Below are positions 1 to 51,873 of a stretch of DNA of 51,873 nt, piece after piece. Location: assembly GCA_012728835.1 (NCBI GenBank), contig JAAYEJ010000024.1, positions 1-51,873 on the forward strand, in the 5' to 3' direction. Under the pieces are notes generated by a model, which ran no database searches, was not told the origin of the DNA, and saw only the letters and a program-made list of their open reading frames with translations. The translations under genes were made by a program, and so were the position numbers. The DNA is from Candidatus Brocadiaceae bacterium. GTDB taxonomy: Bacteria > Planctomycetota > Brocadiia > SM23-32. How positions within the stretch are numbered: the first letter of the stretch is position 1; every line of letters begins with the position of its first letter.

Positions 1-110
1 CGGACGCATCCTGCGTCCGGGACGTTGTGACAGAGAGGCACGCGTGCAAGCTCCAACGAAGGGGGCGGGCAAGATGCCCACCCCACAGCCGGCGAGACGC
101 CGGCGCTACG
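1..110. repeat. Cluster of three short hairpins downstream of the heparinase gene
   Basis: Three inverted repeats follow one another: perfect 8-bp arms at 1-8 and 12-19 (CGGACGCA/TGCGTCCG), 5-bp arms at 67-71 and 75-79 (GGGCA/TGCCC), and GCCGGC arms at 88-93 and 99-104. They lie just past the stop of the minus-strand heparinase-like gene. They could end its transcript, although no T-run follows, or belong to a dispersed family of intergenic palindromes. I see no gene in 1-154. Confidence 0.5.
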
Positions 111-154
111 TTCCGCGCGGCGCGCACGCGGCTACCCGAGGGGGGGGAGGCGAG

Positions 155-2290
155 TCAGGGCACACGCGAGTGGAAGAGGCGGCCCTCCCCGGCGTGGCCG
201 CCGGCCTGCCAGGGCAGGTTCCACTGCATGTGCTGGTCGACGTAGACGTCCCGCTGGCCGTCGATCTCGATCTCCAGGCCCGTGGCCTCCCACGGCGAGA
301 GCGTCCGCCCGTCCGCCTGCACGTCGATGGTCCGCACGGCGACGTCGGGTGCTTCCTCACCGTCGAACGGCACGAGCAGCGTGACCATGATCTGGCCGCC
401 GGTGCCGTGGCGCGTGTAGGTCAGGTGCTCCGGGTTCTCGTAGCCGTCCAGCGGGTAGGGGCACGGCTCCAGCCGGGGCGTGCCGGCCAGGCCCTCGACG
501 GGCACGATCAGCAGGTTGCCACCGCTGGTGGCAAGCCGGTTGCCACCAGCGCCGCTCGTGACGAGCCGGCCGCCGTCCAAACGGCACGGCGCGCCGATCT
601 GGAAGTGGAGCGTGTAATCGTGCCCGGCGTCCGTTTCCGGCGTGAACCGGTCGATCAGGATCCAGTACTTGCCGCGCAGGTAGAAGAGCTTGCGCCGGCC
701 GGCGGCCACTTGATCGGCCAGGTACCGGTAGCCCTCGTGCGCGCCGCTGAAGTAGGCGTAGTCCGGCTCGCTCCGCCAGGCGTCGACGGTGGGGATCACC
801 GCGCCTTTCCAGCGCCACTCGTCCTCGATCGGTATGTGATCGGCGCCGTCGACGGTCGCCACGTTGTGCGCGGCGCTGCTGACGCGCCACATGCGCTCCG
901 GGCTGTCGCCGTAGGGCGCGTTGCCGTTGTCGATGAGGATGGGACGGCCGCGGCTGTAGAGTTCCAGGTTGAACACGTGCGTGTGGTTGTGGCTCTGCAC
1001 CGCCGAACCGAGCGGCCCCGCCTCGATGCACACCCAGTCGGACGCGCGCGTCCAGTCCTGGCGCATGAAGTAGTAGCCGGAGCGCGGGAGGACGGTGTCC
1101 GCCGCCGAGCCCTCCGGCGCGCGGGCCTGAAGGCGCTCGTATTCGGGCAGCACGTTTCGTCCGCCGTCCATCAGGAGACCGCCATAGGGCGCCCGCCAGT
1201 CCGGGGCCAGCGCTTCGGCGACGAACTTCGCCTCGGGCATTTCGAACAGGGCGGCGAGCCGGCGCAGCCGCTCGAGCGAGCGATCGGGGCGATAGCGCGC
1301 GTTCGTGTCGCCCATGTGCGGGAACTCGCCGCTCGGCGCCATGGTCTTCCACTCCGTCTCGGCGACGCGCCGGAGTCGTTCGTGGAACTCCGGGCTCAGT
1401 TCCACCCCCGCCACGTCCGCCAGGCGCTGCACCTGGAGCCAATGGTTCAGCGTGCCGCTGTGGTAGCCGGAGGCCCGTTCGCGCGTGTAGCCGTCCTCCT
1501 CCATGAGGACGTTCATCTCGAACTCGAAGTAGGTCGGCATGAAGGCCCCGAACTGTCCGAACCATTCGACTTCCGGGAAGAACAGCGCGGCTTCGTAAAA
1601 GCCCATGAACGTGTGAAGCCACCAGTTGTGGCCCGAGGTGCCGAGCGAGCGTTCGCTCCACGTGCGGGACCATTCCCATTCGGCCCGCGACTGGTCGAGC
1701 AGCCAGCCGAGCAGCGGCACGAAGGTCTCGTCCGGGCACTCGGGCACGGGCAGCAGGTCCGTGATCAGCTCGCAGAGGCTGCGCGTGACGCCCCATGCGC
1801 CGCCGCCCCATTCCGCCCTGGCGGCCAGCACGGCCTCGCCGATCCGCCGGTACAGGGGCTCATCCTGCACGAGGATCATCGCGTCCGTGCCGATGGCCGA
1901 GAAGGGGTTGCTGTGGTATCCGGCGCGGATCAGGGTCCGGCCGAAGGCATCTTCCAGCCTGGCCCGAGCCCGCCGGCGCTGCTCGTCCGTTGCCCGGCTG
2001 CGGATCAGCTCGACGTATTCGCTCCCGTGGATCAGGCGGGGCTCCGTGCGGCTGCGCAGGCGCTGCACCAGCGCGATCGCCGCCGCGCGCGCTCCGTCGG
2101 CCTCCCTGACGGCCGCAACGGCCTGCAGTTCGGGCCGGTCCCAGTCCAGTTGTTCGCAGATACGCTCCGCCACCTCGTTCAGTTGGTCTTGCACTGCAGG
2201 GGGCTCCCCGTCCGGTCTTTCGGCGGCCGAAACGACCGCCGCCAGGCAGAAGGCAGATACGATGGCCAACGTCCGAATTCCGACTCGCAT
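155..2290 (-). CDS. Secreted heparinase II/III-like polysaccharide lyase
   Basis: The 711-residue protein begins with a signal peptide (MRVGIRTLAIVSAFCLAAVV, cleavage near SAA-ER), so it is exported. An alpha-helical toroid-like region with many Trp and Tyr residues (for example SGHNWWLH) fills the first half. A beta-sandwich region follows, with SGYYFMRQDW, the SHNHTH segment and FNLELYSRGRPILIDNG, which resembles the heparinase II/III C-terminal domain of lyases that cleave uronic-acid-containing polysaccharides by beta-elimination. The His pair in SHNHTHVF is the likely metal or catalytic site. I chose the ATG at 2290 because GGAGGA precedes it and the signal peptide starts there. It follows the flavin-reductase gene by 29 bp on the same strand. 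The substrate cannot be told from sequence. Confidence 0.8.
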   Translation of the reverse strand: MRVGIRTLAIVSAFCLAAVVSAAERPDGEPPAVQDQLNEVAERICEQLDWDRPELQAVAAVREADGARAAAIALVQRLRSRTEPRLIHGSEYVELIRSRATDEQRRRARARLEDAFGRTLIRAGYHSNPFSAIGTDAMILVQDEPLYRRIGEAVLAARAEWGGGAWGVTRSLCELITDLLPVPECPDETFVPLLGWLLDQSRAEWEWSRTWSERSLGTSGHNWWLHTFMGFYEAALFFPEVEWFGQFGAFMPTYFEFEMNVLMEEDGYTRERASGYHSGTLNHWLQVQRLADVAGVELSPEFHERLRRVAETEWKTMAPSGEFPHMGDTNARYRPDRSLERLRRLAALFEMPEAKFVAEALAPDWRAPYGGLLMDGGRNVLPEYERLQARAPEGSAADTVLPRSGYYFMRQDWTRASDWVCIEAGPLGSAVQSHNHTHVFNLELYSRGRPILIDNGNAPYGDSPERMWRVSSAAHNVATVDGADHIPIEDEWRWKGAVIPTVDAWRSEPDYAYFSGAHEGYRYLADQVAAGRRKLFYLRGKYWILIDRFTPETDAGHDYTLHFQIGAPCRLDGGRLVTSGAGGNRLATSGGNLLIVPVEGLAGTPRLEPCPYPLDGYENPEHLTYTRHGTGGQIMVTLLVPFDGEEAPDVAVRTIDVQADGRTLSPWEATGLEIEIDGQRDVYVDQHMQWNLPWQAGGHAGEGRLFHSRVP

Positions 2291-2319
2291 GGAAAACGTC
2301 CTCCGTCTGTCCGCTTCGC

Positions 2320-2835
2320 TCACGCACGTTCCGTCGTGCGGAGGATCTGACCGTAATAGAGGCGATGGAGATTGCCCTGGGGATAGGCGCCGGCGCGGAT
2401 GTCGTCGGCGATCTCGGCGTCGAGCACGTCATTCCGATGCACCACGCGGCACTCGTAGTGGCGCACGCACTCCGCGATGAGGGGCACGGACACCGTGGCG
2501 GCGTCGACGGGCGTCAGGCCGCACCGCTCGAACTTGTCGACGTCGCGACCGGACTCGGTGCCGCAGAAGTCGCAGACCTCGCCCATGTCCTGATCCGGCA
2601 CGCTGACGACGAACTCGCCGTGGGCGCGCAGGTTGGCGAACGTGTGGCGGGACGGCCGCACCAGGACCGTGAAGACGGGGCGGCTCCAGATCACGCCGAC
2701 GCTGCCCCAGCCGATCGTCATGGTGTTCGGCCGGCCGGTCTCGCCGACCGTCGTCAGGAGCAGGCCCTTGCCGCGCAGTATCTCCAGCGTATGGCCCAGG
2801 TTATGGGTGTACTCCACCTGCGTCCATTCCATCAT
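2320..2835 (-). CDS. Flavin reductase-like FMN-binding split-barrel protein
   Basis: The 171-residue cytoplasmic protein has the split-barrel flavin-reductase pattern: a TTVGETGRPNTMTIGWGSVG strand pair, then WSRPVFTVLVRPSRHTFANL and GEFVVSVP, then a loop with CDFCGTESGRDVDKF that typically lies over the flavin. Relatives bind FMN and reduce it with NAD(P)H, or act as flavoproteins of unknown substrate. The ATG overlaps the TGA of the upstream DUF502 gene (ATGA), which implies translational coupling. A second in-frame ATG directly follows the first. It has no obvious functional tie to the heparinase gene downstream. Confidence 0.8.
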   Translation of the reverse strand: MMEWTQVEYTHNLGHTLEILRGKGLLLTTVGETGRPNTMTIGWGSVGVIWSRPVFTVLVRPSRHTFANLRAHGEFVVSVPDQDMGEVCDFCGTESGRDVDKFERCGLTPVDAATVSVPLIAECVRHYECRVVHRNDVLDAEIADDIRAGAYPQGNLHRLYYGQILRTTERA

Positions 2836-3461
2836 CCATCTCCTCGCGGTTGGTCTGTGGCGGCCGTCTTGCGGACCGCGGAGCCGCCGACGCCGGCCGT
2901 CAGCGTCAGCTTCATCATCTCCTCGACGGACACTCCGGGAAGCTCCTCGACCAGGTCCTTCGGCACGAAGACGGTGTAGCCGCCGAGCTGGTAGCTCATC
3001 GGCAGGTAGACGGCCACCTTGCCCTCCTGACCGGGCAGGAACCGCTCCGGCTTCTCCTGCGTGATGATGCCCAGCAGCTCGATCCGGCCGTCTTTCGAGC
3101 GGAGCACGGCGGATTTGCCGCGGCTCTGCGCCTGTGTGCCGCCCAGGAACTGGAGCAGGTCGCGCACGGCCGAGTAGAGGCTCTTGACCAGCGGGATGCG
3201 GTCGATGAGCTTCTCGCCCAGGCGGATCAGGCCGCCGAATATCCACAGCTTCGCCAGCAGCCCGACGGCGTAGATCGCGCCGAGGCCGATCACGATGCCG
3301 ATCCCGGGGGGCGGCCCCCCCCAGCTCAGCCGCGTCAGCCCGGCCCGCACCGTTGTGTCCAGCCACCAGAGCGTCTTCCACACCACGTAGACCGTGACGA
3401 TGATGGGCGCGACGACGATGAAGCCGTTCAGCAGTACGGCGCCGTGTCTCTTGACGTTCAT
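2832..3461 (-). CDS. DUF502 family membrane protein
   Basis: The 209-residue protein has two membrane segments, GAVLLNGFIVVAPIIVTVYV near residues 6-25 and GIGIVIGLGAIYAVGLLAKL near 53-72. The DUF502 signatures follow: a RIPLVKSLYSAVRDLLQFLG stretch and a C-terminal soluble part with VAVYLPMSYQLGGYTVFVPK and ELPGVSVEEMMKLTLTAGV. The family is widespread in bacteria and its function is unknown; a role in membrane trafficking has been suggested for plant relatives. The start at 3461 has a GGAG upstream. It is first in an operon with the flavin reductase and heparinase genes. Confidence 0.85.
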   Translation of the reverse strand: MNVKRHGAVLLNGFIVVAPIIVTVYVVWKTLWWLDTTVRAGLTRLSWGGPPPGIGIVIGLGAIYAVGLLAKLWIFGGLIRLGEKLIDRIPLVKSLYSAVRDLLQFLGGTQAQSRGKSAVLRSKDGRIELLGIITQEKPERFLPGQEGKVAVYLPMSYQLGGYTVFVPKDLVEELPGVSVEEMMKLTLTAGVGGSAVRKTAATDQPRGDG

Positions 3462-3507
3462 GGCAGCTCCATGATCAGGGCCGGACAGCTCCGGGAAACG
3501 ACGGGTC

Positions 3508-3536
3508 ACTATAGGCTACGCGAAGGCGGGAGCCGA
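3508..3536 (-). promoter_or_regulatory. Weak candidate promoter for the DUF502 operon
   Basis: On the minus strand TATAGT (3513-3508) lies about 47 bp upstream of the DUF502 start. The -35 region at the right distance (TCGGCT) is poor, so only the -10 is convincing. Confidence 0.3.
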
Positions 3537-3565
3537 AACCATGGCAGGGCGCGGGCGCCGATGAC

Positions 3566-4045
3566 TCAGCGCCCCGGCCCGATGCGTTCGTTCAGGAAGG
3601 CAAGCAGTCCTTCCGGGTCGTCCGTGCCGACAATGACAGAGCGCACGCGGGTCAGGCCCCGCGGCTTCTTCAGCCGGATGCGCACGGCGTCGAAGCCCCA
3701 GGTGTTGTAGACGGCGAACCGGCCGGGGATGCCATGCATGCCGTAACCGTGCAGAAAAAGGCGCGTGCGCATGCGCTCGGCGGACTGCATCGTCTCATAC
3801 GGAACCCGGACGCTGAAGAGGCGCAAGGGTTTGAACTCCGCGACGAGCGCCTCCGGTTCGCCCCGCACGTCCAGCCAGGCGAAGCAGGCGCCGACTGCGA
3901 GCAGCAGGAGTCCGCAGGCGGCCAGCGGGGCGGAGGTTTCCGCCCCCATACCGCGGGCATAAACCCCGGCGGCGATGAGCGCCAGTGCCGGCAGTCCCAT
4001 CAGCCAGAGCCATGGGCCGCGCTGCCTGTGCTCATAACCTGCCAT
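3566..4045 (-). CDS. Small membrane protein with PH-like C-terminal domain
   Basis: The 159-residue protein has two predicted membrane helices (WLWLMGLPALALIAAGVY near residues 12-29 and PLAACGLLLLAVGACFAWL near 40-58). A soluble part follows with LRLFSVRVPYETMQSAERM and a KKPRGLTRVRSVIVGTDDPE segment ending in FLNERI. This arrangement resembles bacterial PH-domain (DUF304-like) membrane proteins, in which the soluble domain forms a small beta-barrel. No catalytic motif is visible and the function is unknown. It stands alone on the minus strand, with 178 bp of gene-free sequence before the ceramidase-like gene. Confidence 0.6.
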   Translation of the reverse strand: MAGYEHRQRGPWLWLMGLPALALIAAGVYARGMGAETSAPLAACGLLLLAVGACFAWLDVRGEPEALVAEFKPLRLFSVRVPYETMQSAERMRTRLFLHGYGMHGIPGRFAVYNTWGFDAVRIRLKKPRGLTRVRSVIVGTDDPEGLLAFLNERIGPGR

Positions 4046-4223
4046 GGACGCGGCTCCCGGTCAGAGGCGCCTCTGCACATGCATACTCAGCACACCCAGC
4101 CGACATTCACCACCGGAGTCCGTCATCGGCGTGGTTCCTCATCGGGACGACGGGCGACCGGGCCTGCGTGCCCGCAGGCCGGTCTCTGCGCCCTCCGCGC
4201 TCTCTGCGGTGGATTACAGCTTC

Positions 4224-5426
4224 TCAGGCCTTCTTTGTCCTCTTCCGCGCGCGCTTTGCGGGCGGGCTCTTGCGGGCCAGTTCGCGGAAGACGGCCTGCA
4301 TGGCCCTCTGCGTGACCTTCTCCGCACGCGGTCCGACGCGCGTGGTGCGGATCTCGTAGCCGCCCTCGGGGTAGACGGCGGCAGTGGGCAGGTAGCCGAT
4401 GTTGCCGTTGCTGTAGCCGAGGATGAGCGTGGCTTCCGCGGGAGACGCCTCGCGGCCGAAAAGCGCATACTCGACGAAGACCTCTGCGCTCAGCGCGACC
4501 AGCATGGCCTCGCCCACGCGCACGCCCTGCAGGCGCAGCCGGCGCGCCTCCTCGCCCTTCTCCTTCGGCGGCAGGTCGGCCGTGCTGTTGACGACGCGCA
4601 GGGGCAGGGGCTCCAGGTCGCGCACGTGGCTCAGCGCTTCCAGGACGGCGGAGCAGGCGTCGCGGGCGTGCTGTTCCATTTCGCCGAAGGTGCCGCGCAT
4701 CCCGGGGCGGTGCGTGCTGTAGGGGTTCTGGTTGGCGCCGCAGCCCTGCAGGAACACGTAGCGCGCGCCCGGCGTGCGGCATTCCAGGCGCTCGACCGCG
4801 CGGGCCATCCACTCGCCCGAGAGACTCAGGTTCCATTCGCCCAGCGTCGTCCCGTGCAGGGGCACGCTGAAGAGCACCACGTCGGGCCTGTGCTCGCGCG
4901 CGAACCGCCAGACGTCGACCTCGTGGAGCGTCGGGCCTTCGGGGTTCTCGCCGAGGATGATCTGGCCGTCCTCGCGCAGTTCGCGGCGGTTCACGCCGAT
5001 GTCGAGCGGCGCGTTGCCGACGCTGAAGCGCGCCGGGGAGGCGTCGGCGAGGGCCACGCGCAGGGCGCGGACGCTCTGCCGGACCATCTCGGCGCGGTAG
5101 GCCTCCTGCATCTCGTCGGGCTCGTGACGGCCGACGGCCGGCCCGGCGTGCGTGTGGCTGGTGTTCAGCAGCACGCGGTCAGGTTCAAGGCCCGTGGCCT
5201 CCCGGATGGCGGCCTTGAACGCGTCGGCATGGTCGAGGCTGAGCAGGCAGACGTCGTAGGTGAGCAGCGCGACGCGCTCGTTGCCGGCCTCGATCACGAC
5301 GGCGTTGACGAACAGGTCGTCGTGCACGTCGTTGGCGCCCTCGGTGCGCGACGCGTAGCCGGCCATCCGGATGCCCAGCGGCGGCGTGATGCATTCCCGT
5401 CCATGCCCGACCGATACGGTGTCCAT
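4224..5426 (-). CDS. Neutral/alkaline ceramidase-like hydrolase
   Basis: The 400-residue protein starts with VGHGRECITPPLGIRMAGYA, the N-terminal pattern of the neutral/alkaline non-lysosomal ceramidase superfamily. It carries LLNTSHTHAGPAVG, whose His residues bind the active-site zinc in that family, then FLQGCGANQNP, and LILGYSNGNIGYLPT near the C-terminus. It is shorter than true ceramidases, has no signal peptide and ends in a Lys/Arg-rich tail, so a ceramide substrate is doubtful. Many bacterial members of this length are annotated only as ceramidase-like. It lies 111 bp downstream of the lasso B1 gene but has its own promoter candidate, so I do not count it in the lasso locus. A paralogue lies at 49481-50773. 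Confidence 0.75.
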   Translation of the reverse strand: MDTVSVGHGRECITPPLGIRMAGYASRTEGANDVHDDLFVNAVVIEAGNERVALLTYDVCLLSLDHADAFKAAIREATGLEPDRVLLNTSHTHAGPAVGRHEPDEMQEAYRAEMVRQSVRALRVALADASPARFSVGNAPLDIGVNRRELREDGQIILGENPEGPTLHEVDVWRFAREHRPDVVLFSVPLHGTTLGEWNLSLSGEWMARAVERLECRTPGARYVFLQGCGANQNPYSTHRPGMRGTFGEMEQHARDACSAVLEALSHVRDLEPLPLRVVNSTADLPPKEKGEEARRLRLQGVRVGEAMLVALSAEVFVEYALFGREASPAEATLILGYSNGNIGYLPTAAVYPEGGYEIRTTRVGPRAEKVTQRAMQAVFRELARKSPPAKRARKRTKKA

Positions 5427-5477
5427 GCGATGCCCCTTCCCAGGAGGTGCGGCGGATGCGCCAACGCAACGTCTCGG

Positions 5478-5506
5478 AGTCTACAGCCGCCCCGCCGGGC
5501 TGTCAA
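5478..5506 (-). promoter_or_regulatory. Promoter candidate of the ceramidase-like gene
   Basis: The minus strand carries TTGACA (5506-5501), a 17-bp spacer and TAGACT (5483-5478). The expected transcription start is about 45 bp before the ATG at 5426. It separates this gene from the lasso operon upstream. Confidence 0.6.
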
Positions 5507-5537
5507 TCCGCCGGCGGGCCTGGTGCGGGGTCTGCGA

Positions 5538-5834
5538 TCAGGAGAGTTCGGCCAGACCCTGCTCGACCAGCCGGGCAATCAGGTCGCGCATGTCGGCCCG
5601 CAGCGTCTCCGGCTCCACGTCGTACTCGTCGAGCAGGGCCTCGTAGGCGCTCTGAATCGAGTCGGATTCCATGAGCACCTGCCACATGCGGGCGCCGACC
5701 TCGTCCAGACCGTAGTAGGTCTCGTTGTCGAGGTTCAGCAGGACGGCTTCGCCGTCGAGGACGTTGATCAGCACGTTCTCCGCCGCCGACACGCGCTGCG
5801 AGAAGGGCACGTCTGCCATGGCCGGTTTCTCCAT
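5538..5834 (-). CDS. Lasso peptide B1 protein (PqqD-like RiPP recognition element)
   Basis: The 98-residue protein has the PqqD/RRE pattern: VPFSQRVSAAENVLINVLDG, then EAVLLNLDNETYYGLDEVGA, RMWQVLMES and a helical C-terminus with ARLVEQGLAEL. In lasso systems B1 binds the leader of the precursor and presents it to the B2 protease and C cyclase. It is the last gene of the locus, 50 bp after the nucleotidyltransferase gene. I took the ATG at 5834 (GAGAG just upstream). A second ATG at 5819, preceded by GGAG, would give a 93-residue product starting MADVPFSQ and is equally possible. The family call is firm and the exact start is not. Confidence 0.88.
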   Translation of the reverse strand: MEKPAMADVPFSQRVSAAENVLINVLDGEAVLLNLDNETYYGLDEVGARMWQVLMESDSIQSAYEALLDEYDVEPETLRADMRDLIARLVEQGLAELS

Positions 5835-5884
5835 GCTCTCTGAGTCCGATGCCGTGTCTCCCGGCGGCCCGGAGCCCCGGACGG

Positions 5885-7108
5885 TCACCGCCTTTGCGCC
5901 GTCCTGTGCCCGGGCCGCACCAGCGCAGCCAGCAGCCGCCCGACGGGAGCCACGGCATGCTTCCGTATCATGCGCCAGGGACGCACGCCATAGTAGAGGA
6001 ACGAGAGCCCGTGCGGCAACCGGCAGTGCGACCAGTCGGCCACCGTCGGGAACGCGGTGGCCTGCCAGCAATGGCCGATGCCGTCCCGCAGGCGTTCGCG
6101 CAAGCGCAGGGCGTAACGGAGGGAGTCCGCCGGGATCTTCCCGCGCTTCTCGCCGGCCAGGAAGGACTCCGCCATCCGCTCCGCCAGCCGCACCGCACGG
6201 GAGTCCGCGTTCATCGCGTCCTGCACGTGTGCGGGCACGGGCGCCTGCAGCAGGCGCCGGGCCAGCAGAAGGCCCAGGTGCAGTGCGCGCAGGGCGTGCG
6301 CGGCGGCCGCGCGAGCCGTGATCTCATCCCAGTGCAGGCAGGGGGTCGTGCGCAACAGCTCCGCCACGTCGCTCAGCCAGCCCAGACAGCTCCAGCGGTG
6401 TTTGCCCCCGTGCATGCACAGCAGCACGACCATGTCCTCGGGGCAGAACGTCGGCACCTGCCGCCCCAGCAGGGGCACGGCGCGGAGCCGCCGCCGGAGC
6501 GCCTCGCGGTCGATGCGGGCCGGGAAGGTCTTCCCCAGGAGGCCCGTGTGCAGCTCCACCGTCAGGGCGCCGTCGCCCTCGCCGCGCACCATCGGGAGCT
6601 GCCGCGCCCGCCGCACCTGGGCCCTCTCCTGAGCCGGCGTGAGGTCGAACGCGCAGCGGTAGCCTTGCCCGCGGAGCAGCGCGCGTGCGCGGGCGAAGTC
6701 CGGCGGGTCGATCAGGATGTCCAGATCGCCGAACTGCCGCAGCGCGATGTTGCCGTACGCCAGGGCGGCCAGCGTCGGGCCCTTGAAGGGCACGGCGGGG
6801 ATTCGGTGCTCGTCCAGGAGGTCCAGCAGGCGGAGCAGTTCGGCGGTCAGGCGCAGGCTGTGCGCTGCGTTGGCCCGGCAGTCCGCCGCCATCCGCTCCA
6901 GGGCGGCGGCCGGCACGGCGTCCGGGCAGACGCCGCTCAGGGTCCTGTGCAGCAGGGGCACGAGCCCGTGGTCCTGCGCCGTGCCGCGCAGCCGGTCCCA
7001 ATCGAGCACCTGCGCGGCCAGAGCGGCGATGTGCGGGCGCGCGTCGGCCTCGACGACCGTGCGGGCGCACGCCGCAAGCAGCTCCATCTCGGGCTTCGCG
7101 CACGTCAT
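5885..7108 (-). CDS. Nucleotidyltransferase of the lasso locus
   Basis: The 407-residue protein belongs to the NTP_transf_5-like family often found in lasso and other RiPP clusters. The diagnostic stretch is IPAVPFKGPTLAALAYGNI followed by LRQFGDLDILIDP, whose DxD pair would bind metal and nucleotide. A helical C-terminal half contains the pattern CMHGGKHRWSCLGWLSDVAEL, typical of the family. In the Bacillus pseudomycoidin pathway a related protein further decorates a phosphorylated tail, so a role after the kinase is likely here; the added group is unknown. The start at 7108 has GGGGAG upstream and lies 16 bp after the ABC gene. Another in-frame ATG seven codons later is possible. Confidence 0.85.
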   Translation of the reverse strand: MTCAKPEMELLAACARTVVEADARPHIAALAAQVLDWDRLRGTAQDHGLVPLLHRTLSGVCPDAVPAAALERMAADCRANAAHSLRLTAELLRLLDLLDEHRIPAVPFKGPTLAALAYGNIALRQFGDLDILIDPPDFARARALLRGQGYRCAFDLTPAQERAQVRRARQLPMVRGEGDGALTVELHTGLLGKTFPARIDREALRRRLRAVPLLGRQVPTFCPEDMVVLLCMHGGKHRWSCLGWLSDVAELLRTTPCLHWDEITARAAAAHALRALHLGLLLARRLLQAPVPAHVQDAMNADSRAVRLAERMAESFLAGEKRGKIPADSLRYALRLRERLRDGIGHCWQATAFPTVADWSHCRLPHGLSFLYYGVRPWRMIRKHAVAPVGRLLAALVRPGHRTAQRR

Positions 7109-7124
7109 CACGCAGCGCTCCCCA

Positions 7125-8981
7125 TCACGGGTGTTCGCCCTGAACGACGAGTTGGCCGCGCTCCATCTGCGCATGCCAGGACTGTGCATACGGCCCCGCC
7201 CGCTCGACGAGTTCCGCATGGCTGCCCGATTCCACGATCCGGCCCTCCTGCATGACGTGGATCACGTCGGCGTGCATCGCCGTCGTGAACCTGTGCGTGA
7301 TCAGCACGGCCGTGCGGCCCTCGGCGAGCGTCCGGAACCGCTGCAGCCAGTCGCCCTCGGCCCACGAGTCCATGGCGCTGGTGGGCTCGTCCAGCAGGAT
7401 GATGGGCGCGCGGCGCAGGAACGCCCGGGCCAGGGCGACCCGCTGCCACTCGCCGACGCTGAGTTCCGCGCCGCCGGCGAACCACTTGCCCAGCAGGGTG
7501 TCGTAGCCCCGCGGAAGGCGGGAGATCGGCTCGTCTGCGCCGGCCGCCCCGGCGGCCGCTTCGATCTCGGACGCGCCCGGCGCGGCCGGCAGGTCGCCCA
7601 GGGCGATGTTGTCGGCGGCCGTGACGCTGTACTGGACGGGCTGCTGGAACAGGACGGTCACCAGGCGGCGGTACTGCGCGACCGGCAGGTCCCGCAGGTC
7701 CACGCCGTCGATCTCGATGCGCCCCCGGTCAGGATCGTAGAGCCGGCACAGCAGCTTGATCAGCGTGCTCTTGCCCGCGCCGTTGGGGCCGACGATCGCC
7801 ACGATCCGTCCGGCGGGGAGATGCACGTCGAAGTCGCTGAGCGCAGCGTTCCCGCTGCCGGGGTACCGGAACGAGACGCCGCGGAACCGGATGCCGTCGC
7901 GGAGTTCGGCGGGCACCGGCCGGGGGGCCGCCGGGCTGACCACGCGGGGCGCGAGGTCCAGAAACTCGAACAGGTTGCCGAGGAACAGGCAGTTGTAGTA
8001 GATCTGCCCGATGTGCTCGGTGAAGCTGCGCATGGCCGCCTGCCCGCGGCTGAAGACGGCGTAGAACAGCGCCAGGTCGCCCAGTGTGCCGCGGCCGTGC
8101 AGCACGCGCCAGACCATCCAGAGCAGGGCGGCGCCGGTCACCAGCAGCCCCAGCGCGGCGGCCCCGGCCTCGCTGAGGGCCTGCCGACGCGAGAGCGCCA
8201 CCCGCTCATCGCGCAGCCGCTGCCGCAGCACTCGGTGTAGTGCCCGGAAGTGGTCTCCCAGCGCGAAGAGGCGCAGTTCGGCGGCGTTCTCCTTGGACGT
8301 CAGAACCCAGTCGTAGTACCACGTGCGCCGCTCGTTCTCCGTGTTGCGCAGCCGCCACTGGTGCTCCCGCAGGGCGAAGGCCAGCATGACGTAGAACGCC
8401 GGCATTGCGGCGGTCAGCAGCGCTACGGGAAGCCACCATCCGTACGGGACCAGCACCGCCGCCATGGCCAGCAGCGTGACGCCGTTCTGCAGCAGGCTGC
8501 CCGTGTTCTCCAGCAGGGCGACGGACCGGTAGCCGGCCTGGTCCCGGGCGCGATGCAGGTGATCGAAGAACTCGGGCGACTCGTAGAACGCCAGGTCGGC
8601 GGCGACCGACTGCTCGTGGATCAGGCCGCTGATGTGGTCCCGGAGGAGTTCCGACTGCACGGTGCGCACCAGGCCGGCGGCGACGCGCAGCAGTTCGTGC
8701 GCCAGCACGAGCGCCGCCACCAGGGCCGCCAGGACCAGCACCGGCCGCATGCGCTTCCAGTCGCCGCCCGCCAGCGCGACCTCCTGAAGTCCGTTGATCA
8801 GCGAACGGGCCAGGTAGACCGTGGCCGCCGGCAGGACGCCCTGCACCAGCAGCAGAACGACCCAGACCAGCGTCCATCGGCGCGTGGCATCCCAGACAAG
8901 GCTCAGCGTGTCCGGCATGTGCCGGATCTGTGCCAGGGCCTTGCGGAGGTTGGTGCCGAAGATACCGAGTGCGGATTGCAT
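7125..8981 (-). CDS. Lasso peptide exporter (ABC transporter, D protein)
   Basis: The 618-residue protein fuses a six-helix membrane domain (about residues 35-320) to one ATPase domain. The ATPase has Walker A GPNGAGKST at 398-406, a Q-loop in LFQQPVQYSV, signature LSVGEWQ at 507-513, Walker B IILLDE at 527-532 and an ITHR switch. The signature is the LS-G-E variant seen in bacterial peptide exporters rather than LSGGQ. There is no N-terminal C39 protease domain, as expected when B2 removes the leader. As a homodimer it would export the mature lasso peptide and give self-immunity. It lies 85 bp after the kinase gene and 16 bp before the nucleotidyltransferase gene. Confidence 0.92.
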   Translation of the reverse strand: MQSALGIFGTNLRKALAQIRHMPDTLSLVWDATRRWTLVWVVLLLVQGVLPAATVYLARSLINGLQEVALAGGDWKRMRPVLVLAALVAALVLAHELLRVAAGLVRTVQSELLRDHISGLIHEQSVAADLAFYESPEFFDHLHRARDQAGYRSVALLENTGSLLQNGVTLLAMAAVLVPYGWWLPVALLTAAMPAFYVMLAFALREHQWRLRNTENERRTWYYDWVLTSKENAAELRLFALGDHFRALHRVLRQRLRDERVALSRRQALSEAGAAALGLLVTGAALLWMVWRVLHGRGTLGDLALFYAVFSRGQAAMRSFTEHIGQIYYNCLFLGNLFEFLDLAPRVVSPAAPRPVPAELRDGIRFRGVSFRYPGSGNAALSDFDVHLPAGRIVAIVGPNGAGKSTLIKLLCRLYDPDRGRIEIDGVDLRDLPVAQYRRLVTVLFQQPVQYSVTAADNIALGDLPAAPGASEIEAAAGAAGADEPISRLPRGYDTLLGKWFAGGAELSVGEWQRVALARAFLRRAPIILLDEPTSAMDSWAEGDWLQRFRTLAEGRTAVLITHRFTTAMHADVIHVMQEGRIVESGSHAELVERAGPYAQSWHAQMERGQLVVQGEHP

Positions 8982-9066
8982 GGTCTGATGTCACCACGGC
9001 CGGCCGCGCATCTGTCGGGGCGCGCGGACGGCGTTGTCGGGCCTCCTCAGGCCCTGCACGGCGATG

Positions 9067-10083
9067 CTACGCGCACTCCGACTCGACGGGTGCGGCGGCC
9101 GAGTCGGGTTCCGTGCCCGGCGTTCGGGAGGTCTGCGGCGGTCCGACGTGGGCCAGGATCGCCGTGCGAACGTCCTGGAGGAGCGAGTAGTGCCGCGGGT
9201 AGGACAGGCGGAAGAGCGGCACCATGCGGCTCCAGCGGACGATCCGCTCGAACTCCCGGCGGAGCAGGTCCCGATCGTCCACGAGCAGATGGAACGTGCC
9301 CTTCATCAGTTCCATGGCCGTATCGCGCAGGGACACCGGCGCGATCGTGATCCCGTCGGCGTCGGCCGTCTGCCCCGGAGGTGCCAGCAGGTAGGCGCCG
9401 CGCAGCCGGACGGGGCCTTCGTGCCAGGTCATGCCCGTGTCGGCAGGCGAGAGCCGCCTCTTCCCCGTGTAGTGGGCGACCTGCGGCAGCGCCGTGTCCG
9501 CTCCGAACAGCGTCTCCACACTGTCCCGCCAGAGGCGCAGGCTGGGGTAGGTGGCCACGACCGAGAGCGCCCCGCCGTCTTCGCTGACGATGATCGAGTC
9601 GTCCGAGAGCAGGGGAGCGCCGTCGAGGCCGAAGCTGGACACGAGGGTGGACTTGCCCCGGCCGGTCTCGCCCAGGAAGGCCACCGCCTCGCCGCCGATG
9701 AGCACCGCCCCCGCGTGCACGACAACCCGGCCGCGGCGCGAGAGCGCAAGGGGCAGCACTTGGTCCAGGAGCAGGTGGCAGAGCGTCTGGCGCGGCAGGC
9801 GGGGTTCCGGACGGCAACTGAGGCACCGGCCGTCGGGGTCCAGCACGAAGTCGGCCATGCCGTAGAATCGCACCAGGTGCCCCTGCGGGACGACGCCCAC
9901 CGAATACCAGGCGCTCCCATCCGGCAGCTCCGCGTGCCGCACCCACCGGTGGACGTGCGGGCTGGCCGTCTCGGGAGGAAGCAGCGGAACGGGAGGCAAG
10001 GGACCCTCGCCCGTCACCCGCGGAAGCACCAGATGGGGGCCGCTTCCGCCGAACATCTCATCGAACCGAGACGGTTGGGTCAT
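9067..10083 (-). CDS. HPr-kinase-like lasso peptide kinase
   Basis: The 338-residue protein has HAGAV at 123-127, a P-loop GETGRGKST at 138-146 and LLSDDS around 158-163. This is the order seen in the C-terminal catalytic domain of HPr kinase and in the kinases of the paeninodin-type lasso clusters. Those enzymes phosphorylate the side chain of the C-terminal Ser of the precursor. The precursor encoded next to it does end in Ser, which supports this role. It lacks the N-terminal domain of true HPr kinase/phosphorylase and instead has about 100 residues with a Cys pair (CLSCRPEP). The frame stays open upstream, but that part shows no family similarity, so I chose the ATG at 10083. Confidence 0.88.
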   Translation of the reverse strand: MTQPSRFDEMFGGSGPHLVLPRVTGEGPLPPVPLLPPETASPHVHRWVRHAELPDGSAWYSVGVVPQGHLVRFYGMADFVLDPDGRCLSCRPEPRLPRQTLCHLLLDQVLPLALSRRGRVVVHAGAVLIGGEAVAFLGETGRGKSTLVSSFGLDGAPLLSDDSIIVSEDGGALSVVATYPSLRLWRDSVETLFGADTALPQVAHYTGKRRLSPADTGMTWHEGPVRLRGAYLLAPPGQTADADGITIAPVSLRDTAMELMKGTFHLLVDDRDLLRREFERIVRWSRMVPLFRLSYPRHYSLLQDVRTAILAHVGPPQTSRTPGTEPDSAAAPVESECA

Positions 10084-10720
10084 CCTTGGGACACCTGCCA
10101 GGGTTATGCGGTTGTCGTCCTCCGCCCGTGTCGGACGGAGTGGCCGCCATCGCTGTCTGCAGACGGTCCGGATGCGGAAAGAACGTGGACGGTGCGATGC
10201 CAACGATGTCGGACCTGCGTTGCGACCTGCACTCGCGGCGACTGCCCTCAACGCGGTCCCTGGGCGGCAGTGGGCGGCGTCCGGCCGATGCCGCCCACTC
10301 CCATGGCAGCGAGCGACTCCGACCGACAGGCCGAGGAGGCGAAAGGGCTCTCGGACGATCCCGTGCCGGCCTGCGCGCGTCCGGCATCCTGCCCGGTCAG
10401 TTGCACAAACGGACCCACACACGTCGGACAACGGTGTGCAGGCACTCGCCCGGGTCCGGTCCGCCCACGTTCCGCGGCCGGCCGCGACCGTCGGCACTTC
10501 TCACTGCGACAATCCGCAACCGGCTGCACCACACACCCGGCGCGGCAGATCATCACCCTCGGTCATCCCCGTCCGGCGGTTCGGGCGCGGTGCGGGAGAG
10601 GCCGGGCATCCCATGCTATCGCGGACACAATGTCCCGCGTTCTCTCCTAACCGTCAGGCGCCGCCCGCCATCACACTCCGGCGAACCGGGACAGCGCCCC
10701 GGCCGCCCATCGAGCGCCTG
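10084..10720. other. 637-bp stretch without a recognisable gene
   Basis: Between the lasso precursor and the kinase gene I find no ORF that looks coding in any frame, no second precursor with the YxxP...G leader motif, and no strong promoter on the minus strand. A short imperfect hairpin at 10621-10638 (minus strand GGACA-TTG-TGTCC core) lies about 80 bp past the precursor stop without a T-run. It could slow but would not clearly stop transcription. Confidence 0.5.
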
Positions 10721-10885
10721 TCACGAACGGTGACCGGGGTCCTTCCCGTGAGAATGCGGAGCCGAGTGCTCCACCATGCTTGAGCCTCCGCCCTTGGTCA
10801 GTTGCGCGACCGTCCCGTATGTGCTCATACACGGGGCGGAGTACCGTCTCTTTGCTGACAGAAAGCGTGTGGTGTCCTTCTTCAT
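10721..10885 (-). CDS. Lasso peptide precursor (A peptide)
   Basis: The 54-residue peptide begins MKKDTTRFLSAKRR and then carries the lasso leader motif Y15-x2-P18-x-M20-x2-Y23-G24-x-V26-x2-L29-T30-K31. Thr30 sits at position -2 of the expected cut, so the core starts at Gly32. Core residues 1-8 are GGGSSMVE. Glu8 is the only acidic residue at positions 7-9, so an 8-residue Gly1-Glu8 macrolactam is predicted. The tail is HSAPHSHGKDPGHRS: four His, no aromatic residue, and a C-terminal Ser suited to the adjacent kinase. The ATG at 10885 has GGAGAGG four bases upstream. The open frame extends further upstream, but the family pattern starts here. The gene lies between C and the kinase gene and has its own strong promoter. 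Confidence 0.92.
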   Translation of the reverse strand: MKKDTTRFLSAKRRYSAPCMSTYGTVAQLTKGGGSSMVEHSAPHSHGKDPGHRS

Positions 10886-10967
10886 GGATCCTCTCCGGAG
10901 CGGCCCGGATCCTGCAACACGGTTGCCACACTCGTCGCTCGTTGCAGCGCAACCGTAGAGAGGATCC
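10886..10967 (-). promoter_or_regulatory. Structured mRNA leader able to bury the precursor's ribosome-binding site
   Basis: Perfect 10-bp arms at 10958-10967 and 10886-10895 (transcript GGATCCTCTC and GAGAGGATCC) would pair the Shine-Dalgarno sequence directly before the ATG. Inside lie an 8-bp pair (10949-10956 with 10919-10926) and a 7-bp pair (10941-10947 with 10912-10918) that cross each other, giving a pseudoknot or alternative folds. The same bases also form two local hairpins, GTTGC-N3-GCAAC (10941-10953) and GCAAC-N3-GTTGC (10914-10926). The symmetric GTTGC/GCAAC boxes could instead be a protein-binding operator. Confidence 0.6.
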
Positions 10968-11054
10968 GCCCGCGTGGCGTTCTGCACGTCTCTCCAGTGT
11001 GCCGGTCACCGCAGATTGGACGGACGGCAACCGATGCACCCGCACCGGTCGCGA

Positions 11055-11083
11055 ATTATACCGGCAGGCGCGCGCCTTGTCAA
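11055..11083 (-). promoter_or_regulatory. Perfect sigma-70 consensus promoter of the lasso precursor
   Basis: The minus strand reads TTGACA (11083-11078), a 17-bp spacer, and TATAAT (11060-11055). All twelve bases match consensus in an otherwise GC-rich region. Transcription should start near 11048, giving a leader of about 160 nt before the precursor ATG. It lies just past the stop of the C gene and would let the precursor be made in excess over the enzymes. Confidence 0.85.
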
Positions 11084-11139
11084 TAGGGAAAATGCGCAGT
11101 CTGGACCCATCCTTCTCCGGAGTCTCGAGACCGCCGTCC

Positions 11140-13107
11140 TCACGGCCTGGCGGTTGTCTGCTGCGGCTCCCGTGCCGCCCGGCCGTGGCCCCGGCGCCAG
11201 ACGGCCAGTGCGACGGCCTGCCAGATCCTGCCGCCGTCTTCCACCGCCCCGGTGGCCGCATGGCGGCGACGGGCCTCGTCCAGCGTGTTCAGACACACCA
11301 GGTCAGCCAGGTCCGTCCTCGGGCCGTCCAGCGCATCCGCGATGAGGCCGGCGGCCAGCGCGAACCACCGGGAGAGGAACGCGGCCCCGAGGTGTTCCCA
11401 GCCCTTGCGCCAGGTGACCTCGGGCGGGAGCAGGTGCTCGACGGCCCGGCGGAGGGCCACCTTCGTCCAGCCGCCGCCGAGGCGCTGCGTGCGCGGCAGG
11501 CGGAAGCAGAACTCGACGAGCCGCTTGTCCAGGAACGGGCGGCGCGGTTCGATCGAGAAGGCCGCCGCCATCCGGTCGTAGCGCTCGAACGCCACGGGCA
11601 GGTTCGGGGAGTCGAGCCGCCCTACGTCCAGTTCGCGCAGGCGGCGCGGGAGCCCCCGCCCCGGCCGGCCGCGTCCGTAGTGGGCCTCCACGCGATCGGC
11701 CAGCCGGATGCGGTCCGCAAACGCGGGATCGACAAGCGAGTTCCGAATGAGGGCGGCGGCCCGCCGCCGTCTGCGCATGTCCCTCAGCCGACCGCTCATC
11801 GGGATCCTGTGGGTGGGCAGCAGGGGCCGAAGGCCGTCGTGGAACAGGAAGTGCCACGGAGACTTCTTCCAGCGGCGGTAGAAGTCCGCCAGGCCCCGGG
11901 CGTCGGCCGCGGCCTCCCCCCACCGGCCCTCCCGCAACAGATAGGCCAGGTACACCCCGGCATGCGAGGCCACCACGTCGCCGTCCACGCCGTCCAGCAG
12001 GACCCGGATCCCCTCCCGCCGCGCGGCGGCGTACATGGGCAGCGGCACGCTGATCATGTCGTTGTCGAACAGGTCCTCGGTGTGGCGGACGATCCGCTCG
12101 AGGTCCGGCAGGAAGGCCGGCAGGTCCGCCGGGCGGACGGTGAAAGGCCGCACGCGGCCCTGCGCGAGCACGGCGCGGATGGCCCGGCTCTCCGGGCAGC
12201 CGGTCTCGTCGTCCGCCACCGCCGAGAACGTGCGCAGCGGGCCGTCGGCGGCATTCGCCAGGAGGTCCCGCGCCACGGCCACGATGGCCGACGAGTCCAT
12301 GCCCCCGCTGAGCATCGCGCCGACGGCGTCGGGGGACCGAAGCCGGCACCGGACCGCCTCGGTGAAGACCTCCAGGAACGCTTCGGCATGCTCCGCGTCG
12401 GACCCGAGGCGGAGGTCCTCGGCGGACGGGTCGAGCGCCCAGTAGCGGCGCAGCGTCGCGCCCTGTCCGGAGACCGTCAGGGAGTGGGCCGGCGGCAGGC
12501 GGAAGACGTGCTCGTAGAAGGTGCACGTCTTGTCGATCGGCTCCAGGTCCGTCAGCAGGTAGTCGGCGATCCGGGCCTCGTTGATCCGCCAGGGCACCGC
12601 CGGCAGGGCCATGACGCCCTTGGTCTCGGAGGCGAAGGCGAACAGCGAGTCGGACAGGTGGTAGCAGAACGGCTTGATGCCGAAGTGATCCCGGGCGCAG
12701 AAGAGGGTCTGTCGGCGGGCGTCCCAGACGGCGAAGGCGAAGTCGCCCAGCAGGCGGGCAGGGCAGCCCTGGCCCCAGCGCTCGTAGGCGCGCAGGATCA
12801 GCTCGCTGTCGGTCACCGTGTCGGCCGGCCGGCCGGCGGGGCCCAGGGCCGCGATCAGTTCCTCCCGGTTGTCGATGCGGGCGTCGGCCGTGATCGTCAG
12901 GCCGCGGACGGGGTCGGTTGCCGGCAGCGTCTCGTGGAGCGATTCGGGCGTGGTGCGCAGCATGCAGTGTCCCAGGCCGACCGGCCCCTGCGCCCACGTC
13001 CCTGATCCGTCGGGGCCGCGGTGGAGAAGGGCGCTGACCATCCGCTCGACCTCGCGGGGCGCGGCGGGGCGACCATCGAGACGACAGAATCCGGCAATCC
13101 CGCTCAC
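11140..13107 (-). CDS. Lasso cyclase (asparagine synthetase-like C protein)
   Basis: The 655-residue protein has an N-terminal glutaminase-like domain (about 1-190) and an ATP-pyrophosphatase synthetase domain with the PPi loop SGGMDSS at 247-253. In lasso pathways this protein adenylates the ring Asp or Glu and joins it to the new core N-terminus. It starts with GTG, giving MSGIAGFCRLDG. Residue 2 is Ser, so the Cys2 nucleophile of true glutamine-dependent asparagine synthetases is missing, as expected for an enzyme that uses the peptide amine rather than ammonia. Its GTG overlaps the TGA of B2 (GTGA), so the two are translationally coupled. Without that context it would be read as an ordinary AsnB. 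Confidence 0.9.
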   Translation of the reverse strand: MSGIAGFCRLDGRPAAPREVERMVSALLHRGPDGSGTWAQGPVGLGHCMLRTTPESLHETLPATDPVRGLTITADARIDNREELIAALGPAGRPADTVTDSELILRAYERWGQGCPARLLGDFAFAVWDARRQTLFCARDHFGIKPFCYHLSDSLFAFASETKGVMALPAVPWRINEARIADYLLTDLEPIDKTCTFYEHVFRLPPAHSLTVSGQGATLRRYWALDPSAEDLRLGSDAEHAEAFLEVFTEAVRCRLRSPDAVGAMLSGGMDSSAIVAVARDLLANAADGPLRTFSAVADDETGCPESRAIRAVLAQGRVRPFTVRPADLPAFLPDLERIVRHTEDLFDNDMISVPLPMYAAARREGIRVLLDGVDGDVVASHAGVYLAYLLREGRWGEAAADARGLADFYRRWKKSPWHFLFHDGLRPLLPTHRIPMSGRLRDMRRRRRAAALIRNSLVDPAFADRIRLADRVEAHYGRGRPGRGLPRRLRELDVGRLDSPNLPVAFERYDRMAAAFSIEPRRPFLDKRLVEFCFRLPRTQRLGGGWTKVALRRAVEHLLPPEVTWRKGWEHLGAAFLSRWFALAAGLIADALDGPRTDLADLVCLNTLDEARRRHAATGAVEDGGRIWQAVALAVWRRGHGRAAREPQQTTARP

Positions 13108-13607
13108 GGCGGCCCCTTTCGGACGGGCGGGTCCCCGGGCGGGCCGTCGGGCCGTGCCGCCGTCCGGGCCTGTCGGAACCGGCCGAACCGGCGGCGGACG
13201 CCTTCGGGCTGGTTGACGGGCTGGCCCATGAGTTCGACCCAGGCGTGGGCCTCGAGTCGGCCCGCGTGCTTGTATGCGCCGACGCAGAGTTCCGTCTCGA
13301 TGCCGCGGCGCCGCAGCAGATGCTGCAGGACGATGGACTGCAGGAGGCACGCGGCGCGGAACGGACACCAGCGCGCGGCGACGGCCACCATGCGTGCCGC
13401 CTCGACCGCGCTCACCATGGCGCCGGCCGCGCTCGCTGCGTGTCTTGTGTCGGGCGGCGTTCCCGTGGCCGCCCGTCCGAGCACTTTCAGGCGCCGGAGC
13501 CCCAGTACCCGCAGGGCGACTGCCGTCAGCGGCAGCAGGACGAGTGCGCGGAGCAGCAGGCTGCGCTGGCGGCGGCTCAGCGCGCGGTACTGGCGCCACT
13601 TGCTCAT
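13104..13607 (-). CDS. Lasso peptide B2 protein (transglutaminase-like leader peptidase)
   Basis: The 167-residue protein starts MSKWRQYRALSRRQRSLLLR, the hydrophobic-basic N-terminus common in B2 proteins. The protease motif is CLLQSIVLQHLLRRRGI with Cys87, then ELCVGAYK and HAWVELMGQPVN with His121. The third triad position, usually Asp about eleven residues after His, reads Asn132 in the PVN motif. B2 cuts the leader after the Thr-x pair so that the C protein can close the ring. The ATG at 13607 was chosen because the family pattern starts there; the frame is open further upstream. A promoter candidate lies 47-75 bp upstream. Confidence 0.9.
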   Translation of the reverse strand: MSKWRQYRALSRRQRSLLLRALVLLPLTAVALRVLGLRRLKVLGRAATGTPPDTRHAASAAGAMVSAVEAARMVAVAARWCPFRAACLLQSIVLQHLLRRRGIETELCVGAYKHAGRLEAHAWVELMGQPVNQPEGVRRRFGRFRQARTAARPDGPPGDPPVRKGPP

Positions 13608-13653
13608 GGATGCGGGCGTTGCTTTCGGCTGACGGGGAGGCACGGCCCGGGCC

Positions 13654-13682
13654 AGTGTACCGGCTGGCCCCGGCAGGGGCAA
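13654..13682 (-). promoter_or_regulatory. Promoter candidate of the lasso B2-C genes
   Basis: The minus strand has TTGCCC (13682-13677), a 17-bp spacer and TACACT (13659-13654), each matching consensus at four of six bases. Transcription would start about 40 bp before the B2 ATG. It makes B2-C a unit separate from the precursor promoter. Confidence 0.5.
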
Positions 13683-13703
13683 GTGGTGGCGCGGCGCGGT
13701 GGC

Positions 13704-13732
13704 TTGAACGCCCCGGGGGCGGCCCGTAGAAT
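13704..13732 (+). promoter_or_regulatory. Promoter candidate of the secreted protein gene at 13794
   Basis: TTGAAC (13704-13709), a 17-bp spacer and TAGAAT (13727-13732) lie about 60 bp before the ATG. It is divergent from the B2-C promoter, with the -35 elements about 20 bp apart. Confidence 0.6.
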
Positions 13733-13793
13733 CCGGTGCGGGACGGTGGTCCCGATGTCAGGTTCTGGGAACGCGGGCCGGAAGGGGAAGGTC

Positions 13794-14759
13794 ATGTCGA
13801 TGCTGTCGGTCGGGCTGGGGGTGGTGGTGTTGATGGGGTGTTCGGTGGCGTGGGCACAGGAGGCGTCGGAGGGGATCGCGGCGGGCTTCCCCGGCGACGT
13901 GGGGATCGAGAAGCACCCGGCGGTCCTGTTTGCCTCGGGGTTCGAGGACGGCTTCGAGGGCTGGTCGCTCGTCGAGCGCGACCGGCGGATCAGTTCGCTC
14001 GTTGAGGATCCGGAGCTGGCCCACAGCGGCACCACCTGCTGCCGGAGCGTGGCGGTGCGGGGCGTGAACACGGGCGGGAACGTCACGCACAACTTCCGGA
14101 GGGAAGTGGACCAGGTCTTCCTGCGCTTCTACTGCCGGTTCCACAGGGATGCCGTCATCCCGCACCACTTCGTGAAGATCCGCGCCATCCGGCCCGGCGG
14201 CGACGGCATCCGCGCAGGGCGGCGTCCCGCCGGCGACCGCGCTTTCTGGACCGGCATCGAGCCGGTGCGCGATCGCACCTGGCAGTTCTACACCTACTGG
14301 CACAAGATGCGGGCCTCCCAGCAGCGTGCGACCGAAGCCGAGAGCACCTACTACGGGAACCGCATGATCATGGGCGGCCAGGAGCGGCTGGAGCGCGAGC
14401 GCTGGATCTGCGTCGAGGCCATGCTGAAGGCCAACACACCGGGACAGTCGGACGGCGAGCAGGCGTTCTGGATCGACGGCGAGCTGATCGGCTGGTGGAA
14501 GCCGGGCAGCCCCATGGGCAACTACCGCGGCGCGCACTTCGTGACGCCCGCCCCGCCCGGGACGGAGCCGATCCCGTTCGAGGGCTTCGACTTCCGCAGC
14601 GATCCGGCGGTGAAGATCAACCAGGTGCTGCTGCAGTGGTACGTCACGGAGCGCTACGCGCGCGCCGGCACAAGCGACCGGAATATCGTGTACTTCGACG
14701 ACGTGGTGATCGCGACGGAGTACATCGGGCCGATGGCGGCACGCACTGACACGGACTGA
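13794..14759 (+). CDS. Secreted protein with polysaccharide-lyase-like jelly-roll pattern
   Basis: The 321-residue protein has an N-terminal export signal, MSMLSVGLGVVVLMGCSVAWA. It could be cleaved after AWA or lipidated at the Cys in LMGC, although Met at -2 makes a weak lipobox. The rest is rich in aromatic beta-strands (ASGFEDGFEGWSLVERDRR, VFLRFYCRFHRD, QAFWIDGELIGWW, NIVYFDDVVIATEYIGP), a pattern of concanavalin-like domains in polysaccharide lyases and LamG-type proteins. I cannot name a family. The start has GGAAGG upstream. The last codons (ARTDTD) are written by the flanking repeat, so the C-terminus may have been altered by repeat insertion. Confidence 0.65.
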   Translation: MSMLSVGLGVVVLMGCSVAWAQEASEGIAAGFPGDVGIEKHPAVLFASGFEDGFEGWSLVERDRRISSLVEDPELAHSGTTCCRSVAVRGVNTGGNVTHNFRREVDQVFLRFYCRFHRDAVIPHHFVKIRAIRPGGDGIRAGRRPAGDRAFWTGIEPVRDRTWQFYTYWHKMRASQQRATEAESTYYGNRMIMGGQERLERERWICVEAMLKANTPGQSDGEQAFWIDGELIGWWKPGSPMGNYRGAHFVTPAPPGTEPIPFEGFDFRSDPAVKINQVLLQWYVTERYARAGTSDRNIVYFDDVVIATEYIGPMAARTDTD

Positions 14760-14815
14760 CACACGGACCATCCTTCGCTGGAGCGTCCGTGTCCGTCCGT
14801 GCTCGTCTGTGTTGG
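14745..14815. repeat. Left repeat flank of the four-helix-bundle cassette
   Basis: Degenerate copies of the ACGGAC/GTCCGT repeat occur in opposite orientations: GACACGGACTGACACACGGACC at about 14748-14769, and its inverse type (GTCCGTGTCCGTCCGTGCTC) from 14785 to about 14814. The same motif family recurs on the other side of the four-helix-bundle gene. Confidence 0.7.
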
Positions 14816-14827
14816 CTCTTGTCCCCC

Positions 14828-15439
14828 TTATTCGCCGCGCCTGCGGGCGCGGCGGGTGCGGTACAGGCGCTCCGTGAAGCCCCCTTCCGCCTCGAAGGCC
14901 GCTGCCTGCGCGGATACCTGGCGGTCCAGAAGGTGGCAGCATATGTTCAACAGGGAAAGGACCGCGTTGGCCGCGAGCGCGGAGTACGGCGGCGCCTCGC
15001 CGTCAGCCGAACGGTGCTCGTGCTGCGCCCAACTGCGCACTTGTGCCAGTGTGGAGCAGCGGCGTGCGCGGAAACGCTGCAGCGCGGGGTGGTCGGGCGG
15101 CCATTCCGCCAGCCCGTGCTGGCGCAGGTAGTCCTGGTAGTCCAGCCGGAGTTCCTCCAGGCTGGCTCGGGCCACGTTCGTGAGCTTCAGCTCCATCTTC
15201 CTGGACGTGCCGCTCGCCGTGCTGCCTTCGGCGATGTTCTGCACCCCTGAGCGCGCAGCCTGCACCATCTGGTCTCTGGTGCGGCTGCGTCTGTCAATGT
15301 AGCGCTCACAGAAGCGCACTGTCATATCGTAGATCAGCTGTGCCACGCGAAAGCTCCTCAGGCGGCGGTATCCGCCGTGCCTCGGCAGCAGAGGTTCGCG
15401 CTGGCCATCTTTGCCGGTCATGGTGCTGGAGCTTAGCAT
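14828..15439 (-). CDS. Four-helix-bundle protein (S23/intervening-sequence-protein type)
   Basis: The 203-residue protein contains the four-helix-bundle pattern: RSFRVAQLIYDMTVRFCERY, RTRDQMVQAARSGVQNIAEGS, KMELKLTNVARASLEELRLD and YQDYLRQHGL. A conserved C-terminal extension follows, LLDRQVSAQAAAFEAEGGFT then ERLYRTRRAR. Relatives are encoded in 23S rRNA intervening sequences or scattered in genomes; the Avd protein of diversity-generating retroelements shares the fold. Members bind nucleic acid or act as oligomers, but no role is established for this branch. I used the ATG at 15439; an ATG at 15421 is an alternative. Neither has a strong Shine-Dalgarno sequence. The gene sits between inverted arrays of a 10-bp repeat. 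Confidence 0.82.
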   Translation of the reverse strand: MLSSSTMTGKDGQREPLLPRHGGYRRLRSFRVAQLIYDMTVRFCERYIDRRSRTRDQMVQAARSGVQNIAEGSTASGTSRKMELKLTNVARASLEELRLDYQDYLRQHGLAEWPPDHPALQRFRARRCSTLAQVRSWAQHEHRSADGEAPPYSALAANAVLSLLNICCHLLDRQVSAQAAAFEAEGGFTERLYRTRRARRRGE

Positions 15440-15473
15440 GCCGGCACGCTGCCTGTCCAGGGAAAACGGCAAA

Positions 15474-15557
15474 AACGAACACGGACGAACACGGACGAAC
15501 ACGGATGGACACGGACGAACACGGACGGACACGGACGGACACGGACGAACACGGACC
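15474..15557 (+). repeat. Tandem 10-bp repeat array, unit ACGGACGRAC
   Basis: About eight head-to-tail copies of a 10-base unit (ACGGACGAAC, ACGGACGGAC or ACGGATGGAC) run without spacers. The unit length and lack of unique spacers exclude a CRISPR array. It lies just upstream of the four-helix-bundle gene. Confidence 0.9.
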
Positions 15558-15578
15558 GGCAACACGCCCCCCCGGCCC

Positions 15579-15627
15579 GTGCCGCACCCGGCCCGTGCCG
15601 CACCCGGCCCGTGCCGCACCCGGCCTG
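15579..15627 (+). repeat. Three direct copies of a 16-bp GC-rich repeat
   Basis: CCGGCCCGTGCCGCAC is repeated three times in tandem (about 15579-15626). It occupies the space between the two oppositely oriented 10-bp arrays. Confidence 0.85.
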
Positions 15628-15665
15628 CCCAGCCCCGGCGCAGGCGGGCTTGCCCGCCGGAGGCG

Positions 15666-15712
15666 GGTCCGTGTCCGTCCGTGTTCGTCCGTGTTCGTCC
15701 GTGTGTCCGTGC
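15666..15712 (-). repeat. Inverted array of the same 10-bp repeat
   Basis: The sequence reads GTCCGTGTCCGTCCGTGTTC and further copies of the 10-base unit as its reverse complement, about four to five copies. It can pair with the array at 15474-15557 to make a long imperfect stem. The rest of 15713-15948 holds no recognisable gene. Confidence 0.85.
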
Positions 15713-15948
15713 GTTCCTGTCTGGACTCTCATGCACAAGACGTGCATCTTCCCCAAGCGCCCATTCCACCACCGCGACAAAGCCGGCAGCGGCAGCCGGC
15801 ATTTGTGTGTACCATCTGAAATGAGGATAAGGCAAGGCCATGACTGCCGATATCCCCCGCCCGGAGCACCCGCGGCCGCTGCACTGGAGGCGGATATCGA
15901 CGGGGGCATGGCCCTGGGTTTCGACGGAGCGCGCCTGAGGCCGTCCCG

Positions 15949-17184
15949 TCACCTCACCATCTCGTCGTAGCGCAGGCCCGTCCAGCGCGCGACGAGGTCG
16001 CGGGCCCACTGTGGGGAGGTGTCCTCCTCGCCGCGGGTGACGCGTTCGCAGGCGCGCAGGTAGAAGCCGTGGTGCGCGGGCGTGCGCAGGACGTTCAGCA
16101 GCTTGGCCGCGGCGGCCACCCGATCGGTCTCCGAGAGGGCCAGTGGCGACTTGCAGACGCCGAGGTGCGCGTCCGGGCCGTGGCTGTCGATGAAGGCGTC
16201 CCAGCAGGCCTGCACCGCCTCGGGGTCCGCCAGCAGGTCGGAGACCTTCTGCAGGTCGTCCAGGAACGGTGCGCGTACGGCGTCGGGCATGAGCCGCAGT
16301 CGGTCGGCCTGGATCAGGTAGGGTGTCAGCGAGGCGCGCTCCAGCACGTCGCCGCGGAAGTCCAGGTGGAACAGGTAGCCGCAGTGGCGGTAGAACAGGT
16401 CGTTGGGCTGCCAGAAGCAGAAATTCCCCAGGCTGTAGGCGATCGGCACCTGGTCGAGCATCTCGATGCCCTGCGGCACGTGCGGGTGGTGGGCGATGAC
16501 GGCGTCGGCGCCGGCCGACGCGATCAGGCGCAGCCCGTCGACCATGTAGGGCGGCGGCAGGGGCGTGTGCTCGCGCCCGCCGTGGACGATGACCACGACG
16601 ACCTGCGCGGCGCCGCAGTCCTTCAGGGCCAACACCTGGTCGGCCAGGACCTCGGGCTCGAAGCCGTAGCCGCCGGGGCCGCCCTGGCGGGAGCGGCATT
16701 CCTCGCCCTCGGCGCAGTTCAGGACGGCCACGCGGACGCCGCGGACCTCCAGCAGTGCGGGCCGGGCGGCCTCGTCTTCGGACATGCCCGCGCCGACCGT
16801 CAGGACGCCGGCCGCGTGCAGGTGGTCCAGCGTGTGGGCCAGGCTCTCGTCGTCGAAGTCGCGGGTGTGGTTGTTGGCCATGCAGGCGACCTCGAAGGGG
16901 GCTGCTGCGAAGGCGCGTGCGCCCTCGACGGGGGCGTTCAGGTTGGGGCCGCCCTTGGGGATGGGCCGGCCGACGTCGCCGAGCACGCACTCGAAGTTGG
17001 CCACCCGCACGTCGGCCTGCCGCAGGACGGGCAGCAGGTCGCCGTAGACGCCCTCGGGGTCGGAGAGCATCACGCCGCCCAGTTCGCGGATGGGCGCCCA
17101 GTCGCCGGCCAGCGTCATGCGCCAGGCCGGCCCCTGGCCCCTCAGGTCGGTGGTGAACACGCCGCTGCGCCAGTCAGCGCCCAT
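15949..17184 (-). CDS. CapA-family metallophosphatase-like protein
   Basis: The 411-residue protein has the ordered motifs of the CapA/PgsA calcineurin-like family. LAGDWAP comes near the start, followed by VANFECVLGD, CMANNHTRDFDDESL, VVVVIVHGGREHT, ADAVIAHHPHVPQGIE and IAYSLGNFCF. These supply the Asp, Asn and His ligands for two metal ions. Family members are linked to poly-gamma-glutamate capsule synthesis, but most, especially those without a membrane anchor as here, have no known substrate. The start at 17184 has GGAAGGA upstream. It is divergent from the ABC exporter pair and has no capsule genes beside it. Confidence 0.82.
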   Translation of the reverse strand: MGADWRSGVFTTDLRGQGPAWRMTLAGDWAPIRELGGVMLSDPEGVYGDLLPVLRQADVRVANFECVLGDVGRPIPKGGPNLNAPVEGARAFAAAPFEVACMANNHTRDFDDESLAHTLDHLHAAGVLTVGAGMSEDEAARPALLEVRGVRVAVLNCAEGEECRSRQGGPGGYGFEPEVLADQVLALKDCGAAQVVVVIVHGGREHTPLPPPYMVDGLRLIASAGADAVIAHHPHVPQGIEMLDQVPIAYSLGNFCFWQPNDLFYRHCGYLFHLDFRGDVLERASLTPYLIQADRLRLMPDAVRAPFLDDLQKVSDLLADPEAVQACWDAFIDSHGPDAHLGVCKSPLALSETDRVAAAAKLLNVLRTPAHHGFYLRACERVTRGEEDTSPQWARDLVARWTGLRYDEMVR

Positions 17185-17302
17185 GGTGATCCGTCCTTCC
17201 GTTCGTGGTGCAGGAGTTGCGAGCGCGCCGCTCGGACAAGCGGCGGTCAACGATAACACGGATCGCCGCCCGAGACCACCGCCGGCGCGGCCGCGGCGCC
17301 GC

Positions 17303-17330
17303 TTGAATCACGAGTCGAATCCGGTACACT
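17303..17330 (+). promoter_or_regulatory. Promoter candidate of the ABC exporter pair
   Basis: TTGAAT (17303-17308), a 16-bp spacer and TACACT (17325-17330) lie about 85 bp before the first ABC gene. Confidence 0.5.
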
Positions 17331-17414
17331 CTGTCCGGACCGATGAGAACGCACAGACTGCGCACGCGCGCGATGGGCCGCATGGCACGGCGGACGGGTT
17401 GAGGAGCGGCGGGC

Positions 17415-19196
17415 ATGAGCACCCCCGACGGTCCGGCCGCGTCCCTGGCGCCGCGTGCCCTCTCCTCGCTGGGCCGCCTGGTTCCCTTCCTGCGACCGTA
17501 CGCCACGCCGATCCTGATCGCGCCCGCGCTGCTGGCGGCCGAGGTCTTCGCCGGCCTGCTCCAGCCGCGGCTCCTGCAGACGGTCGTGGACAAGGGCATC
17601 CTCGCCTCCGACTTCGGCGTCGTTCTGCACATGGGGCTGCTGATGATCGGCCTGGCGATCGTCGGCGTCGCGTGCGGCGTGGCGAACACCCTGCTGGTCG
17701 TCCCGGTCGCGCAGGGGTTCGGCGCCGATGTGCGCGCGGCCGTCTTTCGCAAGGTCCATTCGCTGTCCGTGCGCAACCTCGACGAACTCGGCACGGGCAA
17801 CCTGATCACGCGCTGCACGAACGACGTCACGCAGTTGCAGGACGCCCTGCAGTCGCTGCTGCGCATCTTCGTGCGGGCGCCGCTCATCCTGCTGGGCAGC
17901 ATCGTGCTGGCGGTGCTCACGTCGCCCTCGCTGGCCTTCATCATGGCGGGCATCGTGCCGGTGCTGTTCGTGGCCATCTGGGTGTTCTTCCGCTTCTCGC
18001 ACGCGATGTTCACGCGCATGCAGGCGCGGCTGGACGCGCTCAACCGTGTCACGCAGGAGAACATCGCCGGCGTGCGCGTGGTCAAGGCGTTTGCGCGGGC
18101 GGACCACGAGGCGGCCCGCTTCGAGCGCGCCAACGAGGACCTGACGGCCGCCACGGCCGGCGCGATGCGGTTCGGCGCCCTCATCATGCCGTTCATGGAA
18201 CTGGTCGTGGACATGGCGCTGGGAGCGGCGGTCTGGTACGGCACGCGCGGGGTCTCCTACGGCGACCTGCAGCCGGGGCAGGTGATCGCCTTCGCCAACT
18301 ACCTGCGGCGCACGGTGATGGCGCTGCGCCTGGCGGCGATGGTGCTGGTGCGCCTCTCGCGGGCGGGCGCGTCGGGCGCCCGGGTCGTGGAGGTGCTCGA
18401 CAGCGAGCCGGACGTGCAGGACGCGCCGGACGCGCCGGAGACCCCGTCGCTGCGCGGGCGCGTGGTGTTCGAAAACGTGACGTTTCGCTACCGGGGGGCC
18501 GAAACGCCGGCGCTCCGGGACGTGTCCTTCACCGCCGAGCCCGGCCAGGTGGTGGCCGTGCTCGGGGCGACGGGCTCGGGCAAGTCGACGCTCGTGCATC
18601 TGATCCTGCGGTTCTACGACGTCGAATCGGGCCGGATCACCGTGGACGGTCTGGACGTGCGCACGCTGCGTCGCCAGGACCTGCGCCGGCACGTCGGGAT
18701 CGCCCTGCAGGAGTCGGTGCTGTTCTCCGGCACGATCGCCGACAACATCCGCTTCAGCCGGCCGGCGGCGGCGGACGAGGAGGTCGTCGCCGCCGCGCGG
18801 ACGGCCCAGGCGCACGAGTTCATCTCCGCGTTGCCGGGCGGTTACGGGACCCGGCTCGGCCAGCGCGGCGTGAACCTGTCCGGCGGCCAGAAGCAGCGCA
18901 TCGCCATCGCGCGGGCGCTCCTGGCCCGGCCGGCGGTGCTGATACTGGACGACAGCACGAGTTCGGTGGACGTGGAGACGGAGGCGCGCATCGAGGACGC
19001 CCTGCGCGAGGTCATGGCCGGCCGCACCAGCATCGTCATCGCCCAGCGGATCAGCACGATCCTGAACGCCGACAAGATCCTCGTGCTCGACTCCGGACGG
19101 CTCGTGGCGGAGGGCACGCACGGCAGCCTGCTGGCCGACAGCCCGGTCTACCGGGAGATCTACGACTCACAGCTCGGCGGCGGGGTGGGCCAATGA
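17415..19196 (+). CDS. ABC exporter half-transporter with degenerate ATP site
   Basis: The 593-residue protein has a six-helix exporter domain (about residues 30-320) and a C-terminal ATPase. The ATPase has Walker A GATGSGKST starting at 384, Q-loop LQESVLFSGT, signature LSGGQKQ at 498-504 and Walker B with Asp512. The residue after the Walker B Asp is Asp513, where a catalytic Glu is usual. This marks it as the subunit with the degenerate site in heterodimeric exporters of the TM287/288 or BmrCD type. The switch position also reads AQR rather than the usual AHR, a second loss. The ATG has GAGGAG upstream. The next gene encodes a partner with a complete site. Confidence 0.9.
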   Translation: MSTPDGPAASLAPRALSSLGRLVPFLRPYATPILIAPALLAAEVFAGLLQPRLLQTVVDKGILASDFGVVLHMGLLMIGLAIVGVACGVANTLLVVPVAQGFGADVRAAVFRKVHSLSVRNLDELGTGNLITRCTNDVTQLQDALQSLLRIFVRAPLILLGSIVLAVLTSPSLAFIMAGIVPVLFVAIWVFFRFSHAMFTRMQARLDALNRVTQENIAGVRVVKAFARADHEAARFERANEDLTAATAGAMRFGALIMPFMELVVDMALGAAVWYGTRGVSYGDLQPGQVIAFANYLRRTVMALRLAAMVLVRLSRAGASGARVVEVLDSEPDVQDAPDAPETPSLRGRVVFENVTFRYRGAETPALRDVSFTAEPGQVVAVLGATGSGKSTLVHLILRFYDVESGRITVDGLDVRTLRRQDLRRHVGIALQESVLFSGTIADNIRFSRPAAADEEVVAAARTAQAHEFISALPGGYGTRLGQRGVNLSGGQKQRIAIARALLARPAVLILDDSTSSVDVETEARIEDALREVMAGRTSIVIAQRISTILNADKILVLDSGRLVAEGTHGSLLADSPVYREIYDSQLGGGVGQ

Positions 19197-19230
19197 CCGG
19201 ATACCGCACCATGCCATCGGGGGGCCCGAC

Positions 19231-21066
19231 GTGAGCTGGCACGAACGGGGTCCCAGCTTTCGGATGGGCGGCGGGGGCGGACCGCGCCGGCGCATGATGC
19301 TGCTGGCGGCCGAGAAGCCGAAGAGCGGCCGCCGCGTGTTCGCGCGCCTCTGGGGCTACCTGCGCCGCCGCACGGCCGCGCTGCTGGTCATCTTCCTGCT
19401 GATCATCGTGGCCGCCGCCGTCGACCTGGTCAACCCGCTGATCCTGCGCACGGCGATCGACGATTACGTCATGGCCGGCCGGATGGGCGGGCTGCCGGGC
19501 GTCGTTGCGCTGCTGGCGGGCGTTGCGCTGCTGCGCGTGGCGGCGAACTGGCTGCAGGCGTTCCTCATGGTCGGCGTGGCCCAGCGCACCGTGTTCGACC
19601 TGCGCCGCGCGCTGTTCACACGCCTGCAGGCGCTGTCCGTGCGCTACTACGACGAGCACTCGGCCGGCGACCTGATGAGCCGCTTCACCAATGACCTAGA
19701 CAACGTCAGCACCACGCTCAGCGACAGCGTGTCGCGCTTCTTCCTGGGGACGATCCGGCTGCTCGGGGCGGTCTCGATCATGTTCTACCTGAGCTGGCGG
19801 CTGGCCCTGATCTCGCTGGCCACCGTGCCGATCGTCATGGGTCTGGTCCGATGGGTCTCCCGGCACACGCTGAAGGGATACCGCGATCAGCAGGAGGCGC
19901 TGGGGACGCTCAACGGGCTGATCGAGGAGACCATCACCGGCGCGCGCGTCATCAAGGCCCATGCCTGCGAACCGCGAGTCCTGGGGGAGTTCGACGAGGC
20001 CAACGCGCGCCTGCGCTCCGCCGCGATGCGGGCAATGACCTTTGCCATGCTGCTGCCGTCGCTCATGCACCTGGCGAACAACCTGAGCTTCGCCGTCACG
20101 ACCGGCGCGGGCGCATGGATGGCCATCCGCGGCTGGGTCAGCGTCGGAACGATCGTCGCCTTCCTCCGCTACTCGGAGCAGTTCGGGCGGCCGCTGAACG
20201 AGATCGCCAACGTCTTCAACACCATCCAGGCCGCCCTGGCCGGGGCCGAACGCGTCTTCGAGGTCATCGATCAGGAGCCGGAGACGACCTCCCCGCCCGA
20301 CGCCGTCCCGCTGGGGCGCGTGACGGGCGACATCGAGTTCGACGACGTGACGTTCGCCTACGAACCCGGCGTGCCGGTGCTCCGCAACGTCAGCTTCCAT
20401 GCCAGGCCCGGGCAACGGGTCGCGCTGGTCGGCCCGACCGGCGCGGGCAAGACGACCATGGTCAACGTGCTCGCCCGCTTCTACGACGTGGACTCCGGCA
20501 CGATCCGGATCGACGGCTGCGACCTGCGCCGCTTCCGCAAGGACGACCTGCGCCGTCAGCTCGGCATCGTGCTGCAGGACAGCTTCCTGTTCGGCGGCAG
20601 CGTGATGGAGAACATCCGCTACGGGCGGCTCGAGGCGAGCGATGACGAGGTCGTCGAGGCGGCCAGGGCGGCCAACGCCGACGCCTTCATCCGCCACCTG
20701 CCCCGGGGCTACCACTCCACCCTGGCCGAGCGCGGGGCCAACCTCAGCCAGGGGCAGCGCCAGCTCCTGACGGTCGCCCGCGCGCTCCTGGCCGACCCGG
20801 CCATCCTGGTGCTGGACGAGGCGACCAGCAGCGTCGACACGCGCACGGAGCGCCACATCCAGGAGGCGCTCGGGCGCCTCATGACCGGCCGCACGAGCCT
20901 GGTCATCGCCCATCGGCTCAGCACCATCCGGGACGCCGAGATGATCCTGGTCATCGACGGCGGCCTGATCGTCGAGCGCGGCCGCCATGCGGATCTTATG
21001 GAGCGGCGGGGCTTCTACCACCGGCTCTACGTCAGCCAGTTCAAGGGCCACGCCGCGCCGGAGTGA
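19231..21066 (+). CDS. ABC exporter half-transporter with complete ATP site
   Basis: The 611-residue protein has an exporter membrane domain followed by an ATPase with Walker A GPTGAGKTT, Q-loop LQDSFLFGGS, signature LSQGQRQ, Walker B ILVLDE with the catalytic Glu, and the switch His in IAHR. The signature is LSQGQ rather than LSGGQ, as often seen in one half of heterodimers. It starts with GTG after a run of G and lies 34 bp after the first subunit. The N-terminus (WHERGPSFRMGGGGGPRRRM) is a Gly/Arg-rich extension before the first helix, common in this subunit class. The substrate is unknown; lipids or drugs are typical. Confidence 0.9.
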   Translation: MSWHERGPSFRMGGGGGPRRRMMLLAAEKPKSGRRVFARLWGYLRRRTAALLVIFLLIIVAAAVDLVNPLILRTAIDDYVMAGRMGGLPGVVALLAGVALLRVAANWLQAFLMVGVAQRTVFDLRRALFTRLQALSVRYYDEHSAGDLMSRFTNDLDNVSTTLSDSVSRFFLGTIRLLGAVSIMFYLSWRLALISLATVPIVMGLVRWVSRHTLKGYRDQQEALGTLNGLIEETITGARVIKAHACEPRVLGEFDEANARLRSAAMRAMTFAMLLPSLMHLANNLSFAVTTGAGAWMAIRGWVSVGTIVAFLRYSEQFGRPLNEIANVFNTIQAALAGAERVFEVIDQEPETTSPPDAVPLGRVTGDIEFDDVTFAYEPGVPVLRNVSFHARPGQRVALVGPTGAGKTTMVNVLARFYDVDSGTIRIDGCDLRRFRKDDLRRQLGIVLQDSFLFGGSVMENIRYGRLEASDDEVVEAARAANADAFIRHLPRGYHSTLAERGANLSQGQRQLLTVARALLADPAILVLDEATSSVDTRTERHIQEALGRLMTGRTSLVIAHRLSTIRDAEMILVIDGGLIVERGRHADLMERRGFYHRLYVSQFKGHAAPE

Positions 21067-21076
21067 GGCGCGCGCC

Positions 21077-22444
21077 TCATGTCAGCCGCACAAAGGCGAC
21101 GCTGTCGGCAGGCACGTAGACATGGCAGTTGAACGTCTGCGAGACGGAGACCGCGCGTTGCTCGACCGGTTCGAGTTCCAGCGTCTCCTCGCACCAGCGG
21201 GCGTCGCCGTCCACGCGCCGAAGGGTCAGGGTGCGCACGCCGGGCGTCAGGTTGCGGAACGTCAGATTGGCGGCGCGGTCCTGCGGTTCGTCGGCGTTGT
21301 GGTTCACGATCATCACGCCGACGGCATGCCCGCAGCGGCCGGCGAGGACGCGCAGGCCGTGCGGCGCCTCAACGGGAAGGCGCGCCTCGCCCAGTTGCGC
21401 GAGCATCTGGTAGACGAAGTACTGCGGCCGGACCTCTCCGCCCACGCCGAACAGGCCGAGCCTGTGCGGGATCTCGTTCCAGTGCCGCGTCATGAGGCGC
21501 ACGCCGTTGTCCGAGAAGAACGGCTCGAAGTCCTCATGGAAGCAGGTCTGGTCCCAGATGTGGTAGTAGAAGGACCAATCGAGTCCGGCCTCCATCATGT
21601 CCAGGATGGCGGCGGCGACGATGGCGGCCCGGCGCGGATCGCGGGCCTGCTCGGCGACCGAGACCTTGAGCGCGAGGTCGCTGTTCCACTCCGTGACCAG
21701 CGTCTCCGGCCGCCGGCCCGGGTAGCCGTCCAGCACCTTGCGGATCTGCCGCACGCACGCCGCGTGCTTCTCGGGTGAGTCGTGGTACAGGTGCCAGGAG
21801 ACGAAGTGGAGGGGGGTGTCCGTCTGTGCGCAGAACTCGACCAAGCCGGGCAGCAGGGCGTGGCCCGCGCTCGCCAGGGCGGGCCCGCCGACCCGGGCCT
21901 CGGGGAAGACCTCCAGGACCGGGCGGACCGTCATCGCGTAGTACTCGGCGTACTCGGCGGGATCCTTGATGAGGTAGGGGCAGCCGCCGTTCTCGCCGAT
22001 GTCGGGCTCGTTGCCGATCTCCCAATGGGTGACGACCCGCCGCTGGACGCTGTAGCGGCGCACCAGTTCCCGGACGACGTTCTGCCACTCGGCCACGTCG
22101 CGCGGGCGCCAGATGCTCTGGTCGATCTCGGGATAGAGGGCCTTCGGCTTGATCGTGACGGCGGCGACGACCTTCGCGCCGGTCCTCTCCAGGGCATCCA
22201 TGTAGGGATCGAGCCGGCTCCAGTCGAAGCGGCCTTCGCCCCTGTAGACCCGGAAGAACTCCTGGATGAAGATGCGGATCAGGCGCGGCCGGAGCCGGCG
22301 GGCGTCCTCCACAACGCGGCCCGGCAGGGGCAGCCAGTTGACTCCGCCGTGCCCCAGGGAATGGCGCCACGTTTCGAGCGGCTCGCCGTTCGGCTTCGCG
22401 TCGACCGTCACGTCCGTCAGTTCGTTCGGCAGGTTGAGACGCAT
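21077..22444 (-). CDS. GH39-like clan A glycoside hydrolase
   Basis: The 455-residue protein looks like a (beta/alpha)8 glycosidase of clan GH-A. The acid/base Glu is in HWEIGNEPD (Glu146) and the nucleophile Glu is in TLVTEWNSD (Glu252). That spacing suits GH39 and related families, which include beta-xylosidases and alpha-iduronidases. A small beta-sandwich domain ends the protein (VGVMIVNHNADEPQ onward). No signal peptide is present, so it should act on imported oligosaccharides. It is the last gene of the 12-gene minus-strand operon, 12 bp after the preceding gene, and its stop lies 10 bp from the convergent ABC gene. Confidence 0.8.
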   Translation of the reverse strand: MRLNLPNELTDVTVDAKPNGEPLETWRHSLGHGGVNWLPLPGRVVEDARRLRPRLIRIFIQEFFRVYRGEGRFDWSRLDPYMDALERTGAKVVAAVTIKPKALYPEIDQSIWRPRDVAEWQNVVRELVRRYSVQRRVVTHWEIGNEPDIGENGGCPYLIKDPAEYAEYYAMTVRPVLEVFPEARVGGPALASAGHALLPGLVEFCAQTDTPLHFVSWHLYHDSPEKHAACVRQIRKVLDGYPGRRPETLVTEWNSDLALKVSVAEQARDPRRAAIVAAAILDMMEAGLDWSFYYHIWDQTCFHEDFEPFFSDNGVRLMTRHWNEIPHRLGLFGVGGEVRPQYFVYQMLAQLGEARLPVEAPHGLRVLAGRCGHAVGVMIVNHNADEPQDRAANLTFRNLTPGVRTLTLRRVDGDARWCEETLELEPVEQRAVSVSQTFNCHVYVPADSVAFVRLT

Positions 22445-22456
22445 GGAACTCTCCGC

Positions 22457-24319
22457 TCAGAGCCGGCGCCAGGAGTGGGAAGACAGCTGACCTGTTTCGG
22501 CCGTCTCCGCATCGTGCTCGGACAGGTTGGCGACCACGCGCGTGCCGTCCGCGAAGGTGGTCGCCTGGACGGCCCGATCCTCGGACAGGAACTCATGGGA
22601 GACCATCTCGTGCTCGCCGATCTGCTTATGCAGCCGGCTCACGGGCAGCGCCTCCCGCAGCGCCTCCTGCACCCCGGATTCCTCGAGCCGCACGAGGTAC
22701 GAATACGTCTCCCGCGTCTCGATGTTCACCCAGCCGTACTGCTTGCCGAAGGGGAAGACGTTCGGCGGGCAGCCGTAGAGGGCGTCCATCGACGCCTTCA
22801 GCGCGGGCGCGCCGCAACCCGTCGTGCCGATGCCGTGCGGCAGATCCTGCAAGCCGAACCCCGGATGCGCATTGTAGTTGTGCACCTCCCACCAATCGTG
22901 GATGCAGGAGTCGTGGAAGACGAGCATCGTCATGGGCACCGGCACGCAGCCGGCGCTCCACGTGCGGGGCGGCATCATCTTGGTCGAGCCGATGTCGTAC
23001 CAGCCCGTGTGGTAGTCGTTGAACCCCTCGCTGGAGACGGCGCGGTTGCCGACCGTCTCGTCGCTGAACAGCCGGCGGACCCAGTCCATGTCCTCGACGC
23101 GGCCCATGGGGCGGTTGCCGTGCAGCTCGTGGTCCGTGTCGAAGCAGCGTCTGCCGGACCACGTGGCGCTCACGTCGAAGTGCAGCCAGTCCATGGCCGC
23201 CATGTCGCCGGCGAGCCTGCTCTTGACGTGCTCGGCCTGGTAGGGGGTGCAGACGAGGTACCAGCGCTGCTCGTCGATCTTCCAGTTCGGGATGGGGCGC
23301 CCGTCCGGCCCCTTTTTGAAGATCGCGTGCATGGCCTCCGAACCGTCGTCCAGCCCTTCGATGACCCACGCCCACGGGCCGACGTGGGCGCCGTCCACGG
23401 CCTTGACGGCCGCGATGGTCTCGTCGGTGAGCCAGATCGGCGCGTCGCCGCCCATCTGGAAGTCGAGCGAGTACTGGAACATGCGGACGGGGTAGTAGAA
23501 GACGGACTCGAAGCCCATGCGGCGGAGTGCTGCAGCGCCGGCGGCGTAGTCGAGATCGGGGCATTTGTTGTACCCCACGAAGGCCATGAGCGCCCCGAAC
23601 AGGTCGCGCAGGATCGGCTTGCGCCCGATCTTCTCCTCCCACGGGACGAACTCCCCGCGGTCCTCGAGGCGGGCGCGGTAGCACTTGCAGGCGGCCGTCA
23701 GGTCCGCGTCCGTGGGGTAGATCCGCACCCGGGCGCCCGTCCACCCGTCGATGGGGCAGCGCTCGTGGGCGAACTGGAAGTAGGGCCCGTCCGGAGACTG
23801 CCCCAGCCTGGCCGTCCAGTTGGCGGGGCTCTCGTGGCAGACCATCAGGCCCCCGCGGCTGCCGAGGACCGCCGCCATCGACATCGAGAAGCTCATGTGG
23901 CCGCCGTGGCCGAGCGTCTGTTCCCACGCTTCGCCCGTCCCGCTCAGCAGCACGCCCTGGTAGAGGGGCGCGGCCACCTGCCGAGGCCCCGCGTCCGGCA
24001 GCAGCGGGCCGGGCAGCGACACCGCTTCGACGTCCTCCGCACTGCAGTCCAACCGCACCTCTACGTGATCCTCGGCGGGCAGGTAGAGATGGGCGAACCC
24101 GCCGCCCGCCGTCGTGTAGCGGACCTCGATGCCGCCCTCGGCCCGCCGGGCGGCGCCCTCCGGCAGCGGCCGAAGGGCTCGGTCATCCCCTCGGAGGCGG
24201 TAGCCGGCCCGCGACAGATCCACGTGCCAGCGGCAGCCCCGCCTGCGATCCGTGATGGCGATTGACGAACCGTCTTCCGCGATGGCCAGCGATATCCCGG
24301 TGGACGTCATTTCGATCAT
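22457..24319 (-). CDS. Putative glycoside hydrolase of the DUF5696/GH101-like type
   Basis: The 620-residue protein starts with a beta-sandwich region (about 1-200: ISLAIAEDGSSIAITDRRRG onward). A barrel-like region follows, containing LMAFVGYNKCPDL, PWAWVIEGLDD and LHFDVSATWSGRRC, with a string of Asp/Glu residues after strands. The layout resembles the large family around endo-alpha-N-acetylgalactosaminidases and DUF5696 proteins. I cannot assign the catalytic pair with certainty; the Asp in HFDVSA is a candidate nucleophile. No signal peptide is seen. The ATG at 24319 follows GGGGGAG. Spacings of 13 and 12 bp place it in the operon. The family call is tentative. Confidence 0.55.
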   Translation of the reverse strand: MIEMTSTGISLAIAEDGSSIAITDRRRGCRWHVDLSRAGYRLRGDDRALRPLPEGAARRAEGGIEVRYTTAGGGFAHLYLPAEDHVEVRLDCSAEDVEAVSLPGPLLPDAGPRQVAAPLYQGVLLSGTGEAWEQTLGHGGHMSFSMSMAAVLGSRGGLMVCHESPANWTARLGQSPDGPYFQFAHERCPIDGWTGARVRIYPTDADLTAACKCYRARLEDRGEFVPWEEKIGRKPILRDLFGALMAFVGYNKCPDLDYAAGAAALRRMGFESVFYYPVRMFQYSLDFQMGGDAPIWLTDETIAAVKAVDGAHVGPWAWVIEGLDDGSEAMHAIFKKGPDGRPIPNWKIDEQRWYLVCTPYQAEHVKSRLAGDMAAMDWLHFDVSATWSGRRCFDTDHELHGNRPMGRVEDMDWVRRLFSDETVGNRAVSSEGFNDYHTGWYDIGSTKMMPPRTWSAGCVPVPMTMLVFHDSCIHDWWEVHNYNAHPGFGLQDLPHGIGTTGCGAPALKASMDALYGCPPNVFPFGKQYGWVNIETRETYSYLVRLEESGVQEALREALPVSRLHKQIGEHEMVSHEFLSEDRAVQATTFADGTRVVANLSEHDAETAETGQLSSHSWRRL

Positions 24320-24332
24320 GGGGGCACTCCCC

Positions 24333-25010
24333 CTAGAGAACGCCGTACTTGTCGTAGACCTCGCGGAGCGTCTTGCCGGCAAGCAGTTCGGCGCGGGAGG
24401 CCGACTCCTTGCCCGCCTTCTCTCGCGCGCGCTCCAGCACCTCGTCCTCGACCTGTCTCGGGATGACGACGACGCCGTCGAAGTCGGCGAACACCAGGTC
24501 GAGCGGCTGCACCAGCACGTCGCCGCACGTGATGGGCACGTCGTAGGCCATGACCCGCCCGCGCCCCTGCGAGTCGAGCGGCCGGATCCCGGCGCAGTAG
24601 ACTGGGAAGCCCATGTCGATGATGCGGTTGCAGTCGCGCACCTGGCTGTCGCAGACGCAGCCGACGGCGCCGTTGCGCTGCGCCACCGTGCTCATCAGCT
24701 CACCCCAGGGGGCGTTGGTCCCGCCGTAGTCGGTGGAGTGGACGGCGACGTCGCCGGGGCCGAGGGAGTCCATGGCTTCGATCTCCAGGCCGTACGGGTC
24801 GTCTTCGACGATGTAGTCCGTCTCCATCCAGCGGAAGGTGCGCGCGCGCCCGACGAAGCCGCAGTTGCGGCGGCCGGGCAGCAGGGGGCGGAGGCGCTGG
24901 TGCATGGCCTGCCGCCTGAACCCCATGCCGTCCAGGATGTCGCAGACCGCCGGCACGTAGAGATGGCTGTGTATGAAATCGAAGCGTTCGCCGTCGTCCA
25001 CAAACGTCAT
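24333..25010 (-). CDS. RraA-like aldolase/dimethylmenaquinone methyltransferase-family protein
   Basis: The 225-residue protein has the RraA-fold pattern: PAVCDILDGMGFRRQAM, CGFVGRARTF, GDVAVHSTDYGGTNAPWGEL, STVAQRNGAVGCVCDSQVRD and a C-terminal VFADFDGVVVIP. The GELMSTVA and DSQVRD elements hold the pyruvate and metal-binding residues of 4-hydroxy-4-methyl-2-oxoglutarate aldolases. Homologues cleave 2-keto acids or inhibit RNase E. Inside a sugar-acid operon an aldolase or decarboxylase role is more likely. The start has GGAGGA upstream. Spacing to its neighbours is 29 and 13 bp. Confidence 0.78.
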   Translation of the reverse strand: MTFVDDGERFDFIHSHLYVPAVCDILDGMGFRRQAMHQRLRPLLPGRRNCGFVGRARTFRWMETDYIVEDDPYGLEIEAMDSLGPGDVAVHSTDYGGTNAPWGELMSTVAQRNGAVGCVCDSQVRDCNRIIDMGFPVYCAGIRPLDSQGRGRVMAYDVPITCGDVLVQPLDLVFADFDGVVVIPRQVEDEVLERAREKAGKESASRAELLAGKTLREVYDKYGVL

Positions 25011-25039
25011 GGCCAGTCCTCCCGGCGCGTCGCGCGCCT

Positions 25040-25819
25040 CTACCAGACGAGCGGCTCCATGATCTTCAGGATCCGCCCCTCGCACTCCGGCAAGGCCTGC
25101 CGGAGAAGGTGGATGAACGTGTCGGGGTTCTCCGCGTTCAGCCGCATCAGGTCGTAGTGCATGGGAACCGCAACGTCGGGCCGCACGGCCCGCGTCAGCC
25201 GGACGGCCTCGTGCACGTTCAGGTTGCCGTACTTGCCGTTGATGCAGACCAGCAGCACCTGCGCCCGGGGCGCGGCCCGTTCGAGCAGATCGGACCACGC
25301 GGTGTCGGACGAGTGGTAGACGCTCTTCCCGCCGGGCAGTTCGAGGCGATAGCCGCATGTGTCGAGTACGTCGGGCCCGGTGGGCACGGCGTAGACGCCG
25401 CGCAGCCGGATGCCGTAGAGTTCGGCCTCGTCGCCTGCGTCGACTCGCAGGACGTTTTCAGAGGGGATGCCCAGTTCGCGCAGTCTCCGGCAGGCCAGGC
25501 GCGGCGCCACAAATCGCGTCGAGGCGGGGTGTCGGTAGCGCCCGATCGTCTCCGGATCGAGGTGGTCCAGGTGGTCGTGCGTCACCACGAACATGTCCAC
25601 CTGGAGGTCTTCGGGTTCGATGGGTGAGGGGACGGCCCGCGCGAACGCCGGAGACGCTTTGCCGACGGAGTCGGTGAGGTAGGGGTCGATGGCAACCGTC
25701 ACGCCGCCTCCGCGAATGAGAAAGCCCGCCTGCCCGAGCGGCCAGAGCGCGGCCTGATCGTCGGCAAGCCGGTAATCTCGGACACCCGCCATGGCGCCGG
25801 CGCTTGTGCTCACTTTCAC
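25040..25819 (-). CDS. UlaG-like metallo-beta-lactamase-fold hydrolase
   Basis: The 259-residue protein has the zinc site VVTHDHLDHLDPET (HxHxDH), then a YHSSDTAWSDL segment and VAVPMHYDLM near the C-terminus. The first strand pair, LWPLGQAGFLIRGGG followed by VAIDPYLTDSVG, is typical of UlaG-type enzymes, whose founding member opens L-ascorbate-6-phosphate lactone. A lactonase role would fit an operon with sugar-acid dehydratases and a dehydrogenase. The GTG at 25819 overlaps the TGA of the previous gene (GTGA), which supports that start. A GTG two codons later and an ATG at 25792 are alternatives. Confidence 0.75.
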   Translation of the reverse strand: MKVSTSAGAMAGVRDYRLADDQAALWPLGQAGFLIRGGGVTVAIDPYLTDSVGKASPAFARAVPSPIEPEDLQVDMFVVTHDHLDHLDPETIGRYRHPASTRFVAPRLACRRLRELGIPSENVLRVDAGDEAELYGIRLRGVYAVPTGPDVLDTCGYRLELPGGKSVYHSSDTAWSDLLERAAPRAQVLLVCINGKYGNLNVHEAVRLTRAVRPDVAVPMHYDLMRLNAENPDTFIHLLRQALPECEGRILKIMEPLVW

Positions 25820-26436
25820 GCCTCCCTGTCCCGAAGTTCGCGGGCCGGGTTGCCCGCCATCACGGCGTCCGGCGGGACGTCTTTCGTCACGACGGCTCCC
25901 ATGCCGACGAGGCTGTTCCGGCCGATGCGCAGGTTCTGTCGCACCGTGCAGGCCTGGCCGAGATAGCAGCCGGCCTCCACGTGCACGCCTCCGGCGAGTG
26001 TCACCCCGCTGCAGACGACGGCGCGGTCTTCCAGAACGTCGTCATGGTTGACCACGGCGCCGGCCAGCATGAAGACGAAGTCGCCGAGGACGGCGTTCAG
26101 GCCGACGTAGCCGTGGGGGTAGATCACGCAGCCGACCCCGATGCGGGCCGTCTGCGAGACGAAGGCGGACGGATCGATCAGCGTGGCGATGCGATCGCGC
26201 GGCAGTTCGATCGGCTCACGATACTCGTTGTCCGGCACCACAAGACAATCCGGATGGCGTTCCAGCGCCTCCCGCGTGCCGAGCACCGGGTGGCCGTTGA
26301 TCTCGCCGCCGGCCAGATCGGCCCGGCGCTCGGGCACCACAAAGCCCCGGAGGCGCCACGAGCCACCGCACCGCCCGGCGATCTCCGCCATCTCGGCCCC
26401 GTGCACGCCCGCCCCGAGTATGATCAGGTCCCTCAC
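25816..26436 (-). CDS. NeuD-like sugar O-acyltransferase with left-handed beta-helix
   Basis: The 206-residue protein opens with a small Rossmann-like part (DLIILGAGVHGAEMAEIAGR) that in NeuD/PglD proteins binds the nucleotide sugar. A left-handed beta-helix of hexapeptide repeats follows (ARIGVGCVIYPHGYVGLNAV, VHVEAGCYLGQACTVRQNLR) with the active-site His in NHDDV. Such proteins transfer acetyl groups to sialic acid or amino sugars. The ending VVTKDVPPDAVMAGNPAREL is typical of the family. Its presence in a catabolic operon without glycosyltransferases is unusual. Confidence 0.82.
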   Translation of the reverse strand: MRDLIILGAGVHGAEMAEIAGRCGGSWRLRGFVVPERRADLAGGEINGHPVLGTREALERHPDCLVVPDNEYREPIELPRDRIATLIDPSAFVSQTARIGVGCVIYPHGYVGLNAVLGDFVFMLAGAVVNHDDVLEDRAVVCSGVTLAGGVHVEAGCYLGQACTVRQNLRIGRNSLVGMGAVVTKDVPPDAVMAGNPARELRDREA

Positions 26437-26450
26437 GTCGTCCTCCGCAA

Positions 26451-27620
26451 TCAGAGCACGCGGTGCTTCTCCACGATCTCATCGTCGACCTCCACGCCGA
26501 GGCCCGGGCCGTTCGGGATGGGGATCCGCCCATCCTTCATGCGGATCGGCTCCCTGCAGATCCGGTTCAAGAGCGAGGCCGACGAGACGTTGTATTCGAG
26601 GTAGAGTGCGTGCATCTGGTAGGCGTTCAGATGCAGGCTGGCCGCCTTCAGCAGGTCGGTCAGCCAGGCATGGGGCACGCAGTCGATCTGCCGGCGCTGC
26701 GCCAGGTCCGCCACGCGCCGGCCCACGCTCAGGCCGCCGCAGCGGCTCAGGTCGGGCTGCAGCACGTCGACCCGCCCATGGTCCGCCAGGCGTTCGAACT
26801 CGCTCTCTCCCGCGGCCTGTTCGCCGGCCGCTATGCGCAGCCGGTCGGCCGCCGCCGCCACGGCCGCGTAGCCGGCGACGTTCTCCGGATGCAGGAAGTC
26901 TTCGAGCCAGAACACGTTCAGCTCTTCCAGTTCCCGGATCAGCCGGATCCAGTCCTTGATCGGGCGCGGCCGGTAGACGTTGGCGGGATCGATGCCGTAC
27001 CAGCCGGCGTCGACCATCAGCGCCACGTCCGGGCCGGCCTCCTCGCGGGCCGCCCGCACCAGTTCCACGTCCATCTGCAGGTCGCGGCCGAAGACGCCCC
27101 AGCCGAACTTGACCGCGCGGAATCCCTGTGCGACGTATTCCGCGACGGCCCGTTTCATGGCCGATGCCGAAGGCCGGAAGAGGGTCGAGGCGTACGCCGT
27201 CACGCTGTCGCGGTAGCGGGCGCCGAGCAGCGCCCAGACCGGCTGGCCGAGCGCCTTCCCGGCGATGTCCCAGAGGGCGATGTCCGCGCCGGAGATCATC
27301 TGCATGCCGGCGCCCTGGCGGCCGTAGTAGCCCAGGCAGCGGTACATCTTCTGCCAGAGCCGCTCGCGTTCCAGGGGGTTCTCCCCGATCAGGGCGGCGC
27401 GCAGGGACTCGAAACCGACCTGCCCTCCCGAAGGCGCCTCCACGATGGCCCGGCCCACGTGGGGCTGCGTCTCCACGTCGGACCAGCCGGTGATGCCTTC
27501 GTCCGTCCGGATGCGGATCAGGCTGATGAACCGCACCCCGTGCGCCTCGGCCGCCTGTGCCGGGTCGCTGTAATCCTTCCCGGTGTCCAGCACCATCGCC
27601 TCGACGCCGGTGATCTTCAT
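26451..27620 (-). CDS. Enolase-superfamily sugar-acid dehydratase/racemase (mandelate racemase group)
   Basis: The 389-residue protein has the enolase-superfamily capping domain and barrel. Metal ligands are Asp194 (LMVDAGW), Glu230 (VFWLEDF) and Glu257 (IAAGEQ). A His307-Asp280 dyad (PHAW and QPDLSRCGG) is the general acid/base of the mandelate-racemase group. Lys161 in VKFGW stands at the other face. These residues suit syn-dehydration of an aldonate or uronate to a 2-keto-3-deoxy acid. It overlaps the upstream dehydrogenase gene by one base (TGATG). The exact substrate is not readable. Confidence 0.85.
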   Translation of the reverse strand: MKITGVEAMVLDTGKDYSDPAQAAEAHGVRFISLIRIRTDEGITGWSDVETQPHVGRAIVEAPSGGQVGFESLRAALIGENPLERERLWQKMYRCLGYYGRQGAGMQMISGADIALWDIAGKALGQPVWALLGARYRDSVTAYASTLFRPSASAMKRAVAEYVAQGFRAVKFGWGVFGRDLQMDVELVRAAREEAGPDVALMVDAGWYGIDPANVYRPRPIKDWIRLIRELEELNVFWLEDFLHPENVAGYAAVAAAADRLRIAAGEQAAGESEFERLADHGRVDVLQPDLSRCGGLSVGRRVADLAQRRQIDCVPHAWLTDLLKAASLHLNAYQMHALYLEYNVSSASLLNRICREPIRMKDGRIPIPNGPGLGVEVDDEIVEKHRVL

Positions 27621-28651
27621 CAGGCTTCCTCCGCCTCCGGGATGATGGCCACCTTCATCGCCTCCTCGCGCCCCCGTTCCGCCAGACGGAACGCCTCTCG
27701 ATAGTCGCGCATGGGCAGGCGATGCGTCACGAGTTCCCCCAGCGCCAGCGAAGGCTCGCGGAGCAGGGCCACCGCTTCGTCGAAGCGGTCCTGATCGTTG
27801 CAGGCGCCGACGATCTCCAGTTCGCGCACGTGCACGTCGAACAGGTCCAGGGAGACGGGCCCCGGCACGGGCGAGAACAACACGAGGCGGCCCTTCGGCC
27901 GAAGCAGCGACAGGCCTTCGCGCACGGCCTCGGGGGAGCCGGCGGCGGCGATGACGGCGTCGTAGCCGGACGCCCCTCCGGCGGCGGCGCGCAGGGCGGC
28001 CGCGGCATCCTCGCCCAGGGCGCGGGTGTTGACCGTCGTGGCGCCGGCCGCAAAGCCCAGCCTGAAGTCGTGCCGCCCCGCCACGACCACGCACGACGGC
28101 TTCAGCCCGGCCGCGAGCCTCGCGATGAGGATGCCGAACGGCCCGTCGCCGATGATCAGCAGGCGCGCGCCCGTCGCGAGCCGCGCCTGGGCCAGCGCCT
28201 CCAGGCAGACGCTCACGGGCTCGGCCAGGGCCGCCACCGCCCAATCCACGTCCGGCGGTAGGCGCCGCGCGCGGTCCGCGCGCACCACGTAGTACTCGGC
28301 GAACGTCCCGGGCATATTCAGCCCGAAGTGGCCCATCCGCGAGCAGAGGTGGCCCATGCCGGCCCGGCAGTTCTCGCACTCGCGGCAGGGGTGGACGGGA
28401 TGGGTCGCGACGGCATCACCCGGGGAGAACCCCTTCACCTGCGAGCCGACGGACTCGACCGTCCCCGCGCCCTCATGCCCGATGGCCGCCGGCAGCCGGA
28501 TGCCGAAGGGGTTCTCGCGCACGTCGTTCAGATCGGACGTGCAGATGACGGCGGCCCGCGTTCGCACCAGCAGCTGGTCGTCCGCCGGCACGGGGCGGGG
28601 GACGTTCGCCGGTTCCAGCCGCCCGACGGACTGCAGAACGAGGGCTCTCAT
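27620..28651 (-). CDS. Zinc-dependent medium-chain alcohol/polyol dehydrogenase
   Basis: The 343-residue protein has the MDR pattern. Catalytic zinc residues lie in VICTSDLND and IGHEGAG, a structural zinc loop has four Cys (HPCRECENCRAGMGHLC), and a Rossmann motif follows in IIGDGPFGIL. This is the layout of sorbitol, threonine and L-iditol dehydrogenases. It likely oxidises a sugar or sugar-acid hydroxyl with NAD(P). The ATG overlaps the TGA of the amidohydrolase gene (ATGA), and its own stop overlaps the start of the dehydratase, so three genes are chained together. Confidence 0.87.
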   Translation of the reverse strand: MRALVLQSVGRLEPANVPRPVPADDQLLVRTRAAVICTSDLNDVRENPFGIRLPAAIGHEGAGTVESVGSQVKGFSPGDAVATHPVHPCRECENCRAGMGHLCSRMGHFGLNMPGTFAEYYVVRADRARRLPPDVDWAVAALAEPVSVCLEALAQARLATGARLLIIGDGPFGILIARLAAGLKPSCVVVAGRHDFRLGFAAGATTVNTRALGEDAAAALRAAAGGASGYDAVIAAAGSPEAVREGLSLLRPKGRLVLFSPVPGPVSLDLFDVHVRELEIVGACNDQDRFDEAVALLREPSLALGELVTHRLPMRDYREAFRLAERGREEAMKVAIIPEAEEA

Positions 28652-29490
28652 GTTTTCACCCCCAGGAGGTCGAGCGAGTCCCGCGCCAGTATCTCCTCCA
28701 GCGCCGAATCCGAGACGCGCGGAAGGCCGCTGTCGCCCGTCACCCGGTTCACCCCGCGCAGGCCGTCGATGGACTCCCCGCTGCGGGCGAACGGATAGTC
28801 CGTGCCGAACAGCAGCTTGTGCATCACGCGGTATTCCTGCGCCAGCATCAACGTGTTGTAGAACTGCCACGGGCGGTAGTAGAGCGCCGCGACGTCGGCG
28901 TAGACGTGCGGATGCTTGCGGATGACGGCGATGCATTCGCCGCCGAACGGGTGGCCCAGGTGGGCGAGCACCATGCGCAGGTCCGGATAGCGCATGGCCA
29001 CCTCATCCCAGAGCCACGGGCGTCCGAAGGAGAGCGGGGCGAGGCGGTTGAACGTGGTCCCCGTGTGGAAGATGATCGGCAGGCCGCGGTCCTGGCAGTA
29101 CTCATAGACCCCCTGGCAGCGGGGATCGCGCGGGTCGACGCCCGCGTAGATCGGCCCGATCTTGACGCCCTTCAGGCCGAAGGTCTCGATGCCTTCCCGC
29201 AACTCCTCCATGTGCTCCGGTTGGGTGGGATCGCAGGAGGCGAAGCCGATCAGCCTGTCCGGCGCCTGCGAGACCACGCCGGCGACGTACTCGTCCGGCA
29301 CCCAATAGCCCGTGCGCCGCGCCTTGAGCCCGAAGACGACGGTGCGGACGAAGGGCGCCATGTCCTGCAGGAGGGCGTCGAGCTGCACGGTCAGGTCCAG
29401 GCGGTAGCCGCGCGATAGGTCGGTTTCCCGCACGGTGTCCTCGCGGAAATGCTGCGCCTGGTCCCAGACGTGCGCGTGGATGTTCTGCAT
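28648..29490 (-). CDS. Amidohydrolase-2 family metal-dependent hydrolase
   Basis: The 280-residue protein begins MQNIHAHVWDQ, with the HxH metal ligands at residues 5 and 7. It continues with GLKGVKIGPIYAG, IIFHTGTTF (His), VLAHLGHPFGGE (His) and FGTDYPFARS (Asp), in the order found in amidohydrolase-2 TIM-barrel hydrolases and decarboxylases. In sugar-acid operons such proteins often open lactones or cleave 2-keto acids. It follows the GNAT gene by 18 bp and overlaps the dehydrogenase gene. Confidence 0.83.
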   Translation of the reverse strand: MQNIHAHVWDQAQHFREDTVRETDLSRGYRLDLTVQLDALLQDMAPFVRTVVFGLKARRTGYWVPDEYVAGVVSQAPDRLIGFASCDPTQPEHMEELREGIETFGLKGVKIGPIYAGVDPRDPRCQGVYEYCQDRGLPIIFHTGTTFNRLAPLSFGRPWLWDEVAMRYPDLRMVLAHLGHPFGGECIAVIRKHPHVYADVAALYYRPWQFYNTLMLAQEYRVMHKLLFGTDYPFARSGESIDGLRGVNRVTGDSGLPRVSDSALEEILARDSLDLLGVKT

Positions 29491-29508
29491 GGCGCGGCGC
29501 CCCTACAG

Positions 29509-30381
29509 TTACAGGTCCTTCATCCATTCCGTGATCAGGTAGCGGCGCCGGTAGCCGGCCCGCTCATAGGCCCGCAGGGCCGGGAAGTTCTCCAGCCCCG
29601 TGGCTATGAGGGCCTCGCCGGCCCCCATGTCCGCCAGGCGGCGAAGCGACATTTGCACCATGATCCGCGCCAGGCCGCGGCTGCGGTGTTCCGGCTGCGT
29701 CGTCACGTTGCCGATCTGCCCGACGAGCGTCCCGTCCGGCGAGCGCAGATGGGGGTAGAGCCGCGCGTAGCAGTGCGCCGCCTTTCTCCCGTCCCGAACG
29801 GCGTGATATCCAAAAACATCGGCGTCGTATTCCGGGGCCGTATCGACTTCGATGACCTCGTAGCCCTCCGGCACGGCCTCCTGCCGGATCGGCTCCGAAA
29901 GGTCCCGGATGAGGATGACGTCCGAAGGCTTCATCCGGTAGCCGGCGCGGATGAAGGATTCGATGGCGCCGTCGGCCCAGGATGGCAGGTAGGGCTCCTG
30001 GCCGATGACGAAGCCGCCGTAGCACGCGCCCGACCGCCAGCCCGGCCCGCGCGCATGCTTCAGGTTGCGCTCCGACAGCAGCCGGCCCCATTCCTCCAGA
30101 AGCCAGGCCCCGTCCCCGGCGTTGCCTGGCGGGACGGCGAGGATGAGGATGCCGCCGGTCTCGGCGTCGACCCGTTCCCCGTGGATGAACGCACGCGGCC
30201 GGCCCCCACGCCACGCCGTCAGCATCAGGTCGGGCTCGAAGCCCGGCTGCGTCCGCCAGTGCCGGACCAGCGCCTCGTCGATCGGACGGCTGTAGGGCCA
30301 GCCGGCCGTGAAGGCGTTCACCACTGCGATCTCCGGACCCGGCCGGTCGGGATCAAACGGCCTCAGCTCACGTTCCGCCAT
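29509..30381 (-). CDS. GNAT-family N-acetyltransferase
   Basis: The 290-residue protein has a clear C-terminal GNAT domain. A beta-strand GTLVGQIGNVTTQPEHRSRG leads into the acetyl-CoA loop RSRGLARIMVQMSLRRL, followed by ALIATGLENFPALRAYERAGY. The first 130 residues look like a second, degraded GNAT unit (GGILILAVPPGNAGDGAWLL, then SERNLKH), as in mycothiol-synthase-like tandem proteins. The substrate is unknown. The gene lies 14 bp after the PIG-L gene, so deacetylation and acetylation genes are neighbours. Confidence 0.75.
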   Translation of the reverse strand: MAERELRPFDPDRPGPEIAVVNAFTAGWPYSRPIDEALVRHWRTQPGFEPDLMLTAWRGGRPRAFIHGERVDAETGGILILAVPPGNAGDGAWLLEEWGRLLSERNLKHARGPGWRSGACYGGFVIGQEPYLPSWADGAIESFIRAGYRMKPSDVILIRDLSEPIRQEAVPEGYEVIEVDTAPEYDADVFGYHAVRDGRKAAHCYARLYPHLRSPDGTLVGQIGNVTTQPEHRSRGLARIMVQMSLRRLADMGAGEALIATGLENFPALRAYERAGYRRRYLITEWMKDL

Positions 30382-30395
30382 GCCTGGTTCCTCCT

Positions 30396-31109
30396 TCAGG
30401 GGAGGACATTATATGGCTTGATCGCCCCGCGCGCCCGCATGGGGACGAACGCTTCGGCGAAGCCGCAGCCCGCCTGCTGCCCCCAATAGGCGTCGGGCCG
30501 GCCGCAGAGTTCGGCAAAGCCCGCCTTCACTCCCGCAGTGGCGCGCATCGCCTTCTCCTGCGACTCGTGGCGACCCAGCAGGCGCACCTTCTCCTGTTCC
30601 TGGCCGCTGATGTCGACGAAGTGCGTCGGCACAAAGCCGAAAGGCCCGTGCGGCTCGACCATGAAGACCGCCGGATGCCGGGGCAGCGGGGGCGAGTCCG
30701 TGGGCAGCACCGGCAGGCACGACTGCATCACGCAGTGCCGCGCCAGCCACGACGTCATCCCATGATCGGCATTGTAGTCCTGCTCGAAGTGAGTGAAGAC
30801 GAGGTGCGCGCCCGACCAGCGGATCGCCTCGATGACCTTCATCCGCACGTCCGGCGTGTCGTAGAGGAATTCGTCCGGCTCCCGCAGGTTCAGGTACTCC
30901 GCCCCGATCGCTGCCGCAAGGGCCGACATCTCTGCATGTCGGATCCGGGCGGCTTCGTCTGCGGCGATGTCGGGCTGCTGGACGAAGCCCTTGGCGCCGT
31001 CCGTGAGCGTGACGAAAAAGAGCCTGTCGCCGCGATCCCGGCACTTCAGCATCGTGCCGAGGCAGCGCATCTCGTCGTCCTGATGGGCCATCAGGGACAG
31101 CACGTTCAT
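30396..31109 (-). CDS. PIG-L (LmbE) family deacetylase
   Basis: The 237-residue protein starts MNVLSLMAHQDDEMRCLGTM. This is the PIG-L zinc motif AHPDDE with Pro replaced by Gln; the Asp-Asp-Glu metal residues remain. FFVTLTDGAKG, EYLNLREPDEF, LVFTHFEQDYNADHGMTSWL and a C-terminal His complete the pattern. Relatives remove N-acetyl groups from GlcNAc-type sugars. The ATG at 31109 follows GAGGAG. It lies between the second enolase-like gene (34 bp) and the GNAT gene (14 bp). Two other PIG-L genes occur at 43186 and 44025. Confidence 0.85.
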   Translation of the reverse strand: MNVLSLMAHQDDEMRCLGTMLKCRDRGDRLFFVTLTDGAKGFVQQPDIAADEAARIRHAEMSALAAAIGAEYLNLREPDEFLYDTPDVRMKVIEAIRWSGAHLVFTHFEQDYNADHGMTSWLARHCVMQSCLPVLPTDSPPLPRHPAVFMVEPHGPFGFVPTHFVDISGQEQEKVRLLGRHESQEKAMRATAGVKAGFAELCGRPDAYWGQQAGCGFAEAFVPMRARGAIKPYNVLP

Positions 31110-31143
31110 CTCGCCACTCCTCTGAGGTAGACCCCGTATGCGC

Positions 31144-32541
31144 TCAGACGACCAGCGGGTCGAACTCCTCGAACCGGTAGCCGAGCCCCGGGCCGCGCAG
31201 GCTCCCGGTGCGCAGCAGGCCGTCTCGGGCGCGGAAGATGCCCGGATGGACCTGCTCCTCGCGGCGGGAGGCCCCCGGGCAGAACTGGCGCGCGTTCGCC
31301 TCCACGCCCATGATGGGGCGGATACGCGCCGCAAAGCCCACCGACTGGACGAGCCCGAGGCCGGTCAGCGTCAAGTCCTGCACGCTGTAGGGCACGCCCG
31401 CCTCGGTGGCCTTCGCGAGCATCAGGAGCGAGTTCGACTGCCCCTTGCAGGTCTTCAGCGCCACGCCCGTGTAGCCCTGGCGCAGCGCCTCGTCCATGGC
31501 CTCCAGGCCGCTCAGTGCCTCGTCGGCGAGGATGGGCTTGAGTTCCGCCGCCCGCGCGACGTCCAGCGGCCGCTCGAACAGGTGCCGCGTCGTCGGCTGC
31601 TCCACGTAGAGGATCGCGTCGTATGCCTCGGGGCTGCGCTCGCGTACCTTGTGCAGATACTCGATGACGTACTCGACGTCCCGGCACATCTCGTTGGCGT
31701 CGGAGGTCAGGTAGACCTCGGACCGGCCCGACCCGGCCAGCGCCTCGCGCACGACGTGGTGCACGTCGACCGTGCGTTCGACGTCCCAGTCCAGGTCGTT
31801 CCCGCGCATCTTCACCTTGTGGCAGAAGACGCCGTCGCGCTTCACCCAGCCGGCCAGGTCGGCGGGGTATTCGTCGCGGGGGTCGTCGGGGCCGACGTCG
31901 CCCGGGGTCAGCGGGTCGTAGCCGCCGACGAGGTGGAAGACCGGCAGCGTCTCGTCGTAGCGCGGCTTCAGGTAGTCGGCCGGGTACCTGCCCTTGAACG
32001 CGGGGCCGAGGTAGCGGCTCAGGTCCCACGAGACGTGCTCCGGGCCGAGCGCCGCATAGGCGTCGAGCCCCAGGGCATTGCCGAAGGCGTCGTGCAGCGC
32101 GGCGTCGAAGGCCGCCCCGACGACCAGCGCGCACATGCGCGGCATCGGCTCGCCGGGCGCATACTGCTCGATGATCTCGTCGGCCAGTTCCAGCAGCAGC
32201 GGCTCGGTTTCGAGCGCATGCTCCATCGGGTGGCCGTATGCATCGCGCCGGCGCAGTTCGCCGCCGTAACGCACGGCCAGGTTGCGCATGAAGTCGGTGA
32301 CCATGAACGAGGGCACGACCTGCGAAGGCCAGCTCCAGGCGGCCCCGAGCACCATCGAGCCGCGTCCGACCGCGCGGCGGCCGTCGCGCGTCTCGACCAG
32401 CACCGCCACGTTCAGGTCCGCACCGGACCGGGCGCCCGGCCCCTTGACGGCCCCGCCGAACTTGAGCGTCGCGCGGTACGCCTTGTAGGAGAAGGCCGTC
32501 TCCACGTCCAGAATCCGCACGTCGGTCTCGAGCCGCCGCAT
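31144..32541 (-). CDS. Second enolase-superfamily protein, divergent
   Basis: The 465-residue protein is longer than most mandelate-racemase relatives (about 370-400). It has a KVKMRGN strand with two Lys, then YLTSDANEM (Asp ligand), AILYVEQPTTRHLF (Glu ligand), KPILADEALSG (Asp/Glu ligand) and TGVALKTCKGQS (Lys), so the metal site and a Lys-based acid/base pair typical of muconate-lactonising-like enzymes appear present. The long N-terminal part and the insert around ETLPVFHLVGGYDPLTPGDV are extra. Its role beside another enolase-superfamily gene suggests a sequential or alternative dehydration step. The ATG at 32541 has a GAAGGGG sequence upstream. Confidence 0.75.
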   Translation of the reverse strand: MRRLETDVRILDVETAFSYKAYRATLKFGGAVKGPGARSGADLNVAVLVETRDGRRAVGRGSMVLGAAWSWPSQVVPSFMVTDFMRNLAVRYGGELRRRDAYGHPMEHALETEPLLLELADEIIEQYAPGEPMPRMCALVVGAAFDAALHDAFGNALGLDAYAALGPEHVSWDLSRYLGPAFKGRYPADYLKPRYDETLPVFHLVGGYDPLTPGDVGPDDPRDEYPADLAGWVKRDGVFCHKVKMRGNDLDWDVERTVDVHHVVREALAGSGRSEVYLTSDANEMCRDVEYVIEYLHKVRERSPEAYDAILYVEQPTTRHLFERPLDVARAAELKPILADEALSGLEAMDEALRQGYTGVALKTCKGQSNSLLMLAKATEAGVPYSVQDLTLTGLGLVQSVGFAARIRPIMGVEANARQFCPGASRREEQVHPGIFRARDGLLRTGSLRGPGLGYRFEEFDPLVV

Positions 32542-32569
32542 GGTCGGCCCCCCCTTCGCACGTCCGGCG

Positions 32570-33496
32570 TTAGTCGTCCGATATGGACAGTTTGCACACA
32601 ACCGCGCCGACGACCACCATGGCACACGCCACCCAGAGGGTCAGCCCCGGCCGGATCCCCAGGCGGAGGGAAGAGACGAACATCGAGAGAACCGGCGTCA
32701 GGTAGGAGAACGCCGCAACCAGGATGATGCGCCCGTTCCGCATGGCCAGGTCCCAGCACGTGTAGCCGAGCAGGTTGGGCACGAGGGCCAGGAAGAGCAG
32801 CTCCCACAGGGCGCGCGGGCTCCATTGCGGCTGCTCGGCGACGAAAAGGCGCAGCAGGAAGAAGGCCCCCGCCGTGGCCAGAAAGAAGAACGGCACGCCC
32901 GTGCTGCCCCCGTTGCCCGCCCATCTGCGGCTCAGGTTCGAGTAGAGCCCCCAGGAGACCGCCGCTCCCAGGGCGAGCAGGTAGGGCGCCGGCGCGCTCA
33001 GGAAGCCTTCGGCCAGGCCGGACCAACTCAGCCGCCCCTCGTGCGACATGGCCAGCAGCACCCCCGTCAGCGCGATGACGACGCCGGGCATGAGCCAGAG
33101 CCGGGCCCGGCGCTTCAGGATCCAGACCGAGAACAGCAGCGTCAGGCCGGGCCAGAGGTAGTTGATGACGCTGACCTCCAGCACCTGCTGCCGCGTGACC
33201 GCCCGGCCCACCGCCAGGCAGAGGCCCAGTTCGCAGCAGACGAACAGAGCGCCGCAGCCGAGCAGGTAGGCCGGCGGCAGCTTCAGCGCGCTGACCAGCC
33301 CGCCCCGCTGCAGCGCCAGCAGCGCGCACCCGGCCACGCCCGCCACCAGGAACATGAAGGCGCCCATCGTGACCGGCCCGAGGAACTCGGACGCCGTGCG
33401 CGTGAAGGCGATCGTGGAACTCCAGCAGGCGATGGCGATGAAGCCGAACACCGTGTTCAGCGGAGCGTGCGAGTGGACGCCTTCGGTCTTCTCCAT
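32570..33496 (-). CDS. EamA/DMT-family transporter, YddG-like
   Basis: The 308-residue protein has ten hydrophobic helices in two EamA halves. The stretch VINYLWPGLTLLFSVWILKR is typical of YddG-type drug/metabolite transporters, which export aromatic amino acids or related metabolites. It is the first gene of the 12-gene minus-strand operon, just after a strong promoter, so it may move the substrate or product of the pathway. The ATG at 33496 was preferred over one five codons upstream because AAGGACG precedes it. Confidence 0.85.
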   Translation of the reverse strand: MEKTEGVHSHAPLNTVFGFIAIACWSSTIAFTRTASEFLGPVTMGAFMFLVAGVAGCALLALQRGGLVSALKLPPAYLLGCGALFVCCELGLCLAVGRAVTRQQVLEVSVINYLWPGLTLLFSVWILKRRARLWLMPGVVIALTGVLLAMSHEGRLSWSGLAEGFLSAPAPYLLALGAAVSWGLYSNLSRRWAGNGGSTGVPFFFLATAGAFFLLRLFVAEQPQWSPRALWELLFLALVPNLLGYTCWDLAMRNGRIILVAAFSYLTPVLSMFVSSLRLGIRPGLTLWVACAMVVVGAVVCKLSISDD

Positions 33497-33541
33497 GGAA
33501 CGTCCTTGCACCGGCAGGGCGGGGAGGGGCAGACGACTGCA

Positions 33542-33569
33542 AGCATACCGTACGGGGCGGTTCTGTCAA
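33542..33569 (-). promoter_or_regulatory. Promoter of the 12-gene catabolic operon
   Basis: The minus strand carries a perfect TTGACA (33569-33564), a 16-bp spacer and TATGCT (33547-33542). Transcription would begin about 40 bp before the transporter ATG. All twelve genes down to 21077 follow with gaps of 34 bp or less, and I see no other clear promoter among them. Confidence 0.7.
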
Positions 33570-33600
33570 CTGCATGCGCCCCGCGCGCGGCGTTGCCGGT

Positions 33601-34320
33601 TCAGCCGGCGGACCACAGGCGGATGGTCCCGGTCGGATCGACGTACCCTCCGTCGGCATCCGGCAGGTCCGTCCATTCCTCATCGCCGATGGGCTCGGAG
33701 GCCAGCAGGAGCATCGGCGGCTCGGCGCTCCGGGGGCTCAGCCGTTTCAGGGGGTTGCCGCTCCGGTAGAAGTGGAGGCAAACGCCGTCAGAGAGCAGTA
33801 TGGCCGTGCCCGTCTGCGGCCGCACGCGGGGCATGATCTCGGCCAGACAGGCCGCCACGGCTTCCGGCGGCGCCGCCGGATACTCGGCGCATGTCTCCCG
33901 CATCTCCGTCAGGATGCGGCAGAACAGCAGTTCACTGTCGGTCTGCCCCAGCGGCGCGAGGTCCGGCGCAATGGCGTTCCGGAATTCGTCATCGTTCAGG
34001 ACCGTGCCGTTGTGGGCGAACATCCAGCCGTGGCGCAGGAACGGGTGGGTGTTCGGCAGCGTATGAGCGCCGCGGGACGCGTTGCGGATATGGGCGATGA
34101 AGGTGGTCCCGCGGGCGCTGCGGGCGTCTCGCACGAACTGCTCGTCCTCATGCGCGGGCCTCGGCGCGCGGGTCAGCGTCCAGGCGCCGCTGCGGAAGGC
34201 GGCGATGCCCCAGCCGTGCGGGTGCTTCGGCCCCTGCTCGCGCAGGGCGTTGCGCGCGTCGACGAGGTAGTAGCTCAGATCGCGCTCGCGTCCACTGACC
34301 ATTCCCAGCAAACGGCACAT
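33601..34320 (-). CDS. Class II glutamine amidotransferase-like protein (YafJ type)
   Basis: The 239-residue protein begins MCRLLGMVSG, so Cys2 is available as the N-terminal nucleophile after Met removal. Further marks are HPHGWGIAAF, TTFIAHIRNAS, HPFLRHGWMFAHNGTV and QTDSELLFCRIL, the ordered motifs of the YafJ/GATase-4 class II amidotransferases. These hydrolyse a glutamine-like amide; the acceptor for this stand-alone type is not well known, although some remove gamma-glutamyl groups. GGAGGAA precedes the start. It is divergent from the FAD oxidoreductase. Confidence 0.88.
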   Translation of the reverse strand: MCRLLGMVSGRERDLSYYLVDARNALREQGPKHPHGWGIAAFRSGAWTLTRAPRPAHEDEQFVRDARSARGTTFIAHIRNASRGAHTLPNTHPFLRHGWMFAHNGTVLNDDEFRNAIAPDLAPLGQTDSELLFCRILTEMRETCAEYPAAPPEAVAACLAEIMPRVRPQTGTAILLSDGVCLHFYRSGNPLKRLSPRSAEPPMLLLASEPIGDEEWTDLPDADGGYVDPTGTIRLWSAG

Positions 34321-34375
34321 GCCCGGTGTTCCTCCAGAGTGGCGGCGTCTGGCAGGTGGCAACGTATGGCCGAGC

Positions 34376-34403
34376 AGCATAGCGTCTCCCCCGCCCGAAT
34401 CAA
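34376..34403 (-). promoter_or_regulatory. Promoter candidate of the amidotransferase gene
   Basis: The minus strand has TTGATT (34403-34398), a 16-bp spacer and TATGCT (34381-34376). The -10 is the same as in the 12-gene operon promoter. Transcription would start about 50 bp before the ATG. Confidence 0.5.
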
Positions 34404-34422
34404 GGGCGCAGTCCGCCGCGCC

Positions 34423-34451
34423 TTCGCCTGGCCGACGCCGGGGCGTATAAT
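34423..34451 (+). promoter_or_regulatory. Promoter candidate of the FAD oxidoreductase gene
   Basis: A perfect TATAAT lies at 34446-34451, about 40 bp before the ATG. The -35 at 17-bp spacing (TTCGCC) is weak, which suggests activator dependence or a weak promoter. Confidence 0.45.
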
Positions 34452-34490
34452 GGTGCGCTCGTCCGATGGGGTGTGTCAACAGGGGAGTGC

Positions 34491-35801
34491 ATGATGGATC
34501 GATACGACGTCCTGGTGGTCGGCGGCGGGACGGCCGGCGTGGTTGCCGCCATCCAGAGCGGCCGGGCGGGCGCCCGCACGCTGCTCGTCGAGAAAAACGG
34601 CATGCTGGGCGGCACCATGACCGTCGGCGGGGTTAACTACCCCGCGCTCTTCTACGCCTGGGGACGGCAGGTGATCGCCGGCATCGGCTGGGAGTTGGTT
34701 ACCGCCACGCTCGCCGAGACGGGCGGCCAACTGCCCGACTTCAGCGACGCCCAGGCACCGCACTGGCGCCACCACGTGCGCATCGACAAGGCGGTCTTCG
34801 CGGCGCTGGCCGACGAGGCCGTGCTCGACGCCGGCGTTGAGATGCTGCTGCACACCATGATCGGCGGCGTGGAATGGAACGGCGACGGCTGGGACGTGAC
34901 CCTCTGCACCAAGTCGGGCCTCCAGCCCGTCCGCTGCCGCGTGCTGATCGATTGCACGGGCGACGCCAACGCCGTCGCGCTTGCCGGTTTCCCGGTGGAC
35001 CAGCCGGACGAATGCCAGCCGGGCACGCTGACCTTCCGCATCGGCGGCTACGACGCCGACGCGCTGGACATGGAGCGCATTTCCGACGCCTACAAGGCAG
35101 CCGTGCGCGAGGGCGTGCTGAGCGAGAGCGACCTGTGGCAGGGCCTGGGCGCGGCGCCCGGCTTCCTGCGCGCCCGCGGCGGCAACGCCAACCACGTCTG
35201 CGGCATCCACGCCGCCGGCAGCGAGGAGCGCACGCAGGCGGAGGTGGAAGGGCGCCGCGTCGTGATGCGTCTGTTCCGCTTCTTCCGCAGCCAGCCGGGT
35301 CTGGAAGGCCTGCGCATCGATGACCTCTGCCCGGAGGTCGGCATCCGCGAGGGCGGCATCATACGCGGCAAGAAGACGATCACGCACGATGACTACTGGG
35401 GCGGCCGCCTCTGGGACGACGCCGTCTGCTACAGCTTCTATCCGATCGACCTGCACCTGCCGGTCGGGGTCGACACGCGCCGGCTGCCCGAGGGCGTCGT
35501 GCCGACGATCCCGCGCGGCGCGATGCTGCCGGAGGGCAGCCGGGGCCTGGTGGCCGCGGGCCGCTGCATCAGCGGCGACCGGCTGGCGCACTCGGCCTAT
35601 CGCGTCGAGGCCACCTGCATGGCCACCGGCCAGGCCGCCGGCGCCATGGCCGCGCTCTCGGCCGACGGGGGCCTGGACGTGGAGGCGCTGCCCATCGGCG
35701 ACGTGCACGACCTGCTCCGCGCCCACGGCGCCATCGTGCCCGAGCTGCCGGGCGCGCGCAGTCCCCACACGGCGGAAGTCCATCATGGCGGAGCACGGTG
35801 A
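34491..35801 (+). CDS. FAD-dependent oxidoreductase
   Basis: The 436-residue protein opens with YDVLVVGGGTAGVVAAIQSG, a dinucleotide-binding motif, then RTLLVEKNGMLGGTMTVGGV. VLIDCTGDANAVALAGFPV and a C-terminal RGLVAAGRCISGDRLAHS with TCMATGQAAGAMAAL complete the FAD_oxidored pattern. Such proteins are numerous in Planctomycetota and relatives, often near sulfatases and glycosidases, with mostly unknown substrates. A Shine-Dalgarno sequence (AGGGGAG) precedes the ATG; a GTG six codons upstream is less likely. Confidence 0.88.
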   Translation: MMDRYDVLVVGGGTAGVVAAIQSGRAGARTLLVEKNGMLGGTMTVGGVNYPALFYAWGRQVIAGIGWELVTATLAETGGQLPDFSDAQAPHWRHHVRIDKAVFAALADEAVLDAGVEMLLHTMIGGVEWNGDGWDVTLCTKSGLQPVRCRVLIDCTGDANAVALAGFPVDQPDECQPGTLTFRIGGYDADALDMERISDAYKAAVREGVLSESDLWQGLGAAPGFLRARGGNANHVCGIHAAGSEERTQAEVEGRRVVMRLFRFFRSQPGLEGLRIDDLCPEVGIREGGIIRGKKTITHDDYWGGRLWDDAVCYSFYPIDLHLPVGVDTRRLPEGVVPTIPRGAMLPEGSRGLVAAGRCISGDRLAHSAYRVEATCMATGQAAGAMAALSADGGLDVEALPIGDVHDLLRAHGAIVPELPGARSPHTAEVHHGGAR

Positions 35802-35888
35802 GCGCCCGGGCTCCCTGTTCGTCATCACGGACCGGCAGCGGGCGGACACCCTCCGAAGGCATCCCACGCGTGAGTGCTGGGGGCCTGC

Positions 35889-36548
35889 TCAGTACTTCGG
35901 CCGGCCGTTCCAGAACCGGAAGGCGTCGTCGCCCATGGGGTCCAGAAGGAGCATCGAGAAGAGGAGATCGGTCGCCTGCGCCGGGTCCATCCCCAGCCGG
36001 ACGTACACCCCCAGGCGCAGCAGGAGGGGTTCGTAGAGCCCCGCCTCCATCGAGACGTGCGCGAAATCCTGCCAGCCCTTATGGAAGTAGGGCGACTTCT
36101 CGCCCGTGAAGATCAGCTCCTTGGCGGGCGAACGCCCCACGCTGGCGCTGCCCAGGTGCTCGCGCCAGCCGTCCAGCTTGTTGCCCGTGCGCTTGTAGGC
36201 GTTCGTCGTCCACGGAATCTGCTCGATCCGGACGGAGTGCCACGGGCCGAGCCCGACCTTCGTGCGCACGTCGCCGAGCGTGCCGAGGCCGCGCCGGTCC
36301 CACTGGATGTCCGCGCCGGCGCGGGAGATCATGCCGAGATGCAGGAAGTCCGTCGCCTCGACGTAGAGGCCGATCGGGGGGCGGAAGGGCGTGGGGTTGC
36401 TCCCGATCCGGGGCAGGTTGAGGCCGACGCTCACGTCGACCAGGTCCATCACGTCGTCGCGCACGTTCCTGGCATACCCGCAGCCGGTCGCCAGCAGGAT
36501 TCCCGCGACCGACAGAAACACGGTGAGGCTCCGCACTGTTCGCGCCAT
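35889..36548 (-). CDS. Lipoprotein of unknown function
   Basis: The 219-residue protein has a lipoprotein signal ending in LLATGCGYARN, so it should be lipidated at Cys and anchored in a membrane. After it come VMDLVDVSVGLNLPRIGSNP and repeated beta-rich stretches (IGLYVEATDFLHLGMISRAG, LRLGVYVRLGMDPAQATDLL). The alternation of small and hydrophobic residues resembles an outer-membrane-associated beta protein, but I recognise no family. It reads toward the FAD oxidoreductase, with 87 bp between the two stops. Confidence 0.7.
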   Translation of the reverse strand: MARTVRSLTVFLSVAGILLATGCGYARNVRDDVMDLVDVSVGLNLPRIGSNPTPFRPPIGLYVEATDFLHLGMISRAGADIQWDRRGLGTLGDVRTKVGLGPWHSVRIEQIPWTTNAYKRTGNKLDGWREHLGSASVGRSPAKELIFTGEKSPYFHKGWQDFAHVSMEAGLYEPLLLRLGVYVRLGMDPAQATDLLFSMLLLDPMGDDAFRFWNGRPKY

Positions 36549-36611
36549 GGCCGTCGTCTCCCTTTCACCGGCAGGACGAAGATCCCCGGATGTGAACCGA
36601 TTGCCCATGCG

Positions 36612-36641
36612 ATTATGTCCACCTCCCGGCCCCCAAGTCAA
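36612..36641 (-). promoter_or_regulatory. Promoter candidate of the lipoprotein gene
   Basis: The minus strand carries TTGACT (36641-36636), an 18-bp spacer and CATAAT (36617-36612), each matching consensus at five of six bases. Transcription would start about 55 bp before the ATG at 36548. Confidence 0.6.
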
Positions 36642-36707
36642 TGCGTTCGGGTCGCGTCTCCGTTTTCGGCCCTCCCCGAGCCATGCAAGACCGCCGGCGG
36701 CGCCGGC

Positions 36708-36800
36708 GGCGGCTACGTTCTCAACTCCGTACACAACATCCAGCCGGACGTGCCGCCGGAGGACGTCGTGGCGCTCTTCGCAGCCGCCGAGGGCGCCTGA
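36708..36800 (+). pseudogene. C-terminal remnant of a uroporphyrinogen-decarboxylase-family gene
   Basis: Thirty codons before a TGA read GGYVLNSVHNIQPDVPPEDV followed by VALFAAAEGA. This matches the conserved C-terminus of URO-D/MtaA-type proteins (the GGY..-HNIQ-PxVPPENV pattern). Nothing upstream in any frame continues that family; the preceding residues are unrelated and overlap the lipoprotein promoter region. I read it as the tail of a gene otherwise lost by deletion. The remainder of 36549-36908 holds only the two promoters listed here. Confidence 0.65.
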
Positions 36801-36834
36801 ACGTCCGTCCGTGCGCGTGCCTGTGCCGGGACGA

Positions 36835-36863
36835 TTGAAGCCGGGACGGGTCCGCTGTATAAG
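36835..36863 (+). promoter_or_regulatory. Promoter of the M55 peptidase/DUF4091/PIG-L gene series
   Basis: TTGAAG (36835-36840), a 17-bp spacer and TATAAG (36858-36863) lie about 45 bp before the M55 ATG. Confidence 0.6.
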
Positions 36864-36908
36864 AGGCCGGACCGTACCAGAGTGCTCTTCACCGGAAAGG
36901 GGGAGCAG

Positions 36909-37736
36909 ATGAGGCTGTACATCCAGGCGGACATCGAAGGCATCGCGGGCATGACCTACTGGGAGGACCGCGAGGACAAGTCGCCCGAGAACCTCCACCG
37001 GCGCCTGCGGCTCCGCAAGATCATGACGGCCGAACTCAACGCCGCCGCGCTCGGGGCCTTCGACGGCGGGGCGGAGGCCGTGACCATCTGGGACTCCCAC
37101 GGCGCGGGCAACAGCGTCGTCGTCGAGGAACTCGACAGGCGCGTGGAGCTGATCACGGGCGACTACCACCGCGCGCCCTGGCTGCCGTTCTGGGAAGACG
37201 GCTACGACGCCGGCATGTACCTGTGCGCGCACGCCATGGCGGGCACGCCGTTCGCCTGCCTGCCGCACACGCGCGTGGTCCTGAACGGCACGGTCTACGG
37301 CGAGGCCGGCATGTTCATCGCGCAGCTTGCGGCGGCCGGCAAGCCCACCCTGATGGTCTCCGGCGACCGGGCGGCCGTCGACGAGGCCCTTGCCCTCGTG
37401 CCCGAGATGAAGAGCGTCGTGAGCAAGGTCGCCCTCGGCCCCTACCTGGTCAAGACGCGCACCCCCGAGGCCGTCTGCCTGGAGATGCGCGCCCGGGCGC
37501 ACGAGGCCGTGCGCGCCTGGCAGCAGATGCCCGTCTACCGCATCGAGCCGCCGTTCGTCTTCTCCTACACCCAGGACGGCGCCGAGCGGGAGTACGTGGG
37601 CGGATCAGACGACCTGGTGGACGTCTACCGCCGCTTTGTCAACACCGTCTTCCACTGCGAAGGCGGCAATCAGAGCACCGGCAGGGATCATCTGGACCGG
37701 TTCCTCCCGGACGAGTACAAACGGAAGCTGACGTGA
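36909..37736 (+). CDS. M55-family D-aminopeptidase (DppA-like)
   Basis: The 275-residue protein begins MRLYIQADIEGIAGMTYWED; the DxE in ADIEG is the first zinc-ligand pair of M55 peptidases. VTIWDSHGAGNSV, MYLCAHAMAGTPFACLPHT and LNGTVYGEAGMFIAQLAAAG supply the remaining His and Glu residues. DppA of Bacillus forms a ten-subunit ring and cleaves D-Ala-containing dipeptides. A role in cell-wall peptide recycling is possible here. The ATG follows GGGGGAG and stands at the head of the plus-strand series, 13 bp before the first DUF4091 gene. Confidence 0.87.
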   Translation: MRLYIQADIEGIAGMTYWEDREDKSPENLHRRLRLRKIMTAELNAAALGAFDGGAEAVTIWDSHGAGNSVVVEELDRRVELITGDYHRAPWLPFWEDGYDAGMYLCAHAMAGTPFACLPHTRVVLNGTVYGEAGMFIAQLAAAGKPTLMVSGDRAAVDEALALVPEMKSVVSKVALGPYLVKTRTPEAVCLEMRARAHEAVRAWQQMPVYRIEPPFVFSYTQDGAEREYVGGSDDLVDVYRRFVNTVFHCEGGNQSTGRDHLDRFLPDEYKRKLT

Positions 37737-37749
37737 GGAGGCCGACGTG

Positions 37750-40425
37750 ATGAGGCTCTGGAGGCGGACCGGGGCTGCGGCCCTGTGCGTGATGCTGTGT
37801 GCGTTCGGCCTCGGAGCCGCTGCGCCGGATGGCGAGACGGCCGCGCGCGTGCCGATCCTGGATACCTACGGCCCGTGGCGGATGCACTGCACGCTGGCGC
37901 CGCCCCTGCTGGCCTCCGGCGAGGCCATCGGGCTCCGGCACGCCTGGCTGAACTACAGGACGCCCGACCCCGACCCTGCCTGGCCGTCCCGGGACTTCGA
38001 CGACCGCTTCTGGAACCGCGGCCCGCTGAAGCTGTCCTGCAAGACGGCGCTCGCCGCGCGCATCTGCCTGCGCGGCAAGTTCACCGTGACCGACCCCGCC
38101 GCGGTCGCCGACCTGCGCCTGACCGTCGGCTACAAGGGCGGCCTGATCGTCTACCTCAACGGCGAGGAGATCCACAGGGCGCACGTCGAGAAGGGCGCGG
38201 CCGTCGCCGACGGGCTGGCCGGCGAGGAGCGCTTGCTCGAAGACCACACGGTCCCGCTCGACCGGCTCGTCGAGGGCGTCAACGTGCTGGCCCTGGAGGC
38301 CGTGCGCTCGGTCTACCCGCAGGTGGAAGAGGAGGACAACTACGAGCCGAACGCCTGCGAGTTCCTGCACGCGCGGCTCTCGGCGGCCTCGGCCGGCGGC
38401 CTGGTGCCGAACGTCGTGCGTCCGGCGGGGCTGCAGGTCTGGAACGCCGACGTGCTGGCGGCCGACGTGGACCTGGACTTCGGCGACACCGCCGAGCCGC
38501 TCAGGCCGGTCACGATCGTCGGCGCCCGCAACGGGCGCTTCTCCGGCAAGGTCGTCGTCGGATCCACCGAGCCGATCCGCGCGCTGGCGGCCCGCCCCGA
38601 GCCGCTCGTCGGCGGCGGCGGCGCCATCCCCGCTGCGGCGGTCCGCATCCGTTACGGCGTCCGCGGGGGTGGTTCGGGCCCCAACCTGTCGACGCGCCTG
38701 GTCCCGCACGCGCCGTATCCCCAATACGCCAACCGTCTGAGCGCCCTGGCCGAGGAGCCCCTGGAGGAGTTCGAGGTGCTGGTGCCGGGCCGGCGCGGGC
38801 GGCAGTACTGGCGCTTCGAGTCGTTCCCCGGGCAGCCCGAGACGGTCAACGGCGCGGTCGTGCCCGTCTGGATCACCGTGCAGGTGCCGGCCGACGCCGG
38901 GGCCGGCGACTACGCGGGCGCCGTGCGCATCGAGGTGGACGGCCAGGAGCCCGTGCGCGTGCCCGTGGAGCTGCACGTGGCGGACTACACGCTGCCCGAC
39001 ACGCAGGACTACCGCACGTGGCTCGACGTCATCCAGAGCCCCGACACGCTGGCCCTGGAGTATGACGTGCCGCTCTGGTCCGACGATCACTTCGACCTGA
39101 TCGCGCGGTCCTTCCGCCTGATCGGCCAGACGGGCGCGCGCACGCTCTACGTGCCGCTGATCGCCCACACCAACCTGGGCAACGAGCAGTCCATGGTCCG
39201 CTGGATCCCGGACGGCGACGCCTATGCCTACGACTTCTCGGTCATGGAACGCTACCTCGACACGGCCCGCGAGCACATGGGCACGCCGAAGCTGATCGTG
39301 TTCGTCGTCTGGGACCACTACATGATCCCGGAGTCCGACGCCTCCGGCGACGAGGCCTCGCAGGCACGGGGACGCCAGCGGCAGATGGCCCAGCACGTGC
39401 AGAAGGAGGGTGGGGACCTCGGCCAGGGGCCGATGGTCACCCGCCTGGACCCGGCCACGGGCGAGACGGAACTGCTCCTGCTTCCGTCGCACACGGATCC
39501 GGAGGCGAGCCGGCCGCTCTGGGCGCCGCTGTTCGAGGGCGTGCGCGCGCGTCTGGCGGAGCGCGGGCTGGAGGAGACGATGATGCTGGGCATCATGTCC
39601 GACGCCTGGCCGACCAAGGAGGACTGCGAGTTCTTCCGCGAGGTCACCGACGACGCGCCGTGGGTCATCCAGTCGCACGAGGGCTACCTGCGCGACGGGC
39701 GACGCCTGCACGACGTGGCCCGGCTGGGATACCAGGTGGTCGTCTGGCCCGTGCATTTCTCCGACGACGGTACGCACCGCGGCGAGCGCGACATCGGGAA
39801 GATCACCAGCCTCTGCGGCTGGCGCCGGGATGACCTGGTGGCCCGGTTCAACCGGACCAACGCCCTGGAGACGTGGATGGAAGCCGGCTGCCGGTTCGCC
39901 ATCGAGCGCAACATCACCGGCGACCACCGCGGCCAGGGCCGCGTTGGGGGCGATTACTGGCCCGTGCTGAAGAACGAGCGGGGCGACCGCGTCGGCCGGG
40001 TGCACGAACGCTACCCGGAGAGCAACTGGCGGAACCTCGTGATCCGGGCCTCGCTGCTGGCGCCGGGGCCGACCGGCCCGGTCGCGACCAGCCGCATGGA
40101 GGCGCTCCGCGAGGGCGTGCAGGAGTGCGAGGCGCGCATCGCCATCGAACGCGGCCTCTACGACGACGCCCTGCGCGCGAGGCTGCCGGCCGACCTGGTC
40201 GAGCGCTGCGAGCGTTACCTGCACGACAGGCACATGATGATGTGGCTGAGCGGGAGCGGTCTGCAGTTCTACCATCAGTACCCGGACGCCTCCTGGCGGG
40301 CCAAGTGGCCGCACGGCTGGGGGGGCGGGTTCACCGGTCACAACTGGTTCCTGGGCTCCGGCTACCAGGAGCGCAACCGGGAGTTGTTCGCCCTGGCAGG
40401 GGAGGTGACGGCGGCGCTCCGGTGA
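37750..40425 (+). CDS. Secreted DUF4091-type glycoside-hydrolase-like protein, copy 1
   Basis: The 891-residue protein has a signal peptide (RTGAAALCVMLCAFGLGAAA). A beta-sandwich follows with FDDRFWNRGPLKLSCKTALA and LNGEEIHRAH, like sugar-binding jelly-roll domains. Then come LHVADYTLPDTQDYRTWLDV and a barrel-like middle (WSDDHFDLIARSFRLIGQTG, LIVFVVWDHY), and a DUF4091-like C-terminal part (LLAPGPTGPVATSRMEALRE then GVQECEARIAI). DUF4091 proteins are thought to be glycosidases, but the activity is mostly unproven. The ATG at 37750 follows GAGGAGG; a GTG directly before it is an alternative. A paralogue follows directly. Confidence 0.72.
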   Translation: MRLWRRTGAAALCVMLCAFGLGAAAPDGETAARVPILDTYGPWRMHCTLAPPLLASGEAIGLRHAWLNYRTPDPDPAWPSRDFDDRFWNRGPLKLSCKTALAARICLRGKFTVTDPAAVADLRLTVGYKGGLIVYLNGEEIHRAHVEKGAAVADGLAGEERLLEDHTVPLDRLVEGVNVLALEAVRSVYPQVEEEDNYEPNACEFLHARLSAASAGGLVPNVVRPAGLQVWNADVLAADVDLDFGDTAEPLRPVTIVGARNGRFSGKVVVGSTEPIRALAARPEPLVGGGGAIPAAAVRIRYGVRGGGSGPNLSTRLVPHAPYPQYANRLSALAEEPLEEFEVLVPGRRGRQYWRFESFPGQPETVNGAVVPVWITVQVPADAGAGDYAGAVRIEVDGQEPVRVPVELHVADYTLPDTQDYRTWLDVIQSPDTLALEYDVPLWSDDHFDLIARSFRLIGQTGARTLYVPLIAHTNLGNEQSMVRWIPDGDAYAYDFSVMERYLDTAREHMGTPKLIVFVVWDHYMIPESDASGDEASQARGRQRQMAQHVQKEGGDLGQGPMVTRLDPATGETELLLLPSHTDPEASRPLWAPLFEGVRARLAERGLEETMMLGIMSDAWPTKEDCEFFREVTDDAPWVIQSHEGYLRDGRRLHDVARLGYQVVVWPVHFSDDGTHRGERDIGKITSLCGWRRDDLVARFNRTNALETWMEAGCRFAIERNITGDHRGQGRVGGDYWPVLKNERGDRVGRVHERYPESNWRNLVIRASLLAPGPTGPVATSRMEALREGVQECEARIAIERGLYDDALRARLPADLVERCERYLHDRHMMMWLSGSGLQFYHQYPDASWRAKWPHGWGGGFTGHNWFLGSGYQERNRELFALAGEVTAALR

Positions 40426-40479
40426 GCGCGGCCGTCCGCCATGCGGCAGGGCGATGAGACAATCGTGCGGAGGAGTGGG

Positions 40480-43149
40480 ATGAGGGCGTTCGGCGCGATG
40501 TGGGTGGCGGTCGGGCTTCTCGGTGCCGTCTGTGCGGCCGCCGAGTCCCCGGCGCAGGAGGGACGTGTGCCGGTGCTGGATACGTACGGGAACTGGCACA
40601 TGCGTTCGATGCTGGCGCCTCCGGTGCGGGCCTCCGGCGAGGAGGGGGCCCTGCCGCGGGTCTGGATGGCCCACAAGACGCCGCCCCCGCCCGAGGGCTG
40701 GGAGGCGCCGGACTTCGACGACCGCTTCTGGAACCGCGGCTCGCTCGTGCGCGTCCCCAAGACGGGCATCCTGGCGCGGGCGTGCATTCGCGGGAAGTTC
40801 GCCGTGACCGACGCGTCCGCCGTGGAGGCACTGTGGCTTTCGGCCCGCTACCGCGGCGGCATCGTCGTGTACCTGAACGGCCAGGAGGTGCATCGTGCGC
40901 ACAGGGAGCCGGGGCGGGAGCCGGCGGACGGCCCCGGAGGCGAGGAGCGGGAGATCGTGGACCTGGCGCTCCCGACCGACCGGCTGCGCAACGGCACGAA
41001 CGTGCTGGCGCTGGACGTCGTGCGGGCGCCGTACCCGGAGTCCGGCGGGCAGCCCGGCGAGTTCGTCTACGACATCAAGACCTGCGAGGTCCTGGAAGTG
41101 CGCCTTTCGGCGCCGAGCCGTGCGGGCCTGATCCCCAACGCCGTCCGCCCCGAAGGGCTGCAGGCGTGGAACTCGGACCCGCTGGCCGGCGACCACAGCC
41201 TGGACCAGGGCGACGCGGGCGTTCCCCTGCAACCGGTCACCATCATCGGCGCGCGCAACGGCCTCTTCTCCGGCAAGGTGGTGCTCGGCTCCACCCGGCC
41301 GATCCGGGGACTGAAGGTGGCCCCGGGGGCCATCTCCGGGCCCGGCGGCGCCGCCATCCCCGCCGACCACGTGGAGGTGCGCTACGGGGTGCCCTGGGGC
41401 GAGGAGCGCCTGGCCGACACCGGCCTCTACCACGGGCAGTGGCTGCGCGACAGCCCGTATCTCGACTACACCGTCGCGCTCGGGGCGCTGGCGGATGCGG
41501 CTCCGGACGAGGTCCCCGTGCTGCACGGGCAGCGGCAGGCATCCTTCTACACCTTTCCCCGCGGGCCGCAGGTCGTCAAGGCCGTCCCGGCCGCCGTCGT
41601 GCCCCTGTGGCTGCGCGTGCGTACGCCCGCCGACGCCGCCCCGGGCACCTACACCGGCTCGCTGCGCGTCCAGGCCGACGGCGAGGAGCCGATCGACGTG
41701 CCCCTCGAACTGCGCGTGGCGGATTACGTGCTTCCCACCACGCAGGACTACCGCACCTGGGTCGACATCATCCAGTGTCCCGACACCCTGGCGTTGGAGT
41801 ACGACATCCCGCTCTGGTCCGACAGGCACTTCGACATGATCGCCCGCTCCTTCCGGCTGATCGGCGAGACCGGCAGCCGCATCGTCTACATCCCCCTGAT
41901 CGCCCACACGAACCTCGGCAACGAGCAGTCGATGGTCCGGTGGATCAAGCGCGAGGACGGGGGGTATGACCATGATTTCTCGATCATGGAGCGTTACCTG
42001 GATGTCGCCCGCGAGACCATGGGCACGCCCAAGCTCATCGTCTTCGTCGTCTGGGACGTCTACATGATCCCGAAGGAGACGGACGGCAAGCGACGGACCC
42101 GCGAGGTGTGGCACACGGCGCACCTGGACAAGATCGGCGCCGAATACGGCCAGGGCCCGATGGTGACCGTCCTGGACCCCGCCACCGGCGAGACGGACGT
42201 GCTGAACCTGCCGCCCCACGAGGGCGACCCCGCGGACAAGGCGCTCTGGCAGCCGGTCGTCGACGGCGTGCGCGAGCGGCTGCGCGCGCGCGGCCTGGAG
42301 GACGCCATGATGTTCGGCCTGCACCACGACACCTGGGCCGGCAGGGATGACGTGGCATTGTTCAACGACCTCGCCCCGGACGTCCCATGGGCGATGCATT
42401 CGCACGAAGGCCATAAGGCGGACGCGAAGATGTACGGCATCGCGCAGGTCGCCTACCAGGCCTGCGTCTGGGCCGTCGCCTTCTCGGATGACGGCACGGA
42501 TCGCGGCGAACGCGACAAGGGCCGGATCACGAGCCGTATGGGCTGGAACCGTGAGCACCTGATCGCCCAGTTCGACCGCGTCACGCGCGACGACCACCCG
42601 AACACGCGCTGGCGCCACCTGGCCGAAACCTGCATCACGGGCTCCCAGAGGGGCCCCGGCCGGCTCGGGGCGGAATACTGGAAGGTCGTCCGCAACGCGC
42701 GCGGCGAGCGCGCGAGCACGTCGTTCGAACGCTATCCCGAGAGCAGTTGGCGGAACCTGTTCATCGCCTCGAGCCTGATCGTGCCGGGACCGGAGGGGCC
42801 GGCGGCCGGCCGCCGCCTGGAGGCCCTGCGCGAGGGCGTGCAGGAGTGCGAGGCGCGCATCACGATTGAACGCGCCCTGTACGATGCCGAACGGAGGGCC
42901 CGGCTCGGAGACGATCTCGCCCGGCGCTGTGAGGAGTACCTCCACGAGCGCCACATGATGCTCTGGCAGAGCCTCTGGAGCATGCAGTGCTATTACCGGT
43001 ATCCCGAGAAGCAGGAACGCTACGAAGGAGGCGGTTGGCGAACGATGCCCAACGTCTCCGGGCACAACTGGTTCCTGGGCTCCGGCTACCAGGAGCGCAA
43101 CCAGCAGCTTTTTGCTCTGGCCGGAGAGGTCGCGCGGGCGCTGCGATAG
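40480..43149 (+). CDS. Secreted DUF4091-type glycoside-hydrolase-like protein, copy 2
   Basis: The 889-residue protein is collinear with copy 1 over its whole length and shares long stretches: FDDRFWNRG, DTLALEYD..LWSD, LIAHTNLGNEQSMVRWI, MGTPKLIVFVVWD and FLGSGYQERN near the end. It has its own signal peptide (MRAFGAMWVAVGLLGAVCAA). Differences cluster in the binding-sandwich part and around IAQVAYQACVWAVAFSDDGT, so the two may prefer different sugars. The start follows GGAGGAG, 54 bp after copy 1. As with copy 1, a glycosidase role is likely but unproven. Confidence 0.72.
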   Translation: MRAFGAMWVAVGLLGAVCAAAESPAQEGRVPVLDTYGNWHMRSMLAPPVRASGEEGALPRVWMAHKTPPPPEGWEAPDFDDRFWNRGSLVRVPKTGILARACIRGKFAVTDASAVEALWLSARYRGGIVVYLNGQEVHRAHREPGREPADGPGGEEREIVDLALPTDRLRNGTNVLALDVVRAPYPESGGQPGEFVYDIKTCEVLEVRLSAPSRAGLIPNAVRPEGLQAWNSDPLAGDHSLDQGDAGVPLQPVTIIGARNGLFSGKVVLGSTRPIRGLKVAPGAISGPGGAAIPADHVEVRYGVPWGEERLADTGLYHGQWLRDSPYLDYTVALGALADAAPDEVPVLHGQRQASFYTFPRGPQVVKAVPAAVVPLWLRVRTPADAAPGTYTGSLRVQADGEEPIDVPLELRVADYVLPTTQDYRTWVDIIQCPDTLALEYDIPLWSDRHFDMIARSFRLIGETGSRIVYIPLIAHTNLGNEQSMVRWIKREDGGYDHDFSIMERYLDVARETMGTPKLIVFVVWDVYMIPKETDGKRRTREVWHTAHLDKIGAEYGQGPMVTVLDPATGETDVLNLPPHEGDPADKALWQPVVDGVRERLRARGLEDAMMFGLHHDTWAGRDDVALFNDLAPDVPWAMHSHEGHKADAKMYGIAQVAYQACVWAVAFSDDGTDRGERDKGRITSRMGWNREHLIAQFDRVTRDDHPNTRWRHLAETCITGSQRGPGRLGAEYWKVVRNARGERASTSFERYPESSWRNLFIASSLIVPGPEGPAAGRRLEALREGVQECEARITIERALYDAERRARLGDDLARRCEEYLHERHMMLWQSLWSMQCYYRYPEKQERYEGGGWRTMPNVSGHNWFLGSGYQERNQQLFALAGEVARALR

Positions 43150-43185
43150 ACGTGGACGGAACGCCGTCCCGAATGGAGTGGAGCG

Positions 43186-43977
43186 ATGGGTTGCACGGGC
43201 TTTCCTGACGGGCTGAGGCCCGAGGACGTCGTGCTCTTTGCCGGGGCGCATCCCGACGACGAGACGGTGATCGGGCCGCTGCTGGCCTACTGCGCCGACC
43301 GCTGTCGCCGGGTCGTCGTGCTCTCGCTGACGCGGGGCGAGTCCGGCCACAACCTGACCCGCGAGGATATGACGCATACCCTCTCGCAGGTGCGCGAGAT
43401 GGAGTTCAGGGCGTCCGTCGGCGCCTTCGGCGGCCTGCCGATCATGCTGGACTACGTGAACGGCACGTCCCGGGCGCACCCGGGCGGGCTGGCGGTCCTG
43501 GACCTCCGCCCGGAGGCCCACAAGCGCTGGCGCGCGGCCGGCCGTGAGACTCCGGAGCAGATCCGGACGCGCTGGACGGAGCAGACGGGCGACCCGGTCG
43601 AGGCGGTCCTGGCACTCCTGCGCGCGAACAAGCCGAGCGCGGTCATCACGTTGGACCTCGAGCGCGGCTTCACGGACCACGTCGAGCACATCGCCCTGGC
43701 GCACATCACGCGCGACGCCGTCAGCGCATACAACCGCGAGGCCGACGCGAAGGCCACCCTCTACTACGCCTACGACCCGAAGGGCGACGTGCAGGAAGGC
43801 GAGCACATCCTCACCAGCGACCTGAACCGGCTCGGCGGGAAGGACTACTTCGCCGTTGCCGCCGAGTGCCGGGTCATCTACGAGAGCCAGTTCGGCCCCC
43901 GCGGCTCGCAGGAGAGCACGAACTACTCGGCCGCACGTTCCGCAGAGGCGCTGCTCCGGCGCCCGGACGCCGGCTGA
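43186..43977 (+). CDS. PIG-L family deacetylase, copy 1
   Basis: The 263-residue protein has the canonical zinc motif GAHPDDETVIGPLLAY, then SLTRGESGHNLTRED, ITLDLERGFTDHVEHIALA (His ligands) and a C-terminal Asn/Gly-rich region. It should remove acetyl groups from an N-acetyl sugar. The start follows GGAG, 36 bp after the DUF4091 pair, so secreted cleavage and intracellular deacetylation may be linked. Residues around SQVREMEFRASVGAFGG are encoded by a block identical to one in the next gene. Confidence 0.87.
   Translation: MGCTGFPDGLRPEDVVLFAGAHPDDETVIGPLLAYCADRCRRVVVLSLTRGESGHNLTREDMTHTLSQVREMEFRASVGAFGGLPIMLDYVNGTSRAHPGGLAVLDLRPEAHKRWRAAGRETPEQIRTRWTEQTGDPVEAVLALLRANKPSAVITLDLERGFTDHVEHIALAHITRDAVSAYNREADAKATLYYAYDPKGDVQEGEHILTSDLNRLGGKDYFAVAAECRVIYESQFGPRGSQESTNYSAARSAEALLRRPDAG
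43378..43499 (+). repeat. 122-bp block identical to 44208-44329
   Basis: This block inside the first PIG-L gene matches the second PIG-L gene at every base, whereas sequence on both sides differs at many positions. It encodes the segment from LSQVREMEF to GLAVL. Confidence 0.85.
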
Positions 43978-44024
43978 ACGGCGTCCCGCGCCCTGTCCCG
44001 CCGTTTGCAGAGGAGGTGAGCAGT

Positions 44025-44807
44025 ATGTCGTTCCTGGAGTCACTGAAGCCGGACGACGTTGTGCTCTTTGCCGGCACGCACGCGGACGATGAGACCTTGA
44101 TCGGGCCGCTCCTTGCCTACTGCGCCGATCATTGCCGGGAGGTGGTGGTCAGCTGCATGACGCGCGGCGAGTCCGGCCACAACCTGACCCGGGAGGACCT
44201 GACGCACACCCTCTCGCAGGTGCGCGAGATGGAGTTCAGGGCGTCCGTCGGCGCCTTCGGCGGCCTGCCGATCATGCTGGACTACGTGAACGGCACGTCC
44301 CGGGCGCACCCGGGCGGGCTGGCGGTCCTCGACCCTGACCCGCAGGCCCAGGCACGCTGGCGGGCGGCGGTGTCGCAGACTCCGGACGAGATCTGCGCGC
44401 GCTGGACCAATCAGACGGGCGATCCGGTGGTGGCATTGCTCGCGCTCTTGCGCCACAAGCGGCCGAGCATCGTGATCACCCTCGACCTGGAGGGCGGCTA
44501 CACGGGCCACGTCGAGCACGTCGCCACGGCCCGCGCGACCGTCGAGGCCGTACGGGCCTACAACGCCGACCGCGAGCCGAAGGCCGTGCTCTACTGCGCC
44601 TGCGACTGGACGGACGCGTCCAAGGACGGCGAGCACATACTCACCAGCGACCTGAACCGCCTCGGCGGCAAGGACTACGTCGCGCTTGCCGAAGAGTGCC
44701 GGGCGTTCTACGAGAGCCAGTTCGGCGTCCGCAGCGGCGGCGGAGGCGGCTCGTACGTCACCAAGCGCGCCCCGGAAGCCCTGCTCCTCCGCGTGGACGC
44801 CGGATAG
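44025..44807 (+). CDS. PIG-L family deacetylase, copy 2
   Basis: The 260-residue protein is a tandem paralogue of copy 1. Its zinc motif reads GTHADDETLIGPLLAY, with Ala in place of the usual Pro; the Asp-Asp-Glu residues are kept. LEGGYTGHVEHVATA keeps the His ligands. The end carries a Gly-rich stretch (SGGGGGS) not in copy 1. The start follows AGGAGGTGAG, an excellent ribosome site, 47 bp after copy 1. A change of substrate after duplication is likely. Confidence 0.86.
   Translation: MSFLESLKPDDVVLFAGTHADDETLIGPLLAYCADHCREVVVSCMTRGESGHNLTREDLTHTLSQVREMEFRASVGAFGGLPIMLDYVNGTSRAHPGGLAVLDPDPQAQARWRAAVSQTPDEICARWTNQTGDPVVALLALLRHKRPSIVITLDLEGGYTGHVEHVATARATVEAVRAYNADREPKAVLYCACDWTDASKDGEHILTSDLNRLGGKDYVALAEECRAFYESQFGVRSGGGGGSYVTKRAPEALLLRVDAG
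44208..44329 (+). repeat. 122-bp block identical to 43378-43499
   Basis: Second copy of the shared block, inside PIG-L copy 2. The distance between copies is 830 bp. Confidence 0.85.
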
Positions 44808-44928
44808 GGGGCCGCGCCCGAAGCGCACACGGTCCGTCCGACGCCCCCACGGGCGAACCTGCGCTTGCGCCTGCCGCCGCCGGCGGGTATCGTCGAAGAC
44901 TCATCCAAGAGAGCGGGAGTCGCCGGCC

Positions 44929-45681
44929 GTGAAGCTGTTCGACGCGCGCATCGTCCTCGGCCGTGCCATCGACCTGGAGCCGTTCCAGTCGTCCGACGTG
45001 GAGTCGATCCGCCGCGCCCTGGACCGGTACGGCATCGAGCGGGCGCTGCTCAGCTCGTTCGCGTCCTTCCGATTCGACGTGTCCTACGGCAACCGCCTGA
45101 CGTTCGAGGCGGCCGCGGCCGATCCGCGTCTCATCCCGTGTCCGGCCGTCCTGCCCGACGCGGTGGGGGAGGTGGGGGACGAGGACGCGCTCGTCGGCGG
45201 GCTGATCGAGCGCGGCGCCCGGTGCGTGGGGCTCTACCCGAAGAGCTGCGGCCTGGCCGCCGACGAGCGCGTGCTCGGCCGCCTGCTGTCCGCCGCCTGC
45301 GTGCGCCGCCTGCCCGTGCAGGTGCCCGCCGGGGAGCTGGACCTGCTCCCGATGGCGGGCCTGGCCGCCCGGCATCCGGACGTGCCGTTCATCTACTGTC
45401 CGTACCCGCCGGGCCTCTACCGCGACCGCAACCTGCTGCCGGTCCTCGCCGACACGCCGAACCTGCACATGACGATCAACCCGCCGTTCGGCCTCAACGA
45501 GGGCATCGAGACGATCTGCGCGCGCATCGGCTCCGGGCGCCTGCTCTTCGCCTCGAACTACCCGATCGCCGAACCGGGCGCCGCCATCGGCCACCTCGCC
45601 TATGCCGACATCCCTCCCGGCGACCTCGAGAGCATCGCGTTCCGCAACCTGGAAGGGCTGATCCATGCCGTCCGCCTCTGA
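44929..45681 (+). CDS. Amidohydrolase-like protein lacking the HxH metal motif
   Basis: The 250-residue protein follows the amidohydrolase-2 barrel order (FDARIVLGR, LIPCPAVLP, ARCVGLYPKSCGL, RRLPVQVPAGEL, PFIYCPYPPGLY, LLFASNYPI) but lost the metal ligands. The first strand has DAR where DxHxH is normal, the third-strand position has QVPAG instead of His, and the final Asp is replaced in ASNYP. It is therefore probably catalytically dead or uses another chemistry. The start is GTG at 44929 with GGGAG upstream. Its last 17 bases overlap the start of an intact amidohydrolase, which suggests a partnership. Confidence 0.72.
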   Translation: MKLFDARIVLGRAIDLEPFQSSDVESIRRALDRYGIERALLSSFASFRFDVSYGNRLTFEAAAADPRLIPCPAVLPDAVGEVGDEDALVGGLIERGARCVGLYPKSCGLAADERVLGRLLSAACVRRLPVQVPAGELDLLPMAGLAARHPDVPFIYCPYPPGLYRDRNLLPVLADTPNLHMTINPPFGLNEGIETICARIGSGRLLFASNYPIAEPGAAIGHLAYADIPPGDLESIAFRNLEGLIHAVRL

Positions 45682-46453
45682 GAGCCTCTGCGACCGTGTC
45701 CGCGCCCGCCGGCCGCTGCCCCTGGACGGCATTGTGGACATGCACATCCACCTCGGCTCGTGGGCGGCCTTCGCCATGCCGGGAAACGATGCCGACTCGA
45801 TGGTGCGGCAGATGGACCGCGTCGGGGTCGCGGTGGCCGTCTGCAGCCACCAGGCGTGCATGACGCCTGAGGTCGCCTACGGCAACGACCAGGTGCTGGA
45901 GGCCATGCGGCGCCATCCGGGGCGGATCCTCGGGTATGCGTCGGCCTACCCGGTGAACGACACGCTCGGGATCGACGAGATCCGCCGCTGTCTGGACGCG
46001 GGGATGGTCGGCGTCAAGATGCACAACGCGAACAGGATTCCCTATACCGCAGAACGCTACACGCCCATCTGGCGGCTGGCGAATGAGCGTCGTCTGCCCG
46101 TGCTCCTGCACACCTGGGGCGGGCTGGGCGCGCACGAGCGGCTCTTCGAGGAATACACGGACTGCCCCATCCTGCTGGCGCACTCGGGAAGCACGCGCGC
46201 CGACGACTACGTGCCCTGGGCCGTCCGTTACCCGCACGTCTACCTGGACCTGGAGTTCTCCGGATGCCCGAACGGGCTGGTGGAGTGCCTGGTGCGGCGC
46301 GCCTCGGCCGAGAAGATCGTCTTCGGCTCCGATATGCCCTGGATGCCGCTCGGGCAGCAGATCGGGCGCGTCGTGTTCGCGGATATCGCCGAGGAGCAGA
46401 AGCGCGCCATCCTGGTGGACAACGCGCGCCGCATCCTGGGGCTGGCCCCCTGA
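45665..46453 (+). CDS. Amidohydrolase-2 family hydrolase, intact metal site
   Basis: The 262-residue protein has IVDMHIHLGSWAAF (HxH), AGMVGVKMHNANR, LPVLLHTWGGLG (His), ILLAHSGSTRADD (His) and IVFGSDMPWMPLG (Asp), the complete set for amidohydrolase-2 enzymes. The function may be lactone opening, decarboxylation or amide cleavage. Translation starts inside the end of the preceding pseudo-amidohydrolase, so the two are likely coupled and made in equal amounts. The pectate-lyase-like gene follows after 24 bp. Confidence 0.84.
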   Translation: MPSASESLCDRVRARRPLPLDGIVDMHIHLGSWAAFAMPGNDADSMVRQMDRVGVAVAVCSHQACMTPEVAYGNDQVLEAMRRHPGRILGYASAYPVNDTLGIDEIRRCLDAGMVGVKMHNANRIPYTAERYTPIWRLANERRLPVLLHTWGGLGAHERLFEEYTDCPILLAHSGSTRADDYVPWAVRYPHVYLDLEFSGCPNGLVECLVRRASAEKIVFGSDMPWMPLGQQIGRVVFADIAEEQKRAILVDNARRILGLAP

Positions 46454-46477
46454 GGTCTGTCGATGAGGTGAAGTGAG

Positions 46478-48445
46478 ATGGTACGACGGAAAATGCGAAC
46501 GATGGCGCTTGTCTGTGCGGCGGCGGTCCTCTGCGCCGCCGACGTCCGGGCGGCGGAGGGTGGCATCCTGCCCCCCGACCGCGTGGCCGACTGGAGCCGG
46601 GCCGGAGTGCCGGGGGGCATCCCGACCGACCGAGACCATCTGCTCGACGTGACACAGGAACCATACAACGCGGACAACACAGGCGCGGCCGATGCCCAGC
46701 CCGCCATCATGAAGGCCATTGCGGACGCCGCCGAAAACGACGTCGTCTACCTCCCCGCGGGCACGTATCGCATCGACCGCGGCATCTCGGTGTACGGCGG
46801 CAAGGGCCGGCTCACGATCCGCGGCGACGGGCAGGACCGGACGATCATCCGGCCCACAGGACCGCAGAGCGGCGGGATCAGCGTCAAGCCGGCCGACGGC
46901 GGCGACTGGTGGTACGCCCGGCGGCTGAAGCTGGACATCGCGGGCAGCCACGCGCGCGGGGCGACGGAACTCTCGGTCGGCGACACGACGCCGCTGGACG
47001 CCTATCCGAACGGCGGCGTCGGCCAGCTCTGCCAGATCTCCCTGAAGAATGACCTGCGGCTGCCGGTGATGACGACGGCCGGGTTCGAGTACGCGCGCAA
47101 GTACGTCACGCGCATCGTGGGCCGCACCGGCACGACCGTGACCATCTCGCCGCCGCTCCTGTTCGATCTTCCGCAGGAGCTTGCGCCGGTCCTGCGGCCC
47201 GTCGGGCGGTACACCGAGTTCGTGGGCATCGAGGACCTGACCGTCGACGGCGTCCATTGCCCGTCCGGCAACTGCCTGGTCAACATCGGCCAGGCCTACG
47301 GGTGCTGGATCAGGAACGTGACCGTGCGCAACGGCGAACGCCGCCTGCTGAGCATCGACGGCTCCCTGCACTGCGAGATGCGGCACTGCAACCTCTACGG
47401 GCGCAAGGTGGAGGCGCAGCCGAACAGCGGCGGGCTCTTCCTCACCATGTCCACCGCCTGCCTGATCGAGGACAACATCCTGTCGCCGGCCACCGAGATG
47501 AGCGGCGGCGCCACGGGCAACGTCCTGGCCTACAACTTCTGCGACGACGTCGGCGTCCAGGGCAACCTGCTCTGCGCCAGCCTGAACGCCAACCACGGCG
47601 CGCACAACAGCTTCAACCTCTTCGAAGGCAACTTCATGCCCAGGTTCCAGAGCGACGGCTACCACGGCAGTGCCTCGCACGACACCGCGTTCCGGAACTG
47701 GTTCCACGGCACCTCGACCCGGACGACGCAGTACTGGATCTGCGTGACCCTGAACCGGTTCAGCCGCGACTACTCCCTGGTGGGCAACGTGCTGGGCCGC
47801 CGCGGCTTCGACTGGCTCCGCGAGGTGGAGATGGAAGGCTTCAACTACGCGAAGCACTTCATCTGTTCCTTCGGCTATCCGAACATGGGGAACGGCTGGT
47901 GCAACGGCCGGACCGCGCAGCCGAGCCAGGGCCGATACTGGGCCGACTGGGATCCGAGCGTCGGCACGGCGATCCGGGGCGTCCTGACCGAACGCACAAG
48001 CGACGAGACCGGCGTCATCACCCTCACGTCCGGCACGCTGACGCCCGGGCAGTCGCCGATGCTGCGGGGCGGCCAGACCCAGAGCTGGGTGCGGATCGGC
48101 CGGGTGGAGGGCGACACGGCCGAGGTCGACGCCCGCCCCTGGGGCGCCAGGCTGCCGCGCGTGAACACCGAGGTGCTGCTCTTCCCCGGCGCGGGCGGCT
48201 TTCAGGAACTGGACCTGGACGTGGCGGCGACGACGCTGCGGAAGGGGAACTACAACTTCCACGACGGCGGCGTGCCGCCCGATGAGGCCCTCGGAGACGC
48301 CGTGCTGCCGCCCAGCCTCTACCTGGACGGGAAGCCGGACTGGTTCGGCGACCTCGCCTGGCCGCCGTTCGGCCCCGACACGGACTTCGAGGACAACACG
48401 ATCCCGGCGCAGGCCCGGTACGAGGAGATCGGGATGCAGGGGTGA
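46478..48445 (+). CDS. Secreted pectate-lyase-3-like right-handed beta-helix protein
   Basis: The 655-residue protein has a signal peptide (MRTMALVCAAAVLCAADVRA). It then has the entry motif of pectate-lyase-3 and tailspike-like proteins: YNADNTGAADAQPAIMKAI, followed by DVVYLPAGTYRIDRGISVYG and TIRGDGQDRTIIR. Regular beta-helix rungs follow (EFVGIEDLTVDGVHC, GCWIRNVTVRNGERR, MRHCNLYG, CLIEDNIL). Such proteins bind or cleave acidic polysaccharides. Catalytic residues cannot be placed by eye. The start follows GAGGTGAAG. Confidence 0.78.
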   Translation: MVRRKMRTMALVCAAAVLCAADVRAAEGGILPPDRVADWSRAGVPGGIPTDRDHLLDVTQEPYNADNTGAADAQPAIMKAIADAAENDVVYLPAGTYRIDRGISVYGGKGRLTIRGDGQDRTIIRPTGPQSGGISVKPADGGDWWYARRLKLDIAGSHARGATELSVGDTTPLDAYPNGGVGQLCQISLKNDLRLPVMTTAGFEYARKYVTRIVGRTGTTVTISPPLLFDLPQELAPVLRPVGRYTEFVGIEDLTVDGVHCPSGNCLVNIGQAYGCWIRNVTVRNGERRLLSIDGSLHCEMRHCNLYGRKVEAQPNSGGLFLTMSTACLIEDNILSPATEMSGGATGNVLAYNFCDDVGVQGNLLCASLNANHGAHNSFNLFEGNFMPRFQSDGYHGSASHDTAFRNWFHGTSTRTTQYWICVTLNRFSRDYSLVGNVLGRRGFDWLREVEMEGFNYAKHFICSFGYPNMGNGWCNGRTAQPSQGRYWADWDPSVGTAIRGVLTERTSDETGVITLTSGTLTPGQSPMLRGGQTQSWVRIGRVEGDTAEVDARPWGARLPRVNTEVLLFPGAGGFQELDLDVAATTLRKGNYNFHDGGVPPDEALGDAVLPPSLYLDGKPDWFGDLAWPPFGPDTDFEDNTIPAQARYEEIGMQG

Positions 48446-48527
48446 ATCCGGCGCTGCCGGGCGGGCATGCGTCCTCGCCCGCTCAGCCTCCGGCCGGGAC
48501 GCCCGTCGATTCAGGAAGGAGCAGGCC

Positions 48528-49340
48528 ACGCAGACCGCTGAGACGTCCGTTCCGCCGGCCATCGGGCCGCGCCCCGGCCTGACGCTCATCCCGCTGCAGT
48601 CCGGCAGCAGCGGGAACTGCCTTTACGTCGAAGGCGGGGGCGTCTCCCTGATCCTCGACGCGGGCATCGGGGGGCGGGAGGCGTGCCGGCGCCTCGCGCC
48701 CTACGGACGCAACATCGCGTCCGCCGGCGCCGTGATCCTCTCGCACGACCACGCGGACCACACCCGCAGCGCCGGCGTGTTCAGCCGCATGTTCGGCCTG
48801 CCCCTCTGCATGACGGGCCCGACGCATGCAGCGATCGGCGGCCGCCTGGGGCGGGTGGCCTCCGTGCGCGTCTTCGAGCCCGGGGAGGTCCTGCAGTTCG
48901 GCGGCCTTCGCGTCGAGACCGTCGTCACCGCTCATGACGGCGCCGGGGGCGTCGGGTTCGTCCTCTCCGACGGCGTCCGCCGGCTGGGCATCCTGACGGA
49001 CCTGGGGCACGTGTTCCCGGGGCTGGGGCCGCTGATCGCGTCCCTGGACGCCGTCTACATCGAGAGCAACTACGATCCCGAAATGCTTGCGAACGGGCCG
49101 TACCCGTTCAGCGTGCAGGAACGGATCCGCGGCTCCGGCGGGCACCTGAGCAACCACGAGGCGGCGAACCTTCTTCGCGACCAGTCCAACGGGCGGCTCC
49201 GCTGGGTCTGCCTGGCCCATCTGTCGGAGACGAACAACCGGCCCGAACTCGCCCTCCGGACGCATCGCGCCGCGCTCGGCCGGCGCTTGCCGATCCACGT
49301 CGCCCGCCGCGATCGGGCGGTCGGGCCCTTCCATCTGTGA
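48528..49340 (+). CDS. YycJ/WalJ-like metallo-beta-lactamase-fold hydrolase
   Basis: The protein has the YycJ pattern: LQSGSSGNCLYVEGGGVSLI, LDAGIGGREACRRL, VILSHDHADHTRSAGVFSRM (HxHxDH), GFVLSDGVRRLGILTDLGHV, YIESNYDPEML and GHLSNHEAANLL. Family members cleave nucleic acid and influence cell-wall signalling. No ATG, GTG or TTG lies in frame between the previous gene's stop and the first conserved strand. The best ribosome site (AGGAAGGAG, 48513-48521) is six bases before an ACG at 48528, giving 270 residues. Either ACG is used, or the start lies within the previous gene (ATG at 48282), or a base was misread. Confidence 0.75.
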   Translation, partial: TQTAETSVPPAIGPRPGLTLIPLQSGSSGNCLYVEGGGVSLILDAGIGGREACRRLAPYGRNIASAGAVILSHDHADHTRSAGVFSRMFGLPLCMTGPTHAAIGGRLGRVASVRVFEPGEVLQFGGLRVETVVTAHDGAGGVGFVLSDGVRRLGILTDLGHVFPGLGPLIASLDAVYIESNYDPEMLANGPYPFSVQERIRGSGGHLSNHEAANLLRDQSNGRLRWVCLAHLSETNNRPELALRTHRAALGRRLPIHVARRDRAVGPFHL

Positions 49341-49377
49341 GGCAGCGTCCCTCTGCCGGCCGGATGCGGAGCAGACG

Positions 49378-49406
49378 TTGACAGCATCCTTGCCGGCGAC
49401 TACAGT
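49378..49406 (+). promoter_or_regulatory. Promoter of the second ceramidase-like gene
   Basis: A perfect TTGACA (49378-49383), a 17-bp spacer and TACAGT (49401-49406) lie about 75 bp before the ATG at 49481. Confidence 0.6.
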
Positions 49407-49480
49407 GCGCCGGCGGAGGTACGCGAAGTGCCTCGCGGCGGTGGACGGGGCCGGCGGCCCCCATGCGAAGGAGAGTACCG

Positions 49481-50773
49481 ATGCGTTTCGGCCTGGCGGT
49501 GGCGGATATCACTCCTATGTCCCGCATGCCCATGCGGGGCTATGCAACGCGCAAGGACCTGTTCGACCGCGTCCACGACCCCCTCACGGTCACGGCGGTC
49601 GTCCTGGAGGAAGGCGACCGGCGGGCGCTGATCGGCGCCGTGGACCTGGTCACCCTGCCGGGAGACGGCAGCCTGCCGGGGCTGCTGGAGCGGCTGGGCG
49701 GCATCGTCGGCTGCCCGCCGGACTGCGTGATGCTCAACGCCTCGCACACGCACGGCGGCCCGACGCCGTCACGCTCTGCCTGGGGCGACGACGACCCGTA
49801 CGGGGACCTCTGCGAGCGCTACAAGCAGTTCGTCTACGACCGGATCGCCGATGCCGCCGCGCGGGCGGTTGCCGACCTGCGCGAGGGCACACTGCGGTTC
49901 GGCGAGGGGACGACCGACCTGCCGATCAGCCGCCGCCTGGAACGGGACGGCCGCATCCTGCACGCACCCGCGCCCGACGCGCCGACCGACCCGCGCACGC
50001 ATCTGCTGGCCCTGTATGACGCCGACGGCACGCCGGCGGCGCTCGGCCTGAAGGTCTCGTGCCACGCGGTCGCGACCGCCTGGCAGCACCAGATCACGGC
50101 CGACTACCCGGGCGCCTGGCGCGACGCCTTTTCGGCGGCCTTCGACGGCCGGGTGACGCCGTTCTTCCTCCAGGGCGCCGGCGCGGACACGCGGCCCCGG
50201 CAGGCGGCCGACGGCGACGACTGGCGCGCCGTGCCGCACGAGGAACTGCCGGACATGGCCCGCGGGCTGCTGGCCGAGACGCTCATCGCGCTGGCCGGTG
50301 GGCTCGAGACCGTCGGCCCGCTGGTGCTCGCCGGCGCGATCCGGCCCGTTCAGGTTCCGTGCCGGCCGCTGTATACGCGCCGCGAGCAGTTCCAGGATCT
50401 GCAGAAGTCCCGGAACGAACGGGAGCGGCGCTATGCCGAGAAGTGCCTGGGTCTGCTCGATGAGGGCCGGTCGGTGCCCGGCCACGCAACGGTGCAGGTG
50501 CAGACGCTCTGGCTGACCGAGGACCTCGCCCTGGTCGGGCTGGACGTCGAGCCGCTCTGCGCGCTGGGGTTCGCGGTGGAGGAGGCGCTGGCGCCGGCGC
50601 GCGTTGTGCTGCTCGGCTACACCAACGGCTCGTGCTGCTACCTGCCGACCACCGCCGAGATCGAACGCGGCGGCTACGAGGCCGAGAGCTACCTCGGCAA
50701 GACCTGGACCGGCCCGCTCGGCCCGGGCATCGAGGAGAGCATCATCGCCGGCCTGACGCGTGCGTGCAGGTAG
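49481..50773 (+). CDS. Neutral/alkaline ceramidase-like hydrolase, paralogue 2
   Basis: The 430-residue protein starts MRFGLAVADITPMSRMPMRG and has MLNASHTHGGPTPS, the zinc-binding motif of the neutral ceramidase superfamily, then LKVSCHAVATAWQHQITADY, FFLQGAGADTRPRQ and LLGYTNGSCCYLPT. It matches the minus-strand paralogue at 4224-5426 in motif order but is only distantly similar. No signal peptide is present, so it is probably cytoplasmic and acts on an imported or internal amide or ester. GGAGAG precedes the chosen ATG; an ATG six codons upstream is less likely. Confidence 0.76.
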   Translation: MRFGLAVADITPMSRMPMRGYATRKDLFDRVHDPLTVTAVVLEEGDRRALIGAVDLVTLPGDGSLPGLLERLGGIVGCPPDCVMLNASHTHGGPTPSRSAWGDDDPYGDLCERYKQFVYDRIADAAARAVADLREGTLRFGEGTTDLPISRRLERDGRILHAPAPDAPTDPRTHLLALYDADGTPAALGLKVSCHAVATAWQHQITADYPGAWRDAFSAAFDGRVTPFFLQGAGADTRPRQAADGDDWRAVPHEELPDMARGLLAETLIALAGGLETVGPLVLAGAIRPVQVPCRPLYTRREQFQDLQKSRNERERRYAEKCLGLLDEGRSVPGHATVQVQTLWLTEDLALVGLDVEPLCALGFAVEEALAPARVVLLGYTNGSCCYLPTTAEIERGGYEAESYLGKTWTGPLGPGIEESIIAGLTRACR

Positions 50774-50884
50774 GAGGCCGCGCTCCGTCGCGGCCGGGGA
50801 TTGCCGGAGGCCGGGCACGACGGAGCGTGCCCCTCCAACGGCCCCGCCCCCCAATGGGTAGCCCCGGGCGTCTCCGCCCGGGGC
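50772..50884. repeat. Dispersed palindromic intergenic elements
   Basis: Three elements follow the ceramidase-like gene: GCCGCGCTCCGTCGCGGC at about 50777-50795, the 26-base element at 50811-50836 (CCGGGCACGACGGAGCGTGC onward), and a perfect 10-bp-stem, 4-base-loop hairpin at 50861-50884 (GCCCCGGGCG/CGCCCGGGGC). The first two recur in inverted form near 51.75-51.83 kb. The hairpin may end transcription from either side. Confidence 0.75.
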
Positions 50885-50932
50885 GTGCGTGCAAGCAGGG
50901 GGTCGCCCGCCGCCTGTGCAGCGCGTGCGCTG

Positions 50933-51535
50933 CTACTGGACGACGAACGTCGTCTGGAGCGTGTTCGAGACCTCGTCGGCGGCCACGGTGATCTGCACCT
51001 CGTACGTGCCCGCGGCGGCCTCGGCCGGCAGGGCCAGGGGCACTTCGCTCGTGTAGGTGCCGCTGGTCCGGGCCACGTCGACGGGCGCCTGCGCGACCGT
51101 GACGCCGCTGAGGAGGATGGTCCGGGTCTCGCGCACCGTCACCACCTGGTCCAGGTTCGGGGCCATCACGGCGTAGGTCACCCGCAGCGTGACGCTCTCG
51201 CCCGGCCGGACCGTGGCGGGCTCTGCGGCGACCTGCGAGACCTCGAGCCGCACACCCTGGCTCGGGGTGTAGTCATACAGCTCCACCGTCTCCTCGGCGG
51301 TCCGGTCCCTGTGCTCGAGGTATGCGCCGATGGCGCCGCCCGCCAGAGCGCCCACGACGGCGCCGACGGCCGCGCCCTTGCTCCCGCGGGCGATCCCGCC
51401 CGCGAGCCCGCCGGCTACCGCCCCCGCGCCCGCCCCAATGGCGACCTTGCGGTGTTCCTCGACGAACGAGCATGCCGGCAGCAGAAGAACCATCGAAGCC
51501 GCCAGAGCCAGCCAGACGCCACTTTGCGCGCGCAT
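50933..51535 (-). CDS. Glycine-zipper lipoprotein
   Basis: The 200-residue protein has a lipoprotein signal (WLALAASMVLLLPACSF) with Cys as the lipidation site. A glycine-zipper pair follows (AIGAGAGAVAGGLAGGIARG, GAAVGAVVGALAGGAIGAYL), which forms tightly packed membrane helices in outer-membrane proteins such as SlyB relatives. The C-terminal half is a beta-rich domain with VRPGESVTLRVTYAV and AAGTYEVQITV, like an Ig-type fold. A role in envelope integrity is likely. GGGAGG precedes the ATG. Confidence 0.8.
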   Translation of the reverse strand: MRAQSGVWLALAASMVLLLPACSFVEEHRKVAIGAGAGAVAGGLAGGIARGSKGAAVGAVVGALAGGAIGAYLEHRDRTAEETVELYDYTPSQGVRLEVSQVAAEPATVRPGESVTLRVTYAVMAPNLDQVVTVRETRTILLSGVTVAQAPVDVARTSGTYTSEVPLALPAEAAAGTYEVQITVAADEVSNTLQTTFVVQ

Positions 51536-51655
51536 CGCACACCTCCCACGTTCACAGATCGATCCGCCGGCCCCGGACTCGTGCCCGAGATACGCCGGGG
51601 ATCCCTCGGCACACGGGTGTGCCGCCCCTCTGCCCGCCATGCGGCGGACACCCTC

Positions 51656-51689
51656 GTAAACGGTACCGTTTACGGTCCCGGGTTGTCAA
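51656..51689 (-). promoter_or_regulatory. Operator-like 18-bp perfect palindrome beside a -35 box
   Basis: GTAAACGGTACCGTTTAC (51656-51673) is a perfect palindrome. On the minus strand TTGACA (51689-51684) stands 10 bp before it, so the palindrome covers the expected spacer end and -10 of a promoter for the glycine-zipper lipoprotein, whose ATG is about 120 bp downstream. The -10 itself is poor. The half-site GTAAACG resembles LacI-family operators. Confidence 0.55.
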
Positions 51690-51706
51690 TGAGTTTGCGC
51701 GACGGC

Positions 51707-51873
51707 GCGCGGCCCTCCACCGGCACGGACGGTTCACGCCGCTGGAGGGGCACGCTCCGTCGTGCCCGGCTGTGCGTCTGCCCGCCTGTGCATGTGCCCG
51801 GTCCGGCCATCCCCGGCCGCGACGGAGCGCGGCCCTCCACCGGCACGGACGGTTCACGCCGCTGGAGGGGCAC
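51707..51873. repeat. 47-bp direct repeat with 120-bp period, running off the window
   Basis: An identical 47-bp block occurs at 51707-51753 and 51827-51873 (GCGCGGCCCTCCACCGGCAC onward). Between them are inverted copies of the elements at 50772-50836: 51744-51769 is the exact reverse complement of 50811-50836. I see no coding sequence in 51690-51873. Confidence 0.85.

What the first reader, a model, noticed from the sequence alone, without database searches (positions are those of the whole stretch)
5538..13607. Complete lasso-peptide biosynthetic locus with kinase and nucleotidyltransferase
Sequence shows, on one strand, B2 (Cys87/His121 protease), C (AsnB-like with SGGMDSS but no Cys2), a precursor with the lasso leader motif, an HPr-kinase-like protein, an ABC exporter, a nucleotidyltransferase and a PqqD-like B1. 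Each family is known from lasso clusters; all together with the precursor give high certainty. The order B2-C-A-K-D-N-B1, with the precursor in the middle and B1 last, differs from the common A-first arrangement. Lasso loci from the lineage suggested here are little studied.
Basis: partly seen in the sequence, partly recalled or inferred. Interest (0 to 1): 0.95.

Follow-up and report, generated by a model that had tools for sequence, protein, structure and literature searches.

The report
Lasso-peptide gene cluster with tail kinase
This is a genuine, apparently complete set of genes for making a knotted (lasso) peptide whose tail is probably phosphorylated and possibly sugar-decorated; it is a new member of a well-known kind from a little-studied bacterial lineage, with only a slightly rearranged gene order.

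Summary
All seven genes are present on the minus strand in the reported order: B2, C, A, K, D, N, B1. C and B2 exceed the curated lasso cut-offs of NCBIfam. In a 109-row tree, C falls inside a 20-row clade made only of lasso cyclases. B1 matches the solved lasso RRE protein TbiB1. The 54-aa precursor is the only match in 51.9 kb to the leader-plus-acceptor pattern (0.017 expected). Its predicted core, GGGSSMVEHSAPHSHGKDPGHRS, would close an 8-residue ring (Gly1-Glu8) and ends in Ser. The kinase keeps the published His-Lys-Asp-Asp residues. The cluster is therefore of the paeninodin/pseudomycoidin kind: C-terminal Ser phosphorylation, perhaps followed by modification by N. One added element: a perfect sigma-70 consensus promoter (12/12, 17-bp spacer) just upstream of the precursor. 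The arrangement is less unusual than claimed: of 30 related loci with a detected precursor, 15 have it between C and K. Only the terminal position of B1 was not seen elsewhere. Verdict: correct finding, new member of a known kind, modest interest.

The parts
13104..13607 (-). B2: lasso leader peptidase (transglutaminase-like cysteine protease; Cys87, His121)
   Evidence: NF033537 lasso_biosyn_B2 83.5 bits (cut-off 33), PF13471 72.8 bits (cut-off 26); catalytic residues read from the alignment
11140..13107 (-). C: lasso macrolactam synthetase (AsnB-like, Ser2 instead of Cys2, SGGMDSS); GTG start overlaps the B2 stop by 4 nt
   Evidence: NF033535 621 bits (cut-off 525); tree within an all-lasso clade; sequence of the junction
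11055..11083 (-). Perfect sigma-70-type promoter TTGACA-17-TATAAT in front of the precursor
   Evidence: 12 of 12 matches; 0.4 sites of at least 9/12 expected in 8.7 kb
10721..10885 (-). A: precursor, 54 aa; leader MKKDTTRFLSAKRRYSAPCMSTYGTVAQLTK, core GGGSSMVEHSAPHSHGKDPGHRS (predicted ring Gly1-Glu8, C-terminal Ser)
   Evidence: leader pattern unique in the window, 0.017 expected; NF033528 E 1.4e-4, below its cut-off; same position relative to C and K as precursors of many related loci
9067..10083 (-). K: HPr-kinase-like tail kinase, with His123, Lys144, Asp161 and Asp162
   Evidence: TIGR04352 E 1.7e-8; the four positions hold the same residue in 61/61, 61/63, 59/64 and 64/64 aligned kinases
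7125..8981 (-). D: ABC exporter (membrane plus ATPase domains)
   Evidence: PF00005 106 bits; PF00664 E 5e-6, just below its cut-off; MsbA-type NCBIfam models
5885..7108 (-). N: NTP_transf_5 nucleotidyltransferase-like protein
   Evidence: PF14907 206 bits, E 6.8e-61
5538..5819 (-). B1: PqqD-like RiPP recognition element
   Evidence: PF05402 E 1.1e-16; NF033536 lasso PqqD E 6.7e-15, below its cut-off; PDB 5v1u TbiB1 E 2.5e-12

Best explanation
A complete lasso-peptide cluster of the kinase type. B1 binds the leader of the precursor, in the YxxPxxxxxG...LT region. K phosphorylates the C-terminal Ser of the precursor. B2 cuts after Lys31 (Thr at -2, TK|GGG). C activates the Glu8 side chain with ATP and joins it to the amino group of Gly1 around the threaded tail. 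D exports the product. N further modifies the phosphorylated tail, possibly by hexosylation or nucleotidylation. A separate strong promoter would let the short precursor be made in excess of the enzymes. Gene content, family membership and motifs are shown here. Cleavage site, ring, threading, phosphorylation, N activity and promoter use are inferred.
For: Family models over curated cut-offs for B2, C, N and B1. C sits in an all-lasso clade. TbiB1 match. Single leader-motif precursor with acid at core position 8 and Ser at the C terminus. Kinase residues intact. The same gene set is found in relatives from many phyla. Kinase-type lasso clusters modify the C-terminal Ser through a His-Lys-Asp-Asp kinase, and PsmN is needed for hexoses on the phosphate (PMC9266682; PMC8498205).
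Against: The precursor does not reach a curated lasso model. The leader has Cys-Met where Pro-x-Leu is usual. K is far below its family cut-off and has no PDB sequence hit. A 637-nt gap separates A from K. There is no experimental evidence, and the intact locus is known only from this genome.
Confidence: 0.93

Rival explanations
1. The enzymes form a lasso cluster but the 54-aa frame is not the true precursor; the real substrate lies elsewhere.
For: The precursor scores below the NF033528 cut-off. Its third-codon-position GC (0.72) is lower than that of its neighbours (0.88-0.93).
Against: It is the only leader-pattern match in six frames of the window, with 0.017 expected. It has an acid at position 8 and a C-terminal Ser, a Shine-Dalgarno-like GGAGAGG and a perfect promoter in front, and it lies where many relatives keep their precursors.
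Confidence: 0.04
2. The cluster is decaying or silent, with B1 moved away and the locus no longer making a peptide.
For: The B2 position that is Asp in the 'ND' subclass is Gln here. The A-K gap of 637 nt has no gene.
Against: All frames are intact with high third-position GC. That B2 position varies among relatives. The kinase residues are intact and the precursor promoter is perfect.
Confidence: 0.05
3. The AsnB-like gene is an ordinary asparagine synthetase or exopolysaccharide amidotransferase next to unrelated genes.
For: The generic asparagine synthase model also matches (TIGR01536, 271.6 bits against a cut-off of 267).
Against: The lasso-specific model scores 621 bits. Cys2 of the glutaminase is replaced by Ser. 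The tree separates it from the Cys2 enzymes of the same class. B2 overlaps it by 4 nt.
Confidence: 0.01

Closest known systems
Paeninodin cluster (Paenibacillus; PadeK)
   Same: Split B1 and B2, HPr-kinase-like K with His-Lys-Asp-Asp, precursor ending in Ser
   Different: Here the order is B2-C-A-K-D-N-B1, an N gene is present and the core sequence is unrelated; Bacillota C proteins lie in another part of the tree
Pseudomycoidin cluster (Bacillus pseudomycoides; PsmK, PsmN)
   Same: Kinase plus nucleotidyltransferase in one lasso cluster
   Different: Gene order, core sequence and host lineage; modification by N not tested; N was not compared directly with PsmN
B1-B2-C-A-K-(D)-(N) loci in Gemmatimonadota, Acidobacteriota, Chloroflexota, Rokuibacteriota and Cyanobacteriota (L003, L004, L005, L029, L057)
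   Same: Among the closest C proteins by tree, same kinds of genes, precursor after C in those where one was found
   Different: B1 stands before B2 where both were found, whereas here it is the last gene; these are unstudied draft-genome loci

Membership tests
Lasso-peptide biosynthetic cluster | Lasso-type macrolactam synthetase C | tested here: met
   NF033535 621 bits, cut-off 525; in an all-lasso clade of 20 rows, support 99
Lasso-peptide biosynthetic cluster | Leader peptidase B2 with catalytic Cys and His | tested here: met
   NF033537 83.5 bits, cut-off 33; Cys87 and His121 align with those of relatives
Lasso-peptide biosynthetic cluster | B1 / RiPP recognition element | tested here: met
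   PqqD Pfam over cut-off; TbiB1 5v1u E 2.5e-12; the lasso PqqD models are below their cut-offs
Lasso-peptide biosynthetic cluster | Precursor with YxxP...G...T(-2) leader and Asp/Glu at core position 7-9 | tested here: met
   One match in the window, 0.017 expected; T-K|G with Glu8; Cys-Met after the Pro where x-Leu is usual; below the NF033528 cut-off
Lasso-peptide biosynthetic cluster | Threaded macrolactam product | not testable with these tools
   Needs expression, mass spectrometry and NMR
Kinase-type (paeninodin-like) lasso cluster | HPr-kinase-like K with His-Lys-Asp-Asp | tested here: met
   TIGR04352 E 1.7e-8, below its cut-off; H123, K144, D161 and D162 present and conserved; equivalence to the published four residues is inferred from their motif order
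Kinase-type (paeninodin-like) lasso cluster | C-terminal Ser on the precursor | tested here: met
   Core ends ...GHRS
Pseudomycoidin-type cluster | Nucleotidyltransferase-like N gene together with K | tested here: met
   PF14907 E 6.8e-61
Pseudomycoidin-type cluster | Hexosylation of the phospho-Ser | not testable with these tools
   Needs mass spectrometry with and without N

The most novel reading that the evidence does not exclude
The precursor is transcribed as a separate unit from its own near-ideal promoter, inside an operon whose B1 has moved to the far end. The His-rich, charged 23-residue core (four His, C-terminal phospho-Ser, perhaps hexosylated) would then be a new metal-binding or signalling lasso peptide of this bacterial class.
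Probability: 0.12. Interest if true: 0.45.

Novelty: new member of a known kind. Interest (0 to 1): 0.22.

Why it matters
It extends kinase- and nucleotidyltransferase-bearing lasso clusters to a poorly studied bacterial class and gives an explicit predicted product (lasso core 2292.02 Da, phospho form 2371.99 Da) that can be tested by expression. The role of N in lasso biosynthesis is still unsettled in the literature (PMC9266682), and this is another gene set in which to test it. It does not change what is known about the family.

Tried and rejected
A possible second, decayed precursor in the A-K gap ('GPFVQLTGQDAGRAQ') was tested: its DNA similarity to A is reached by 27 of 300 shuffles, so it was rejected. 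The apparent loss of a third B2 catalytic Asp was rejected as an anomaly because the position varies among relatives. A tRNA-derived origin of the precursor frame was rejected: no tRNA and no Rfam family in the window. Naming the phylum failed: 16S was found but no collection on hand could identify it, and the PSD1 search was uninformative, since no control rang either. Several family scans failed on coordinates and were repeated; one search failed and was not repeated, as K, N and B2 had been scanned. The kinase had no PDB sequence match. No structure prediction was run, since sequence evidence already decided the family.

Full report
Observation. On the minus strand between 13607 and 5538 lie, in transcription order, B2, C, A, K, D, N and B1. 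Pfam and NCBIfam scans confirm B2, C, N and B1, and support K and D. C reaches 621 bits on the lasso cyclase model NF033535 (cut-off 525), and B2 reaches 83.5 on NF033537 (cut-off 33). B2 and C overlap by GTGA. C starts V(M)-S-G-I-A-G, so the glutaminase Cys2 is replaced by Ser. B1 matches the solved lasso RRE protein TbiB1 (5v1u, E 2.5e-12).

Precursor. The 54-aa frame at 10721-10885 reads MKKDTTRFLSAKRRYSAPCMSTYGTVAQLTK-GGGSSMVEHSAPHSHGKDPGHRS. The leader pattern with an acid at core position 7-9 occurs once in six frames of the window. Sixty first-order simulations give 0.017 per window. Thr at -2 puts the cut before GGG and the acceptor at Glu8. A Shine-Dalgarno-like GGAGAGG precedes the ATG. 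About 170 nt further up is a perfect TTGACA-17-TATAAT promoter, the best site in the region. The last residue is Ser, the residue phosphorylated in the known kinase-type lasso peptides (PMC9266682).

Kinase and N. K is a divergent HPr-kinase relative (TIGR04352 E 1.7e-8), but it holds His123, Lys144, Asp161 and Asp162, conserved in essentially all aligned relatives. These residues fit the published His-Lys-Asp-Asp motif of the paeninodin kinase family. N is a strong PF14907 member. In pseudomycoidin the K gene adds phosphate and the N gene is needed for hexoses, though whether N itself is the glycosyltransferase is unsettled.

Relatives. A scan of the species-representative genomes gave 80 loci with C relatives, the nearest about 48-50% identical. 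They come from Gemmatimonadota, Acidobacteriota, Chloroflexota, Pseudomonadota and others. Gene order was read with profiles built here and precursors with a leader pattern. B1-B2-C-(A)-K with D and/or N is frequent. In 15 of the 30 related loci with a detected precursor, the precursor lies between C and K. B1 is separated from B2 in L006 and L009, but none of the 80 loci has the exact order seen here. In a 109-row tree, window C lies in a 20-row all-lasso clade (SH-aLRT 99), apart from the Cys2 enzymes of the same class. The tree is the quick version, without bootstraps; 'lasso' rows were labelled by B1 or B2 within 7 kb, so a few rows may be mislabelled.

Distribution. Among 57 held relatives none has C over the NF033535 cut-off. 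One of them, G033, has a weaker C (locus L087) that falls among lasso rows in the tree with a K on the same contig. In 75 genomes of the class, 15 (the window's own included) have a B2 model match over the cut-off. Of those examined, G069 has K-B2-B1-N-D side by side with a precursor-like frame a few kb upstream (L123), while others have B2, with or without B1, and no C nearby in the stretches read. Lasso genes are thus sporadic in this class, and this cluster has no close copy among held genomes, which fits horizontal spread but does not prove it.

Conclusion. The cluster is a new member of the known kinase/nucleotidyltransferase lasso type. The claim of unusual order reduces to B1 being last. 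Product, modification and promoter use are predictions.

Noticed in passing
window 11055-11083 (-): Perfect 12/12 sigma-70 consensus promoter in a GC-rich region, upstream of the precursor; not mentioned in the finding.
   Followed up: partly
window 10084-10720: 637-nt stretch between precursor and kinase without a convincing gene; contains an imperfect hairpin near 10630 (by eye) but no terminator-like site in the scan.
   Followed up: partly
window 15475-15704: Short tandem repeats (10-bp ACGAACACGG and GTCCGTGTTC units, 16-bp unit) near a 23S_rRNA_IVP-like frame (PF05635, 31.6 bits, just below cut-off).
   Followed up: no
window 4224-5426 (-) and 49463-50773 (+): Two proteins that look alike by eye (shared NTSHTHAGP/NASHTHGGP and GYxNG motifs); the first matches the neutral/alkaline ceramidase N-terminus family (PF04734) and lies directly downstream of the lasso cluster.
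   Followed up: no
window 37747-43149 (+): Two large adjacent proteins (892 and 902 aa) that look like a tandem duplication by eye.
   Followed up: no
L123 (G069 contig 398), 8000-13000 and about 15990: A different lasso-type cluster (K-B2-B1-N-D) in another genome of the same class, with a precursor-like frame RPYKTPTLKKLGSLEQLTQGIPNIPVPDDFETSV.
   Followed up: partly
L012, L013, L016, L019, L046: Kinase-bearing lasso loci whose detected precursors do not end in Ser (ending Cys, Val or Leu), so the kinase target there may differ.
   Followed up: no

Follow-up and report, generated by a model that had tools for sequence, protein, structure and literature searches.

A plausible orphan translational switch in the mRNA leader of a lasso peptide precursor gene

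Introduction

Alternative pairings set access to the ribosome site in translational riboswitches and in other leaders that sequester the Shine-Dalgarno (SD) sequence (available part of PMC10043782). Metastable hairpins that exclude one another conceal the SD of the H. pylori aapA3 toxin mRNA while it is being transcribed (available part of PMC6733600). Among lasso peptides, control of mcjA (microcin J25) involves ppGpp, IHF, Lrp, and McjX; in the available part of PMC13361873 the control described includes no leader-RNA switch, and neither "untranslated" nor "hairpin" occurs in that text. No leader-RNA switch is described for a precursor in the lasso peptide literature within our search, outside which most subscription papers fell.

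Here we analyze a stretch of 51,873 nt (hereafter the window; 70% G+C) from the draft assembly of a Candidatus Brocadiaceae bacterium (3.07 Mb in 82 contigs, 96.9% complete). It holds a lasso-cluster precursor gene that, like mcjA (available part of PMC13361873), would have its own regulated promoter. The leader of this gene may share with translational riboswitches, as the available part of PMC10043782 presents them, alternative pairings at the ribosome site; unlike them, it has no recognized aptamer, Rfam match, homologues, or known ligand. The nearest working analogy is aapA3, in which, as is predicted here, successive exclusive structures hide the SD of a small-peptide mRNA; aapA3 has covariation, DMS footprints, suppressor mutations, and an antisense RNA, whereas the lasso leader is known from sequence and prediction (available part of PMC6733600).

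We infer that the leader controls translation. Our preferred reading, held tentatively and with confidence just short of even, is that the 3' part of the mRNA leader limits, and probably switches, translation of the lasso precursor, with three GGATCC boxes competing for partners. Taken separately, restraint of precursor translation is most likely and switching is possible, and the predicted structures make the leader a plausible, though unproven, orphan translational switch. Most RNA switches have been found through conservation, an approach blind to any switch that only one lineage has. If the reading is true, control of a lasso precursor would act at translation, a level for which we found no description in the lasso literature, and the exchange among three boxes would be a compact design; if it is false, the locus usefully illustrates how closely palindromes can imitate a switch.

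Results

The lasso cluster and its precursor

Judged on its sequence, the lasso cluster at this locus is complete (B2, C, A, ABC, B1). In minus-strand order its genes are B2, C, precursor A, HprK-related, ABC, PF14907 nucleotidyltransferase, and B1:

13104–13682, minus strand: lasso B2, transglutaminase-like leader peptidase (NF033537, E 1.6e-23; PF13471)
11140–13107, minus strand: lasso cyclase C, probable GTG start (NF033535)
10721–10885, minus strand: lasso peptide precursor A, 54 aa, peptide leader ending ...YSAPCMSTYGTVAQLTK
9067–10083, minus strand: HprK-related kinase-like gene, start putative (TIGR04352, E 8e-9, under cut-off)
7125–8981, minus strand: ABC exporter (PF00005)
5885–7219, minus strand: nucleotidyltransferase (PF14907, E 6.8e-61)
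5538–6071, minus strand: PqqD-like B1 (PF05402 above cut-off), true start within the ORF

C, B1, and B2 accompany the precursor, with matches to NF033535, NF033537, and PqqD PF05402 above their cut-offs. The cyclase scores 578.2 bits against NF033535 (cut-off 525; 11140–12999), or 622.6 bits with neighboring matches included; the B1 ORF matches NF033536 at E 6.7e-15, under the cut-off of that model. The ~640 bp that separate the precursor from the HprK-related gene (10084–10720, minus strand) hold no assigned gene; a hairpin-like CGCGGGACATTGTGTCCGCG lies near 10638–10619.

Lasso precursors have a leader of the form YxxP...G...LT with Thr at −2, and in their core the first residue is Gly and position 7–9 holds an acidic one. 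The precursor here reads MKKDTTRFLSAKRRYSAPCMSTYGTVAQLTK followed by the putative core GGGSSMVEHSAPHSHGKDPGHRS, and carries Y15-S-A-P, G24, T at −2, G1, and E8. From this sequence the core would be GGGSSMVEH..., with a Gly1–Glu8 ring. Its match to the cyanobacterial lasso precursor model NF033528 is weak (21.7 bits, E 1.4e-4, cut-off 33). Protein searches found no relative in 97 other genomes and none in plasmids; over 26 residues the precursor is 54% identical to a precursor-like ORF that adjoins a cyclase in a sequence from the same phylum (L134). That ORF (L134:2514–2645) overlaps the end of the cyclase gene and has a leader ending ...YKKPTLVEYGSVAKLTQ and the core GGGSIPHIDGNSGMTMPTK. The earlier note had placed our stretch in the leader of a precursor gene; this assignment holds, and the gene product is a lasso peptide.

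Promoter and extent of the leader

The gap between cyclase C and precursor A measures about 255 bp and includes a promoter:

11055–11083, minus strand: sigma-70 promoter TTGACA-17-TATAAT, 12 of 12 consensus bases
10886–11048, minus strand: putative 5' untranslated leader RNA, about 160 nt, starting ~7 nt past the −10 element

Shuffled sequence is expected to hold 0.1 promoter-like sites. Exact TTGACA-N16-18-TATAAT promoters number 14 in the 3.07-Mb genome (L140–L153) against none for the reversed control pattern, a notable result for a genome whose window has 70% G+C, so the consensus promoter is probably a genuine form in this organism. The transcript would start near 11048.

An N-terminal coding extension of the precursor, in frame from a GTG at 10987, was rejected. 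The G+C content by codon position of the in-frame stretch 10987–10886 is 0.68/0.68/0.65, compared with 0.74/0.53/0.94 in the cyclase gene; lacking a codon-position signal, the stretch before the ATG is unlikely to be coding. A search for an intrinsic terminator in the leader found none. A perfect 10-nt inverted repeat (10728–10737 / 11002–11011) joins the 3' end of the precursor ORF with the early leader; it possibly reflects long-range pairing, or chance.

Complementarities at the ribosome site

The 3' part of the leader contains the following elements, in 5' to 3' order of the RNA:

10958–10968, minus strand: box1 CGGATCCTCTC, partner either of box2 or of SD/box3
10949–10956, minus strand: helix a (ACGGTTGC), 8 bp with a' at 10926–10919
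10941–10947, minus strand: helix b (CTGCAAC), 7 bp with b' at 10918–10912, crossing a:a'
10919–10926, minus strand: a' (GCAACCGT)
10912–10918, minus strand: b' (GTTGCAG), two bases of which are common to box2
10906–10913, minus strand: box2 AGGATCCG, 8-bp partner of box1 that leaves the ribosome site outside the 10-bp helix
10886–10896, minus strand: SD GGAG (10896–10893, 7 nt 5' of the ATG) and box3 GGATCC

The earlier note had described a ribosome-site arm fully complementary to an upstream arm, two perfect helices that cross, and local palindromes, and each can be read exactly in the sequence. The arms GGATCCTCTC/GAGAGGATCC (10886–10895 with 10958–10967) pair over 10 nt at 100% with 62 nt between them. 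The crossing helices comprise 8 bp (ACGGTTGC/GCAACCGT, 10949–10956 with 10919–10926) and 7 bp (CTGCAAC/GTTGCAG, 10941–10947 with 10912–10918), and the palindromes GTTGC-N3-GCAAC and GCAAC-N3-GTTGC occupy 10941–10953 and 10914–10926. A third GGATCC, at 10907–10912, was absent from that description. It gives box1 an 8-bp pairing, CGGATCCT/AGGATCCG (10906–10913 with 10961–10968), that excludes the 10-bp pairing.

The pseudoknot that had also been proposed finds no support. A fold with both full helices, of 8 and 7 bp, would have linkers of 1 nt (10948) and 0 nt, too short to cross such stems. We rejected an H-type pseudoknot on this geometric argument, which was read from the sequence rather than computed; because the linkers are too short, the crossing helices are more likely to be alternatives to each other.

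Predicted folding and the proposed switch

Partner exchange among the three boxes could work as follows. During synthesis of the leader, box1 would pair with box2, enclosing the 8-bp a:a' helix. Once the SD emerges, its GAGAGGATCC would pair with box1 over 10 bp and block ribosome entry, and b:b' or the local hairpins may form inside this hidden fold. Any factor favoring a:a' or box1:box2 would then turn translation on; candidates are a protein, a ligand, transcription timing, or a ribosome that opens the start of the ORF.

All folding was computed with one energy parameter set. In prefix folding, an RNA with its 3' end at 10890 is predicted to contain box1:box2 and a:a' with P 0.95, and an RNA that ends at 10884 to contain box1:SD with P 0.88. 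Over 10972–10883, the box1:box2 fold has −36.2 kcal/mol versus −38.4 kcal/mol for the box1:SD fold. Two exclusive folds, as the earlier note had suggested, are thus predicted at nearly equal energies, and since the gap is small, about 2 kcal/mol, a factor could turn translation on. The buried ribosome site that it had suggested is borne out by prediction as well: box1 hides SD/box3 over 10 bp, and the pairing of 10895–10886 (0.94) was reached by none of 400 shuffles of the upstream sequence. The score for partner exchange at the anti-SD was reached by 1 of 400 upstream shuffles. Position lends further support, with a perfect promoter followed by a non-coding leader and then by the SD and ATG of the precursor. 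Unlike aapA3, the lasso leader is predicted to have a first fold that leaves the ribosome site outside the long helix. For a transcript begun at 11000, the open fold is predicted to be favored (0.87).

How the two folds are predicted to balance depends heavily on where the RNA ends, which leaves a stable two-state switch no more than possible: the value for box1:box2 is 0.08 at 10880, 0.80 at 10870, and 0.00 at 10830, and once more of the ORF is included the predicted partner of box1 lies within the ORF and that of box2 is box3. The ribosome site itself is predicted to be at most 0.36 unpaired for every 3' end tried (10880 to 10721) and between 0.09 and 0.28 unpaired from 10 to 75 °C. Such constancy is what plain damping would give, with box1 permanently hiding the SD, the inner helices incidental, and neither switch nor signal. 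Damping has no need, however, of an exclusive 8-bp box1:box2 pairing or of crossing inner helices, yet these are rare in shuffles, and we consider it fairly unlikely. An RNA thermometer was rejected on the predicted unpaired fraction of the site, 0.09 (20 °C), 0.10 (37 °C), 0.12 (45 °C), and 0.28 (75 °C).

Symmetry at the DNA level

The antisense strand folds nearly as well as the leader (−37.0 vs −38.4 kcal/mol), and the symmetry, being palindromic, would be just as visible in the DNA or in the other strand. The two inner units GTTGC-N3-GCAAC and GCAAC-N3-GTTGC, whose centers are 27 bp apart, and/or the GGATCC boxes could accordingly be protein sites in DNA, each of them being a palindrome. 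GGATCC, present three times within 82 bp, forms the only palindromic-hexamer triple of the window that is not purely G/C, a point that we count in favor of the three-box reading. Another palindrome, the 12-bp AGGCGCGCGCCT, sits in the promoter spacer (11055–11083, minus strand) and could be an operator. Several observations count against control at the DNA level: the site would lie about 80–160 bp downstream of the likely transcription start, profile matches revealed no regulator among the scanned lasso-cluster proteins, the window holds no other exact copy of the inner palindromes, and box1 plus four extra bases match the SD side exactly. On balance protein sites in DNA seem fairly improbable to us as the origin of the pattern.

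Frequency of the pattern and search for related leaders

Competition of three boxes for the ribosome site, the reading that we prefer, has to be set against how often such an arrangement arises by accident. In a test designed after the pattern had been seen, and with part of the symmetry automatic given two palindromic units and a palindromic hexamer, 5000 dinucleotide shuffles of the 166-nt leader yielded an inverted repeat of at least 10 nt in 72 cases, a 10-nt repeat with its end at the ribosome site in 7, crossing 8+7 stems within 50 nt in 3, and the crossing pair nested in the 10-nt repeat in none. Across the window, 4 of 2586 tiles on both strands have the nested arrangement, and all 4 represent the leader locus. 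Crossing stems are absent from all 13 leaders behind the other exact consensus promoters of the genome. Folding energy is ordinary (z −0.06 for a 208-nt stretch and −1.89 for the 88-nt module), 102 of 400 shuffles being equally or more stable.

A DNA search of 98 near relatives, own genome included, returned only short scraps beyond the window (best E 0.01). An RNA model (R1), for which the one leader sequence was entered twice, matched 62 of 392 phylum genomes at E <= 1, own included; its best non-self match (E 3.5e-4, one genome) is near the chance level for 392 genomes. Ten further matches that we inspected all overlap ORFs of at least 100 codons, and by contig none is at a cyclase locus. 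The sole match with similar outer arms (L160, E 0.004) has no recognizable adjoining lasso gene and was taken as chance. Around an 18-base pattern match on a viral contig, the surrounding stretch has no second arm of the leader's kind. Within the genome itself, where the only other RNA-model match has E 0.59, the leader is present in one copy, and a second copy or repeat element was rejected.

No related leader thus appeared among 98 genomes (DNA and protein searches), 392 phylum and 9 family genomes (RNA model), or the fetched loci. Neither a conserved aptamer nor covariation was found for the leader, the latter because there was no homologous leader to compare. Rfam gave no riboswitch or other match at gathering scores, and sub-threshold matches were to microRNA only (E 0.57 or worse). 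We also collected 40 regions upstream of lasso-precursor-like ORFs, motif matches of which at least two look false (L033 minus, L078 minus), with candidates that had less than 166 nt upstream dropped and starts picked by SD score: crossing 7-bp stems occur in none, an 8-bp stem on the ribosome site in 1, and an inverted repeat of at least 9 nt anywhere in 2. A functionless leader, rich in G+C, whose inverted repeats arose by accident would agree with the lack of conservation found, with the ordinary folding energy, and with a pattern chosen after reading the window, but chance is unlikely given a nested pattern that no shuffle reproduced and that falls on the ribosome site of a gene behind a consensus promoter.

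At E <= 1e-60 the cyclase is present in 7 of the 392 phylum genomes, one of which is the genome of the window. The eight other family genomes lack the cyclase model at 1e-60 and B2 at 1e-5, which suggests that the cluster is an isolated acquisition or a rare survivor. In the most far-reaching form of the box-exchange reading, a lineage-private orphan riboregulator would sense how its own lasso system stands, perhaps through the completed peptide, a factor that binds the precursor, or a metabolite, and set precursor translation by three-box partner exchange. It would be the first lasso leader-RNA switch described, and we regard this form as distinctly improbable.

Two further observations concern other parts of the window. 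A PGA_cap-family gene near the lasso cluster (15949–17259, minus strand) scores weakly against the model of the lasso epimerase MslH, with 61.2 bits for a cut-off of 700. Tandem-repeat arrays of 10 and 16 bp occupy 15475–15704, with ACGAACACGG repeated 8 times, CCCGGCCCGTGCCGCA 3 times, and GTCCGTGTTC 4 times.

Follow-up and report, generated by a model that had tools for sequence, protein, structure and literature searches.

In the microcin J25 system, the lasso precursor gene mcjA is transcribed from an independent promoter and the processing genes mcjBCD from another; as far as the cited accounts describe it, mcjA expression belongs to stationary phase, depends on ppGpp, IHF, and Lrp, and is divergent from that of mcjBCD (PMC12967822, PMC13361873). 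Since mcjA and mcjBCD have independent promoters, a separate promoter for the precursor gene of a lasso cluster is already known. The kinase-type lasso clusters (paeninodin, pseudomycoidin, and the B1-B2-C-A-K-D-N clusters of cyanobacteria, Acidobacteria, and others) have the same gene set as the locus analyzed here, and the kinases PadeK and PsmK phosphorylate the C-terminal Ser of the precursor (PMC9266682). Our locus lies in a window of 51,873 bases, by which we mean the whole stretch of DNA that was analyzed (70% GC), and its genes are co-directional in the order B2-C-A-K-D-N-B1:

13107..13607, minus strand, lasso leader peptidase B2 (NF033537 over cut-off; PF13471)
11143..13107, minus strand, lasso cyclase C (NF033535 over cut-off; Asn_synthase)
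10724..10885, minus strand, lasso precursor A, 54 aa, stop codon at 10721-10723 (NF033528 21.7 bits, below the cut-off of 33)
9070..10083, minus strand, HprK-related kinase K (TIGR04352 35 bits, below the cut-off of 200; synteny)
7128..8981, minus strand, ABC exporter D (profile matches)
5888..7219, minus strand, nucleotidyltransferase N, start codon uncertain (PF14907)
5541..5804, minus strand, PqqD-like leader-binding protein B1 (PF05402 over the Pfam cut-off; NF033536 below cut-off)

The cyclase, the B2 peptidase, and the PqqD-like B1 of a kinase-type cluster are all present, B1 scoring below its NCBIfam cut-off. An HprK-like kinase, recognized by a weak NCBIfam score and by synteny, accompanies a precursor whose last residue is Ser; this kinase has no Pfam match, and its tblastn matches sit after C in many relatives. 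Precursor leader residues Tyr15, Pro18, Gly24, and Thr30 (the Thr at −2) are identical in all 12 precursors chosen for alignment. We infer that the core following the Thr at −2 is GGGSSMVEHSAPHSHGKDPGHRS and that its residue Glu8 is probably the ring acceptor. The core stretch GGSSMVEHS resembles translated tRNA genes; this origin was rejected, with no tRNA in the window according to ARAGORN and nothing from Rfam.

How does the locus compare with the described systems? As judged from its sequence, the precursor gene has, like mcjA, a promoter of its own that is distinct from the promoter of the processing genes. Unlike the microcin J25 units, which are divergent in the accounts cited above, the genes here are co-directional and the precursor promoter carries the housekeeping consensus; moreover, two genes, B1 and B2, take the place of a single B, and the cluster includes a kinase gene and a nucleotidyltransferase gene. 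The precursor shares with the paeninodin and pseudomycoidin type the C-terminal Ser that PadeK and PsmK modify. In contrast to the kinase-type clusters, B1 lies at the cluster end rather than before B2, and an internal consensus promoter precedes A, an arrangement found in 0 of 77 relatives scored.

The promoter elements of the locus are as follows:

11055..11083, minus strand, sigma-70 type consensus promoter TTGACA-N17-TATAAT, expected start at about A11049
10886..11049, minus strand, 5' untranslated region of about 164 nt, given the expected start at A11049
13654..13682, minus strand, weak promoter candidate TTGCCC-CTGCCGGGGCCAGCCGG-TACACT, 8 of 12 matches, upstream of B2-C

The original prediction had placed a full 12 of 12 consensus between C and the precursor on the coding strand, and both the sequence and the gene coordinates agree with it. 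On the minus strand, TTGACA (11083-11078) and TATAAT (11060-11055) are separated by the 17-nt spacer AGGCGCGCGCCTGCCGG, so that both hexamers of the main sigma factor, sigma-70, are matched in full at a spacing within the 16-18 nt range. The promoter lies 56 nt beyond the end of C, whose stop codon is 11140-11142, and the precursor ATG at 10885 follows after a further 169 nt. The exact pattern occurs once in the window and in 0 of 100 dinucleotide shuffles of it, and for the 254-nt gap between C and A, 2000 shuffles give p ~0.0005 for the match. There is no extended −10 (no TG ahead of TATAAT), no UP element is clear by eye, and the discriminator is GC-rich. The base at 11048, the start predicted originally, is C, and the closest purine is A11049. 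RNA polymerase can be slow to escape from a full-consensus promoter, and the match to consensus is no measure of promoter output.

A weaker site TTGCCC-N17-TACACT before B2-C had likewise been claimed and is indeed there, with fewer matches (8 of 12) than the precursor site. Sites equal to it or better are contained in 2.6% of the shuffles of the 187-bp region before B2, and as a B2-C promoter candidate 13682-13654 is plausible, though unproven. We also note that the heptamer GCCGGTA, situated just before and into the −10, is common to both cluster promoters (11059-11065 and 13658-13664); at the 13 remaining perfect sites in the genome the spacer ends differently.

The strongest evidence that the precursor promoter is real comes from its own genome (3.07 Mb in 82 contigs, 96.9% complete). 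TTGACA and TATAAT at 16-18 nt spacing occur 14 times versus 0 for the reversed pattern, TTGACA-N16-18-TANAAT 32 times versus 0, and TTGACA-N16-18-TANNNT 135 times versus 1; all five window sites of the last pattern are intergenic, although a crude gene list leaves only about 16% of the window outside coding sequence. With 14 perfect sites in 3.07 Mb, and a window of 70% GC, the contention that a full consensus is rare in a GC-rich genome holds. By crude ORF calling, a same-strand gene or tmRNA start lies no more than about 180 nt from 11 of the 14 perfect sites, the exceptions being L001, L007, and L009. The tmRNA is found 15 nt past the −10 of one of them, and hisA, serA (TIGR01327), thrS, and purM, each above its own NCBIfam cut-off, lie behind others; among the 10 proteins scanned downstream of perfect sites, three had no match at 1e-8 and three had sub-cut-off or domain matches only. 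Likewise, the perfect pattern is present in 19 of 19 genomes (this one and 18 others), at 11 to 52 sites each versus 0 to 4 for the controls. The enrichment of the pattern and its placement before genes in its own genome are those of a sigma-70 promoter, and TTGACA-TATAAT can serve as a promoter consensus both in this GC-rich genome and in its relatives. The lasso-locus site shares its hexamers and a spacing of 16 to 18 with the tmRNA, hisA, serA, thrS, and purM promoters; whereas these serve housekeeping genes, it serves the precursor of a specialized metabolite. By this evidence the site belongs to the housekeeping promoter class, and that membership, which speaks most strongly for its reality, is also the reason to regard it as ordinary. 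Because the pattern is non-random and belongs to a class that is functional across its own genome, 11083-11055 is very probably a genuine promoter of the main (housekeeping) sigma factor.

Which genes would this promoter transcribe? The 640-nt gap between A and K contains neither a sigma-70 site with at least 8 of 12 matches nor a U-tailed terminator, and the next good sigma-70 type site downstream is past B1. The relevant features are:

10656..10699, minus strand, hairpin, −26.1 kcal/mol, no U tail, just past the precursor stop
10266..10302, minus strand, hairpin, −29.8 kcal/mol in 44-nt windows, no U tail, in the A-K gap
5478..5506, minus strand, sigma-70 type site TTGACA-N17-TAGACT, 10 of 12 matches, before a ceramidase-like gene (4224-5426)

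The absence from the A-K gap of a site with at least 8 of 12 matches and of a U-tailed terminator speaks against the view that the promoter is dedicated to the precursor, and because of it the promoter most likely also drives the kinase, the exporter, the nucleotidyltransferase, and B1. We propose, with good confidence in the reading as a whole, that a real housekeeping-sigma promoter at 11083-11055 gives rise to a second transcript within a kinase-type lasso cluster. This transcript would start near A11049 with a leader of about 164 nt, carry the precursor first, and most likely continue as far as B1 by way of the kinase, exporter, and nucleotidyltransferase. The weaker upstream promoter would transcribe B2 and C, and transcripts from it may also run on into the precursor. 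As the first gene behind a good promoter, and with hairpins after it, the precursor would likely be more abundant as message than any other gene of the cluster. The DNA itself establishes the site, its departure from chance, the promoter class in this genome, the identities of the genes, and the lack of a further good sigma-70 site ahead of the kinase; from these we infer that the promoter is transcribed, how strong it is, how far the transcript reaches, and whether precursor is in excess. An excess of substrate over enzyme is a proposal, as yet unproven. The gap itself (10084-10723) has no coding bias, with codon-position GC of 0.70, 0.70, and 0.71. A 17-nt leader-coding repeat had raised the idea that it holds a second, decayed precursor, and this was rejected: 10723-10084 shows no codon-position bias, and by eye no translated frame has the full leader motif.

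Two alternatives bear on whether and how far this promoter acts. Consensus matches alone prove nothing, and the relatives lack the site downstream of C, so that 11083-11055 could be a chance or non-functional match; the window and gap shuffles, the genomic counts of 14 versus 0 and 135 versus 1, and the intergenic placement make this very improbable. A less unlikely alternative, which we hold to be doubtful without dismissing it, is that the precursor forms a unit of its own, its transcript ending at the 10699-10656 or the 10302-10266 hairpin and thereby raising substrate over enzymes. Among the more stable hairpins of the locus, two do fall within the 640-nt gap, 10302-10266 being the most stable single hairpin on the minus strand of 5400-13800 (44-nt windows). 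Moreover, an inverted repeat lies between A and the downstream genes in many lasso clusters, as has been described (PMC5974421), and mcjA has its own promoter (PMC12967822). However, neither hairpin is followed by a U tract, hairpins of similar energy also lie inside the genes of this GC-rich lasso locus, and K-D-N-B1 would be left without another promoter of at least 8 of 12 matches. An intermediate arrangement is also reasonable: because a terminator-like inverted repeat after A has been described for many lasso clusters, the promoter may yield a precursor-rich transcript with partial read-through. The two hairpins could lower read-through, leaving an expression of A in excess over the enzymes possible.

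Does so good a promoter call for control at a later step, as had been suggested? It need not, because other perfect sites of this genome precede ordinary housekeeping genes. The leader does contain a perfect 10-bp complement, GGATCCTCTC (10967-10958) with GAGAGGATCC (10895-10886), that covers the Shine-Dalgarno sequence, and one may picture a riboregulated precursor whose message is made constantly and whose ribosome-binding site is closed by this helix until an alternative fold forms. We think this improbable. A helix of this kind is as rare as 1 in 501 in shuffles, the real one counted, and three GGATCC copies within about 80 nt would permit alternative pairings. However, the helix was found after looking; a complement of at least 10 bp occurs in 0.7% of 25,320 windows of the organism's own sequence and in 8 of 684 own-sequence windows that contain a Shine-Dalgarno sequence plus a start. 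The leader folds with an unremarkable energy (z −0.27 and −1.18), and the accessibility of the Shine-Dalgarno site is not unusually low (p 0.16 to 0.28). A comparable leader helix is present in 0 of 34 relatives, and Rfam gives no gathering-level match in the window and none at E up to 1 in 10086-11140, so the leader corresponds to no riboswitch or RNA leader known to Rfam. The 10-bp helix over the ribosome-binding site is a weak, unconserved lead. The larger idea that a one-operon cluster was split in two by a gained constitutive housekeeping promoter ahead of the precursor, which is restrained after transcription by a long-range helix over the ribosome-binding site, making an RNA switch at a lasso precursor, has in our view a very small chance of being right; no described parallel appeared among the papers that a literature search listed.

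Equally slight is the chance that the promoter is held off by a repressor at an operator in its spacer. Between the −35 and the −10 lies the 12-bp palindrome AGGCGCGCGCCT, which occurs at eight places in the genome versus two for the reversed control; GC-rich spacers, however, easily give palindromes (the L001 perfect site has one of 10 bp), and a scan of 10 other proteins of the window revealed no regulator family. As to the GGATCC copies in the leader (10886-10967), one touches the start codon; the pairings that they allow exclude one another, and one of these pairings covers the Shine-Dalgarno sequence.

A cyclase search yielded lasso loci from named genomes, of which the best 78 were kept, and in these B1, B2, K, D, and N were placed by tblastn and A by a leader regular expression. 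Among these best 78 loci the commonest order is B1-B2-C-A-K-D-N (eight loci), many others being parts of it, and A usually follows C and precedes K. In 34 of the 78, the regular expression found a precursor downstream of C and separated from it by at least 60 nt; none of these 34 has a sigma-70 site at p 0.05 against its own shuffles, a level that the window reaches. When 254 nt after C (fewer at contig ends) were scored irrespective of any precursor, 0 of 77 relatives reached p 0.05, the best score being 9 of 12; L107, with no sequence after C, was left out. Because only sigma-70 hexamers are scored, promoters of other kinds would escape this test; as far as these hexamers tell, the promoter is a feature of the locus and not of the family. 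Since it is absent after C in all 77 relatives scored, the function of the cluster does not require it. The site suggests that an additional start, directly ahead of the precursor, can arise within the usual C-A-K operon, and it offers a concrete promoter for expressing a lasso cluster from an 82-contig genome.

No cyclase match at 1e-60 was found in the eight other same-family genomes (147 genomes, own included), and NF033535 at 1e-100 matches in 5 of 392 genomes, the one over the cut-off being this genome. Consequently, these searches supplied no near relative for leader covariation or footprinting.

Finally, we note several features of gene order and distribution. B1 (5541-5804), at the far cluster end in the window, precedes B2 in most relatives. 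L110 is the one other same-phylum locus in which a precursor was seen; this precursor (2482-2646) overlaps the cyclase end, leaving no gap, and is directly followed by a reading frame that looks methyltransferase-like by eye. Two loci titled Euryarchaeota, L071 and L074, encode relatives of the lasso cyclase with 45% identity over query residues 1-569.

Follow-up and report, generated by a model that had tools for sequence, protein, structure and literature searches.

Several described systems resemble the gene set considered here. The carrageenan/3,6-anhydro-D-galactose locus of Zobellia galactanivorans comprises dagB, dauA-D and the DMT symporter gene ZGAL_3157, and like the present genes it combines a GH129-like exo-alpha-glycosidase, a dehydrogenase, an enolase-superfamily enzyme and a DMT transporter in a route towards a 2-keto-3-deoxy acid (PMC5698469). 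Weimberg/Dahms-type pathways and the non-phosphorylative Entner-Doudoroff pathway follow the same logic of dehydrogenase, lactonase, dehydratase and aldolase without a kinase. In NagBb, the GH129 alpha-N-acetylgalactosaminidase of Bifidobacterium bifidum, Asp435 has been named as catalytic (PMC5698469) and Trp398 stacks the GalNAc moiety (PMC8106489). In the RraA-like family, Arg123-Asp124 of the HMG/CHA aldolase (LigK) form the catalytic and metal pair (PMC5065237), and the related RraA-like enzyme FlDet is a KDGR dehydratase/decarboxylase.

The window, a 51,873-nt stretch from the metagenome-assembled genome of an uncultured Planctomycetota, contains twelve minus-strand open reading frames (g1–g12) spanning positions 21077–33496. 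They are separated by gaps of 28, 34, 14, 18, 14, 29, 13 and 12 bp or overlap by 4 bp (g5/g6), 1 bp (g6/g7) and 4 bp (g8/g9), and the ORF coordinates agree exactly with an earlier note that had described twelve co-stranded genes in this order, no gap exceeding 34 bp and three neighbouring pairs overlapping. An independent codon-usage caller returned the same twelve genes, the sole discrepancy being 6 nt at the start of g9. The promoter that the note had placed before g1, a sigma-70-like match TTGACA-N16-TATGCT on the minus strand at 33542–33569, is present 45 bp upstream of the g1 ATG; one such match was found in the 17 kb scanned versus 1.0 expected by chance, and for it to fall, correctly oriented, 45 bp before the g1 start codon is a coincidence of about 0.3% by a simple, post hoc proportion. 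A co-directional class-II glutamine amidotransferase gene (33601 to 34302 or 34479) ends 104 bp upstream of the g1 ATG, so that the 5′ limit is plausible rather than proven, and the 3′ end of the run showed nothing resembling a terminator. Overall, g1–g12 look like a single transcription unit.

Nine of the twelve genes (g3 and g5–g12) recur at 71–84% identity in G003, a genome from a different genus of the same family. Since these nine keep their order and strand in another genus, the arrangement goes beyond chance. The dN/dS ratios between the two genomes are 0.17–0.25 for the core genes, with g12 at 0.36, and the core is under purifying selection. The idea of one co-directional, catabolic-looking unit is upheld, and nine of its genes form a conserved cluster in a sister genus. 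As a unit of all twelve genes it does not hold: the best match in the phylum as sampled is the nine of twelve in G003, and the transporter g1, the enolase-superfamily gene g2 and the GNAT gene g4 are absent from that cluster. The scattering in close relatives that would have spoken against the proposal is partly seen, because g2 orthologues stand alone and g1, g2 and g4 are lineage-specific. Among eight family relatives the core was found in G003 only, G001 showing just the g11–g12 end. Among the relatives searched, G003 alone has orthologues of g3 and of g9, and these two genes therefore appear to travel together. Phylum-wide tracers for g11 and g12 (392 genomes) and g5 (17 genomes) revealed just scattered homologues outside G003; these searches cover a sample of the phylum's members, in which absence elsewhere is not proof. 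In plasmid searches, g11 had no match, and g7 and g9 retrieved distant family members only. The G003 cluster also contains GH9, DegT and URO-D genes, with DegT aminotransferases both within and beside it. There, a GH9-like gene splits g9, and g12 carries a deletion and a frameshift; some steps are therefore perhaps dispensable in that genome, or its assembly is wrong.

The family calls for g1–g10 and g12 are backed by Pfam and NCBIfam. The two glycosidases of the earlier note are confirmed by different means, and both look cytosolic. The GH39-like g12 (21077–22444; Pfam GH39, 72 bits) has intact catalytic motifs (NEP at 145, TEW at 251), no obvious signal peptide and 69–72% identity to its counterparts in G001 and G003. 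The other core glycosidase, g11 (22457–24319), matches no Pfam family and is assigned by profile and fold to the GH129-like alpha-glycosidases of the alpha-N-acetylgalactosaminidase type. Its profile reaches NagBb with an E-value of 2.6e-36 and with similarity over the full length. The top Foldseek matches are ZgGH129 structures and NagBb (E 2.5e-22 for NagBb), and fold comparison gives Z values of 24–28 (VIA: Z 24.8, rmsd 3.2, 510 aligned). D382 and E431 of g11, both invariant in six homologues, align with D435 and E478 of NagBb, the latter of which we take to be its second catalytic residue. The likeness thus extends to the whole-length fold and both catalytic positions. However, identity is about 20%, and the stretch between the aligned blocks that holds Trp398 and the calcium-site pocket did not align; the invariant W346 of g11 is a candidate for the Trp398 position.

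The putative sugar-modifying enzymes also keep their active-site motifs. The core PIG-L family protein g3 (30396–31109; Pfam PIG-L 66.6 bits, cut-off 28.2) carries the family motifs (HQDDE at 9, DYNADH at 111), is 79% identical to its G003 counterpart and has diacetylchitobiose deacetylase and the GlcNAc-malate deacetylase BshB among its nearest solved relatives, in agreement with the predicted deacetylase, here a sugar N-deacetylase-like protein. The proposed zinc dehydrogenase and lactonase-like hydrolases are likewise recognizable, with intact active-site motifs. The core gene g6 (27620–28651; Pfam ADH_N and ADH_zinc_N; 73% identity in G003) encodes a zinc-dependent MDR polyol/sugar dehydrogenase that falls under every NCBIfam cut-off, the nearest being threonine 3-dehydrogenase and scyllo-inosose 3-dehydrogenase. 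The lactonase candidate g5 (28648–29490; core) is an Amidohydro_2 hydrolase/decarboxylase (Pfam 106 bits) with intact HAH, HTG, HLGHP and GTD motifs and 73% identity in G003, and g9 (25040–25819; core) is a UlaG-like hydrolase of the metallo-beta-lactamase fold (MBL; Pfam Lactamase_B_3) whose catalytic motif HDHLDH at 79 is intact. A Shinella plasmid encodes an MBL protein 33% like g9 within a polyol/inositol-type gene set. The Thermotoga inositol route, which pairs an IolM-like dehydrogenase with an MBL hydrolase, was considered and set aside: the g6 score of 139.7 is far from the cut-off of 450, and the literature yielded nothing usable.

The two enolase-superfamily proteins differ in kind. 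The core protein g7 (26451–27620; Pfam 191 bits; 81% identity in G003) is a mandelate-racemase-type acid-sugar dehydratase candidate, its invariant residues being K171, G173, D204, E240, E267, D290 and H317. It retains the metal ligands of acid-sugar dehydratases (D204, E240, E267) and the Asp-His dyad, and to this extent the earlier claim of such a dehydratase is sustained. Its closest solved structure is 3sjn (231 bits), with DauB (5olc) at 152.5 bits. Only the first Lys of the KxK motif is retained: Gly173, invariant in seven g7-like proteins, occupies the position of the catalytic Lys166 of DauB/AtGCI. None of the NCBIfam acid-sugar dehydratase equivalogs was passed, the best being galactonate dehydratase (181.8 bits versus 311). 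The second protein, g2 (31144–32541; Pfam MR_MLE_C 48 bits), had also been read as a dehydratase, which is not borne out. Its invariant residues (K242xK244, D281, E314, D340-E341, K363) give the KxK / D / E / DE / KxxK signature of the muconate-lactonizing type, and this divergent protein is a lineage-specific passenger outside the conserved core, with solo orthologues in G001 (85%) and G011 (75%).

The core protein g10 (24333–25010; Pfam RraA-like 121 bits; 84% identity in G003) has R125-D126 where HMG/CHA aldolase, a class II pyruvate aldolase, has its Arg-Asp pair. In the aldolase motif, which we take to be D-X20-R-D, an Asp sits 21 residues before the Arg; at this −21 position g10 has Glu instead, in both the window and the G003 protein. 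It also scores below the curated LigK cut-offs (91.9 versus 179 and 81 versus 304.5), and no ring-cleavage genes lie nearby. A protocatechuate/gallate lower pathway (Amidohydro_2 plus LigK-like) was rejected, g10 being far under the LigK cut-offs and the genes including no dioxygenase. The protein may be a class II pyruvate aldolase or a dehydratase/decarboxylase: of the RraA-like aldolase step first suggested, the family and the Arg-Asp pair stand, whereas the Glu substitution and the FlDet activity leave cleavage as one of two candidate reactions. The predicted NeuD-like acyltransferase is present and belongs to the core, but finds no place in the scheme proposed for it; this NeuD/PglD-like hexapeptide protein, g8 (25816–26436), scores 155.1 bits with TIGR03570 (cut-off 160.8), has an NHD motif at 130 and is 73% identical in G003. 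The non-core g4 (29509–30381; Pfam Acetyltransf_1) is a GNAT acetyltransferase with an extra N-terminal half and one partial relative (49%) in G008. Bacillithiol/mycothiol synthesis, which combines PIG-L and GNAT proteins, was dismissed, as g3 and g4 are far under the cut-offs and g4 is non-core. The non-core g1 (32570–33496) is a YddG-like EamA/DMT transporter (Pfam EamA 101 bits; NCBIfam NF008676 239 bits versus a cut-off of 194) whose closest named relatives are exporters.

We tentatively read the genes, with a chance somewhat short of even, as a catabolic operon for the kinase-free, cytosolic breakdown of a glycoside-derived sugar, probably an N-acetylated hexosamine. From sequence we infer the catabolic direction, the order of steps, the substrate and any roles of g8, g1 and g4. 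A small glycoside would enter the cell and be opened in the cytoplasm by g11 and g12, setting free a sugar that is most likely N-acetylated (GalNAc-like). The acetyl group would be taken off by g3 and the sugar oxidised by g6, after which g5 and/or g9 would open a lactone or cyclic ketone. Dehydration of the sugar acid by g7 would then give a 2-keto-3-deoxy acid, which g10 would cleave to pyruvate or decarboxylate. The route would be non-phosphorylative because no sugar kinase is encoded among the genes. A more specific version, in which an alpha-linked N-acetylhexosamine is oxidised without a kinase via an (N-acetyl)aldosaminate, an enolase-superfamily enzyme eliminates water, deacetylation allows the resulting enamine to shed ammonia and form a 2-keto-3-deoxy acid, and an RraA-family enzyme yields pyruvate from it by cleavage, would be an undescribed route and is a long shot. 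The open-access literature yielded no paper on galactosaminate dehydratases or on the twelve-gene set.

Against the preferred reading, the operon contains no solute importer, g1 being non-core and closest to exporters, the core gene g8 has no evident role in breakdown, and the DegT aminotransferases of G003 would also suit the making of amino sugars. The disrupted g9 and g12 of G003, the Glu of g10 and one weak KDPG-aldolase-family match elsewhere in the genome count against it as well. The genes might modify or build amino sugars or aminocyclitols, a ketone produced by g6 being aminated (by DegT in G003), g8 acylating, g3 deacylating and the glycosidases recycling the product. The core position of g8, the DegT genes in and beside the G003 cluster, the resemblance of g6 to inosose and threonine dehydrogenases and the g9-like protein in the Shinella polyol/inositol-type set all fit this explanation; yet the window operon has no nucleotidyltransferase, sugar-nucleotide enzyme, glycosyltransferase or DegT, and a dehydratase, an RraA-like protein and two glycosidases indicate breakdown; we consider it quite improbable. 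It is also unlikely, though not to the same degree, that the run is a recently assembled directon of a modest core and unrelated same-strand genes serving no single pathway. The absence of g1, g2 and g4 from G003, the solo g2 orthologues in G001 and G011, the interspersed GH9, DegT and URO-D genes and the restriction of the core to one of eight family relatives point in that direction, against which stands the shared order of nine genes across two genera, with their identity, purifying selection and short gaps or overlaps.

Equally unlikely is a non-phosphorylative sugar-acid catabolism of a neutral or anhydro sugar, comparable to the way 3,6-anhydro-D-galactose from carrageenan is used, with the PIG-L protein acting on an unrelated amide or ester. 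The gene content shared with the Zobellia locus makes membership of such a system attractive, as do the ZgGH129 structures at the top of the g11 fold matches and the match of g7 to DauB. Membership was nevertheless rejected, as g7 has Gly in place of the catalytic Lys166 and the second catalytic position of NagBb, missing in DagB, is retained in g11; furthermore, the dehydrogenase is a zinc MDR enzyme, a DauC-like kinase is missing and a PIG-L deacetylase belongs to the core.

If the preferred reading of amino-sugar breakdown is correct, uncultured Planctomycetota would have a kinase-free use of amino sugars or other decorated sugars. It would also provide an assayable context for several enzyme groups of unknown function: g7/3sjn-like dehydratases with a K-F-G motif, RraA-like proteins whose aldolase motif carries Glu, cytosolic GH129-like enzymes and the g2-type enolases encoded by solo genes. 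Misannotation is frequent in such large superfamilies, and the conserved nine-gene context narrows the substrates of its superfamily enzymes.

Compared with the Zobellia locus, the twelve genes include no kinase, KDPGal aldolase, sulfatases or carrageenases, and they add a deacetylase, an acyltransferase, an amidohydrolase, an MBL hydrolase, an RraA-like protein and a GH39 enzyme; DauA is presumably of a different dehydrogenase class from g6. In contrast to the established non-phosphorylative pathways, g7 falls under the NCBIfam cut-offs for galactonate, arabinonate, gluconate, mannonate and rhamnonate dehydratases, and an RraA-like protein replaces the usual DHDPS- or HpaI-type aldolase. With an exact substrate that we infer, the pathway is best read as a variation on the known non-phosphorylative sugar-acid routes.

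The twelve genes, here g1 to g12 in transcription order, run along the minus strand from 33496 to 21077 with spacers of 12–34 bp, three of the junctions overlapping instead (by 4, 1, and 4 bp). The same-strand arrangement with gaps of at most 34 bp and three overlaps, as described in the earlier note, is borne out by the open reading frames and by a codon-usage gene caller, which returned the identical twelve genes and differs solely in the start of g9 (6 nt). The promoter proposed there, TTGACA-N16-TATGCT, is present 45 bp 5' of the first ATG, and since about one chance match is expected per 17 kb, the case for it rests on this position. A co-directional glutamine amidotransferase gene (class II, GATase_4; 33601–34479, minus strand), 104 bp upstream, could belong to a longer operon transcript. 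Two tandem ABC exporter half-transporters (17415–21066; 39% identical) are convergent to the operon, ending 10 bp from its last stop, and no terminator-like site was found between the g12 stop and these genes. The source genome comprises 3.07 Mb in 82 contigs (97% complete), the window being contig 24.

Pfam and NCBIfam place the products in the families EamA/YddG-like (g1), enolase C-terminal domain (g2, 48 bits only), PIG-L (g3), GNAT (g4), Amidohydro_2 (g5), zinc MDR (g6), mandelate racemase type (g7), NeuD-like (g8, 155 bits vs. a cut-off of 161), UlaG-like (g9), RraA-like (g10), and GH39 (g12). The only one of g1–g10 to score above a curated, function-specific NCBIfam cut-off is g1.

Scattering in relatives, named earlier as evidence against a single operon, is seen in part. 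Nine genes, g3 and g5–g12 (the core), share order and strand in G003, a genome from another genus of the family (71–84% identity). The remaining g1, g2, and g4 are missing from that cluster, and g2 orthologues lie among unrelated neighbors, e.g., exonuclease VII, in the genomes G001 (85%) and G011 (75%). Pairwise dN/dS against G003 is 0.17–0.25 across the core, with g12 at 0.36 over its intact part; in G003 this gene carries a deletion and frame change (decay or assembly error). There, a GH9-like gene lies within g9, bordered by a repeat of part of the g9 5' end (L070 12660–16000, contig G003:C72), and represents either a recent insertion or a misassembly; the downstream part of the split g9 looks constrained (dN/dS 0.19). 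Also in G003, g9 and g10 are separated by genes for a DegT aminotransferase and a URO-D-like protein, and a further DegT gene is located 307 bp 5' of g3. In G001, a third genus, g11–g12 sit on a contig starting inside g11, beside two genes whose counterparts (58 and 62% identity) border the G003 cluster as well, and this genome may therefore hold the core on missing sequence. Among 147 relatives, g3 and g9 orthologues occur in G003 alone; no linked g11/g12 homologues were found outside G003 and G001, tracers in 392 phylum genomes giving unlinked ones only. A second carbohydrate/amide cluster occupies 37747–50773 on the plus strand of the window, encoding a tandem pair of GH123-like proteins (54% mutual identity), a tandem PIG-L pair (70%), two members of Amidohydro_2, and pectate-lyase-fold, MBL, and weak ceramidase-like proteins; the Amidohydro_2 pair has distant counterparts (32–35%) just upstream of the G003 core.

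Motifs are intact in all core enzymes by sequence check: HQDDE and DYNADH in g3, HAH, HTG, HLGHP, and GTD in g5, the catalytic Cys, GHE, and four-Cys structural zinc site in g6, NHD in g8, HDHLDH in g9, and NEP and TEW in g12. In g7, the invariant K171, D204, E240, E267, D290, and H317 are kept but Gly173 replaces the base Lys166 of the cycloisomerases AtGCI and DauB, so that its active site is of the Asp-His dyad type; by analogy with known acid-sugar dehydratases, g7 would likeliest be a dehydratase. The second dehydratase proposed earlier, g2, finds no support, as its residues follow KxK/D/E/DE/KxxK, the pattern of the muconate-lactonizing subgroup. This uncharacterised g2-type family is widespread in Planctomycetota, commonly as a solo gene (14 of 147 genomes). 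The same genome holds a g2 paralogue (G000:C26:87693–89012; 38% identity).

The suggested RraA-like cleavage by g10 agrees with the retained Arg125-Asp126, the Arg of the equivalent pair being essential in HMG/CHA aldolase. Position -21, however, holds Glu in place of the aldolase Asp, and dehydratase/decarboxylase chemistry is possible too, an RraA-like enzyme of alginate catabolism being a 2-keto-3-deoxyglucarate dehydratase/decarboxylase (PMC8563752). The AlphaFold model of g11 (pLDDT 73) matches the GH129 enzymes ZgGH129 and NagBb above all others, both in Foldseek and by structural-alignment Z score (24–28; other families ≤15); it is weak at 318–358 and several further loops, so that pocket detail should not be taken from it. 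Both catalytic positions of NagBb, an alpha-N-acetylgalactosaminidase, are kept in g11, which together with the core PIG-L deacetylase favors a GalNAc-type substrate. No signal peptides were seen by eye on the operon glycosidases, and a small glycoside is thus probably imported and opened inside the cell. Following family logic, g11 would free the alpha-linked sugar, g6 and then g5 and/or g9 would yield an acid, g7 would dehydrate it, and g10 would cleave or decarboxylate the product.

By gene content, the nearest characterised locus is the Zobellia carrageenan locus, with a GH129-like glycosidase, a dehydrogenase, an enolase-superfamily enzyme, and a DMT transporter (PMC5698469). The two are similar in style, but two residue comparisons speak against membership: g7 has Gly173 instead of Lys166, and g11, unlike the carrageenan enzyme DagB, keeps both NagBb catalytic positions. 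As a whole, the operon would best be classed with non-phosphorylative sugar-acid catabolism, as a new variant of it.
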